A DNA stretch of 37,784 nucleotides from Advenella incenata (GTDB lineage: Bacteria > Pseudomonadota > Gammaproteobacteria > Burkholderiales > Burkholderiaceae_B), in assembly GCF_004217095.1 (NCBI RefSeq), contig NZ_SHKO01000007.1, positions 1-37,784 of the forward strand, in the 5' to 3' direction. Shown one piece after another: positions 1 to 37,784 of the stretch. The translations under genes were made by a program, and so were the position numbers. The first letter of the stretch is position 1; the number at the start of each line of letters is the position of its first letter. Below the pieces are notes generated by a model. The model searched no databases. It saw only the letters and a program-made list of their open reading frames with translations, and was not told the origin of the DNA.

Positions 1-95
1 GGGTGGAGTTGGTAAAACGACTCTAGCAGTTCAGATTGCAATCGCTCGGGCGCGAGCTGGGCGAGACGTGTGGTTGATCGATGGCGATCGGCAAG
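1..95. repeat. Terminal direct repeat, left copy (circular overlap)
   Basis: These 95 bases are identical to 37690-37784. The identity runs exactly to both ends of the window and lies inside parA, which is open across the join. This is what an assembler leaves at the ends of a circular molecule, so it is an artefact of linearisation rather than a biological repeat. The implied circle is 37,689 bp. Confidence 0.95.
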
Positions 96-622
96 GGACC
101 GCAGCTGCGGCCATAGCCATAAGATCCGAAGGTGAAACCCTACCTGGGATCGCCTGCGCTCAATATCATGACGGCCCGCAGCTGCGGTCACAAGTGCAGC
201 AGCAGCGAAATAAATGGAGCGACATTATTATCGATGTAGGGGGTAGGGATTCAACAGCCCTACGCGCAGCACTTACCTTGGCAGATACGCTTCTTGTCCC
301 ATTTGCGCCTCGATCATATGACGTTTGGGCGCTGGAAGATATGGCAACTCTGGTTGATGAGGCTAATAGTGTGAGGGACGGTCTCAGGGCTTTTGCTGTT
401 CTGAACTTAGCTGATCCAGGTGAGCAATCAACCGATAATGCCGAGGCTGCCGCAGCAGTCGCAGAAGTACCTCAATTTCAGTACCTATCAACTCCGATCC
501 GTCGGCGAAAGGCTTTTAGCAATGCATCCGGGGCGGGTTTATCTGTATCCGAAATGAAACCCAAGGATGCAAAAGCAATTGCTGAAATTGATAGATTGAT
601 TGAATCTATTTTCAATGTATAA
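1..622 (+). CDS. parA: ParA-family partition ATPase (3' part; gene begins at 37664)
   Basis: Small Walker-type ATPase of the ParA/MinD superfamily that drives plasmid segregation on the nucleoid. The gene starts with GTG at 37664, crosses the circular junction and ends with TAA at 620-622, giving 215 residues. The N-terminus holds the deviant Walker A motif KGGVGKTT (residues 9-16), followed by a Walker A' aspartate in WLIDGD and a Walker B-like IIIDVGG near residue 80. There is no N-terminal DNA-binding domain, and a small ribbon-helix-helix partner follows 32 bp downstream, which is the type Ib (ParF/ParG-like) layout. GAATATTC palindromes lie before and after it and may be operator or centromere sites. 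Identification is firm; partner specificity is inferred. Confidence 0.95.
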   Translation, partial: GGVGKTTLAVQIAIARARAGRDVWLIDGDRQGTAAAAIAIRSEGETLPGIACAQYHDGPQLRSQVQQQRNKWSDIIIDVGGRDSTALRAALTLADTLLVPFAPRSYDVWALEDMATLVDEANSVRDGLRAFAVLNLADPGEQSTDNAEAAAAVAEVPQFQYLSTPIRRRKAFSNASGAGLSVSEMKPKDAKAIAEIDRLIESIFNV

Positions 623-623
623 A

Positions 624-631
624 GAATATTC
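624..631. promoter_or_regulatory. GAATATTC box between parA and parB
   Basis: A perfect 8-bp palindrome directly after the parA stop. It belongs to a set of identical boxes at 933, 23628, 36862, 37561 and 37641 (and inside the structured elements at 8665 and 9882). It is a candidate binding site for the ribbon-helix-helix partition protein. Confidence 0.45.
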
Positions 632-654
632 AAAGAAGTACAGGAGAATATAGT

Positions 655-915
655 ATGGCAATACATGCAAAACCAAAAAAACCACTTAGTAAAGAAGCAG
701 CAGCAGAAGCGTTTGTAACTGGTGCGCCTGATGGGACTGCAAAACCAGAAACATCTGTGAGCTATGATAAAGGAATAGTAAAAGGTCACAAGCGCCAAGT
801 CAGTATCACTATTTCACCCGATTTGCTGCGTCAGATTGATGCAAAAGCTGAGGCGATGGGCACAGGGCGGTCGGCATTTATTTCAATGGCCGTATTCAAA
901 GCGTTGCAGGAATAG
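655..915 (+). CDS. parB: ParB/ParG-like ribbon-helix-helix partition protein
   Basis: An 86-residue protein. The C-terminal half (residues about 43-86) reads as a ribbon-helix-helix: a beta strand QVSITISPDL, then helix LRQIDAKAEAMG, then the turn GTGRSAFISMAVFKAL. The N-terminal ~40 residues are Lys/Ala/Pro-rich and probably flexible, as in ParG-type partners that stimulate the ParA ATPase and bind the centromere. The start is supported by AGGAGA at 642-647. It sits 32 bp after parA and 52 bp before repA, so the three genes probably form one unit. The family is inferred from length, fold signature and position; other RHH regulators are possible. Confidence 0.8.
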   Translation: MAIHAKPKKPLSKEAAAEAFVTGAPDGTAKPETSVSYDKGIVKGHKRQVSITISPDLLRQIDAKAEAMGTGRSAFISMAVFKALQE

Positions 916-932
916 TATTTATAATATATTTT

Positions 933-940
933 GAATATTC
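933..940. promoter_or_regulatory. GAATATTC box upstream of repA
   Basis: Perfect palindrome, 27 bp before the repA start, in an AT-rich leader. As one of the partition-type boxes it may couple parB occupancy to repA transcription. This is inference from position. Confidence 0.4.
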
Positions 941-967
941 ATAGTATATTAATTAAAGGTGAATTAT

Positions 968-2182
968 ATGGGTAAAACTGATACGCAGGAGGACCAAATT
1001 AGCCTATATCCTGAGGCAGTTAATTCCTATGATTCCACCGGAAAATCTGAGGAAATCTTGGAGCATTTACGCGCCTGGCACCGCACATTGTCGGACCAAA
1101 TTGTAGACGCCAATCGAGAGTTGGCCATGTTGTTCGCGCAGGGGAAAGGGAAGGCTGACGAAGCGGTGATTATTCAGAAGCTATTGGCTAAGGTCCACAC
1201 TCGACGTTCCGAGGTCGAAAAAAATATTGAAGAAGAAAAAAAAGAGCTTGAATATTTTCGGTCGCTGCATAAGCAGAGCAGGGTAGAGGTAGAAACGATT
1301 GATGAGCCTACCGAGCAAGGGTTGATTCGGGTACGGCACCCTAATCGAGATTTTTTTCTAGCAGACATGTTTGATTATGCCTTGAAAGATGATGGCGCAA
1401 GCATGGAAGCCCCGATTTTCACCCTATCTACGAAGCCTGATCTGAGCATATGGGAATGGCGAAGCAAAGACGGAAATAAATATGTCAAAGTCACTCCCTC
1501 CGTGCTTGGCCGAGCGACTCAGCACGATAAAGATGTACTGATTTATGTCGTATCGCAAATGACTGAGGCTTTGAATAGGGGCCGTGAAGATGCTAAAAAC
1601 CGAACTATTCGCTTCACAGTACATGATTTCCTAGTCACAACTAATCGGCAAACTAGTGGCGAAGGATACAAGCTCTTGCATCAGGCATTTGAACGGTTAC
1701 GCGGTACTTCGGTTTCCACTGATATACGCACAGGAGGAACTCGGGTACGAGAAGGGTTTGGGATTATTGACCGTTGGAAAATCATTGAGAAATCACGCAC
1801 TGATGAGCGAATGATAGCTGTTGAAGTGACGCTTTCTGACTGGCTTTTCAATGCCGTACAGGCATATGAAGTTTTAACGATTCACCCGGATTATTTTCGC
1901 CTACGTAAGCCAATGGCTCGGCGGTTATATGAAATCGCTAGGAAACACTGTGGACGACAATCTCAGTGGGTGATAAGTCTACGACTATTGCAGGAAAAAA
2001 CAGGTAGCAAATCTACTTTAAAAGAATTCAGAAGTGCAATTCGCGCCATCCAGGCGGATAACAGTCTGCCAGAATATAGTTTGTATTTAGAAGAAACGAA
2101 TGACAAGGTTGTATTCACAGCGCGAAATGCTGGTCAACTTTCCCAGAATCTCATTAAAGATATGGCAAACGGGCCTGCTTGA
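968..2182 (+). CDS. repA: Plasmid replication initiator (RPA/RepA family)
   Basis: Initiator protein expected to bind the iterons that begin at its own stop codon and to recruit DnaA and helicase. ATG at 968 is chosen over the in-frame GTG at 959 because AAGGTGA (956-962) lies at the right spacing for 968, giving 404 residues. Residues about 20-105 are charged and helical, probably coiled coil. The remainder contains segments typical of the 'replication initiator protein A' family: DKDVLIYVVSQMTEALNRGR, then a GYKLLHQAFERLRGT winged-helix-like stretch, then HPDYFRLRKPMARRLYEIARK. The gene follows parA-parB directly. Family assignment rests on recalled motif similarity, and the exact subfamily is uncertain. 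Confidence 0.85.
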   Translation: MGKTDTQEDQISLYPEAVNSYDSTGKSEEILEHLRAWHRTLSDQIVDANRELAMLFAQGKGKADEAVIIQKLLAKVHTRRSEVEKNIEEEKKELEYFRSLHKQSRVEVETIDEPTEQGLIRVRHPNRDFFLADMFDYALKDDGASMEAPIFTLSTKPDLSIWEWRSKDGNKYVKVTPSVLGRATQHDKDVLIYVVSQMTEALNRGREDAKNRTIRFTVHDFLVTTNRQTSGEGYKLLHQAFERLRGTSVSTDIRTGGTRVREGFGIIDRWKIIEKSRTDERMIAVEVTLSDWLFNAVQAYEVLTIHPDYFRLRKPMARRLYEIARKHCGRQSQWVISLRLLQEKTGSKSTLKEFRSAIRAIQADNSLPEYSLYLEETNDKVVFTARNAGQLSQNLIKDMANGPA

Positions 2183-2184
2183 TA

Positions 2185-2380
2185 CGTCATTTCACCCACC
2201 GCCACAGTTCCCTTGTGGATAAGTTCTGAAAACCATGTTTTCCTGTGGATTGATACGTCATTTCACCCACCATTCCTGTGGATTGGTTCGTCATTTCACC
2301 CACCGGCCATTCGTCATTTCACCCACCCGGGCTTTTGCTATATAGCTGTTTTATAAACAAAAAAAGCCAATATTTTTGGC
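2185..2380. other. Replication origin (oriV): four iterons, DnaA boxes and AT-rich segment
   Basis: Four exact copies of the 16-mer CGTCATTTCACCCACC lie in the same orientation at 2185-2200, 2256-2271, 2289-2304 and 2312-2327; the first starts 2 bp after the repA stop. Copies 1 and 2 share a longer upstream match (TTGATA). TTGTGGATAA at 2213-2222 is a perfect DnaA box in reverse orientation, and CTGTGGATT at about 2243 and 2276 are near matches. An AT-rich stretch at 2338-2377 follows and could be the unwinding element, bounded by a 12-bp CG alternation at 2386-2397. Iteron spacing shrinks (71, 33, 23 bp), which is irregular. The role is firm by architecture and untested by experiment. Confidence 0.9.
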
Positions 2381-2463
2381 CCTAACGCGCGCGCGCGGTT
2401 TTTAACTATTATTCTTTAACGCAAAAACGCGCCTAACCCTCCGGTCGCTCCGCTCCCTACGCC

Positions 2464-2665
2464 CTTTGCTACGCAAAGCCTTTATTATCTATGTCCCGCT
2501 AAAGCGGGAATGACAGACCCTAACCTCAACACTGAGCAAAGCTAGACTTACCCAGGCCAAACCGTGAGGCCCTTGGCCGCGGGAACCGTGCCGGTTCCCC
2601 TGTCCTCCCTACGCTACCGCTTCGGTCGCGGCCTCGACCCCTTTTGTGAAAACCTAGCGGTTTTC
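2464..2665. other. Cluster of perfect stem-loops beside oriV
   Basis: No gene is seen in 2331-2827. This part holds five perfect hairpins: CTTTGC/GCAAAG (2464-2478), TCCCGC/GCGGGA (2494-2509), GGCCAA/TTGGCC (2555-2578), GGGAACCG/CGGTTCCC (2581-2599) and GAAAACC/GGTTTTC (2648-2665). None has a terminator-type T run. Such clusters beside plasmid origins can be single-strand initiation or primosome assembly sites, or structured RNA. Function is inferred. I see nothing definable in 2666-2827. Confidence 0.5.
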
Positions 2666-2827
2666 CCCGCAAGCGGCACCCCTTTCCCTTTCGGTTTGGC
2701 AGTAAAGGACGTCATTTGAGTGTCATAATGCTTATATGGAGCGCAGAAACAGGCCATGCGGCGATTTTTCTGCTAAACCGGTACCAAAGTGTGAGTTTTG
2801 CAAATAAACGCTTAAAACGGCTCTAAT

Positions 2828-3265
2828 TTAGCCTGGAATGAAATCGCTCAAGATCTCGCTTTTGCATATGCTTTTTAAAGCTTCTTGCACATAATCGACC
2901 ATCGGATCGGGCAGATGGGGCAATGGCTGCCACACTAAATCGTCGCATTTATCAGGCTCGTTATTGATAATTTGCCCTTGCCATCTATGGCACGTCAAGA
3001 AAAAGCTGATGCGGTTTTGATCGGCATCACGTCGCATAACGCCACTCAGGACCAGATCGTTAGCGTCAACGATGGCACCGACTTCCTCGGCTGCTTCACG
3101 TACCGCACAGCCTTTGATGGTTTCGCCGGGTTCAAGATGACCGGCAACGAGTGAATATTGACCGTCTTTGTAACCGGTATTGGCTCTGCGAATGAATAAG
3201 CACTCATCCTGTTCATTGAAAAACAGCACGTGTACATCAACAATGCTTTGCATTCGACCTGCCAT
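2828..3265 (-). CDS. Nudix (MutT-like) hydrolase
   Basis: A 145-residue Nudix-superfamily pyrophosphohydrolase, likely acting on a nucleoside diphosphate-X substrate. The Nudix box is complete: GHLEPGETIKGCAVREAAEE (roughly residues 42-61), matching Gx5Ex7REUxEExGU. ATG at 3265 is preceded on the minus strand by AGGGTAG. It starts 14 bp after the umuC stop, so it is probably the third gene of the LexA-controlled umuD-umuC unit. In that setting a sanitising role for damaged nucleotides is plausible but inferred; many Nudix enzymes have other substrates. Confidence 0.88.
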   Translation of the reverse strand: MAGRMQSIVDVHVLFFNEQDECLFIRRANTGYKDGQYSLVAGHLEPGETIKGCAVREAAEEVGAIVDANDLVLSGVMRRDADQNRISFFLTCHRWQGQIINNEPDKCDDLVWQPLPHLPDPMVDYVQEALKSICKSEILSDFIPG

Positions 3266-3279
3266 TTTCTACCCTTGAT

Positions 3280-4551
3280 TTATGCTCTGGCGATTAACAC
3301 TTCGTCCCAGTTCGTAGTATATCCCTGGCTTTTGCGCTCCTGGCGCATATACCAATGCTCGCGGTCGTGAAACCCGATACTGCCTGTTTTAACTGATCCC
3401 CGGCCATATCGGGCATTGATACCGTCCAGGGCCACCATCAGCTGCGCCCGCTTGTCATACTCCGGTTCCACGGGGAACAGTTCACCTTGAACCGTATCTG
3501 CAGGCGATATGTCCATCAGCATGACGCCCGCCTTTTTATACTTGAATCCTGGCCGCCATATTGTCTCAAGCGCCCTAAGGGCATGTTTGGTAAACGCCAG
3601 GTTATCAGCGGTCGGGTAGGGCGGGGTGACCAGGCGGCTATTGCCATACTGCTTGGCCTTGTCAAAAGGGCTCGTGCGAATGAATATCTGCATGCTGGCG
3701 GCCACCGAGTTCTGCTGGCGCAGTTTGTTGCAGGCGATGGCGACAAACTCCGACAGGGCGCTTTGCAGCCCCGGCAGGTCAGTCATTGGCAAACCAAAGG
3801 AGCGGGACGAAATAATTTGCTTTTTGGGGTCGGCCACTTCTTCCAGATCAATGCGCGAGATCCCGCGCAGCTCTTGCACGGTCTTGCCCACGACAATGGA
3901 AAACTCGGCTCTGGCCGCTTCGGGCTTCATGCGGGCCAGATCAAATACCGTATAAATGCCCAGCTCGTTAAGCCTCTTGGCAATGCGCCTGCCAATGCCC
4001 CAGACTTCCCCGACTTCGATATTTTTCATAATGTCGGCCAGCTGGTATCGGTCCAGCTGCGTCAAGTCACACACCCCGGACCAGGACGGCTGCTTTTTGG
4101 CAATGTGATTCGCCAGTTTCGCCAGGGTCTTGGTGGCGCCGATGCCCACACAGGTGGGAATCCCGGTTTCGCGCAAGACCGCAGCCCGGATTTTCTGGCT
4201 GTAGGCGCTCAGATCCTCGGTAATCCCGGAGAAATCAGCAAAGCTCTCGTCTATGCTGTAGATCTCCTGGCGGGGCGAAAATCGGCTGATAACGCTCATC
4301 ATGCGGTCGCTCATGTCGCCGTACAGCGCAAAATTGGAAGAAAGTGCCATCAGTCCCTTTTCTTCCAGGTGTTTGATCTCAAACCAAGGCTGGCCCATTT
4401 TGATGCCCAGTGCCTTGGCCTCGTCTGTGCGCGAAATGACACAGCCGTCATTGTTGGACAGCGAGATAAGCGCCTTGCCTTTCAGGGACGGCCTAAAGAC
4501 GCGCTCACAGCTGCAATAGAAGCAATTGCCATCAATCAGCCCATAGGTCAT
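3280..4551 (-). CDS. umuC: UmuC-like Y-family DNA polymerase V catalytic subunit
   Basis: Error-prone translesion polymerase subunit (423 residues). The N-terminus has the Y-family metal-binding motif GLIDGNCFYCSCERVF, and SIDESFADFSG near residue 100 carries the second acidic cluster. A helix-hairpin-helix-like VGEVWGIGRRIAKRLNELGI follows around residue 180, and the C-terminal little-finger/UmuC tail is complete. The start is set at ATG 4551, overlapping the umuD stop by 4 bp (ATGA), which implies translational coupling; the longer reading upstream lies inside umuD. Plasmid-borne homologues (RumB, MucB, RulB) increase mutagenesis and UV tolerance. Regulation is by the LexA box at 4990. Confidence 0.95.
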   Translation of the reverse strand: MTYGLIDGNCFYCSCERVFRPSLKGKALISLSNNDGCVISRTDEAKALGIKMGQPWFEIKHLEEKGLMALSSNFALYGDMSDRMMSVISRFSPRQEIYSIDESFADFSGITEDLSAYSQKIRAAVLRETGIPTCVGIGATKTLAKLANHIAKKQPSWSGVCDLTQLDRYQLADIMKNIEVGEVWGIGRRIAKRLNELGIYTVFDLARMKPEAARAEFSIVVGKTVQELRGISRIDLEEVADPKKQIISSRSFGLPMTDLPGLQSALSEFVAIACNKLRQQNSVAASMQIFIRTSPFDKAKQYGNSRLVTPPYPTADNLAFTKHALRALETIWRPGFKYKKAGVMLMDISPADTVQGELFPVEPEYDKRAQLMVALDGINARYGRGSVKTGSIGFHDREHWYMRQERKSQGYTTNWDEVLIARA

Positions 4552-4976
4552 AGCATGTCCTTGATGACGTGCGTAACAACGCCCCAGATCATCCATTCTT
4601 GGCCGGGAACCGGCACTATGTCGGGGTAGGTGAGGTTAGCGGCCTTGAGCCGTATCACACCGTTTTTCTTGTGCAGTCGTTTTACAGTCACATCCCCATC
4701 GATTTCGGCAATAACGATGCTGTTGTGTTTGGCTGTCAGGGATCGATCGACAATCAAATGATCGCCGTCGTCAATGCCTGCCTCTTTCATCGAGTGGCCT
4801 TTGACGCATAGGTAAAAAGTGGAGGACGGGTTCTTGACGAGGATCTCGCCAATGTCGATCCGGTTCACGGCCAGGTCCTGGGCAGGGGACGGAAAGCCTG
4901 CCGGCGTCTTGCACACAATCAGCCCAACACTGGCCGAGGTTTCCACCAGGGGAATCAGGTCAAGGTAGGTTTTCAT
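4548..4976 (-). CDS. umuD: UmuD-like S24 self-cleaving subunit of DNA polymerase V
   Basis: A 142-residue peptidase S24 protein that, after RecA-stimulated self-cleavage, forms the UmuD' dimer partner of UmuC. The AGFPSPAQD segment (near residue 25) resembles the UmuD cleavage site. The catalytic serine is in GHSMKEAGI (GDSM is more usual), and the lysine is in DVTVKRL. The start is placed at 4976 (MKTYLDL) rather than the longer in-frame ATG at 5015, because the LexA box lies between the two and the longer form would be encoded partly by its own operator. It overlaps umuC by 4 bp. Confidence 0.93.
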   Translation of the reverse strand: MKTYLDLIPLVETSASVGLIVCKTPAGFPSPAQDLAVNRIDIGEILVKNPSSTFYLCVKGHSMKEAGIDDGDHLIVDRSLTAKHNSIVIAEIDGDVTVKRLHKKNGVIRLKAANLTYPDIVPVPGQEWMIWGVVTHVIKDML

Positions 4977-4989
4977 GGCATTCAAAATA

Positions 4990-5005
4990 CTGTATATAAA
5001 AACAG
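4990..5005. promoter_or_regulatory. LexA (SOS) box of the umuD-umuC-Nudix unit
   Basis: CTGTATATAAAAACAG is a perfect CTGT-N8-ACAG LexA site, 14 bp upstream of the chosen umuD start on the minus strand. It fits known LexA control of umuDC operons and suggests DNA-damage induction of all three genes. Confidence 0.92.
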
Positions 5006-5177
5006 TATTATCCATGATAAATGGTAGCTCAGTGTTTTAAATAATCGGTCGCGATAATGTTTATCGATAGATAAAATGTGGTGTTTAAGATTGATAGCTA
5101 GTAATCCACGGGTTGCTTCCAGAAAAAGAAAAGGCATCCCATGAATAGTATTTTTCTAGCTTTGTAGTTCGCTGGTC

Positions 5178-6881
5178 CTACTCTGGAGGACGGATAAGTT
5201 GCTGAGCAATATCCTGTAGCTGGGGGACACTCAATGCGGGCGACGTCTGTACGATGTCAACGTTACGTCCGAGGTGCTCTTGTAGCTGTGATGCCACCAT
5301 GCCGCGAACTTGCTTTCCATAGCGATAGCGAACCGGGTTGGCGTCGTAAGACTCGAAAGCTTGTGTAGCTATGCTTCCTGGGTCTACCCCTGGGCCGCCC
5401 TTGTTACGATCTTTTTGTGCCTCGTTATTTCTGTAATTAATGCAGCGTTCTATAGATTTAACGCGGGTTGCAGCAGTCGCATCATTGATTATCTGTTCGA
5501 CAACTGCCCGATCCACTTCGGGAACTAGCGAGACGATGTGGTCGCTATTTAGGAAGTGGCTTTCTACATCCGTACCGGTGGTCAAGAAAACGCTCAGTCC
5601 GGCGTCAGTGAGACCTCGTGAATACGACTCAGCCTTTGCATCGGTCATGTAATCCCTATCTCGATGGACCAGTACCAGCGTACCGGGCGCGTGATCACGG
5701 ATGAAACTAGCTAGGACTTTGGCTGATTGAGTGTTGCTGCAACCCGCATAGGACCAGATTTGACATACGTCGTCCCCTAGGCCGGACGCTTGCAGGAGGA
5801 CTCGAAGACCCTCGGGCTTGGAGTCCTCCGTCAAGACAATGAGTGGCGTTTCCCCGTTACGAAGACGGTCTCCCGCGTCAAGTGCGCCAAGGCCTAGCAG
5901 AACCGACACTCGATCAGTATTGTCTGCATGGATCGCGCCTTCGGAAAACCAGTGGACCATCGCGCCAAGTGAGGAAAACTCGTCAAGAAAGTGCCGCGAA
6001 TGCGTAGAAATCAACACCTGGAGATCAGAAGATTGGACAATGGAATGAAGTAGACGCGCCATGCGCCGCTGGTTGTCTGGATGAAGATGAGAGTCCGGTT
6101 CATCAAGAATAAGAAGCGACGGTTTATAAACCCCAATGTACGCGAGCGTTTGGATGGCCTGCAGGACGCCAGTTCCGCATGAGTCGACCGGCAGATTGCT
6201 CTCTGTTTTTACAGCTTGAGCTGAAATAAATTCATCGACGGCCTCATTGAATAAAACATCGATGTTTAGACCGCCAAAAATCGTTGCTAGACGAGAATTG
6301 AAGGTCTGCCAGGCTGACGGGTCTTGTTTAAGAAGCCAGAGCACATTTCTAAACACACTATTTGCATCGCCTTTCGCTGCTGCTCGTTGAACTATTCCAG
6401 GGGATCGAAACTCTTCAAACGCAGGGATACCGGCCAACCCTGGCGCAACGACGCTGAATGGATGCTCCATTGACTCTAGCCGCATGCCAAGAGCGCTTCC
6501 CTGAATGCTTACAGCGATATTCTTGTTCTTTCCACGTCTTACTTGAATCGCTGCGGAACCAAGATTATCGGTCGTCAGCGTTACCGAGATCGCTTGGTTT
6601 GCGTCCTGCCGGAGGCTTCCACCTGCTGCGAGCGCTTGGACATCTCGAAGCGGTGTGTACACGAGTTGTTGTGTAGCAAGACTTCCTGACAGGTTCTCAT
6701 CATTCCAAAGTGCGACGTTGTCTAATCGCAAGCTCTGTGCAACGGAAACTCCAAACTGGATAGCATGTAGGAAGCTGCTCTTACCTGCATTGTTGGGACC
6801 GACAAGAAGTGTTATCCGTCCGAAAGGAACGGTAGCGTCGGAAATGGACTTAAATCTCTGAACTCTCGCACTTTGCAGCAT
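5178..6881 (-). CDS. OLD-like ATPase with C-terminal TOPRIM domain
   Basis: A 567-residue ABC/SMC-type ATPase. Walker A is GPNNAGKSS (residues 28-36). A signature-like region DSCGTGVLQAIQTLAY precedes Walker B LLILDEPDSHLHP, and ISTHSRHFLDEF gives the H-loop. The C-terminal third begins PLIVLTEDSKPEGL and contains VLVHRDRDYM, fitting the acidic residues of an OLD-family TOPRIM nuclease. Such proteins include phage-defence and interference nucleases (P2 OLD, GajA of Gabija, retron-associated ATPases). No UvrD-like helicase (GajB) or reverse transcriptase lies beside it. The start is supported by GGAGATCTT before ATG 6881. It is divergent from the oriT/traK side. A defence role is inferred from family only. 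Confidence 0.82.
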   Translation of the reverse strand: MLQSARVQRFKSISDATVPFGRITLLVGPNNAGKSSFLHAIQFGVSVAQSLRLDNVALWNDENLSGSLATQQLVYTPLRDVQALAAGGSLRQDANQAISVTLTTDNLGSAAIQVRRGKNKNIAVSIQGSALGMRLESMEHPFSVVAPGLAGIPAFEEFRSPGIVQRAAAKGDANSVFRNVLWLLKQDPSAWQTFNSRLATIFGGLNIDVLFNEAVDEFISAQAVKTESNLPVDSCGTGVLQAIQTLAYIGVYKPSLLILDEPDSHLHPDNQRRMARLLHSIVQSSDLQVLISTHSRHFLDEFSSLGAMVHWFSEGAIHADNTDRVSVLLGLGALDAGDRLRNGETPLIVLTEDSKPEGLRVLLQASGLGDDVCQIWSYAGCSNTQSAKVLASFIRDHAPGTLVLVHRDRDYMTDAKAESYSRGLTDAGLSVFLTTGTDVESHFLNSDHIVSLVPEVDRAVVEQIINDATAATRVKSIERCINYRNNEAQKDRNKGGPGVDPGSIATQAFESYDANPVRYRYGKQVRGMVASQLQEHLGRNVDIVQTSPALSVPQLQDIAQQLIRPPE

Positions 6882-6906
6882 AAGATCTCCTAGGCTTGAT
6901 CGTGCG

Positions 6907-6946
6907 GCTATCGCTCAGTCACGATAGCTGGCATAAAATTGCCAGC
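6907..6946. other. Two overlapping inverted repeats at the left edge of the oriT region
   Basis: GCTATCG (6907-6913) pairs with CGATAGC (6922-6928), and GCTGGC (6927-6932) pairs with GCCAGC (6941-6946). Both stems are perfect and share two bases, so they are mutually exclusive. No T run follows either one. They lie between the ATPase start and the nic site and may be accessory binding sites of the oriT region. Confidence 0.4.
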
Positions 6947-7045
6947 CAATTAGACATTTTCCCATAAAAACTCAAACCCTTCTGATTAACGACACCCCTT
7001 TTGATATGAGTTTGCTGCGGCAAGCCTTTTCGCACGCGAAAACCC

Positions 7046-7085
7046 GGGACGACTTGCATTTACGCAAAGTCCCTATCCTGCATAT
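7046..7085 (+). other. oriT: Origin of transfer (oriT) with RP4-type nic site
   Basis: TATCCTG at 7074-7080 followed by C matches the nic consensus YATCCTG|Y of MOBP relaxases (RP4 TraI and Ti VirD2 types), with cleavage predicted between 7080 and 7081 on the plus strand. Immediately upstream is an imperfect inverted repeat: GGGAC GACTTGC at 7046-7057 against GCAAAGTCCC at 7064-7073, ending 3 bp from the core. This is the geometry of the RP4 repeat bound by its accessory protein. A traK-like gene starts 207 bp downstream as in RP4, and a VirD2/TraI-like relaxase is present at 31159. The gap 6882-7287 contains no gene. Confidence 0.85.
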
Positions 7086-7128
7086 AGTCTTTTAGTGGCG
7101 TTTTGGTGGTTAGGGGCTAGCGCGATAC

Positions 7129-7250
7129 TGCATAGGCTATGCACATAATATGCGTAATATTGCTTTGTTATTAAGCATCATATAGAAATATCGAGCAGTT
7201 AAAAGCATTTTGACGCATTTATACTGAATGTGGTAGCATAAGGTATGCTT
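7129..7250. promoter_or_regulatory. Palindrome cluster and promoter region upstream of the traK-like gene
   Basis: TGCATAG-G-CTATGCA (7129-7143) is a perfect 15-bp palindrome. Further GCAT/ATGC units follow (ACATAATATGCG, AAGCATCATAT), ending in GCATA-AGG-TATGC at about 7236-7248. A possible promoter is TTGACG at 7210 with TAGCAT at 7234, or a TATACT -10 at 7220. The repeated GCAT units between nic and traK suggest binding of the TraK-like protein itself, as known for RP4 TraK at its oriT. Confidence 0.5.
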
Positions 7251-7287
7251 TTTAATTTAAATATTGTGCATTAATAGGGTTTGTCTT

Positions 7288-7641
7288 ATGCATGTTGATG
7301 AATTTATCAAAATGAATGCTTCGGAGAGGTCAGCTAAATATTCACAGCTCACGCCCTTTCGGGACGCCATTATCAAGCTCAAAAACGAGGGCTTTTCAGA
7401 ACGAAAAATTCTGGAATTCTTGGCGCTGAACGACGTAGTTGTTAATCAATCGACGTTGCACCGCTTTGTAAAAAGACATGCTGATAACGAGCCACAAAAA
7501 AAATCTGTAAATACAGTTGCTCGGCAACGGCAAGCACCAGGTGCTGAGTCCAAGAGAGAACCCCAAAAACCCATTGATCCAGCAAAGCCATCCTGGGTGC
7601 CGGATCATATCAACGTGGATGAACTCCTGAGTAAGACCTAA
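7288..7641 (+). CDS. traK: TraK-like oriT-binding accessory protein
   Basis: A 117-residue basic protein. The N-terminal 65 residues include FRDAIIKLKNEGFSERKILE and VNQSTLHRFVKRH, a helix-turn-helix-like layout similar in spacing to RP4 TraK and to IncW/IncN stb-type proteins. The C-terminus is Pro/Lys-rich (PIDPAKPSWVPDHI). ATG at 7288 is preferred over the upstream TTG because AGGG lies before it. It is the first gene after oriT, as traK is in RP4, and the traL- and traM-like genes follow after the 3-kb control region. The family call is moderate: similarity is in pattern and context more than in strong identity. Confidence 0.6.
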   Translation: MHVDEFIKMNASERSAKYSQLTPFRDAIIKLKNEGFSERKILEFLALNDVVVNQSTLHRFVKRHADNEPQKKSVNTVARQRQAPGAESKREPQKPIDPAKPSWVPDHINVDELLSKT

Positions 7642-7684
7642 TTTCCATATAGCGAGACTTTAGGTTAAATTAACTTTAAGGGTC

Positions 7685-7728
7685 GGCGGCAGTCTGTTTC
7701 AACGAGCAGCGCCGCCTTTGTTGTTTTT
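7685..7728 (+). terminator. Terminator after traK-like gene
   Basis: GGCGGC (7685-7690) pairs with GCCGCC (7711-7716) across a 20-nt loop, followed by TTTGTTGTTTTT. It lies 43 bp after the traK-like stop. The gap 7642-7952 otherwise holds only the palindromes at 7780. Confidence 0.7.
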
Positions 7729-7779
7729 ATCAGCCTATATTTCAAATGAAATAAAATGACAATTCATATTAATAGCCAG

Positions 7780-7799
7780 TCACGCGTGATAACGATCAC
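7780..7799. promoter_or_regulatory. Overlapping palindromes upstream of an HTH gene
   Basis: TCACGCGTGA (7780-7789) and GTGAT-AACG-ATCAC (7786-7799) are both perfect and overlap. They lie about 150 bp before the HTH gene at 7953, and could be operators for it or for a neighbouring regulator. No clear promoter can be fixed. Confidence 0.4.
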
Positions 7800-7952
7800 A
7801 ATTAAACACTTTTCATCTTACTTTCTGTAACATGTGGCTATTTACTGGCTCGGCTATGCGTTGCTCTCTTTATCAACCCCTGGAATATTTGCCTGTCTAC
7901 CATCCTTTACTGAGGTGTGAGGCGCTTTTTCCGCATTTTTCTGACCTTCCCT

Positions 7953-8318
7953 ATGGATAAATTTGAAATCCGTCGCCAGAAACTTCTAAAGCTTATTGAC
8001 GAGTATGCCTATGGCGTTAAATATAAATTCGCGCAAATGGTTGATTTGCATCCTGGAACGATTAGCCATCTGGTCGCAGAGCCAGGAACACCAGGTAAGC
8101 AATTAATTTCCGAGACTAAGATAGATCAGATAGAAGGGCGGCTGGATATACCAGGATGGTTTGATTTACCACCGGACCCGCAACAGGACCTTTGGCCTTT
8201 CAGGGCAATGACATTTCGCCAGTACTGTGAAATGGACGCTTTAGACAAAGATGAGATCGAGGCATTTTTAAAAATAAAACTCAAAAGTCATTTTAAAAAG
8301 CAAAAGAAAGTGCAATAA
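7953..8318 (+). CDS. Phage-repressor-like HTH (XRE/CI-type) protein
   Basis: A 121-residue protein. FAQMVDLHPGTISHLV forms a helix-turn-helix, followed by ETKIDQIEGRLDIPGWFDLP, the closing segment typical of phage CI-like N-terminal domains (a GWFD or GWMD ending). The C-terminal ~50 residues are short and charged, with no S24 peptidase domain. ATG 7953 gives MDKFEIRRQ; a GTG at 7917 is in frame but has its ribosome site touching the codon, so the start is uncertain. A terminator follows within 20 bp. It sits between the traK-like gene and the first structured element. A regulatory role is inferred; targets are unknown. Confidence 0.7.
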   Translation: MDKFEIRRQKLLKLIDEYAYGVKYKFAQMVDLHPGTISHLVAEPGTPGKQLISETKIDQIEGRLDIPGWFDLPPDPQQDLWPFRAMTFRQYCEMDALDKDEIEAFLKIKLKSHFKKQKKVQ

Positions 8319-8320
8319 AA

Positions 8321-8349
8321 GGCCGTTTTAAACGGTCTATATTTTTATT
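8321..8349 (+). terminator. Terminator after the 7953 HTH gene
   Basis: CCGTTT-T-AAACGG (8323-8335), extended by GG/TC pairs, then a TATATTTTTATT tract, 3 bp after the stop codon. Confidence 0.7.
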
Positions 8350-8383
8350 AATTATATTGAACTCATATTTTTTAAAAAAGATA

Positions 8384-8412
8384 TTGCAACAAATTACAGG
8401 GTACGATAGTAT
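8384..8412 (+). promoter_or_regulatory. Candidate promoter of structured element 1
   Basis: TTGCAA at 8384-8389, a 17-bp spacer, then TAGTAT at 8407-8412. A start near 8419 would place the boxA-like sequence at the 5' end of the transcript. The same TTGCAA -35 is found before structured element 2 (9582). Confidence 0.5.
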
Positions 8413-8418
8413 TTCTCA

Positions 8419-8806
8419 ATTAATAAGAACGCTCTTTAATCTGTTGCAGACATAATCACCTGTCGAGGTGATAAACCAGACCCTGGGACGGGTATATTTT
8501 GCGTTCCCAGCGATATGGAGAGGCGTCAGCCGGGGAGCCTTGAACAGAATCCCAGCAATCCTTCAAAGCAAGGGGGTTTGTACTAAAAGGAGGGAATAAC
8601 ATTAGTACGAATCAGGCACAACAGCGCAATACGATAGCGCACACGCAATGGTCGCGGCGAACGTGAATATTCGCGGTAAGACATTTGAATAAATGCTTTT
8701 GGCTTACAGAATCGACCTGACAGAACGGAATAGATACGTCAAAGCACTTGCCATCTGGGTGAGTGCGCTTTATTAAATGGCTTGGCATGTGATGGCCAGG
8801 CATTTT
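8419..8806 (+). ncRNA. Structured element/RNA, copy 1 (unrecognised family)
   Basis: No convincing gene lies in 8319-8840. The stretch opens with a boxA-like GCTCTTTAAT (8431-8440). It continues with a perfect hairpin TCACCT-GTCG-AGGTGA (8456-8471), a variable region including CTGGGA/TCCCAG and GTACTAA/TTAGTAC (8580-8586 with 8602-8608), then a 51-nt block (8624-8674) that is 49/51 identical to copy 2. Next come GTAAG/CTTAC around CATTT/AAATG, a second conserved block (8710-8741, 27/32), a hairpin GCACTTGCC/GGTGAGTGC (8744-8766, two G-U pairs) and GCGCTTT. It ends in GCTTGGC/GCCAGGC followed by ATTTT (8780-8805). Hairpins differ in sequence from copy 2 but keep pairing, which argues for selection on structure. 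I do not recognise the family. The ends are estimated. Confidence 0.7.
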
Positions 8807-8840
8807 AAAGAAGCGGAAAATTTACTGAATAGTTGAATAA

Positions 8841-9080
8841 TTATATAATCGGTTCAGTTCCGCGCAGATACGACCAATCGACGGTTGAGTTTAGGTTTTC
8901 ACATCGGATCCCTGTCAGTTTTTCTATTTCTGGGCAATGCTCAGGAGGGACTTCGCTTTGTTTCCATTGCCATATTGCGCTACTGGATACGTTCAGTAGA
9001 TCGGCCAATCTGGCTTGATTACCTACTACTTTTGCCGCAGCATTCAATGATTCTTCGATAAGAGGGTTTTTCTTTTTCAT
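8841..9080 (-). CDS. Cro/YdaS-like HTH protein
   Basis: A 79-residue protein resembling YdaS/Cro-type regulators: NQARLADLLNVSSSAIWQWK is the helix-turn-helix, and VPPEHCPEIEKLTG is the characteristic following segment of the YdaS_antitoxin/Cro group. ATG 9080 (MKKKNPL) is chosen over TTG 9089; neither has a strong ribosome site. It is divergent from the cI-like gene at 9193 across a palindromic operator region, and convergent with structured element 1. The arrangement mirrors a lambdoid cI/cro switch. Confidence 0.82.
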   Translation of the reverse strand: MKKKNPLIEESLNAAAKVVGNQARLADLLNVSSSAIWQWKQSEVPPEHCPEIEKLTGIRCENLNSTVDWSYLRGTEPII

Positions 9081-9138
9081 AAAGTTCAACTTGTTAAGAA
9101 TGCTATAAGTTTAGATTATCTGAATATTTATTTCAATA

Positions 9139-9187
9139 AAGTGTAAAGTATTTCTTGATACTAAAACTTTAGTATTTCTTTACACTT
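9139..9187. promoter_or_regulatory. Divergent operator region between cro-like and cI-like genes
   Basis: AGTGTAAAG (9140-9148) and CTTTACACT (9178-9186) form a perfect 9-bp outer inverted repeat. Inside lies the 18-bp palindrome ATACTAAA-AC-TTTAGTAT (9158-9175). The right half read on the minus strand, AAGTGTAAAGAAATACTAAA, matches 17/20 bases of 9635-9654 upstream of structured element 2, pointing to a shared regulator. Confidence 0.75.
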
Positions 9188-9192
9188 ACGAC

Positions 9193-9540
9193 ATGAAATT
9201 AAATGAATGGATCCGCTCTGCGCGTCACCATGCAGATATGAGCCAGGAGAAGCTAGGAGAGTACCTGGGGAAGTCCAAGGCAAACATCTCTATGTGGGAA
9301 TCTGGAGCTCATGAGCCGAGCTTTGCGCAACTATTAAAGATAATAGAAGTGACTGGCTATAGAGAACTTTTGCCTGGATTAAGTGCTGCCTTGGAAAAGG
9401 CACATTGGCCATTCCATGAACTCTCTTTGGATAAGGTTAAAAAGATCGATGACCGAGATCTTATCAAGCTAGAAACGGTCATTCAGATCTCTGCAAAACA
9501 GATCGGACTTGACGTTTCTAAGGACGAAAGCAATAAATAA
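9193..9540 (+). CDS. cI-like HTH (XRE family) repressor
   Basis: A 115-residue protein with an N-terminal XRE domain: WIRSARHHADMSQEKLGEYL followed by the recognition helix region GKSKANISMWESGAHEPSF. The C-terminal 50 residues are predicted helical and carry no S24 peptidase motif, so it is shorter than a classic CI. It is divergent from the cro-like gene, and the outer operator arm ends 7 bp before its ATG. No Shine-Dalgarno sequence is visible; translation may be leaderless or weak, as for lambda cI from its maintenance promoter. It probably binds the operators at 9139 and upstream of 9662. Confidence 0.82.
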   Translation: MKLNEWIRSARHHADMSQEKLGEYLGKSKANISMWESGAHEPSFAQLLKIIEVTGYRELLPGLSAALEKAHWPFHELSLDKVKKIDDRDLIKLETVIQISAKQIGLDVSKDESNK

Positions 9541-9555
9541 CCCTTTGTAAAAGTG

Positions 9556-9581
9556 CTACGGGCTTGCCCTGTAGTATTTTG
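9556..9581 (+). terminator. Terminator-like hairpin after the cI-like gene
   Basis: CTACGGG-CTTG-CCCTGTAG with one bulged T, then TATTTTG, 15 bp after the stop codon. It separates the cI-like transcript from the element 2 promoter. Confidence 0.55.
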
Positions 9582-9656
9582 TTGCAATAAAAGTTAAGAA
9601 AAACTAAATAATAAAGTCAGTTATGCTTTACTAAAAGTGTTAAGATAAACTAAACT
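9582..9656 (+). promoter_or_regulatory. Tandem promoter/operator region of structured element 2
   Basis: TTGCAA (9582) with TAAATA 17 bp on, and TTTACT (9627) with TAAACT (9651) 18 bp on, are two candidate promoters. They are overlaid by two similar repeats, AAGTTAAGAAAAACTAAA (9591-9608) and AAGTGTTAAGATAAACTAAA (9635-9654). The second matches the cro/cI operator in 17/20 positions and covers the -10, as expected for a repressor site. Confidence 0.6.
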
Positions 9657-9661
9657 AGAGT

Positions 9662-10021
9662 CAATGGTTAACGCCATTGGCTCTTTAACAATTTATCAAA
9701 TAGTCACATGTCGATGTGATTAGTCAGCCCGGCGGCAACTTTGCCCGACCGGCCTGTCCAGGTTCGCCAGGGGCCTGACTCGAAACCCTATTAGCTATCA
9801 GTAGATGGCGGCTTGAGATTAATAATCCAGCTGGCTAAAGGCGCAAGACGATGGCGCACACGCAATGGTCGCGGCGAACGTGAATATTCGCAGTTAGAAA
9901 TGATCGGATCCATCCGATGAAACTACGTAATCGACCTGACAGGCCGGAACAGGTACGGCAGATAAGCCACTTACCAAGTAAGTGCGCTTTGGTAAATGAC
10001 CTGGTTATGCCAGGTTTTTTT
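9662..10021 (+). ncRNA. Structured element/RNA, copy 2 (unrecognised family)
   Basis: No gene lies in 9541-10050. The element opens with a hairpin CAATGG-TTAACG-CCATTG (9662-9679) and then GGCTCTTTAACAATTTATCA, nearly the rrn-leader boxA context. Next are TCACAT-GTCG-ATGTGA (9704-9719), AGTCAG/CTGACT (9722-9727 with 9775-9780) and TTAGC/GCTAA (9791-9795 with 9834-9838). The 51-nt conserved block is 9841-9891. It is followed by ATCGGAT-CC-ATCCGAT enclosed by AGTT/AACT, a second conserved block (9929-9960), CACTTAC-CAA-GTAAGTG (9968-9984) and a strong terminator. Relative to copy 1, the 5' hairpin, the CCG/CGG stem in block 2 and the 3' hairpin change while keeping pairing. It heads the transfer block. 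Function is unknown; cis antitermination, a trans-acting RNA or a single-strand promoter are options. Confidence 0.72.
10000..10021 (+). terminator. Terminator at the 3' end of structured element 2
   Basis: CCTGG-TTATG-CCAGG followed by seven T residues (10015-10021), a clear intrinsic terminator 30 bp before the next gene. Transfer genes downstream would need read-through or their own promoter. Confidence 0.88.
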
Positions 10022-10050
10022 CTGAAGCGATATATTCATTATGGTGATCT

Positions 10051-10566
10051 ATGCAAGTATTAGCGGCTGAAAAATTCCTTCGTCCTTCATCTAAGCCCAT
10101 AAAAAAACCGCCGTTTTCTCTCCCTCGGAAACAGATTGATTGGGACGAGTACAGGCAATATGGCACAGTTAAATGGAAACCTCGAAAATTTGAATTGCAG
10201 TTTATCGGGGGTATACAGTTCGGTTTTGAACCATGGATGAGGGTAATAGGCTCATTTAACAATAACCTGGTATCGCTTCCTTCTGTTCTCGAAATAGACC
10301 CTTTTCTGGCACGTAATTTGAGAAAAGGAGTTGTTGTCTGGACTCCCAACAGAAGGGGAATAGGGAATGTTGATAGAACAGAGTGGGCGGCCTTGTGGCT
10401 ACGGATACGGGCGACAAATCATAAATCCATTCCCTGGGAAATCCATTTTGAAAGAGTGAATGAATGCAATTTTGACATTTTCCAGGCCAATGACAGCACT
10501 ACACGCCTTGAGCTGTACGTAGCCAAGGATCAGCGGGAAATCTATAGACATAAACGTTTCTGGTAA
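10051..10566 (+). CDS. Hypothetical protein, 171 aa, at the head of the transfer block
   Basis: Not recognised. The 171-residue product is rich in aromatic and basic residues (KPPFSLPRKQIDWDEY, GGIQFGFEPWMRVIGSF, TEWAALWLRIRATNHKSIPW). It has no signal peptide or membrane segment and looks like a mixed alpha/beta cytoplasmic protein. The start has only a weak ribosome site (GGTGA). It lies between the terminator of structured element 2 and a hairpin that precedes the traL-like gene. Position suggests a transfer-linked role, possibly tied to the structured element; this is inference. Confidence 0.65.
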   Translation: MQVLAAEKFLRPSSKPIKKPPFSLPRKQIDWDEYRQYGTVKWKPRKFELQFIGGIQFGFEPWMRVIGSFNNNLVSLPSVLEIDPFLARNLRKGVVVWTPNRRGIGNVDRTEWAALWLRIRATNHKSIPWEIHFERVNECNFDIFQANDSTTRLELYVAKDQREIYRHKRFW

Positions 10567-10571
10567 TGCGC

Positions 10572-10594
10572 ACCGGATAAATAGCCGGTTTTTT
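10572..10594 (+). terminator. Terminator-like hairpin before the traL-like gene
   Basis: ACCGG-ATAAATAG-CCGGT with a TTTTTT run, directly after the 171-aa gene and 17 bp before the traL-like start. Confidence 0.65.
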
Positions 10595-10610
10595 ATATCA
10601 AAGGATATAC

Positions 10611-11375
10611 ATGAAAACAGTACATTTCGTCTTGCAAGGCAAGGGTGGGGTAGGTAAGACATTTATTTCATCAATCGTTGCGCAATACCTTGGGCATGGT
10701 TCTGGCGCCCCTGTGCATTGCTTTGATACCGATCCCGTCAACAAAAGCTTTTCACAAATACAGGGACTGAACGTTCAAACAATCAATATCCTTACTGAAA
10801 ACAAGAAAATTGATGGTAGCCAGTTTGATCAATTGATAAATCAGTTAATTGAGCTGGACGGTCAGGGAGTTATTGATAATGGCGCGTCTTCATTTGTCCC
10901 GCTTATGGACTATCTTCAAGAGAACAACGTACCTACCTTTTTCAAGGACGCAGGCATCAATATGGTGATGCATGTTCCCATGCAGGGCGGTCAGGCCCTA
11001 AAAGATACGACATATGGCCTAAGCGTTGTCCTGGATGAGCTGAAATGCCCTGTTGTCGTCTGGCTTAATAATCATCATGGACAGATTGATAAAACGGTTG
11101 ATGCTTTCAAAGATCGCGCCATTTATAAAAAATACAAAAGCCAAATTCTTGGTGTAGTGGAGATTGCCGACCGCAGCCAGGATACTTTCGGTAAGGATAT
11201 CCGAAGCATGACAGAGCAGAATTTGACATTTGATGAGGTGGCTCAGTCAGAGAAATTTTTCATTATGAATAAGCAGCGGATTCAGATTTTCAAGCGCAGT
11301 ATTTACGAGCAGTTGGATGCTATTAATTTAGGAGAAAAAAATGATGTTCCTGCTGAAAAAGACAAGCAAGCATAA
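10611..11375 (+). CDS. traL: TraL/StbB-like ParA-superfamily ATPase
   Basis: A 254-residue P-loop ATPase of the ParA/MinD superfamily with GKGGVGKT (residues about 10-17) and a Walker A' aspartate in CFDTDPVN near residue 40. Conjugative plasmids carry such proteins as TraL (RP4) or StbB (IncW/IncN), where they influence plasmid position or transfer rather than acting as the main partition ATPase. The true partition ATPase here is ParA at the window ends, so this second copy is best read as TraL-like. AAAGG precedes the start. Its 3' end overlaps the trbM-like gene by 35 bp. Confidence 0.8.
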   Translation: MKTVHFVLQGKGGVGKTFISSIVAQYLGHGSGAPVHCFDTDPVNKSFSQIQGLNVQTINILTENKKIDGSQFDQLINQLIELDGQGVIDNGASSFVPLMDYLQENNVPTFFKDAGINMVMHVPMQGGQALKDTTYGLSVVLDELKCPVVVWLNNHHGQIDKTVDAFKDRAIYKKYKSQILGVVEIADRSQDTFGKDIRSMTEQNLTFDEVAQSEKFFIMNKQRIQIFKRSIYEQLDAINLGEKNDVPAEKDKQA

Positions 11376-11937
11376 ATTGCCTGCTCTGATGATCACGATA
11401 GCCGCCAGTTTGGCGGCTTTTTCATTTCCGGCCCACGCAGATCAAGAGCTGTCAGGTGATGAGAAAGATTCTTGCGGTGCATTACTGTGTTTAGCCAGCG
11501 GTGCCGGGCGCGGTGAAAGCGAATGCCAGGGCTATCTACGCCGCTATTTTTCGATCAAATTCACCCGCCCGGACAAAACTTTCGAAGCTCGGCGCGATTT
11601 TTTAAGCATATGTCCTACTGATAGTGATCCGGTATTTACGCAATACCATAAACCGGCGCTGATCAACGCCATTGCCAGGGGCGCGGGAAATTGCGACGCT
11701 AACTTTCTGAACAGCCTGAACAAAGCCTATTACGAGAAAAAAATCGTAGACAAGGGTTGGAGCAAATGGAACAACGATGATGATACGGTGCGCATCGAGC
11801 GGGTGGAGTATGTAAAAAATGAGCTACCCCCGTATTGCAAAGTGTATGAAGAAAACGAATACACGCAAGGCGTTGTACCAGTTTATGTCGGGGTAGAAAA
11901 AGAGGATGGGCATTTTGTCGATCCTCCACCGCAGTAA
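11341..11937 (+). CDS. trbM: TrbM-like conjugal transfer protein
   Basis: A 198-residue exported protein. After a signal peptide (LPALMITIAASLAAFSFPAHA) the mature part contains CGALLCLAS and ESECQGYLRRYFSI, the cysteine pattern of the TrbM family (a periplasmic protein of P-type conjugation systems with an incompletely known role). Further cysteines (SICPTD, AGNCDANF, PPYCKVY) suggest disulfides. AGGAG lies just before ATG 11341; ATG 11344 is also possible. The 35-bp overlap with the traL-like gene suggests translational coupling. A terminator follows. Confidence 0.82.
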   Translation: MMFLLKKTSKHKLPALMITIAASLAAFSFPAHADQELSGDEKDSCGALLCLASGAGRGESECQGYLRRYFSIKFTRPDKTFEARRDFLSICPTDSDPVFTQYHKPALINAIARGAGNCDANFLNSLNKAYYEKKIVDKGWSKWNNDDDTVRIERVEYVKNELPPYCKVYEENEYTQGVVPVYVGVEKEDGHFVDPPPQ

Positions 11938-11946
11938 TAGAAGGGT

Positions 11947-11977
11947 GGGCCGGTCCAGGTGACTGGCCCTTTTATTT
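11947..11977 (+). terminator. Terminator between trbM-like and traM-like genes
   Basis: GGGCCGGTC (11947-11955) pairs with GACTGGCCC (11961-11969, one G-U), followed by TTTTATTT. It ends 15 bp before the next start codon. Confidence 0.8.
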
Positions 11978-11991
11978 GAAGGAAACACAGT

Positions 11992-12405
11992 ATGCAGACC
12001 AGGACCGAAGAGCTGGTAAATGAGGTTTTTACCCAGACAAAACAAAAACTGTCTCCTGATGATCCCTTGCTTTCACTAATTCTGTTGCAAGAAAAAAGCT
12101 TGCAGCGGGCATTTGAGCAGCAAAACACAAGCCGGGCCGATCAGGATCAGGCATTTTTAGCGCAACTGGACGAACGCCTGGTAAAAATCAATGCGATGGC
12201 TGCCGACCTGGCGCAGTACCGGGAAAGAGTGATTGCGGAACTGTTGGCCAAGAATCAGCAGGTTGCGGTTCAGATTGAGGGCAGGGTAGTACGCAGGGCG
12301 TTGGGCGGTGTCAAGCGATTGCGGGTGGTGGCTGGTGCTGCCCTGGCGGTGGCCGTTCTTTGCCTAGTTGGGGTTGGGATGATGTATTTTCAGATTAGAG
12401 GATGA
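11992..12405 (+). CDS. traM: TraM-like conjugal transfer protein
   Basis: A 137-residue protein with a long central helical region (residues about 40-105, probable coiled coil) and one C-terminal membrane segment (VAGAALAVAVLCLVGVGMMY). The N-terminus (EELVNEVFTQTKQKLSPDDP) and the whole plan resemble RP4 TraM: DDP motif, coiled coil, C-terminal anchor. The order traK-traL-traM also matches RP4, with trbM interposed. GAAGGAAA precedes the start, and the stop is 4 bp before virB1. The exact role in conjugation is not established for this family. Confidence 0.65.
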   Translation: MQTRTEELVNEVFTQTKQKLSPDDPLLSLILLQEKSLQRAFEQQNTSRADQDQAFLAQLDERLVKINAMAADLAQYRERVIAELLAKNQQVAVQIEGRVVRRALGGVKRLRVVAGAALAVAVLCLVGVGMMYFQIRG

Positions 12406-12409
12406 GGAC

Positions 12410-13159
12410 ATGAAAGCATTCAAGGCCATGATTGTGGCTGTGTTGGCCGGGTTATGCGTATTACGCCCTGCGCTGGCTGTACAGAAGCAGGCCATACAAA
12501 CACCGGCAGAGCTGACATTTAACCAGCTGGCGGCTAGGTGTGCGCCTACGGTGCATGCCAGTACCTTGCAGGCGCTGGCCCGCACAGAGAGCAATTTCAA
12601 TCCCTACGCGATTGGGGTTGTCGGTGGCTCGGTAGCACAGCCAAAGACCCTGGAAGATGCCATTGCAACGGTCAAGACGCTGCATAAGGCGGGGAAGAAT
12701 TTCAGTATGGGCCTGGCGCAGATCAATAAATACAATCTGCCTAAATTTGGACTTTCCTATGAAACGGTGTTTGATCCATGTCAGAACCTGCAAACCGGGG
12801 CGCAGATCCTTGAGGACTGCTTTAACCGGGCTGGATCTGCTGATGGCCAGGTCGCGCTGCAAAAAGCCCTGTCTTGCTATTACAGCGGCAATTTCAGGAC
12901 TGGTTTTAGGCAGGATTTCAAGGGCCAGCCGCCCTATGTGAAACGGATCCAGCTGGCGGCAGCGCGAAACAGTGAGGAGCAAAAATTGCGGATCCCCGCG
13001 ATAAATGCCACGGCTCCCTTACAGGGGCCGGTTAAGGCCACGGTTAAGAATAAACCGACTGCCAAAGACAATCGGAACCCAGATACGGGTCGGACCGTGG
13101 CGACACAGGCAGCTGAAAAGCGCGAGACTGCCAGCTGGGATGCTTTCGGGGATTGGTAA
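12410..13159 (+). CDS. virB1: VirB1-like lytic transglycosylase
   Basis: A 249-residue periplasmic muramidase that opens peptidoglycan for assembly of the secretion channel. Signal peptide KAMIVAVLAGLCVLRPALA. The SLT/VirB1 domain shows the catalytic glutamate in ALARTESNFNPYAIG (near residue 60), then SMGLAQINKYNL and ALSCYYSGNF, all hallmark motifs. A Lys/Pro-rich C-terminal tail (about residues 190-249) follows. The start is 4 bp after the traM-like stop, with GAGGAC as ribosome site. It is the first gene of the canonical virB order. Confidence 0.93.
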   Translation: MKAFKAMIVAVLAGLCVLRPALAVQKQAIQTPAELTFNQLAARCAPTVHASTLQALARTESNFNPYAIGVVGGSVAQPKTLEDAIATVKTLHKAGKNFSMGLAQINKYNLPKFGLSYETVFDPCQNLQTGAQILEDCFNRAGSADGQVALQKALSCYYSGNFRTGFRQDFKGQPPYVKRIQLAAARNSEEQKLRIPAINATAPLQGPVKATVKNKPTAKDNRNPDTGRTVATQAAEKRETASWDAFGDW

Positions 13160-13176
13160 GAGCTAATTAATTATTT

Positions 13177-13188
13177 AACTATATAGTT
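13177..13188. promoter_or_regulatory. 12-bp palindrome between virB1 and virB2
   Basis: AACTATATAGTT is a perfect palindrome in the 162-bp virB1-virB2 gap. An orphan AAGGAGGG (13196-13203) follows with no open frame behind it. It may be an operator; no protein partner can be named. Confidence 0.35.
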
Positions 13189-13265
13189 GAATACAAGGAG
13201 GGCAATCATACAGAGAGATATGGCATAGCAGGCTTGTAAACATTTCGAGTTCTTTTTAGTACCAG

Positions 13266-13288
13266 ACACCCAATCGGGTGTTTTTTTT
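13266..13288 (+). terminator. Terminator before virB2
   Basis: ACACCC-AATC-GGGTGT followed by eight T residues, ending 33 bp before the virB2 start. Strong intrinsic terminator inside the virB gene series. Confidence 0.85.
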
Positions 13289-13321
13289 CGTTCTTAATAT
13301 TTGATTTTTCAAGGAAAAACA

Positions 13322-13642
13322 ATGAAACGTGTCTCTAGTAAGTTAGTTCGCACTGTGGCTGATTCTCTAATGATGGTCACCCTTGTGATGGTTTCTCAGG
13401 CGGCGATGGCCCAGGGCTTTGCCGCGCCGGTTATCGATGTTGTCACGCAGATCCAAGATGGTATTTACGCCTTGGTGGGCGTCCTGGCAATTATTGGTCT
13501 GTTATGGCAGCTGTATGAAGGTTCGCAAGGTCAAAAGACGTGGCCCGATATTGGTAAAACGTGCCTTTGGATCGTTGCCGCGGCTGCCGTAGTGGCTATC
13601 GGTAACTGGCTCTGGGCAACCGGCGCGTCAATTTCGTTCTAA
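13322..13642 (+). CDS. virB2: VirB2-like pilin subunit
   Basis: A 106-residue pro-pilin that forms the conjugative pilus. A long signal sequence ends near AMAQ (about residue 30). The mature part has two hydrophobic helices, QDGIYALVGVLAIIGLLWQL and CLWIVAAAAVVAIGNWLW, joined by a short polar loop, the standard VirB2 hairpin. ATG 13322 is chosen because AAGGAAAA precedes it; an upstream in-frame codon lacks a ribosome site. It lies 16 bp before virB3 and behind a strong terminator, so it may be transcribed at higher or separate levels. Confidence 0.92.
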   Translation: MKRVSSKLVRTVADSLMMVTLVMVSQAAMAQGFAAPVIDVVTQIQDGIYALVGVLAIIGLLWQLYEGSQGQKTWPDIGKTCLWIVAAAAVVAIGNWLWATGASISF

Positions 13643-13658
13643 TTAATAAGGAACGGCA

Positions 13659-14096
13659 ATGCGCAACTCCAATGAAACCAAGATATTGGATGAAAAATTC
13701 CCAACCTTCAATGCATTGGGTCGTTCAGCGTTGGTGCTTGGCATTCCACTGATGCCTTTGGTGCTTCTAGTGGGATTGTCCTTGGTCGTGACAATGGCTT
13801 TGCTGATATTTATACATGGGAAGGCGCTGCTATTTCTGCTGATCCCCTTGCCAGTCATTGTCTTTATGAAAACTGTCTCACGTAACGATGACCAGGCATT
13901 AAAGGTCATCGGATACGAGCTAATGAGCTGGTTCTATCGGCGCAATGCGGCATTTTTCAATGGCACCACGACCATTCTAGCCACTCAATTCGGGAGAAAT
14001 TTACATGATTATCAGCGATTTTTTGAGCAAGGCGCTCAAAAAACAAGCCTCGGGTTCGACCTTCCTGCCGAAGGTATCCCAACATATAACCGCTAA
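13659..14096 (+). CDS. virB3: VirB3-like inner-membrane protein with a C-terminal extension
   Basis: A 145-residue T4SS inner-membrane protein. Two adjacent hydrophobic segments (LVLGIPLMPLVLLVGLSLVV and LLIFIHGKALLFLLIPLPVI) occupy residues about 25-68, followed by the conserved VSRNDDQALKVIG-type segment. VirB3 proteins are usually nearer 90-110 residues; here the frame stays open 92 bp into virB4, adding about 30 residues. It starts 16 bp after virB2 with AAGGAA. The extension may be real or simply an uninterrupted overlap. Confidence 0.88.
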   Translation: MRNSNETKILDEKFPTFNALGRSALVLGIPLMPLVLLVGLSLVVTMALLIFIHGKALLFLLIPLPVIVFMKTVSRNDDQALKVIGYELMSWFYRRNAAFFNGTTTILATQFGRNLHDYQRFFEQGAQKTSLGFDLPAEGIPTYNR

Positions 14097-16419
14097 TCTG
14101 ATTCATTTCAAGACGGGCCATATCGGGTTTGTGATCCGGTTAGAAGGCTTGCCCTTTGAAAGTGAGGACGATTCACACCTTAAAAACCACTTCACACAGT
14201 TGGCGCACCAACTCGCTAGCGCAGGTAAAACGCTGGGCAATCGTTTGGCCTTTTGGACTACGCTACGGCGTCGAAAAAAGGAGTTCGACCGTCAATATGC
14301 CTTTGACAACCTGTTTTGCCATGAATTTGCTGAGAAGTACCTGCAAAAATTTCAGACAGGTGATTACTACGAGAATGTCTTTTATCTGACGGGCCTGATC
14401 AAATATGAGGAGTTTGACGAAGGGATTAAAGAGGCTAATGATCTGATTTCTGTGCTGATGCTGGGGCTGGATGTTTATGATCCGGTAGTTTTGACGGCGT
14501 GGCAGAATACAGAAGGAGTGTTGTTTTCAGAGGTGTTTACCTTCTTTGGCTCACTGATAAATGGAGTTGAAGAGGACATTCCCCTGTCTAACGTGGATGC
14601 TTACCAGACGCTTGCCAGCGCGGATCTGCACTTTGGTGCTGATGTGTGCGAGATTCGGGGCCAGAGCGGGACGCGCTATGCGGTGTGCTTCGATTTGAAA
14701 GATTTTGGCGTGTCGCAGGTCAAGGTACTGCACCGGGTATTAGATCTGCCGTGTGAGTTCACTTTTACGCAATCCTTTGTGTACGTTGATTCCCCGTCGA
14801 TGCAGCACACCATCAATAAACAACTCAATAACCTGGTGTCGGTAGGAGATCATGCTGTTGATCAGCAGGACGAGCTCAATGCTGGTCTGGGTAAGCTGAC
14901 CTCTGGCGAGCTAATGTTCGGGGAATATCACAGCGCCTTGGTGGTTTATGGATCAACGGCTCGGTTGGCCTCCCAGAATGGAGCCAGGGTGTATACCCGG
15001 TTCTTGAATTCGGGTGGCTACCGGTTTATCAAGGCTGGCTTATCGGCACCTATAACGTTCTTTAGCCAGGTGCCTGGTGCCAAGCACAAGCCCCGATCTT
15101 TCCCAAAATCGACCGTTAATCTGGCGACAACCTTCGGGATGCATAACTATTCCCACGGAAAAAGCCAGGGTAATCCGATCGGGGACGGTTCGGCGGTCAT
15201 GCCGATGCAGACCGTTTCCAACACGATCTATGATTTTAATTATCATTTTTCTAACCCAAAAGAGGACAACACCGGCGACAAAATTGCCGGTCACACCTTG
15301 ATTTTGGGTGCAACGGGTACGGGTAAAACGACTTTGGAAACCGCACAGTTGGCTTTTGCGGATCGGTTTAACCCTTACCTTTTTGTGCTGGATTTGGATG
15401 AGGGTATGAAAATCTTTATCCGGGCCACGGGCGGTGCCTACTATTCCCTGAAAGATGGGGAGTCAACAGGCTGCAACCCGTTCCAGTTGCCAGATAGTCC
15501 TAAAACTCGCGAGTTTCTATACAAGCTGGTGGGGATCTGCGGTAAGAATGCTGCCGGGTCATTGACAGCTGCCGAAGAAAAGCAGATCCAGGTAGCGGTC
15601 GATACGTTGATGAACACCATTGACTTTAAAAACCGCAATTTCAGTGTACTTTTGCAAAGCATTCCCCCAGAACCCTTGAAATCCGACAATCTAAGAGGTC
15701 GTCTGTCTCGATGGTGTCGTAGTGAAAACGGGCGCTATGCCTGGTGTCTGGATAATCCTACGAACCATTTTGACCCGGATGATTTTTTCCGGATTGGCTT
15801 TGATCTGACTGATATTCTCAAGGATGACTACCTGCCGACAGAGCCGGTTTTGGCTTACTTGTTCTTTCTACGCTCTTTGATGATGGATCGAGTGGCCGCT
15901 TCTGGCGGCATTCTGGCCACGGTTATTGAGGAGTTCTGGTACCCGGCCCGGTTTGAGGTGACGCAGGACTTTATGCTCAAAATCCTGAAAACCGACCGCA
16001 AGCTTGGTGGTTGGGTGATTTTGACCAGTCAAAGCCCGGAAGATGCCATTAATAGCCCTATTTTTGCGGCAATAGTGCAGCAGACCCCAACCAAGATCTT
16101 TTTGCCTAACCCTGATGCTGAGTTTGAGGGCAGTTATGCTCGATGCGGCATCACATACAAGGAGTATGAGGAACTGGTGAAATTGACCTTGGAGAGCCGT
16201 ACTTTTCTGATTCGCCAGTCCCGCCAGTCTGCGTTTGCTACGTTGAATCTATACGGGTTTGAGGATGAAATGGCGGTGTTATCTGGTTCTGCCGATAACG
16301 TGGCCATCCTGGATGAGGTCATGGTCGAGCAGGGTGATGTGCCAGTCGATGTTTGGTATCCGGCCTTTAAGGAGCGGGTACGCGAAGCGCGGCAGGCAAA
16401 AAGGAAAAAGGCAGCATAG
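14005..16419 (+). CDS. virB4: VirB4-like T4SS ATPase
   Basis: An 804-residue AAA+ ATPase of the CagE/TrbE/VirB family, the largest energiser of the secretion channel, at the inner membrane. Walker A GATGTGKTT lies at about residues 435-443 and the Walker B region ATVIEEFWYP near 640, followed by LTSQSPEDAINSPIF, a conserved sensor stretch. GGGAGAAA sits 8 bp before ATG 14005, supporting this start even though it lies within the virB3 frame. Length is normal for the family. Confidence 0.96.
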   Translation: MIISDFLSKALKKQASGSTFLPKVSQHITANLIHFKTGHIGFVIRLEGLPFESEDDSHLKNHFTQLAHQLASAGKTLGNRLAFWTTLRRRKKEFDRQYAFDNLFCHEFAEKYLQKFQTGDYYENVFYLTGLIKYEEFDEGIKEANDLISVLMLGLDVYDPVVLTAWQNTEGVLFSEVFTFFGSLINGVEEDIPLSNVDAYQTLASADLHFGADVCEIRGQSGTRYAVCFDLKDFGVSQVKVLHRVLDLPCEFTFTQSFVYVDSPSMQHTINKQLNNLVSVGDHAVDQQDELNAGLGKLTSGELMFGEYHSALVVYGSTARLASQNGARVYTRFLNSGGYRFIKAGLSAPITFFSQVPGAKHKPRSFPKSTVNLATTFGMHNYSHGKSQGNPIGDGSAVMPMQTVSNTIYDFNYHFSNPKEDNTGDKIAGHTLILGATGTGKTTLETAQLAFADRFNPYLFVLDLDEGMKIFIRATGGAYYSLKDGESTGCNPFQLPDSPKTREFLYKLVGICGKNAAGSLTAAEEKQIQVAVDTLMNTIDFKNRNFSVLLQSIPPEPLKSDNLRGRLSRWCRSENGRYAWCLDNPTNHFDPDDFFRIGFDLTDILKDDYLPTEPVLAYLFFLRSLMMDRVAASGGILATVIEEFWYPARFEVTQDFMLKILKTDRKLGGWVILTSQSPEDAINSPIFAAIVQQTPTKIFLPNPDAEFEGSYARCGITYKEYEELVKLTLESRTFLIRQSRQSAFATLNLYGFEDEMAVLSGSADNVAILDEVMVEQGDVPVDVWYPAFKERVREARQAKRKKAA

Positions 16420-16447
16420 GTAATGAAAATCGTTATGTTCATGTAAT

Positions 16448-16505
16448 ACCCGTCCTGGTTGATGCGCAAGGGCAGGGCGGGTGTTGTAAATGCAGTACAT
16501 GTACT
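16448..16505. other. Stem-loop and 12-bp palindrome between virB4 and virB5
   Basis: ACCCG-T-CCTG (16448-16457) pairs with CAGG-G-CGGGT (16473-16482). It lacks a T run, so it is not a typical terminator. AGTACATGTACT (16494-16505) is a perfect palindrome 18 bp before the virB5 ribosome site. RNA processing or regulator binding are possible. Confidence 0.4.
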
Positions 16506-16536
16506 TCTCTTATATTATTTTCTAGGAAATCCAAAA

Positions 16537-17178
16537 ATGAAAACCCTTAAATATATGAAGCGGGCCGCATTGATTGCGGCCTTTTCTTTGTCCGGCTCAG
16601 CCTTTGCGGCGGGGATCCCGACCATCGACGCGGCGGCTCTGGCTCAAATGGCTGAGCAAATAACGCACATGAAAACACAGATTGAAAATCAGATATCACA
16701 GATTACGGAGCTGAAAAATCAAGTCAAGGCGGTAACGGGTACGCGTAATATGGGCAATTTACTCAAAGACCAGGTGAAAGACGTAATCCCCTCTGAATGG
16801 GCGGATATTTATAAAGCAGCCAATGTGGATGTGTCCAGCATTACGGATCTCAAAACCTTCGATCCGCAAGCCGGTTTAAAGAATCTGGCCTCAATTCAGG
16901 AGTTTTCAGAACGCGCTTTTAAGGACACAAAAGCGAGGCTGGGTAACATTGAGGGCCTAATGGCACAGATTGATATGACGCAGGATATGAAGGGCGCAGC
17001 TGATTTACAGAACCGCATTGCCACGGAGAATGCAGCTATCGTGAATACTCAAGTCAAGATGGATATGATGGCGCGACTGTACGAGAACCAGAAGGAAATT
17101 AACTATCGTCAACGTGTCCAACATTCCAATTGCAGAATGCAAGCTTGGGCCAATCGTTCGGATGGCAGTTGCGAATAA
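16537..17178 (+). CDS. virB5: VirB5-like minor pilus protein
   Basis: A 213-residue exported protein. Signal peptide MKRAALIAAFSLSGSAFAAG, then a helical mature region starting with IPTIDAAALAQMAEQITHM and IENQISQITELKNQVKAVTG, the recognisable VirB5/TrbJ opening. These proteins cap or nucleate the pilus and contact recipients. ATG 16537 is set by AGGAAA; a longer upstream reading lacks a signal-peptide logic. It follows virB4 by 117 bp containing a stem-loop and palindrome. Confidence 0.9.
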   Translation: MKTLKYMKRAALIAAFSLSGSAFAAGIPTIDAAALAQMAEQITHMKTQIENQISQITELKNQVKAVTGTRNMGNLLKDQVKDVIPSEWADIYKAANVDVSSITDLKTFDPQAGLKNLASIQEFSERAFKDTKARLGNIEGLMAQIDMTQDMKGAADLQNRIATENAAIVNTQVKMDMMARLYENQKEINYRQRVQHSNCRMQAWANRSDGSCE

Positions 17179-17213
17179 ATCAAGAATGCTGCATTCTTAC
17201 GGCTGAGAAGCGT

Positions 17214-17246
17214 TGACCAGGTGCAATTTTATCTGGTCACTTTTTT
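17214..17246 (+). terminator. Terminator between virB5 and the lipoprotein gene
   Basis: TGACCAG (17214-17220) pairs with CTGGTCA (17233-17239), followed by CTTTTTT. A second perfect hairpin, AAGAATG-CTG-CATTCTT, lies at 17182-17198 directly after virB5. Confidence 0.8.
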
Positions 17247-17271
17247 ATTTCATCTGATAAAGGATTATGAC

Positions 17272-17622
17272 ATGCGTGTTTTATTAATTGCTGGGTTGAT
17301 CGGTTTGAGTGCCGTTGTTGCTGGTTGTGGAGAGAAAGCAGAGGCCCAAAAATCACAGTCTAGTGATGTTCAAAAAACACCATCGCCTGCAGAAGCGCTG
17401 CCTGAGGGTACGTCTGCTCCTGATCAAAATGAATATCGTAAGAAAAAACAACTAACCTCATGCAAAATGTTTGCAAGACATGACGGTAAGAACGATCCGT
17501 TCTATGCCCTAAAGTGCAAGCAGGATTTGGGGCAGGAAGTGTGTGAGCAGCATTACTCTAAAGAGGCATGTTCCGCTACCGATGAGGACATTGCAAAATC
17601 GAAAAAGTCCAAAAATGAATAG
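17272..17622 (+). CDS. Small lipoprotein in the entry-exclusion position
   Basis: A 116-residue lipoprotein: signal MRVLLIAGLIGLSAVVAGC with the lipobox AVVAGC (cysteine at residue 19). It is followed by a Ser/Gln/Pro-rich linker and a charged C-terminus with four further cysteines (SCKMF, LKCKQ, EVCEQ, EACSA). Lipoproteins encoded between virB5 and virB6 (IncN and IncW eex) or after trbJ (IncP trbK) mediate entry exclusion, so that role is likely by position; no eex-specific motif is clear. ATG 17272 follows AAAGGA. It sits behind a terminator, 22 bp before virB6. Confidence 0.75.
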   Translation: MRVLLIAGLIGLSAVVAGCGEKAEAQKSQSSDVQKTPSPAEALPEGTSAPDQNEYRKKKQLTSCKMFARHDGKNDPFYALKCKQDLGQEVCEQHYSKEACSATDEDIAKSKKSKNE

Positions 17623-17644
17623 GGCGTTTATATAAAGGAATGCT

Positions 17645-18574
17645 ATGAGCATTATTTCTGAACTGACGGACATATTTACGTCCAAACTTGGTACAGATCT
17701 ATTTTCCAAAACGGGGGATTTCATAACTGGGATTGCCCCTATTTTTTCGGCTGGACTAAGCCTCTACTTGCTCCTGCTTGTCTTTTATTACTACAACAGG
17801 GGGTTAGATGACGCAATTCTGGATATCTTTAAAAGGGTTATTGTCTGGCTGATTATTATTGCCTTTGCATTTAATGCTGGAACATATACAAAACTTGCTA
17901 GTTTTATTTATGCGCTACCAGATGATCTAAGTAGTTTATTTGGAGGAGAGCAAACAACAGCAAGTGCAGTAGAGACCGGCGTACAAAACGTTGATAAGAT
18001 GGTCGCTAATATTGGTTTGATTTCTGAAGACGCTAATTGGTATGAATGGGATGTTCATTTGCCGGTATTTGGTGGTCAGGTAGGTGCATATTTAATGGGC
18101 TATTGGCTTCTTCTATTAGCCTTTGCCTATTATTTGATTACAAAAGTATGTCTTGCCTTGACGTTAATGGTTGGCCCGCTGTTTCTCGGCGCTGCCTTGT
18201 TTCCAGGAACACGTCAGTTTGCGATGAACTGGATAGGACAATGTTTGAACTATACGGTGACAATTGTTCTTTTTGCCATTATCAGTAAAATGCAAAGCGA
18301 ATTTGTTGCTACGCATGTAAGCAATTGGGCAGGCGATAATTCAACGTGGGACATTGTAAAGCTATGGGACATTATGACGCAGTTGATTGCCATGACAATT
18401 CTGTTTACTTTGGTGTCATTAAGCGTTCCTAGTATTGCTGCTGCTTTGACTGGTGGTGCACAGGCCGATTCACATGGCAGGACAGTTAGCCGCTTTGTTG
18501 GTGGAATGCGACGTATGACAGGCACTATGAATTTTGGCCGTCCAGGTAAAGCTAATCGAGCAGGTAAAAATTAA
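17645..18574 (+). CDS. virB6: VirB6-like polytopic inner-membrane protein
   Basis: A 309-residue channel component with several transmembrane segments (GIAPIFSAGLSLYLLLLVFY, VIVWLIIIAFAFNAG, GYWLLLLAFAYYLITKVCLA, LTLMVGPLFLGAALF, QLIAMTILFTLVSLSVPSIA). The ALTLMVGPLFLGAALFPGTR stretch with its conserved tryptophan region is typical of TrbL/VirB6. The Gly/Arg-rich C-terminus is cytoplasmic. AAAGGAA precedes the start. The gene looks more AT-rich than virB4 or virB8-11, like its two neighbours, hinting at a separate history for 17.2-19.0 kb. Confidence 0.92.
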   Translation: MSIISELTDIFTSKLGTDLFSKTGDFITGIAPIFSAGLSLYLLLLVFYYYNRGLDDAILDIFKRVIVWLIIIAFAFNAGTYTKLASFIYALPDDLSSLFGGEQTTASAVETGVQNVDKMVANIGLISEDANWYEWDVHLPVFGGQVGAYLMGYWLLLLAFAYYLITKVCLALTLMVGPLFLGAALFPGTRQFAMNWIGQCLNYTVTIVLFAIISKMQSEFVATHVSNWAGDNSTWDIVKLWDIMTQLIAMTILFTLVSLSVPSIAAALTGGAQADSHGRTVSRFVGGMRRMTGTMNFGRPGKANRAGKN

Positions 18575-18586
18575 GGAGAATGCGAG

Positions 18587-18976
18587 ATGAATAAAAAGCT
18601 GGAATCAACAATGCGCAGAGCCGTTATTAGTGAACGGGCGCAACGAGGCATGTCCTGGCTATTGTTTATTGAAATACTTTGGTTGGCGGGAACACTTGGT
18701 CTAGTTGCCTATAAATTTCTCAATATTGGAAATTGGGCATGGCTGGTAGGGGGGTTGGCCTACTTTGGTTTTTTATGGCTGCGCCGTTATTCACTATTTT
18801 GCAAAGTGATGAGCATTATCTTCACCGTGTATTGGGTTTTCGGCTTTACCGCATTAAGTTATTCATCGTACGGGATCTCTGCAATGACTATTGGTGTCGC
18901 TGTTGTGAGCCTCATATTCATAGGTGGGATTCATTGGCGGGGCCTTCAAGAAATGGATGATTTATATGCCAGATAG
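18587..18976 (+). CDS. Small polytopic membrane protein, unknown
   Basis: A 129-residue protein with four probable membrane helices (WLLFIEILWLAGTLGLVAY, WAWLVGGLAYFGFLWL, VMSIIFTVYWVFGFTAL, ISAMTIGVAVVSLIFIGG) and a basic N-terminus (MNKKLESTMRRAVISERAQR). Not recognised. It is 12 bp after virB6 with AAGGAGAA as ribosome site, so it is co-translated with virB6. Position behind the putative exclusion lipoprotein and virB6 suggests an accessory channel or inner-membrane exclusion role; this is inference. Confidence 0.75.
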   Translation: MNKKLESTMRRAVISERAQRGMSWLLFIEILWLAGTLGLVAYKFLNIGNWAWLVGGLAYFGFLWLRRYSLFCKVMSIIFTVYWVFGFTALSYSSYGISAMTIGVAVVSLIFIGGIHWRGLQEMDDLYAR

Positions 18977-18988
18977 GCGATATATCGC
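18977..18988. promoter_or_regulatory. 12-bp palindrome after the membrane gene
   Basis: GCGATATATCGC is a perfect palindrome starting immediately after the TAG of the membrane gene, 26 bp before the terminator. It may be part of the transcript end or a protein site. Confidence 0.35.
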
Positions 18989-19014
18989 AAGTATATAAAC
19001 TAGGAAATACAGAT

Positions 19015-19044
19015 AACCACATTAATTCAAATGTGGTTTTTTTT
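19015..19044 (+). terminator. Strong terminator before virB7
   Basis: AACCACATT (19015-19023) pairs with AATGTGGTT (19030-19038) and runs into TTTTTTTT. It lies 60 bp before the virB7 start. Confidence 0.9.
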
Positions 19045-19103
19045 CGTCTGATGATTTTGAATTTGTTCTTACAAAAACGATTCACTCATAGGAGTTTGAG
19101 TAA

Positions 19104-19247
19104 ATGAAAAAGCTATTTTTAAGTGCGCTGATGTTGGTGTCCCTGGCAGCTTGCGCCAGCCATACACCGGCACCAGAGCCAAAGGGAACGCCCTTTCCGA
19201 TTAATCAGGGCTATGAAATAAAAGGGGAGTTTCGTCATGTTCTTTAA
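19104..19247 (+). CDS. virB7: VirB7-like small lipoprotein
   Basis: A 47-residue lipoprotein. MKKLFLSALMLVSLAAC has a clean lipobox LAAC with the cysteine at residue 17; the mature part is ASHTPAPEPKGTPFPINQGY and a short tail. VirB7 proteins anchor VirB9 at the outer membrane and form the core-complex ring. It lies directly before virB8 and overlaps its start by 11 bp. TAGGAG precedes the ATG. Identification rests on lipobox, length and position; sequence conservation is low in this family. Confidence 0.85.
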   Translation: MKKLFLSALMLVSLAACASHTPAPEPKGTPFPINQGYEIKGEFRHVL

Positions 19248-19953
19248 GAAAAAGAAAAAGGGCGATGCGTCGCCCCGACACGAGGCTATTTCGTTTATCC
19301 AGAAGGCCCAGGAGTTTGAAAAATCGCAAATCGAGGCGGTCAAGCGTAATAACAAGCTGGCCTGGCGCGTAACAGGGGCCAGTATGTTGCTGGCCGTGCT
19401 GTCGGTCGGTGCAGTTATCGGTCTGACCCCCTTAAAAACAGTTGAGCCTTTTGTGCTTCGCGTCGATAACAATACGGGTGCCACGGATGTAGTGACTTCG
19501 GTTCGGGATATTAAACCCCTGAAATTTGATGAGGCCATTGATAAATTCTGGCTTAGTCAGTACGTTCGGTACCGTGAGGGCTATGACTGGTGGACAGTGC
19601 AGCCCGGTTATGACGCCTCTATGCTGATGAGTTCGCCCCATATCCAGAATGACATTGGGGCGTTTTTTGAATCGGCTGCTGCGCCTTACAAGGTGCTCAA
19701 GGATAAGGCCCGAGTCGATATTCGGGTTATCAGTATCAGTTTCTTTGATAGCACGGCTCAGATTCGCTTTGAAAAACGAGTCAAATTTTTGGCGGGTGAT
19801 CAATCCAATGCACCTGCACCGCAACGCTTGCTGGCAACTGTCGCTTATCGATATGTCAATAAGCCCATCACAGAAAAAGATCGCCTTGTGAACCCGTTGG
19901 GGTTTCAGGTCATGAGCTACCGGGTTGACCCGGAAGCGGTAACGACTCAGTAA
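19237..19953 (+). CDS. virB8: VirB8-like inner-membrane assembly factor
   Basis: A 238-residue bitopic protein: charged cytoplasmic N-terminus (KKKKKGDASPRHEAISFIQK), one membrane helix (GASMLLAVLSVGAVIGLTPL, residues about 47-66) and a periplasmic NTF2-like domain with VEPFVLRVDNNTG and QYVRYREGYDW. It nucleates the secretion complex by contacts with VirB10 and VirB4. AAAAGGGGAG precedes ATG 19237 within virB7, giving translational coupling. Confidence 0.94.
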   Translation: MFFKKKKKGDASPRHEAISFIQKAQEFEKSQIEAVKRNNKLAWRVTGASMLLAVLSVGAVIGLTPLKTVEPFVLRVDNNTGATDVVTSVRDIKPLKFDEAIDKFWLSQYVRYREGYDWWTVQPGYDASMLMSSPHIQNDIGAFFESAAAPYKVLKDKARVDIRVISISFFDSTAQIRFEKRVKFLAGDQSNAPAPQRLLATVAYRYVNKPITEKDRLVNPLGFQVMSYRVDPEAVTTQ

Positions 19954-19969
19954 GGGCGAGGGGAAAACT

Positions 19970-20794
19970 ATGAAACAAAAGCCAATTCTTACACTTCTGG
20001 CCGCTGCTGCGGTCTTTTTTGTGTCCGGCCAGGCCAATGCCTTGTCCGTACCCAAGGGATCGGGCCTAGACCCTCGGATTCAGACCGTCACGTATAACCC
20101 GAATAATGTTGTGCATATTCGTGCGCAAATTGGACGGGCTGTCCTTGTGCAGCTAGAGGATGATGAGCGCCTGGACGGCGATAGTGCGGCCCTGGGCATG
20201 GGCGATGCTGAGGCATGGAAACTGAGTGTCAAGGGCAACAACATCATTTTCAAGCCCACGGCACCCAATCCAGAAACAAACCTGATTATGACGACCAATA
20301 AGCGCACGTATGTGTTTCAGCTGTCAATTGATGGACGTGGCCGCCAGGCTCCTACGTATGTACTGCGATTCCGGTATCCGGACACCCAGCGGGCCAATGT
20401 AGCGGCTCAGCGTGCAAAAAATGAACAGGCGCACGAGATCCTGAGCGGTAAAAAACTGCGTCCTAATGTGGTGCGGGCCAATCAGAACTATTGGGGTTTC
20501 GGGGATAAGTCATTGACACCGACCTCTATGTTTGACGATGGCCGGTTTACGTATCTGGAATTTGACAATGGTCGGGATATGCCAAGCATCTACAAAATCA
20601 TGCCCGATGGCACTGAATCCCTGGTCAATCTGCATGTCGAGGGCAATACGGTGGTTGTGCATGAGCTAAGTAGCAAATTTGTCCTTCGCCTTGGTAACAC
20701 GGTGCTGGGTGTGGACAACCGAGGCTTTAACCAACGTGGCCGCTTTAACCAGACCGGTGCGGGTCAAGATGGCCGTGTGCGGATCGTGAAATAA
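19970..20794 (+). CDS. virB9: VirB9-like outer-membrane core protein
   Basis: A 274-residue periplasmic/outer-membrane component of the core complex. Signal peptide LTLLAAAAVFFVSGQANA, then the N-terminal domain beginning DPRIQTVTYNPNNVV and TNLIMTTNKRTYVFQLS. The C-terminal beta domain contains NYWGFGDKSLTPTSMFDDGR and FTYLEF. Both regions are typical of TrbG/VirB9/CagX. GAGGGGAAAA precedes the start. It lies 16 bp after virB8 and 10 bp before virB10. Confidence 0.95.
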   Translation: MKQKPILTLLAAAAVFFVSGQANALSVPKGSGLDPRIQTVTYNPNNVVHIRAQIGRAVLVQLEDDERLDGDSAALGMGDAEAWKLSVKGNNIIFKPTAPNPETNLIMTTNKRTYVFQLSIDGRGRQAPTYVLRFRYPDTQRANVAAQRAKNEQAHEILSGKKLRPNVVRANQNYWGFGDKSLTPTSMFDDGRFTYLEFDNGRDMPSIYKIMPDGTESLVNLHVEGNTVVVHELSSKFVLRLGNTVLGVDNRGFNQRGRFNQTGAGQDGRVRIVK

Positions 20795-20804
20795 GGAAAA
20801 TGTG

Positions 20805-22028
20805 ATGAATCAAGACGATAAAGACCGGGAATTTACCCTTGGTGACGGGTCAAACAGCATTGAACCCGATCAGCCAAGCATGCAGCAAAAGGTCGGGGAC
20901 GAGGAAGTCGAACGGGGGTTACCGGAAAATTTAACGACCAAGAAAAAGACCAATGTGACCAAAGTGGCGATATTCGGGGCCATGGTGTTGGCGCTGGCAT
21001 TGCTAGTGCTGGCTTTTATGAGCCTGTCCGGCAGGGGAAAGCCAGAAGCAGCCGCACCCAAGGAGCTGGATATGATTAAAAACAGTCGCCCCAAAAACTT
21101 TGCCCTGGAACAGGCAGAGCTGGCCCCACCGCCACCACGACCTACGCCTTCGATGGTCACCCCGTCTGGGGCGCCAGTACCGGAGATGCCTACAGGAGCG
21201 ACTAGGCAGCCGCAATCTGTTTCCCCAGCAATGGCACAGTCCAAGCAAGAAAAACCGGTAGATCGGCGTTTGACCGGAGACGTGCTATTAAATGTAGCCG
21301 GGGGTAAGAGTGCAGAAGCGGGTACAAGCGGCACTGGCGCAGCTGTCAGTCGTACAGAAAGTAGCTCTGCTAATGGTTTTGCTGCAAAGCTGCGTCCCAC
21401 CACGACTGAGCCGACCATCGCCATGAAACGGGCCGATCTGACGTACTTACTGAAAAAAGGCACCGGCATTGCTTGCACCTTAAATACCATGATCGTGACA
21501 ACCCAGCCAGGCATTACCCGCTGCATGGTCACTAAGGATGTGTATTCGGCCAATGGCCGGGTGTTACTCATCGAGCGGGGTTCTGAAATCATTGGTGAAC
21601 AGACCGCCGCTCTGGTGCAGGGTCAGGCGCGCGTATATGTGCTGTGGTCCACCATTGAAACCCCAGCGGGCGTTTCTGTGACTATCAACAGTCCAAGTGC
21701 TGATGCTTTGGGTGCTTCCGGGCAGGAGGCACAGGTAGATAACCACTTTTGGCAACGGTTTGGCGGGGCCATTATGTTGAGTCTGATTAAAGATGCCATC
21801 AAGTTTGCGGACAATCAAAACCGCAACAGCGGAGGGGTGACTTTTGATAGCTCATCGGATTCTGCCGAGGACATGGCGACTGAGGCTCTGAAAAACTCCA
21901 TCAATATCCCACCAACAGGGTACGTCAATCAGGGAACACTGGTTAACGTCATGGTTGCCAGGGATGTGGATTTTCGGGATGTGTACGAGCTAGTGCAGCC
22001 GTATTTTTATAGTTCCTCAACAAAATAG
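20805..22028 (+). CDS. virB10: VirB10-like scaffold spanning both membranes
   Basis: A 407-residue energy-sensing scaffold of the core complex. It has an N-terminal cytoplasmic region, one membrane helix (IFGAMVLALALLVLAFMSL, residues about 52-70), a Pro-rich periplasmic span (ELAPPPPRPTPSM) and the TrbI/VirB10 barrel domain with LLKKGTGIACTLNTMIVTT and LIERGSEIIGEQTAALVQGQ. ATG 20805 is preferred over GTG 20802 given AAGGAAAA upstream. It is followed by virB11 at 9 bp. Confidence 0.95.
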   Translation: MNQDDKDREFTLGDGSNSIEPDQPSMQQKVGDEEVERGLPENLTTKKKTNVTKVAIFGAMVLALALLVLAFMSLSGRGKPEAAAPKELDMIKNSRPKNFALEQAELAPPPPRPTPSMVTPSGAPVPEMPTGATRQPQSVSPAMAQSKQEKPVDRRLTGDVLLNVAGGKSAEAGTSGTGAAVSRTESSSANGFAAKLRPTTTEPTIAMKRADLTYLLKKGTGIACTLNTMIVTTQPGITRCMVTKDVYSANGRVLLIERGSEIIGEQTAALVQGQARVYVLWSTIETPAGVSVTINSPSADALGASGQEAQVDNHFWQRFGGAIMLSLIKDAIKFADNQNRNSGGVTFDSSSDSAEDMATEALKNSINIPPTGYVNQGTLVNVMVARDVDFRDVYELVQPYFYSSSTK

Positions 22029-22037
22029 GGGATAGGC

Positions 22038-23144
22038 ATGGATGTTGTGAGCAATGAGCTGGGCTATTCGCCAGATATCAGCGCCCGTAATATCCTGGCC
22101 CGCTTGGGTATTTCTGAATACCTGAACCGGCCAGGGGTGACGGATGTAATGATAAATCGACCGTGTGAAGTCTTTATTGAGCTGCCGGGTGGGGTGATCC
22201 GAGAGGAAAACCCGGAATTGACCCTGGATCGTTTGATGGAGCTGGCCAATGTGCTGGCGATTTACAACCAGAAGTACATTCATGACGCCGACCCCATGCA
22301 TTCGGTCACGCTGCCTGACGGGGAACGGTGCCATATTCTGCTTCCGCCGTCATGCGAGGAGGGGACGGTTGTTTTTGCGTTCAGGAAGCCTTCCCGAGAT
22401 CGGTTTAGTTTGCAAAGCTATATTGATTCGGGTCGTTTGTCCCGGTATCAGGATATGAGCGAATCGGCCTTGCAGGCCGTGGATGTGCAAGAGGGCATGT
22501 TTGCGGGTCGCAACTACCAGGAGGTAGCCGAGGAGCTGTGCATTGCTCAGGATGTAAGGGTTAGGGACTTTGAGCTGGATCTACTTCATTACAAAGCAGT
22601 TGGTGATACTTGGTCATTCTTTAACCTGGCGGTCGAGAAAAAGCTAAATATTTGCATGGTTGGCGGCACTGGCTCTGGGAAAACAACGTTTTCCAAAGCT
22701 ATTGCCGATTTGATCCCCAGTAATGTGCGAATTGTGACGCTGGAAGATACGCATGAGTTGGATTTGCCTAATCATCCGAATCATGTCCATCTTTTCATAA
22801 AAAAACATGTCCCGGCGCAGGATCTTATCGCATCGTGCATGCGAATTAAGCCGACGCGTATTTTCTTGACTGAGCTGCGTGGCGGTGAAGCGTGGGATTA
22901 TCTTACAGCCCTCAATACCGGCCACCCAGGCGGGTTAACTTCGGTACATGCCAATGACGCGCCAAGTGTGTTCCATCGTATCGCGGACCTGGCCAAAGAG
23001 TCCGGAACCGGCAAAACCATGGATTATCAGTATCTTTTAAACACCGCCAAAAAGACGATTGATATCGTATGTTTCTTTAACGATACGTATATGACCGAGT
23101 TTTACTATGACCCAATGGAAAAGCGGCGCGCCATGCGTGGGTAG
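22038..23144 (+). CDS. virB11: VirB11-like hexameric traffic ATPase
   Basis: A 368-residue secretion ATPase. The N-terminal domain includes NRPGVTDVMINRPCEVFIE. The P-loop GGTGSGKTTFSKAI is near residue 209, then VTLEDTHELDLPNHPNHVHL (Asp/His box) and LTELRGGEAWDYLTALNTGH (Walker B region and Gly-His motif). It switches the machine between pilus biogenesis and DNA transfer. It closes the contiguous virB8-virB11 run. The next gene is an unrelated cargo gene. Confidence 0.96.
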   Translation: MDVVSNELGYSPDISARNILARLGISEYLNRPGVTDVMINRPCEVFIELPGGVIREENPELTLDRLMELANVLAIYNQKYIHDADPMHSVTLPDGERCHILLPPSCEEGTVVFAFRKPSRDRFSLQSYIDSGRLSRYQDMSESALQAVDVQEGMFAGRNYQEVAEELCIAQDVRVRDFELDLLHYKAVGDTWSFFNLAVEKKLNICMVGGTGSGKTTFSKAIADLIPSNVRIVTLEDTHELDLPNHPNHVHLFIKKHVPAQDLIASCMRIKPTRIFLTELRGGEAWDYLTALNTGHPGGLTSVHANDAPSVFHRIADLAKESGTGKTMDYQYLLNTAKKTIDIVCFFNDTYMTEFYYDPMEKRRAMRG

Positions 23145-23208
23145 TTCACATTGTCGTATTTGCAAAACACGTGCTGTACTATATTTCTAAATATTTTGTG
23201 GAAGTGTT

Positions 23209-23625
23209 ATGTCAATTATTCACGGTAGCTGCCTCTGCGGTGGCATTCAATATGAAGTCTCAGGGCCATTGGAAGGGGCATTAAATTGTCATTGTAAAAT
23301 GTGCCGCAAAGCGCATGGGGCTGCTTTTCGTAGTCGTGCTCGGGTAAATTCTGCTGATTTTAAAATCACTCAAGGGGACAATTTACTTAAATTTTACGAG
23401 TCGTCGCCCGGTAATCATCGAGGATTTTGCAGCGAATGTGGAACGCCAATCTTAAGTCGATTCGACAATGACTCGACTTGCTACGGCTTGCCTTTAGGGG
23501 CTTTAGATGACGATCCCGGACTAAAACCGCAACTTCATGTTTATGTCGCTCATAAGGCACCTTGGCACGACATAACCGATCGTCTCCCGCAATACGATAA
23601 GGAAATTACTACAAATACAGAGTAA
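23209..23625 (+). CDS. GFA/CENP-V-family zinc-binding protein (cargo gene)
   Basis: A 138-residue protein of the Gfa (glutathione-dependent formaldehyde-activating-like) family. All zinc cysteine groups are present: SCLCGGIQYEV (residues 7-17), NCHCKMCRKAHG (about 27-38) and FCSECGTPIL (about 74-83). Family members include S-hydroxymethylglutathione synthase and carbon-sulfur lyases, but most have no proven substrate. It sits between virB11 and ssb, flanked by a leader of 64 bp and a GAATATTC box plus terminator, so it looks like an inserted independent unit. A transfer role is not expected. Confidence 0.9.
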   Translation: MSIIHGSCLCGGIQYEVSGPLEGALNCHCKMCRKAHGAAFRSRARVNSADFKITQGDNLLKFYESSPGNHRGFCSECGTPILSRFDNDSTCYGLPLGALDDDPGLKPQLHVYVAHKAPWHDITDRLPQYDKEITTNTE

Positions 23626-23627
23626 AA

Positions 23628-23650
23628 GAATATTCAAATAATATTCATTA
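23628..23650. promoter_or_regulatory. GAATATTC boxes after the GFA gene
   Basis: GAATATTC at 23628-23635, followed 6 bp later by AATATTCATT. This is the same pattern as the boxes around parA, but about 14 kb away from the partition genes. Confidence 0.4.
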
Positions 23651-23666
23651 TAAGTAATCAATAGAA

Positions 23667-23688
23667 CCTCGCTTTTAGCGGGGTTTTT
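23667..23688 (+). terminator. Terminator before ssb
   Basis: CCTCGC-TTTTA-GCGGGG (one G-U pair) followed by TTTTT, ending 17 bp before the ssb start. Confidence 0.8.
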
Positions 23689-23705
23689 CTTTTAGAGGAC
23701 AGTAA

Positions 23706-24143
23706 ATGTCAGCCTATATCAATGAAATAACCGTCATGGGAAACCTGGGCAAAGATCCTGAGTTGTTCTTTTTCGCTAATGGAACTCCCAGCCTGCGTAT
23801 TTCCATTGCGACACCAGATCAATGGACCGACAAAGAAACCGGCGAAATTAAAGAGTCCACCCAATGGCATACCGCTTTGCTCGTTGGTAATCAGGCCGAG
23901 ATCGTTGCCAAGTACATGAAAAAGGGGGACAAGATCTGGGCGCGCGGCCCGCTGCAAACCAGAATCTATAAGGATGATCGCACCGGTATGGATCGCTTAT
24001 CTGTGGTGGTCAAAGTCCAAGATATGAAAATGATCCATACCAAGGTCCGGCATGACGAGAATCGGGAGGGCCAGGCTGCATCCGCAGAGCAGCAGGCCAA
24101 GACGGCACAACCCCCGGCAAACCCGCTTGAGCAGTTCAGTTAA
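23706..24143 (+). CDS. ssb: Single-stranded DNA-binding protein
   Basis: A 145-residue OB-fold SSB: INEITVMGNLGKDPELFFFA opening, then STQWHTALLVGNQAEIVAKY, GDKIWARGPLQTRIYKDD and DRLSVVVKVQDMKMI. A short disordered tail ends in LEQFS rather than the acidic DDDIPF tip typical of host SSB, so interaction with host partner proteins may be weak. Plasmid SSBs coat transferred strands and can limit SOS induction in recipients. AGAGGAC precedes the start. Confidence 0.93.
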   Translation: MSAYINEITVMGNLGKDPELFFFANGTPSLRISIATPDQWTDKETGEIKESTQWHTALLVGNQAEIVAKYMKKGDKIWARGPLQTRIYKDDRTGMDRLSVVVKVQDMKMIHTKVRHDENREGQAASAEQQAKTAQPPANPLEQFS

Positions 24144-24182
24144 GAGTTTGCTTGCCGTTCTCTGATTTGAAAGGTGTTCTTT

Positions 24183-26123
24183 ATGAAAAAATTCCTGATA
24201 TGGCTAGGCATGTTGCTGGTCAGTGTTCTGATATTCGCTGTCATCGGGCAGTTCGTCGGTAGTCTGGCCTTTGCCCGGTTAGCCAAGGCCCCAATCAATC
24301 CGGGCATTTTTGTCCTGTGGGATCTGTATACGCAGTCACAGGGTCCAGGAGGCGGTATTTGGGTGATGTGGCAGTTTAAGGCTGGTGTAGTTCTGAGTGC
24401 ATTGATTACCGTTATTCCTGTATTCATGAGCATTGCTATTCTCTTTAACCGCTACAAGCGGGAATTACATGGTTCGGCTCGTTTTGCCCGTCCTGGTGAG
24501 GTCGCCAAAGCGGGTTTGCTGGAAGATGAGCATAAGACGCCGGACATTATTATCGGCAAATACAAGGGCAAATATCTGCGCTGGGGCGGCAATCAGTTCG
24601 CGTTCCTGGCCGCCCCTCCCAGGTCCGGCAAGGGTGTGGGTGTTGTGATTCCAAACTGCTTGCATTACCGCGATAGCCTGGTCGTCTTCGACCCGAAGCT
24701 GGAAAACTATGAGATCACAGCGGGTTACCGGGAAGCGCACGGCCAAGAGGTATTTTTGATGTACCTGAGCACTATGGATTTTCGCAGCCATCGATGGAAT
24801 CCGATTAGTTACGTCAATCGTGACCCTGATTTCGCCCCTGGCGGTGCTTTTACGATTGCCAATATTCTGTATCCGGCGACAGGAGAAATGACCGGTTCAA
24901 CCAGGTTTTTCAATGGCATGGCGCAAAAGCTCTTTGTGGGATTATGCCTGTACATGATTGAGACAGAGGGAGAAACGAAGGTGGTGCCATCGCTTCCAGG
25001 CATGCTCAAGCTGGCGACGCCCACAAACGGCCAATCTCTGGCTGACTGGATTAAAGAAGTTACCCAAGAAACCCCTTTGAGCGATGCCTGCAAAAGTAAT
25101 CTTTTTAGTTATGTACCAAATGCGGGGGGAAATACCGGGTCGGGCATCGTTTCCAGTTTCTTAGAACCCCTATCGGTGTTTTCAGATCCGGTGATCGCGG
25201 GCATTACTAGTGGTGATGATTTTGACCTGCGCCAGGTGCGCCGTAAGCGGATGAGCATTTATGTTGGGATCAATCCGAATGATTTTGCGCGCTTCGGTCG
25301 TCTGATTAACTTGTTCTTTAGCCAGCTAATTAGCCTCAATACCGATCAATTGCCTGAGCAGAACCCGGATTTGAAATATCAGTGTTTGCTCTTGATGGAC
25401 GAGTTTGCGGCTATGGGTAAGGTAGATATTATTGAAACGGGCGCTGCCTACATTGCAGGCTATAACCTGCGCCTGCTGGCAATTTTTCAGAACCTGTCGC
25501 AGCTCAATAATCTGTATGGGGAGCATGGGGCTAGATCTCTGATGACCAACTTTGATTGTCAGATTATATATACCACTCGCGATTCCAAGGACGCGCAGGA
25601 GTACTCAGAAATTATTGGCTATGAGACTGTGTATTCCAAGAATCGCAGTACCGGTAAAAGCGGTCGCAGCATTTCAGAACCAACGGGTGAAGGGGCAGGA
25701 CAGCGCCGTGCTGTCATGCTTCCGCAGGAGATCAAGGCGATGCCTATGAGCGACTGCATCATCAATCTGCCCGGTATGCATACCATCTATGCCAAGAAGG
25801 TGCGTTATTACGCTGATCCAGTATTTAAAAAACGTCTTGGGTACGAACAGCCGTTCGTGCCGAAATTTGGTACGGCGGGTCAGGGGAAATCAACCTCTGG
25901 AAATCTAAGCAATACGGTACTTGAAGCTGTGCCAGTTGATGAACTGTCCGAAACCCCGTTGCAAGTTCTGGCAAACAAGGACCAGTTGATGCAGACGGTC
26001 ATTGCAGGACTGTGCGCGCAGGATTCACCGCCCGAATATTTGGCAGACCTGAAACAGGCGGTAGAAAAAGCTTGGCAGGGTAGCGGCACCCGCGCTTTTG
26101 AGCAGGTATTAGGAAACTCATGA
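24183..26123 (+). CDS. virD4: VirD4/TraG-type coupling protein
   Basis: A 646-residue hexameric ATPase that links the relaxosome to the T4SS. N-terminal membrane segments (FLIWLGMLLVSVLIFAVIGQ and VVLSALITVIPVFMSIAILF) precede the soluble domain. Walker A APPRSGKGVGVVIPN is at about residues 143-157 and Walker B LLLMDEFAAMGKVD near 402. LLAIFQNLSQLNNLYGEHGA and FDCQIIYTTRDSKDAQEYSE are standard TraG/VirD4 stretches. ATG 24183 is set by AAAGGTG; the GTG at 24174 is in frame but poorly placed. Confidence 0.96.
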   Translation: MKKFLIWLGMLLVSVLIFAVIGQFVGSLAFARLAKAPINPGIFVLWDLYTQSQGPGGGIWVMWQFKAGVVLSALITVIPVFMSIAILFNRYKRELHGSARFARPGEVAKAGLLEDEHKTPDIIIGKYKGKYLRWGGNQFAFLAAPPRSGKGVGVVIPNCLHYRDSLVVFDPKLENYEITAGYREAHGQEVFLMYLSTMDFRSHRWNPISYVNRDPDFAPGGAFTIANILYPATGEMTGSTRFFNGMAQKLFVGLCLYMIETEGETKVVPSLPGMLKLATPTNGQSLADWIKEVTQETPLSDACKSNLFSYVPNAGGNTGSGIVSSFLEPLSVFSDPVIAGITSGDDFDLRQVRRKRMSIYVGINPNDFARFGRLINLFFSQLISLNTDQLPEQNPDLKYQCLLLMDEFAAMGKVDIIETGAAYIAGYNLRLLAIFQNLSQLNNLYGEHGARSLMTNFDCQIIYTTRDSKDAQEYSEIIGYETVYSKNRSTGKSGRSISEPTGEGAGQRRAVMLPQEIKAMPMSDCIINLPGMHTIYAKKVRYYADPVFKKRLGYEQPFVPKFGTAGQGKSTSGNLSNTVLEAVPVDELSETPLQVLANKDQLMQTVIAGLCAQDSPPEYLADLKQAVEKAWQGSGTRAFEQVLGNS

Positions 26124-26133
26124 AAAGGAATGA

Positions 26134-28644
26134 ATGATGTCAAACAATGACGAAATTAAGCAGGCCCTGAGCCATGTTGACTCCACTGATCGGGAAACTT
26201 GGCTGCGTATGGGTGCAGGGATCAAAACGGAGCTGGGAGAAGATGGTTTTAATCTTTGGGATGGTTGGTCACAGAAGGCCGAGAATTACAACGAGAAGGC
26301 AGCGAAATCTGCCTGGAAAAGCCTGAAACCGGGTCGTGTCAATATTGGGTCGGTGTTTTTTGAGGCCAAACGGGCCGGATATGTGGCAGGGACGCCGTAC
26401 ACACCGCCCAGCGCCGAGGAACAGGCAGCGAGGGCTGAACAGCGGCGCATTGCAGAAGAAAAAGCCCTGGCAGAGCGCGCTATCGAGGCCGCGCAGGCCA
26501 AAGCCGAGGCGCAGACGCGGTGGGATAAAGCCGGTGCTGCAGATCCTAAACATCCGTATCTGGTAGTAAAGGGGATTACTGATCTGGCCGTTATCGGTGC
26601 CATTCGGCAAGAAGGCAATCAGCTGCTGGTGCCATTGCGAAAAAGTAAGGAGCTGGTGGCTGTCCAATCGATTGGCCCCAATGGGTTCAAGTCCTTTGCC
26701 GAAGGTAGCCAGGTACAAGGATCGGCATTTTTGATCGGACACCCTAAAAATGCAACTTCTGAACGCGGTGTATTGGTGGCAGAGGGGTTTGCGACGGCGG
26801 CCAGCTTGCATCAGGCGACCGGACAGCCGGTGCTGATGGCGGTTCATGCCTACAACATGAAACCTGTTGCCGAGGCGCTTAAGGACACCATGCAGGATAT
26901 TCCGATTACATTTTGCGCAGATAATGATGCCAATGGGGTGGGTATTAATTACGCGGACCAGGCCGCCCAAATCGTAGGTGACAAGGCCCATGCAGTGATG
27001 CCGGAGTTTACCGATGCGGATTTTGCGGCATTTCGGCAAAAGCACGGCCCCGAGGCCATACCGTCAGATTTTAATGATCTGGCTCAGGTCCGAGGTTTGG
27101 AAGCGGTCCAGGAGGCCGCCAAACCGCCGCAGATTCAGCAGGAAACCCCAGCGATCGAGGAATCAGAAACGCCGGCAATGCCGGCGTCTGTCTTTGGACA
27201 ACAGGAGATAAACCGGATTGAACCGGATCTGGAACAGGTGATCGAGCAGGCCCAGGCCACAGATCCTGTACAGCAGCCTGCAAGGGCGGTTGAGCAGGAG
27301 GCTCAAGGTATCGGGCAGCGACACGCAGCGCCAACAGTTGAGCCATCTGTTGCCACTGATGCAGTGGCCGGGGAGACGGCTATAAAAAAGCCGGTCTTGG
27401 ATCTGGCCTATAAGGCCCCGCCTGATGGGCTGGAAGTTCGGTATTTGTTTGTTGATGGCAAATATGTCGATGCCGGTAATGGGGTGACGACGATTTTCCA
27501 GGACAAGGGCAAGTACCTCTCGACGACGAAGGAGGATATTCAGACCGTGCACGATATGGTTGAAGTAGCAAAGGCCAAGGGCTGGGAACGGCTTAAATTG
27601 TCTGGAACACCAGAGTTTAAGCGTCTTATGTTCATTGAGGCCGAGAGCCAGGGCATTAAGACGCGGGGGCATCAACCCACGCCCGAGGATCTGGCAATGG
27701 TCAATAAACGCCTGGAAGAACGCAGCTTGAACCAGGTGCAGCCCGATCTGACCCGAGAAAAGGCTATGGTGTCAGGTCAAGCTGATGACAAGAGGGGATC
27801 ACCACAACGCAAAGATCAGCCTGAACTGCCATCCGGTATTCTTGTGAATCATGGTGCAGCGCCCTATTTACATGATGATAAAAACAAGCCCAGCTACTTT
27901 GTCACTCTAAGCCAAGGTGAGACGGAACGCACTATTTGGGGTGTTGGACTGCCTGCGGCAATTAAAGAGAGTGAAGCCAAGATAGGCGATGACATTACTC
28001 TGAAAAACCTGGGACGTGAGCCTGTTGAAGTGGATCAACCTGTGTATGGTGATGATGGTAAAACGGTTATTGGTCATGAAACGGTGTTGACTCATCGCAA
28101 TGCTTGGGAAGTGACGGTTTTGAATCAGGAGCAAGAAAAAGCCTCGGAACCAAAACAGGAGAAGTCGGCTATGGCGGACGCGCGGGCAATATCGGCTGCT
28201 GATCGGTTGGTTTCTCAGAATGAAATGCCTACGCAGGCACATATTGAAACCTCTGCTAAGGCAGATATCGATACTGATGTACGTATGGCCGTTATTGGCG
28301 GGCAAAGTGTGCCTTCGCAGGTTAAGATAGCCGCCGATCAAATGAGAAGCGTCCATTTGAATGAGCAACAGGGCGTATCGAAACAGGGTATTGCCAGTCG
28401 CCTAAATCCGGCTAGCCAGGCCAATTTTCGGTATATGCAGAATATGGCAAAAAATGTCATTAGCTATCTTCGTCATGATCGCCGGGAAGATGCGCACCGC
28501 AATTTCAATACCAATATGGAAAAAGCGGTGAATGGCACTACGCTGAATGTTCCTGAACCCATGCGTGAGCGGGTTGAGCAATCGGCTAAAAAAGAGCATC
28601 AGCAGGAACGCGAGCACCAGAAAGATTTGACGCTTGATCGCTAG
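26134..28644 (+). CDS. Large TOPRIM/LPD7 protein (TraC-type conjugative primase-like)
   Basis: An 836-residue multidomain protein. Residues about 1-90 resemble a PriCT_2-type domain (STDRETWLRMGAGIKTELGE, AAKSAWKSLKPGRVNIGSVF). About 150-310 is a Toprim-like region with VLVAEGFATAASLHQATGQP and ITFCADNDANGVGINY, carrying the Glu and Asp-x-Asp residues expected of a Toprim metal site. About 430-535 matches LPD7 (LEVRYLFVDGKYVDAGNGVT, KGWERLKLSGTPEFKRLMFI). A TraC-like accessory domain follows (PYLHDDKNKPSYFVTLSQGE). The tail is charged and helical. No zinc finger or full primase catalytic core is seen. Conjugative primases are co-transferred and prime the incoming strand. Confidence 0.8.
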   Translation: MMSNNDEIKQALSHVDSTDRETWLRMGAGIKTELGEDGFNLWDGWSQKAENYNEKAAKSAWKSLKPGRVNIGSVFFEAKRAGYVAGTPYTPPSAEEQAARAEQRRIAEEKALAERAIEAAQAKAEAQTRWDKAGAADPKHPYLVVKGITDLAVIGAIRQEGNQLLVPLRKSKELVAVQSIGPNGFKSFAEGSQVQGSAFLIGHPKNATSERGVLVAEGFATAASLHQATGQPVLMAVHAYNMKPVAEALKDTMQDIPITFCADNDANGVGINYADQAAQIVGDKAHAVMPEFTDADFAAFRQKHGPEAIPSDFNDLAQVRGLEAVQEAAKPPQIQQETPAIEESETPAMPASVFGQQEINRIEPDLEQVIEQAQATDPVQQPARAVEQEAQGIGQRHAAPTVEPSVATDAVAGETAIKKPVLDLAYKAPPDGLEVRYLFVDGKYVDAGNGVTTIFQDKGKYLSTTKEDIQTVHDMVEVAKAKGWERLKLSGTPEFKRLMFIEAESQGIKTRGHQPTPEDLAMVNKRLEERSLNQVQPDLTREKAMVSGQADDKRGSPQRKDQPELPSGILVNHGAAPYLHDDKNKPSYFVTLSQGETERTIWGVGLPAAIKESEAKIGDDITLKNLGREPVEVDQPVYGDDGKTVIGHETVLTHRNAWEVTVLNQEQEKASEPKQEKSAMADARAISAADRLVSQNEMPTQAHIETSAKADIDTDVRMAVIGGQSVPSQVKIAADQMRSVHLNEQQGVSKQGIASRLNPASQANFRYMQNMAKNVISYLRHDRREDAHRNFNTNMEKAVNGTTLNVPEPMRERVEQSAKKEHQQEREHQKDLTLDR

Positions 28645-28662
28645 TTTTTAAATGAGGAGTCT

Positions 28663-29202
28663 ATGAGAAATTACCTTGTCCGGATCGGCTCGGTATTGTT
28701 GCTTGTCGGGGTGGTCGTTGGTGCGATGTGGGTTGATCGCACCAACAATACCGCCCCGCTGGTCGATGCGGTTGTCGAGCGTGTCATCGATGGAGATACG
28801 ATCGATGTGCGCATTGACCGGCAGCTGGTGCGAATTCGTCTAGTAGGGATTGATGCGCCAGAGCTGTCGCAGGATAATGGCGCTTCTGCTAAGCAATACC
28901 TTGCCAGTTATATCCAAGGATATTCTGTAGATATCGAGCTGGGAAATCAAGACAAGTACGGTCGAACACTCGGTGAGGTTTATATGGTGACCTTAGATCC
29001 TGATAACAAACAGCAAAGCCTACTTTCAGTGAACGAGCTATTAGTACGTTCCGGTCATGCCTGGGCGTATCGTTACGATGGTGATGTTCAGGATTCAAAA
29101 TACGGCGCATTGGAAACCCTTGCAAGATCCGAGAAGCGGGGGTTATGGGTAAAAGCGGCAGCGGTCGAGCCGTGGCAGTGGCGCCAGGCGCAACAGAATT
29201 AA
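28663..29202 (+). CDS. Membrane-anchored or exported staphylococcal-type nuclease
   Basis: A 179-residue SNase/thermonuclease-fold protein. An N-terminal hydrophobic segment (IGSVLLLVGVVVGAMWV) is a signal anchor or uncleaved signal. The domain has RVIDGDTIDVRIDRQLVRIR and LVGIDAPELSQ (catalytic Arg and Asp region), NQDKYGRTLGEVYM (second catalytic region) and a C-terminal LARSEKRGLWV. Such nucleases are common in conjugative plasmids beside transfer genes; their role may be peripheral DNA handling. It starts 18 bp after the TOPRIM gene with TGAGGAG. Confidence 0.9.
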   Translation: MRNYLVRIGSVLLLVGVVVGAMWVDRTNNTAPLVDAVVERVIDGDTIDVRIDRQLVRIRLVGIDAPELSQDNGASAKQYLASYIQGYSVDIELGNQDKYGRTLGEVYMVTLDPDNKQQSLLSVNELLVRSGHAWAYRYDGDVQDSKYGALETLARSEKRGLWVKAAAVEPWQWRQAQQN

Positions 29203-29221
29203 TGATTTAGGAGTTAATACT

Positions 29222-29374
29222 ATGGATGAAAAAGAGGTGAAACCGGTGGATAATCGCCAACAATTGCTTGATTTCATGCTCGAAATGCCTGAAATATACG
29301 GCTATGAGCAGGATCATTTAACTCATGCTGAGCGCCAGGCGCAGGCCCAATCCACTGAGGAGACCGACGAGTAA
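29222..29374 (+). CDS. Small acidic protein, 50 aa, unknown
   Basis: A 50-residue, strongly acidic product (MDEKEVKPVDNRQQLLDFML at the start, ending in ESTEETDE-like residues). AGGAGTTA lies before the ATG and the frame ends just upstream of a terminator, which supports a real gene. Not recognised. It lies directly before the ardC-like antirestriction gene; acidic small proteins can be DNA mimics, but nothing in the sequence proves this. Confidence 0.6.
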   Translation: MDEKEVKPVDNRQQLLDFMLEMPEIYGYEQDHLTHAERQAQAQSTEETDE

Positions 29375-29408
29375 TCGTTCTCGCGGTTTTTCACACACAC
29401 ACCAACGA

Positions 29409-29437
29409 AGCCCTACCAGAAATGGTAGGGCTTTTTT
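29409..29437 (+). terminator. Terminator before the ardC-like gene
   Basis: AGCCCTACC (29409-29417) pairs with GGTAGGGCT (29424-29432), followed by TTTTT. It ends 19 bp before the next start. Confidence 0.9.
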
Positions 29438-29456
29438 CGTTTGAGGAGAAAAGAAT

Positions 29457-30602
29457 ATGGCCGAGAAAAAACCGGCATTTCATGAGCAGCTGGCCGAAAA
29501 GATCATCACCCAGCTGCAAGCGGGGACAGCGCCCTGGCAAAGGCCGTGGGATGCGCCGCTTATCAGCATGCCTTATAACGAATCGACCGGCAAATCCTAC
29601 CGGGGCAGCAATGTCTTGAATCTCATGCTGGCCGGGTACGCAGATCCGCGCTGGCTGACATTTAACCAGGCCAAGGAGCGCGGCTATCGGGTCAATAAGG
29701 GTGAAAAAGGCTCTCTGATCCAGACATTTCGTTTTCATGAAGAAAAACAGCTGCGTGATGATGAGGGCAAGCCGGTCAAAGATCCTAAAGGCAATGCCGT
29801 AATCGAGCAGACGAAGCTGAACAAGCCGATTATTCGCACCTTTGTTGTGTTCAATGCTGAGCAAATAACGGGTGTGCCGCCCCTGGAACGCACAGAGCAT
29901 CAATGGAACGGGGTCGAGCAGATCGACAAACTGCTGGCCGCCAGTGGCGCGCAGATCGATCACCAGGCCGGAAACAGGGCGTATTACAGCCCTAGTCAGG
30001 ACATGATCGTTTTGCCGCTTAAAGAGCAGTTCCCGGATCCTGAGCGATATTACAGCACGGCGCTGCATGAGCTGGGCCACTGGACTGGTCATGAATCACG
30101 GCTTAACCGCCCTTTTGTGAATTCCTTCGGCTCTGAGGGGTACGCCAGGGAGGAGCTGCGGGCCGAGATCAGTTCCATGCTGGTCGGTCAGCGCCTGGGT
30201 ATTTCGCATGATCCTGGCCAGCATATGTCCTATGTTGACTCCTGGGTCAAGATCCTGAAAGAAGATCCGGCCGAAATTACGAGGGCCTGTCAGGATGCGG
30301 AAAAAATTCATAACTATCTGTCGATTTACTTGGAACGCACAGCGGATAAGGCTGAGCAGGACAAGGTCCAAAGTCCTGAGAAAACAGAACAGTCTATGAA
30401 GGAGATCTATGAGGAGAAGTTCAAACAATTGCCTCGGGACACTCAGGACGTGTTTATGACAATGGAAGTGTTGATGCGGGATGTGGTTAAGCACATGCCC
30501 ACCGATCAGAAGACACAAGCCTACGAGCGGTTTTATACGGCTCAGGCGCATGCGGTTGATGCGGTGTTAAAGCAAGATCAAGAGTTGGAGGTAGAAAGAT
30601 AA
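29457..30602 (+). CDS. ardC: ArdC-like antirestriction protein
   Basis: A 381-residue protein with an N-terminal ssDNA-binding ArdC domain (LAEKIITQLQAGTAPWQRPW, SYRGSNVLNLMLAGYADPRW, TFNQAKERGYRVNKGEKGSL) and a zincin-like metallopeptidase domain with HELGHWTGHESRL (near residue 204) and LRAEISSMLVGQRLG, the conserved partner glutamate region. The C-terminal 80 residues are helical. ArdC proteins protect incoming plasmid DNA from restriction. GAGGAGAAAA precedes the start. The TAATG junction with mobC overlaps by 1 bp. Confidence 0.9.
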   Translation: MAEKKPAFHEQLAEKIITQLQAGTAPWQRPWDAPLISMPYNESTGKSYRGSNVLNLMLAGYADPRWLTFNQAKERGYRVNKGEKGSLIQTFRFHEEKQLRDDEGKPVKDPKGNAVIEQTKLNKPIIRTFVVFNAEQITGVPPLERTEHQWNGVEQIDKLLAASGAQIDHQAGNRAYYSPSQDMIVLPLKEQFPDPERYYSTALHELGHWTGHESRLNRPFVNSFGSEGYAREELRAEISSMLVGQRLGISHDPGQHMSYVDSWVKILKEDPAEITRACQDAEKIHNYLSIYLERTADKAEQDKVQSPEKTEQSMKEIYEEKFKQLPRDTQDVFMTMEVLMRDVVKHMPTDQKTQAYERFYTAQAHAVDAVLKQDQELEVER

Positions 30603-31162
30603 TGCAAAAAAGAATTCAGATTTATGGAATCTCTGAGGCTACATTTGGAAAAATTCAGGCGCAGGCTAAGGATCTGGGCATTGATAGTATTTCGGAATAC
30701 GCCAAGGCCGTGCTCGTGCAGGCGGTCAATGGCAATAAATCACCCTTGGCAAATTTGCCGTTGCAGGCCAATGTCAAAATCAGTGCCGACCAGGATGAGT
30801 TAAGCCAGGCAGAGGCCCAATGGATTAAGCCATCGTTAAAGCTAAATCCCGTTGAAACGGCTTTTCTCAATGAGGCTGCAGCGCAGGCAGATATGTCTGT
30901 CAGTGCCTTTATTCGTATGGCGTTGCGTAGCCAAATGACCAAAATGGCCATTTTGAATAACGATGAGGTCACCGCGCTCTATCAGTCCAATTTTCAGTTG
31001 CTGCGCATTGGTCGAAATCTGAATCAGATTGCCCGTGCGCTTAATGCGCAGGAATCAGCCGAGGTGACCAGCCAGAAAATCGAAGATGTGCACAGCCTCA
31101 TTAATGAGCATACCGACAAGGTAAGGGAATTGATTACCTCGAACCAGGAGCGGCTGCAATGA
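30602..31162 (+). CDS. mobC: MobC-like relaxosome accessory protein
   Basis: A 186-residue protein. The N-terminal half is RHH-like (IQIYGISEATFGKIQAQAKD). The central region LNPVETAFLNEAAAQADMSV and SAFIRMALRSQM is the MobC/TraJ DNA-binding fold, and LLRIGRNLNQIARALNAQE is the MobC signature. It is expected to bind the oriT inverted repeat at 7046 and help the relaxase. The stop overlaps the relaxase start (ATGA), showing tight coupling. Confidence 0.9.
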   Translation: MQKRIQIYGISEATFGKIQAQAKDLGIDSISEYAKAVLVQAVNGNKSPLANLPLQANVKISADQDELSQAEAQWIKPSLKLNPVETAFLNEAAAQADMSVSAFIRMALRSQMTKMAILNNDEVTALYQSNFQLLRIGRNLNQIARALNAQESAEVTSQKIEDVHSLINEHTDKVRELITSNQERLQ

Positions 31163-32166
31163 AGCAACTCAATCAACAAACCGATAAGTGGTTCATGGAG
31201 TTTAAAACCCGCTCCACTAGGGCCAAAGCAGGCGCATCGGGCCGAGGGGCAACGCGTCGCCCCTTAAAACCGGGTACAGGTTTGAAAAACATTCAGTCCG
31301 CTGCGTTAAAAAAGCCCGAAGTCATGGTTAAGATCCCACCGCGCAAAGGCGGTACTAATGGTATTCAGGCTGTTCGCGGCCATATGGACTATATCAGCCG
31401 TAACGGGAAACTGGATCTTGAGGACCAGGACGGCCTGATCTATAAGGGTCAAAAGCAAATCCATGAGGGCATTACCAATGCCTGGAAGGCGCTGGGGGTT
31501 CCTGAGAAAAGCCCCAAGCGCGAAGCCATTAACCTGGTGCTGTCAATGCCGCCAGGTACGAATCCGGAGGCGGTCAAGGCGGCTGCCAGAGAATTTGCCA
31601 AGGAGGCGTTTGTCGGGCATCAGTATGCGTTCGTGCAGCACCTGGACGAGAAACACCCTCATGTGCATTTGTGTGTGATGATGAAAAACGAGCTGGGGCG
31701 GCGTATGGATCCGCGCAAAGCAGATCTGTTTGAGTGGCGGCTGCGCTTTGCTGACAAAATGCGAGAGCAAGGCGTAGAGTGTGCCGCCACGCGCCGAGTG
31801 CATCGAGGCAAGACCCAGAAGCCTGAGCATTCCACGCTGCGTCACATGCGTAAACGGGGTGAGGTTCCTAATGCCTATCGGCAGCAGGCCATTGATCTGG
31901 TGCATGCCGTCAAAGAATCCTCCCGCCCTATTCATCCGTTCTTGCGTGAAGAAATGCGGACTAGAAATATCGTCTCGACTGAGTACGGCAAGATTGCCAA
32001 AGAGCTATTTAAAATAGGGGCCAAGGCCGAGGCGCGGGTGCTCAGTGGGTTTGCAAAAGAGATCAAGTTAGAAGGCCATACAACGCAGGCCCAGCAGCGC
32101 TTTGATCAATCGCAGGAACAGATACGCGAAATGGCTCCTTCTAAGGATACAAGTTTAGAGAGATAG
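31159..32166 (+). CDS. Relaxase, VirD2/TraI-like (MOBP)
   Basis: A 335-residue relaxase/mobilisation nuclease that cleaves at nic and pilots the strand. The N-terminal 60 residues are Arg/Lys-rich, unusual before the catalytic domain. GHMDYISRNGKLDLED (near residue 76) contains a candidate catalytic tyrosine. The three-histidine motif is in FVQHLDEKHPHVHLCVMM (about 158-175), followed by the RRMDPRKADLFEWRLRFADK stretch seen in VirD2-type proteins. The C-terminal ~80 residues form a short secretion tail. It is far from oriT (7081) in the linear map but is the only relaxase seen. Confidence 0.92.
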   Translation: MKQLNQQTDKWFMEFKTRSTRAKAGASGRGATRRPLKPGTGLKNIQSAALKKPEVMVKIPPRKGGTNGIQAVRGHMDYISRNGKLDLEDQDGLIYKGQKQIHEGITNAWKALGVPEKSPKREAINLVLSMPPGTNPEAVKAAAREFAKEAFVGHQYAFVQHLDEKHPHVHLCVMMKNELGRRMDPRKADLFEWRLRFADKMREQGVECAATRRVHRGKTQKPEHSTLRHMRKRGEVPNAYRQQAIDLVHAVKESSRPIHPFLREEMRTRNIVSTEYGKIAKELFKIGAKAEARVLSGFAKEIKLEGHTTQAQQRFDQSQEQIREMAPSKDTSLER

Positions 32167-32196
32167 CGCAAATTCAACAATCTTAATATGGTATAT

Positions 32197-32679
32197 CTAT
32201 TCTATGTACTTGCCTCGGCGTTTTTGGCGTAACCGCGTGCCGGTACTTAAGAATAGTGTCATGCCACTAACCTTTAAAAAAGGTTCTGAAGGGTTGCCCT
32301 GGAAATGTTGATCGATATATACGTCGATATTTTTTATAGATCTTTGTAGAAGATCTATTTCCCGTTCGTGTTGAGCTTTGTTTGGTGAAGCTAATAATTT
32401 CATTATTTCGAGCGTCATTACTTCAGGTGGATTTTCAGGCAGAGGGCGAATACGTTGCATTTGTTCAGTATGTATTTCTATGCACCGCTTGCAGAATTCT
32501 CTACAATCTCGGGCTAATTCTTCTCTGGTTATAGCCAGAGATTGATAACTTGGCTGTTCTCCTTCGTCCCCTTCAATTTCCAAAAGGTAGCAACCAATAT
32601 AGTCACCTTGAGTTTCGCCAGGCTTAAGGTTTATTGGAGGTTGTTGCTGTTTTTGCCTAAAAAAGTTGAATATGTTCAT
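32197..32679 (-). CDS. Hypothetical protein, 160 aa
   Basis: Not recognised. It begins MNIFNFFRQKQQQPP, a short amphipathic opening very like that of the divergent neighbour (MFNFFKQKKAEK). A charged helical body follows with two cysteine-containing segments (IGCYLLEIEG, CREFCKRCIEIH) and a basic C-terminus (RLRQKRRGKYIE). GGGATA precedes ATG 32679. It is convergent with the relaxase and shares a 93-bp divergent region with the gene at 32773. Confidence 0.6.
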   Translation of the reverse strand: MNIFNFFRQKQQQPPINLKPGETQGDYIGCYLLEIEGDEGEQPSYQSLAITREELARDCREFCKRCIEIHTEQMQRIRPLPENPPEVMTLEIMKLLASPNKAQHEREIDLLQRSIKNIDVYIDQHFQGNPSEPFLKVSGMTLFLSTGTRLRQKRRGKYIE

Positions 32680-32772
32680 ATTTTATATCCCAGCATAAAA
32701 TAATTTGTTACATTATATACAAATAGTTGATTTAAGCAATGATCTTAAAAAGAGGTGATTACAGGGGTTTAT

Positions 32773-33372
32773 ATGTTTAATTTTTTTAAGCAAAAGAAGG
32801 CCGAAAAAAACGACAAAATTTTGCATCCTTTCGGACCTGCCGATGTCGAACTTGCGAAATTTTTAAAAGCATTTTTAACTGATGTTGGCCGTGAATCATG
32901 GATGGTATTAGTCGCTCTTGAAGTACTCGAAGTAACAACGAAAATGGTGAGCGATTCTAAAACTACGGATTCTAAAGTGCCTAGGACGGTTGACGGATAT
33001 ATATCTGTTTTCAATGAAGCTCGCAAGAACGAATCCAAGTATGATGAATTTCAGCAGAGACGAATCTACTGGTTGTTATCGGCGGCACAAGTTAAAAGAG
33101 TTACGTTACTAAGCGAAAATAATAAAATTATTCGTGATGATGTTGCGCAAATATGGATTCTATTGGCCAAAGGTGGCTCCTTCATATATGAGGATCTCGA
33201 CCGAATTGAACTTTGGGATGAAATAGAGAAAATGTTCTTTTCTCATATCAAAACCCCAAATGATGGGATTGAGTATTGTCTCAATATTATGCTGCCAAAG
33301 CATCTTCGCTCTCATGCTGCAATAGGACAGTTTGCTAATACGTGTAACGTATATCTGTTAAACGATAATTGA
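32773..33372 (+). CDS. Hypothetical protein, 199 aa
   Basis: Not recognised. ATG 32773 (MFNFFKQKKAEKNDK) is preferred to GTG 32755 because AGGGG lies before it. The product is helical and charged, with no membrane segment or catalytic motif I can name (LKAFLTDVGRESWMVLVALE, FQQRRIYWLLSAAQVKRVTL). It is AT-rich relative to the transfer genes. The N-terminal F-NFF-K/R-QK motif is shared with the divergent 32679 gene, suggesting a common localisation or partner. About 260 bp downstream (33373-33633) shows no gene. Confidence 0.6.
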   Translation: MFNFFKQKKAEKNDKILHPFGPADVELAKFLKAFLTDVGRESWMVLVALEVLEVTTKMVSDSKTTDSKVPRTVDGYISVFNEARKNESKYDEFQQRRIYWLLSAAQVKRVTLLSENNKIIRDDVAQIWILLAKGGSFIYEDLDRIELWDEIEKMFFSHIKTPNDGIEYCLNIMLPKHLRSHAAIGQFANTCNVYLLNDN

Positions 33373-33633
33373 TAATTAAGCGTTGAACGATAGCTCTCAT
33401 CAATTATAATTTTCTCGAGAAGTCAGTCCTAACCGGATGGTTAATTCATCACTTACTGATCTTTTTTGGTTCTGATTTTTCACTCTGATCTAGTTTTCAA
33501 TAATTTCTTCAAACCTATCTTTTCAGTTTTCCGCATGACACTCTGAGTCTGTGATGTTTTTTTGGGACCAGGCGTCATCTCCCTTTGTCGGTATTTTGGA
33601 TCTTCTGTGCATGGGATTTTTACGCATATCCAT

Positions 33634-34251
33634 TTATCCCGCCTGTTGACTTACCCGAATTACTGTACGGGTAGATACTCCCACAAATTTTGCAGTATCT
33701 GCAATACTCATTCCCTTCTTGATGCGCAACTGAATTATTTTATCGTGCATAATCTGATCAGCCTGCCGCCCCTTATATTTCCCCTCCCCTTTTGCTTTAT
33801 CTATTCCCTCATTCTGCCGTCTGCGTCGATCCTGATGGTCTTTCCTGGCAATTGCCGCCAACATGTCTAACATCATGTTATTGATAGCCTTGAGCATTGC
33901 CGCAGTAAATTCGTCCTTAGTTGCCTGGCCGAGTGCTGCATGACTGGTAGGCAGATCCAGGCTGATGACAGAAAGGCTTTTCTCCTGGATCATTTGTTTA
34001 AGGGTTGACCACCCTACCTCATCCAGACGTGACAGTCGGTCTACCTGCTCGATCAATATAGCGTCACCTGGCGCAGCATCGTCCAACAGCTGCATCAATG
34101 CCGGTCGTTGTAGTGATGCGCCAGATACATTTTCTATATACCAGCTGGCGATTCTGCCGCCCTTCCCCTCAATGAATGTTTTTAGCCTGGCTTTGGCTCG
34201 GGTGGCGTCCTGCTCTTTGGTCGATGCCCTAAGGTATCCATAAATGTACAT
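33634..34251 (-). CDS. Serine resolvase/invertase
   Basis: A 205-residue small serine recombinase. The N-terminal catalytic domain starts MYIYGYLRASTKEQDATRAK with the nucleophilic serine in RASTKEQ. It continues through GDAILIEQVDRLSRL (conserved Arg-Leu-Ser-Arg) and ends with a long E helix (LAAIARKDHQDRRRRQNEG). The C-terminal HTH is GMSIADTAKFVGVSTRTVIR. It resembles Tn3-type and plasmid multimer resolvases. The repeats just upstream (34261-34369) are its likely res site, so a role in resolving plasmid dimers is likely. Confidence 0.93.
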   Translation of the reverse strand: MYIYGYLRASTKEQDATRAKARLKTFIEGKGGRIASWYIENVSGASLQRPALMQLLDDAAPGDAILIEQVDRLSRLDEVGWSTLKQMIQEKSLSVISLDLPTSHAALGQATKDEFTAAMLKAINNMMLDMLAAIARKDHQDRRRRQNEGIDKAKGEGKYKGRQADQIMHDKIIQLRIKKGMSIADTAKFVGVSTRTVIRVSQQAG

Positions 34252-34260
34252 TTTTGTGTT

Positions 34261-34369
34261 CCAGTGACATTTAGATTATGACTTGATTGGTAGTGACAAA
34301 TATATCATGACATTAAGTGTTTTGGTATGCATTTTTGCTAGTGACATATGAGTATACCAAAATGTCACT
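34261..34369. other. res-like recombination site upstream of the resolvase
   Basis: AGTGACAT (34340-34347) and ATGTCACT (34362-34369) form a perfect 30-bp-span inverted repeat, the size of one resolvase subsite. Related units AGTGACATTT (34263) and AGTGACAAAT (34292, followed by ATGACATT) may be the other subsites. TTTTGGTAT (34320-34328) and ATACCAAAA (34354-34362) form a second, interlocking inverted repeat. Confidence 0.65.
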
Positions 34370-34445
34370 ATGTCCGACATGTACAAAATAACAAATAATT
34401 TACATTCAGATATATACTGTCCTAAATTATTCTTTGAGGTCGGGT

Positions 34446-34916
34446 ATGTTGGGATTAATGACTATATGGGGGTTCGGTGCTTTTATTTTTTATAAGGTGG
34501 CCTATGGTGTTATGGCGCATTCAGGCATAACAGTTTTAGCTTCCTTATTAATGGCAGTAGCTTTGAGTTTGTCTCTATTCATAATGATGAGATTCAATGC
34601 CATTGAAATTTTGCGCTACCAAGCCGACCCTATACCAGCATCTGGCAGTAGATCTACCTTGCATAGTTTATATATCCGGCTCGTTAAGATTTTTATAGTT
34701 GGGTCGATAGCATTTGCCCTATTAAGCAAACTAGTGGTATTCGGGTTTTCATCAGATTTAAACGGATATCTGGGCTGGAGGAGAAACGTATTGTTTAGTT
34801 CTGGACGTTTAGAAGAAAGCATTTCATTTATTCTGATTGCCATCGCCCCTATGTTTATCCATTTCATTATTATAATTTTTGGCATCCGAGCTCAACACCC
34901 TGCTAGAAAGAAATAA
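34446..34916 (+). CDS. Four-helix membrane protein paired with a HEPN gene
   Basis: A 156-residue polytopic membrane protein with about four helices (GLMTIWGFGAFIFYKVAYGV, ITVLASLLMAVALSLSLFIM, LVKIFIVGSIAFALLSKLVV, ISFILIAIAPMFIHFIIIIF). Not recognised. ATG 34446 follows GAGG. Its TAA is immediately followed by the ATG of the next gene with no spacing, so translation is coupled. In a pair with a putative HEPN ribonuclease it could be a sensor or membrane partner of a defence-like module; inference only. Confidence 0.7.
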   Translation: MLGLMTIWGFGAFIFYKVAYGVMAHSGITVLASLLMAVALSLSLFIMMRFNAIEILRYQADPIPASGSRSTLHSLYIRLVKIFIVGSIAFALLSKLVVFGFSSDLNGYLGWRRNVLFSSGRLEESISFILIAIAPMFIHFIIIIFGIRAQHPARKK

Positions 34917-36161
34917 ATGCCGATCTCCTGGAAACAAAGGTCCAAAAACCTAAAGCCTCAGGTTATCTTAGATAAAATCAATGAGTCAAGGCTAGTAAAA
35001 CCGGACGGTACAATTTCTTATAAAGGTTTTGGACTGAGCGAGTGTCTACCTGCTCTATATTCCATGCTAGATTTTCCTCCAACTGAGAAAGATATAGATT
35101 CTTCTGACTTGGTTTGGACCGCTTTAGCGCAAGTTAAGTCTCAATCTTTAACTAAAGAGGAATTTCTTTACGCAATCAATAACGAATTAAACAAACGATT
35201 AGCAAGACCTGAACAGGAGTATTTATTATTAACTGCAATATCCTTGTATGTTCAAGGATTGCCTAAAAAAATAAATCTACTAGGTACAGAAATTCGATTC
35301 TATTCTTATAATTATCCCTATCGTTTTCGTCGCCCTCGACAAGCGTTTCTTGATAATCAGATAATTACACTTCCATTTACCGCGGATCAATATTCAAAAG
35401 TAATAATTAAAACCAAAGCTAGATCGGCTAGTGGCGCGGTTGAAAAATCACTTCGAGCCTTGGATTTACAGCGAGCAATATGGTGCCTTATGGCTAATCC
35501 GGTGATGACACTGTTTGAGTCTAACGATCAATACTCACCTATAAATACGATACGTCTCGGCAGCAGTCATACTTTACATTCCGATATTGGAAGAGTGGAG
35601 TCTCAAAATATTTGGTACGATCCAAATTATCAAATTGTAAAAGTATATGGTTTTAAAAAACCAGACCAAGTAGTTAAAAACTCTCGCTATTATTTACGGC
35701 AAATTGCCGTTGCAGACTCGCGTTATGCAACTGTAATTAGAGACGCCTTAGTCAGGTACGTCCGCGCATTTGATGAACGAGATCCAAATACAGCATTTTT
35801 ACGGTTATGGAGCGCCTTAGAAGCTTTATTGTCGCCTAACTTTGCTGAGCAAATGAAATTAGTGCAACGTTGTTCCGCCTTATTCAAAGAGCGGGAATAC
35901 TATACGCAGTTGCTAGAGCATTTGCGCGAATACAGAAACACAAATGTTCATGCCGGTGAACAATCAGAGAGAGCCAAAACCCATTGTTATCAACTGCAAT
36001 TCTTTTTTCATGTTTTAATTGATTTTTTAATTCGAAATGCAAAGGAATTTCGTACTTTAGACGAAGCTTTGGCGTTTTTAGACTACCCTACTGATATCGA
36101 ATTGCTCAAGCGACGTGTATTCATGATGGGCAAGCGCATAAAATCACTTTCGGCCAGGTAG
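34917..36161 (+). CDS. Putative HEPN-domain (ApeA-like) protein
   Basis: A 414-residue protein. The C-terminal third looks like a HEPN domain of the ApeA type: NTAFLRLWSALEALLSP (about 291-307), then CSALFKEREYYTQLLEHLRE and YRNTNVHAGE, which contains Arg340-x4-His345, the Rx4-6H catalytic signature of HEPN RNases. The N-terminal 250 residues are not recognised. HEPN proteins of this type act in phage defence and toxin systems. It is AT-rich, directly coupled to the upstream membrane gene, and sits beside a resolvase in an accessory region. No ribosome site is needed given the TAA-ATG junction. Function is inferred. Confidence 0.7.
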   Translation: MPISWKQRSKNLKPQVILDKINESRLVKPDGTISYKGFGLSECLPALYSMLDFPPTEKDIDSSDLVWTALAQVKSQSLTKEEFLYAINNELNKRLARPEQEYLLLTAISLYVQGLPKKINLLGTEIRFYSYNYPYRFRRPRQAFLDNQIITLPFTADQYSKVIIKTKARSASGAVEKSLRALDLQRAIWCLMANPVMTLFESNDQYSPINTIRLGSSHTLHSDIGRVESQNIWYDPNYQIVKVYGFKKPDQVVKNSRYYLRQIAVADSRYATVIRDALVRYVRAFDERDPNTAFLRLWSALEALLSPNFAEQMKLVQRCSALFKEREYYTQLLEHLREYRNTNVHAGEQSERAKTHCYQLQFFFHVLIDFLIRNAKEFRTLDEALAFLDYPTDIELLKRRVFMMGKRIKSLSAR

Positions 36162-36189
36162 TTAACACTATTAAATCAAGAGAGAATAT

Positions 36190-36843
36190 ATGTGTGGTCG
36201 TTACGAATTTACCAGCCCAAAAGGGAACGAATTTGATTTTGTTCAATGGCCGGAAATTCGGCCCGACCTGGACATACGCCCTACTAACAAAGCTCCGGTT
36301 ATCTTATTAACTGAACCAGGCCATTATCAAGTTCAACTCCGTGAATGGGGGTTCATTAGGTCCTGGCCAGGCAAATCAGGCAAGTTAGTTAAGAAAACTC
36401 TGATAAATGCCAAATCCGAAGAAATAACCATGAAACGGTCATTCAAGAAGGCATTTGCTGAAAACCGTTGCATTATTCCAATGAACGCTTGGTTTGAATG
36501 GCCGGAAATAGCAGAAATAAATGACGGGCTAAAAACGAAAGTTCGTATCTTTATGCCAGGCCGCCCTACTTTCGGTGCAGCTGGTATATATGAGGATGTG
36601 ATAGACAAAGAAACAGGCGAAGTGTCCAAACGATTTTCTATGCTAACTGTTGCGCCTGGTGCGAACTCCCCTATTAAGAACCTACACGCTAGATCTCCGT
36701 TGGTGCTACCAGCTTCCGATTATGATGCATGGTTTTCTAGCACTCCTGATGAGATGCAAAGCCTGATGCATCCCTATCGAGATGTTCAGGCTTTTGATTT
36801 TGAGATAGTAGGAAATAGAAAAGGGTCTGATATTTTAATATAA
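36190..36843 (+). CDS. SRAP-domain (YedK/HMCES-like) protein
   Basis: A 217-residue SOS-response-associated protein. It starts MCGRYEF with the catalytic Cys2. NAKSEEITMKRSFKKAFAEN (about 77-96), CIIPMNAWFEW (conserved Glu) and HARSPLVLPASDYDAWF (conserved His; HARMP is usual) complete the family motifs. SRAP proteins form a covalent link to abasic sites in ssDNA and shield them. On a conjugative plasmid also carrying ssb and umuDC this fits protection of single-stranded DNA during transfer. AAGAGAGAA precedes the ATG. No LexA box is visible before it. Confidence 0.92.
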   Translation: MCGRYEFTSPKGNEFDFVQWPEIRPDLDIRPTNKAPVILLTEPGHYQVQLREWGFIRSWPGKSGKLVKKTLINAKSEEITMKRSFKKAFAENRCIIPMNAWFEWPEIAEINDGLKTKVRIFMPGRPTFGAAGIYEDVIDKETGEVSKRFSMLTVAPGANSPIKNLHARSPLVLPASDYDAWFSSTPDEMQSLMHPYRDVQAFDFEIVGNRKGSDILI

Positions 36844-36861
36844 GTTATTAATGTATATTAT

Positions 36862-36880
36862 GAATATTCAAAGAATATTA
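36862..36880. promoter_or_regulatory. GAATATTC box between SRAP and yafQ
   Basis: GAATATTC (36862-36869) followed by AAAGAATATT, in an AT-rich gap between convergent genes. Same motif family as the boxes flanking parA, about 0.8 kb away. Confidence 0.4.
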
Positions 36881-36925
36881 AAACAACAGTTAAATATATA
36901 CTAACTACCCTCCTCTATTTCCATT

Positions 36926-37198
36926 CTATTCGTCGAATAGATCTGAATGAGTACCTGTTCTGATCAATTGCAATTCATCTCCTTTTACACGGTAGATTAG
37001 CAACCAGTCAGGCTCGATATGGGCATCGCGATAACCGGACCATTGACCTTTCAGTGGATGATCTTGGTATCTCTCCGGCAGCGGCTGTTCTTCGATCAAC
37101 ATCTGCAACAGCGTTCGCAGTTTATCCATTTCCTTTCCGCGCTTCCCGGCACGCTTTACGTCTCGCTTGAATTGACCGGAACGTATTGGAGTGAGCAT
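36926..37198 (-). CDS. yafQ: YafQ-like mRNA-interferase toxin
   Basis: A 90-residue RelE/ParE-superfamily toxin. The stretch QWSGYRDAHIEPDWLLIYRV and the C-terminal GTHSDLFDE with the catalytic histidine are close to E. coli YafQ, a ribosome-dependent endoribonuclease. It lies 3 bp after the DinJ-like antitoxin stop, in the standard antitoxin-first order. The pair probably stabilises the plasmid by post-segregational killing. Confidence 0.93.
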   Translation of the reverse strand: MLTPIRSGQFKRDVKRAGKRGKEMDKLRTLLQMLIEEQPLPERYQDHPLKGQWSGYRDAHIEPDWLLIYRVKGDELQLIRTGTHSDLFDE

Positions 37199-37201
37199 AT
37201 T

Positions 37202-37459
37202 TTAGATACCTAAATCTTTTAAAAGGTCTTCCGCATTATCAAAACGTACCCCCTTCCCTGCTTCCAATTCCTTAATTGCTTTTCGTGTTGTGCGATTTGG
37301 TACTTGTACATCAAATGGCAAACGCCCTTCTTCTGCCACACGAAGGAAAGTCAGGCGGATTAAATCGGACGCACTTAACCCCATGCGTTCTAGTGTCGCT
37401 ATGGCTTTGTCTTTCATGTCTGCGGGAATACGTGCGCGAACTACGGCATCAGCTCTCAT
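37202..37459 (-). CDS. dinJ: DinJ/RelB-like antitoxin
   Basis: An 85-residue antitoxin. The N-terminal RHH is VVRARIPADMKDKAIATLER with MGLSASDLIRLTFLRVAEEG, the DinJ pattern. The C-terminal toxin-binding tail ends LLKDLGI. The start is set at ATG 37459, with GGAGC upstream on the minus strand; a longer reading would run into the operator palindrome. Together with YafQ it should autorepress from the site at 37489-37515. Confidence 0.92.
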   Translation of the reverse strand: MRADAVVRARIPADMKDKAIATLERMGLSASDLIRLTFLRVAEEGRLPFDVQVPNRTTRKAIKELEAGKGVRFDNAEDLLKDLGI

Positions 37460-37488
37460 GGCTTTGCTCCAATGATCTGTAAAAATGG

Positions 37489-37515
37489 TATTGTAGCTCA
37501 AATGTAGCTACAATA
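37489..37515. promoter_or_regulatory. Operator palindrome of dinJ-yafQ
   Basis: TATTGTAGCT (37489-37498) and AGCTACAATA (37506-37515) form a perfect 10-bp inverted repeat, 30 bp upstream of the dinJ start. It is the expected position for autoregulation by the antitoxin-toxin complex. Confidence 0.8.
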
Positions 37516-37560
37516 CAATCACCTGCTATGACTTAGCCACACAAACAGTTCACATTTAAT

Positions 37561-37648
37561 GAATATTCAAAACATATTCATAATGGTATAAAAATATGTT
37601 GACGATTTTAATTACTTTAGATATTATTTACCCATTGAATGAATATTC
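37561..37648. promoter_or_regulatory. parA upstream region with GAATATTC boxes
   Basis: GAATATTC at 37561-37568 (then ACATATTCATAATGG) and at 37641-37648, just before the parA ribosome site ACGAGGTGA. The AT-rich stretch probably holds the par promoter plus operator or centromere. TTGACG (37599) with TAGATATT 16-18 bp on is a possible promoter. Confidence 0.55.
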
Positions 37649-37663
37649 AAACGAGGTGAAACC

Positions 37664-37784
37664 GTGATTGTTGCTATAGCAAATACAAAGGGTGGAGTTG
37701 GTAAAACGACTCTAGCAGTTCAGATTGCAATCGCTCGGGCGCGAGCTGGGCGAGACGTGTGGTTGATCGATGGCGATCGGCAAG
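37664..37784 (+). CDS. parA: ParA-family partition ATPase (5' part; continues at position 1)
   Basis: The start of parA: GTG at 37664 with ACGAGGTGA upstream. It encodes MIVAIANTKGGVGKTT and continues without a break into the frame at positions 2-622, because 37690-37784 duplicates 1-95. A GTG eight bases earlier leads to an immediate stop, so this start is the sensible one. Confidence 0.93.
   Translation, partial: MIVAIANTKGGVGKTTLAVQIAIARARAGRDVWLIDGDRQ
37690..37784. repeat. Terminal direct repeat, right copy (circular overlap)
   Basis: Exact copy of positions 1-95. It marks closure of the circle; one copy should be removed, leaving 37,689 bp. Confidence 0.95.

Follow-up and report, generated by a model that had tools for sequence, protein, structure and literature searches.

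Two stretches of a 37,784-nt window, the whole of a plasmid-like contig from an Advenella-group genome, were confirmed by sequence comparison as divergent copies belonging to a structured RNA family that had not been catalogued before. Copy 1 (8413..8814, + strand) and copy 2 (9658..10028, + strand), the latter at the head of a tra operon, were placed by repeat comparison and by the covariance models R1, R2 and R3. Their function is inferred: we lean towards a boxA-loaded, cis-acting RNA that serves as a processive antiterminator, like HK022 put, Tn916 canT or conAn.

Architecture and covariation of the two copies

Each copy comprises a promoter-like sequence, an rrn-type boxA, an untranslated structure of 350-400 nt and a constant terminal hairpin (GCTTT...GAAGC). 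The promoter-like sequences, identified by eye, read TTGCAA - 17 nt - TAGTAT in copy 1 (8384..8412, + strand) and TTTACT - 18 nt - TAAACT in copy 2 (9627..9656, + strand), with the -10 just upstream of the element (8407-8412 and 9651-9656, respectively). Promoter calls, like the terminator calls below, are pattern matches. Both promoters were absent from the list of a generic promoter scan, that of copy 1 being below the scanner threshold, and the scan of 7500-20500 returned fewer promoter-like sites than shuffled sequence (12 vs 20.5). The boxA, overlooked in the original prediction, is GCTCTTTAA in copy 1 (8431..8439, + strand), comparable to TGTTCTTTAACAA of the host's rrn leader, and GCTCTTTAACA in copy 2 (9680..9690, + strand), where sub-threshold Rfam matches to BSnc120 and Ysr197 overlap. 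On the + strand of the window, GCTCTTTAA occurs only at 8431 and 9680. The criterion of rrn/lambda-type antitermination, a boxA shortly after the transcription start, was met with a start site predicted by eye.

Both copies carry a P1 hairpin with the loop GTCG (8456..8471 and 9703..9720; fold and position check) and the hairpin Hb, GCGAA-CGTGAATA-TTCGC (8657..8674 and 9874..9891). The 3' part contains hairpin Hd of copy 2, GCCG-GAACAGGTA-CGGC (9943..9959), hairpin He (8744..8766 in copy 1; 9968..9984 in copy 2, CACTTAC/GTAAGTG) and the terminal hairpin Hf (8767..8814 and 9986..10028), all on the + strand. The inner stem and T tract of Hf in copy 2 (9998-10021) double as an intrinsic-terminator-like site. 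Exact recounting reproduced the two shared blocks on record, of 51 nt (8624-8674 / 9841-9891, 49/51 identical) and 32 nt (8710-8741 / 9929-9960, 27/32 identical), and the quoted hairpins were found in place, including TCACCT/AGGTGA in one copy and TCACAT/ATGTGA in the other with GTCG unchanged. A repeat search lengthened the shared blocks, giving stretches of 61 nt (92% identical), 37 nt (81%) and 27 nt (81%) with an offset of 1217-1219 nt. The existence of two copies was confirmed, and their proposed limits (~8419-8806 and 9662-10021) had to be replaced by the spans given above.

Selection on structure with compensatory changes, as originally proposed, was borne out by covariation that became strong once relatives were added. 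When nine sequences of the 3' domain were aligned, pairing cells amounted to 93.2%, vs 77.5 +/- 1.8% in shuffles, and 13 of 29 pairs were changed on both sides, vs 8.2 +/- 1.5; shifting the pairing partners lowered pairing to 27-49%, and G-U pairs occurred among the varying pairs. The hairpin arms in the arm-pairing comparison were picked from folds, so that own-arm pairing holds by construction, and the weight is carried by the swapped-arm control and the alignment test. Fold-energy z was -5.5 for copy 2 and a modest -2.2 for copy 1, whose downstream flank was stronger at -3.4. A z of -2 or below was also seen in 9 of 41 flanking windows and was not reached by 4 of 21 delimited RNAs (25 shuffles each). 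Searching 4227 Rfam families gave no window match at the gathering threshold, the best sub-threshold match by score being BSnc120 (23.6 bits vs 114), in keeping with the claim of an unknown family.

Whether the element acts as RNA or as folded single-stranded DNA had been left undecided. RNA is favoured because of the promoter-like start, the sense boxA, the G-U varying pairs and the ATG that follows the last hairpin in 19 of 21 delimited leaders. A folded DNA element in conjugation, such as a single-stranded promoter or an origin, would suit the plasmid location with transfer genes and a 5' palindrome, GAGTCAATGG-TTAACG-CCATTGGCTC (9658..9683, + strand), which overlaps the boxA of copy 2 and covers its predicted start site. 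We nevertheless regard it as very improbable, since it is opposed by the upstream promoter-like sequence, the sense motif and the G-U pairs, and by the presence of the element in prophage-like and toxin-antitoxin loci as well.

Relatives of the leader and their gene contexts

The covariance-model search that had been suggested as a check was run, and of 268 Alcaligenaceae genomes searched with R3, 24 carried relatives, spread over 12 of 43 genera. Among these loci the RNA stands at the head of tra operons, in front of toxin-antitoxin/Fic genes or at the start of early operons in prophages. Order samples yielded nothing outside Alcaligenaceae, as the genomes matched by R1 (2 of 300) and R3 (2 of 394) were all within the family, and in a class sample R2 matched its own genome alone (1 of 369); these order and class searches used stricter filters that lose weak matches. 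Identity searches with both window copies returned one plasmid record, pWTk445 of Advenella kashmirensis WT001. No E. coli genome was matched by copy 2, and no phage record by the Oligella leader or two prophage leaders. The one Citrobacter hit, 36 nt long, found no support from either R2 or R3. A DNA pattern search gave 27 genome-contig and 2 viral-contig stretches, of which R1 confirmed 5/29, the remainder being taken as chance; one further weak R1 match (L040, E 0.15) lay away from the pattern site.

A sense boxA was located near the 5' end in 21 delimited leaders, the start of prophage-type leaders having been set at boxA by the analyst. Among the R3 places outside the model rows, a boxA-like motif was present within 560 nt upstream in 7 of 15, vs 1 of 30 control windows, and in 4 of the 7 whose bodies lack any exact 60-mer match to an earlier locus (controls 0/14). 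For several of the 15, independence from earlier loci does not hold, and L126, one of the seven positives, shares its body with L099, a model row. The motif was missing upstream in 8 of the 15, some of which are truncated or solitary 3' modules; in L093 and L130 the 3' body is present and no boxA-like motif was found upstream. Truncated copies stand before single nucleotidyltransferase genes, and in copy 2 of pWTk445 the last hairpin no longer has its terminator-like portion.

Directly upstream of copy 1 lies a 133-aa ORF (7917..8318, + strand; possible ATG at 7953, no Pfam family), judged CI-like by position and by eye. The same-strand ORF in the equivalent slot of seven other plasmid-type loci resembles an HTH protein by eye. 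A Cro/YdaS-like gene (8841..9089, - strand; PF15943, PF14549) is convergent with copy 1, and a CI-like HTH gene (9193..9540, + strand; PF01381) precedes copy 2. Copy 1 stands behind the cro-like gene, directed towards cI, without a sense gene directly downstream. The lambda establishment promoter combines a transcript antisense to cro with cI expression, and copy 1 might, as a guess by analogy, do the same.

No ATG was found within 100 nt downstream of copy 1 or its pWTk445 counterpart, and a convergent gene faces both. This would be natural for an independent noncoding RNA that acts in trans and only incidentally lies ahead of operons, as would a highly structured length of 350-400 nt and the solitary R3 places (e.g. 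L131, L135, L136 and L140) that show by eye no evident gene start past the hairpin. Such an RNA appears improbable to us, given that 19 of the 21 delimited leaders reach up to an ATG and that the 3'-end hairpin mostly lacks a U tract.

Terminator-like sites in the operons behind the leader

The operon headed by copy 2 extends over roughly 22 kb. The first gene behind the leader varies from locus to locus and is here an ORF of 171 aa without a Pfam family (10051..10566). It is followed by a TraL-like ParA/ArsA-family ATPase (10611..11375; Pfam, homologues annotated TraL), by TrbM, SLT and VirB-type T4SS genes (11419..23144; ORFs and Pfam), and by genes for a coupling protein, a PriCT-2/LPD7 protein, an SNase, an ArdC-like protein and a relaxase (24174..32166), all on the + strand. 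The starts of TrbM (11419, ORF opening at 11341) and VirB5 (16600, ORF opening at 16459) were chosen by the analyst. Terminator scans placed sites on the + strand at orf171/TraL (10572..10594), TraL/TrbM (11400..11422), TrbM/orf137 (11947..11973), SLT/VirB2 (13264..13288), VirB4/VirB5 (16562..16585), VirB5/orf133 (17214..17246) and GFA-domain ORF/orf145 (23665..23690), and upstream of the ArdC-like gene (29407..29437); an AT-richer site at orf129/VirB8 (19015..19044) fails the stricter scan. Comparison of the window with both A. mandrilli operons revealed recurrent sites at TraL|TrbM, SLT|VirB2 and VirB4|VirB5 and before ArdC, with differing hairpin sequences in operons whose proteins are 27-65% identical. 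Ten of 42 mapped sites lie within an aligned gene.

Four RNA-led tra operons, which represent two related pairs only, contained 41 sense vs 14 antisense sites in 89.5 kb (0.46/kb sense), compared with 7 vs 12 in 85.1 kb (0.08/kb sense) for seven transfer regions from six plasmids without the RNA. The sense rates differed with a binomial P of 7e-7, which rose to 7e-5 when each related pair was represented by one operon. When the comparison was restricted to the four controls close in G+C (6 sense and 7 antisense sites in 53.9 kb), P was 1.6e-4 for all operons and 0.002 for one from each pair. The control regions were hand-picked, and three of the seven are richer in G+C. Not being a transfer operon, the pALIDE02 kfr-klc region (3 sense, 1 antisense) was kept out of the control sums, and two NusG-led operons were counted separately. 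A host ORF run around nuoH contained no sense site. G+C accounts for part of the contrast between the RNA-led operons and the controls.

An alternative is that boxA only shields a long untranslated leader from Rho, with the body acting as an attenuator or controlling translation of the first gene. Mutually exclusive AAGC:GCTTT and GCTTT:GAAGC pairing in hairpins He/Hf could form the switch, and in copies from the window and from A. mandrilli the GCTTT strand can pair with the arm before or after it, as judged by eye. The last hairpin lies 8-52 nt upstream of an ATG in 19/21 delimited leaders, and L095 has tandem Hf modules ahead of two starts, both of which fit such regulation. It remains unexplained by this alternative why terminator-like sites extend across ~22 kb of operon and why the same leader precedes first genes that are unrelated, and we consider it possible but unlikely. 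The G+C-matched controls, together with the dependence among hits, slightly weakened the antiterminator reading and slightly raised this regulatory one.

In the antitermination that we favour, an untranslated leader RNA would be transcribed from its own promoter, with repressor control inferred. The boxA at its start, the signal by which polymerase on rRNA genes ignores stop signals, would bind Nus factors. The intrinsic terminators between tra genes would be passable only for polymerases started at the leader's promoter, so that spurious transcripts would be cut and the whole operon expressed once that promoter is induced. Complexes of boxA and Nus factors chiefly counter Rho; passage of intrinsic terminators must therefore be credited to the RNA body, presumed to act in cis on polymerase. 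The criterion for an RNA antiterminator, an operon head with internal terminators, was met by the four tra operons (two related pairs) and was not met by the prophage stretches examined, where no sense site was found in 6 of 7 stretches of 4-6 kb each and two in the remaining one. Observations that run against antitermination are the lack of a direct sense gene behind copy 1, the truncated copies linked to nucleotidyltransferase genes, the terminator-poor prophage stretches and the loss in pWTk445 copy 2.

Comparison with known systems

Within one type of prophage leader body (L091, L097, L098), Rfam RF02917 (Burkholderiales-2) matches the opposite strand; the window and the remaining 14 of the 17 loci searched gave no match. 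The CUP elements known from IncN plasmids, which are conserved upstream repeats carrying a gene-proximal promoter and ArdK sites, were rejected as relatives: the repeats in five intergenic stretches of R46 are GC-rich and reach a gene-proximal promoter-like end, these stretches held one TCTTTAA match, and R3 had no match to R46.

In rrn leaders, boxA lies just after the promoter with a hairpin before it (boxB-boxA). The leader RNA shares the hairpin followed by boxA close to a promoter-like sequence, and differs in standing at mobile-element operon heads and in its large extra structured body. In two Pseudomonas plasmids, a gene annotated as a NusG-family antiterminator opens the tra operon before the T4SS genes. 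Terminators are not abundant in these NusG-led operons (4 sense, 6 antisense sites), and the analogy is consequently positional only. We see about an even chance that the leaders constitute a new family of boxA-loaded RNA antiterminators, used as a module in Alcaligenaceae to head conjugation operons, toxin-antitoxin operons and early operons of prophages, and a Gram-negative, RNA-based counterpart of conAn/canT in the slot of the NusG-family proteins of related Pseudomonas plasmids. If so, a boxA-coupled family common to plasmids and prophages would reveal how Gram-negative bacteria keep lengthy transfer operons silent yet fully expressible, and the predictions it makes could be tested in 12 genera.

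The portion of the literature covered names only a few RNA-based processive antiterminators (put, EAR, the RNA part of conAn, and canT). The canT element of Tn916 mediates processive antitermination of a conjugation operon, with a 452-bp fragment being active; it comes from a Gram-positive ICE and was experimentally tested, whereas antitermination by the leader is inferred (PMC11658703). The conAn system of pLS20 belongs, as proposed for the leader, to a conjugation operon that has several intrinsic terminators and opens with an antitermination system having an RNA part, but it is Gram-positive and includes a protein part, ConAn1, whereas the first genes behind the leader vary between loci (PMC8955417). 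HK022 putL/putR resemble the leader, in its proposed role, as RNA antiterminators at early promoters with two copies per genome; put measures ~70 nt, with two stem-loops and no dedicated protein factor, in contrast to 350-400 nt with a boxA in front in Advenella (PMC9378689). If antitermination holds, the leader would be a much larger nascent-RNA modifier of polymerase, in which Nus factors may work together with a folded RNA body.

A structured RNA, probably a leader, in two diverged copies

The window is an entire contig (37,784 nt) out of a 4.9-Mb genome. Because it encodes a RepA-family initiator, a umuC-like polymerase, VirB-type T4SS proteins, a coupling protein and a MobA/VirD2-type relaxase, it was taken for a plasmid on its predicted gene content, with circularity not shown; no tRNA genes were found in it. 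Among named relatives the closest was pWTk445, a plasmid from Advenella kashmirensis (NC_017965) that is typed as conjugative, MOBP and MPF_T.

The original prediction described two diverged copies sharing blocks, and these repeats were verified as stated; the copies span 8413-8814 (copy 1) and 9658-10028 (copy 2, at the head of a ~22-kb tra operon). Pairing was said to be kept while bases change, and in a 9-sequence alignment of the 3' domain 13 of the 29 pairs had indeed changed on both sides. The element had been left without a known family; no Rfam family reached its gathering threshold in the window, and the window copies are absent from Rfam. At a permissive threshold the window gave three matches, each far under its own threshold, two of which (BSnc120 and Ysr197) spanned GCUCUUUAACAAUUUAUCA, which we take to be the boxA region found in rRNA leaders of enterobacteria. 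In the host itself the rRNA leader contains TGTTCTTTAACAA, and GCTCTTTAA occurs on the plus strand of the window only at positions 8431 and 9680.

Intact plasmid-type copies were all laid out alike. A regulator-like ORF and a promoter-like sequence come first, then a 5' hairpin, which is weak in copy 1, and boxA; next are the P1 hairpin, whose loop is GTCG in the Advenella copies, a variable body, the hairpins Hd and He, and the terminal hairpin Hf, which reads GCTTT...GAAGC or AAAGC and differs in loci G009 and G089. An ATG followed 8-52 nt past the leader in 19 of 21 delimited leaders of all types. The covariation score was 0.419; shuffles gave 0.166 ± 0.022, and slid partners no more than 0.111. 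Hairpin He occurred with 12 different arm pairs matching at 75 of 76 positions, against 501 of 790 for swapped arms, and fold energies at or below -2 sd were found for 17 of 21 RNAs versus 9 of 41 flanking windows. The original observation was correct overall, and the RNA family is real.

In copy 2 of pWTk445 (L012:12300-12345), the last hairpin has neither the inner stem nor the T tract present in the window at 9986-10028. Prophage leaders had several body types, with boxA and the He-Hf end common to them by eye. One body type overlapped Rfam Burkholderiales-2 (RF02917) on the opposite strand, the match lying antisense to three leaders (L091:8670-8745, L097:6908-6984 and L098:2275-2350); RF02917 may have been modelled on the other strand, or may be part of a larger RNA. 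In another prophage operon (L095:9950-10250), the terminal hairpin module occurred twice, each time directly ahead of an ORF start.

Distribution and gene context

A BLAST search with copy 2, covering its own genome plus 60 relatives, gave matches in 4 of the 61: its own genome, that of pWTk445, A. mandrilli (two contigs) and a more diverged Advenella-genus contig (L004). Successive covariance models were searched against Alcaligenaceae: R1, built from 6 sequences, matched 7 of 200 genomes; R2, from 9 sequences, 14 of 200 genomes in 9 of 43 genera; and R3, from 14 sequences over 88 positions at the leader 3' end, 31 places in 24 of 268 genomes, which belong to 12 of 43 genera. In order and class samples, matches were confined to family members, with none elsewhere. 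Among 13 chosen sources, R3 was positive in the window and pWTk445 alone, without a match in ten other plasmid stretches or a 20-kb host chromosomal stretch. A pattern search of viral contigs returned 8 stretches, the whole records holding one site each.

The first gene after the RNA varied, even between tra operons. TraL and neighbouring tra genes followed it in the window, pWTk445, both A. mandrilli copies, L004/L057, Oligella contig C2 (with a phosphoribosyltransferase-like gene in between) and G089. Nucleotidyltransferase-, Fic- or zeta-like genes, named by eye, followed in Pelistega, an Alcaligenaceae MAG and truncated copies, and phage-like early genes, also by eye, in G064, G068, G102, G166, G205 and viral contigs. 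Copy 1 departs from this pattern: behind it comes the 3' end of a convergent cro-like gene, and farther on lies cI, which points the same way as copy 1. A 16-nt motif, TATTGCAACAAATTAC, overlaps the copy 1 promoter (8382-8397), and its inverted repeat, 94% complementary, sits right behind cI (9574-9589); the pair is possibly a shared operator. Two other Rfam RNAs were found on leader-bearing prophage-type loci: RT-15 on two (L098:6070-6252, L085:1156-1344), and Proteo-phage-1 slightly downstream of the leader on two (L085:7664-7741, L090:6544-6617).

Terminator-like sites in RNA-led tra operons

At 7500-20500 a generic scan of both strands gave 33 terminator-like sites, compared with 13.6 ± 3.6 in shuffled sequence; at 20500-37784 it gave 17, compared with 18.7 ± 3.8. 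The excess therefore lies in the first half. A stricter custom scan required a stem of 5 bp or more with 4 G-C and no more than one G-T, a loop of 3-9 and a T tract; its sense/antisense counts were 9/4 in the window, 13/3 in pWTk445, and 10/2 and 9/5 in A. mandrilli. For transfer regions that lack the RNA, the counts were 3/3 (R46), 2/3 (Mixta), 1/0 (Moraxella), 0/3 (pALIDE02), 0/1 and 1/1 (Xanthomonas) and 0/1 (IncX4). The totals were 41/14 in 89.5 kb versus 7/12 in 85.1 kb, a sense-rate contrast of P = 7e-7, or 7e-5 when each related pair is represented by a single operon. With the comparison limited to the four controls whose G+C is 0.40-0.50, which together have 6/7 in 53.9 kb, the corresponding P values were 1.6e-4 and 0.002. 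A host ORF run around nuoH contained no sense terminator-like sites.

Mapping by tblastn placed sites at identical junctions in both lineages with differing hairpins, as before TrbM: AGCCGCCAGTTTGGCGGCT in the window, TGCTGCCGGTGGCGGCA and AATGCTGCCATTGGCGGCATT in A. mandrilli contigs C5 and C1, and TGCTGCCAGTGGCAGCA in Oligella. Six of the nine window sites lay 18-23 nt ahead of the next start, including that of VirB5, which, like the TrbM start, was chosen by us; extrapolated distances in A. mandrilli were widely spread. Ten of the 42 sites of the four operons fell inside an aligned gene.

An antitermination reading and known systems

The analysis establishes the RNA family, its boxA and its operon-head position, together with the enrichment and recurrence of terminator-like sites in four tra operons. 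Most likely, the leader would act in cis as an RNA antiterminator, boxA being the point of Nus entry; its transcription, Nus binding and polymerase modification are inferred. This reading is weakest on two counts: the prophage operons lack terminators, and few of the tra operons are independent of one another.

Among the literature matches listed, no description of this element was recognized by title or abstract start, subscription papers and preprints being mostly outside the scope. Conjugation operons of pLS20-type plasmids contain multiple intrinsic terminators and begin with the conAn system, which includes an RNA part (PMC8955417); put is ~70 nt long, with two copies in HK022 (PMC9378689); and boxA control outside rRNA is described as widespread, a toxin-antitoxin system being among the examples (PMC5725501). 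Two Pseudomonas plasmids, pHelA and that of P. aeruginosa P8W, carry TraL-like and VirB genes as well. In both, a gene with a NusG-family antiterminator annotation (L108:11141-11653; L109:17260-17766) stands between a divergent regulator gene and the T4SS genes, directly ahead of the latter. Since these NusG-led operons are not rich in terminators (sense/antisense 2/6 and 2/0), the analogy would support solely the operon head as a place for antitermination factors.
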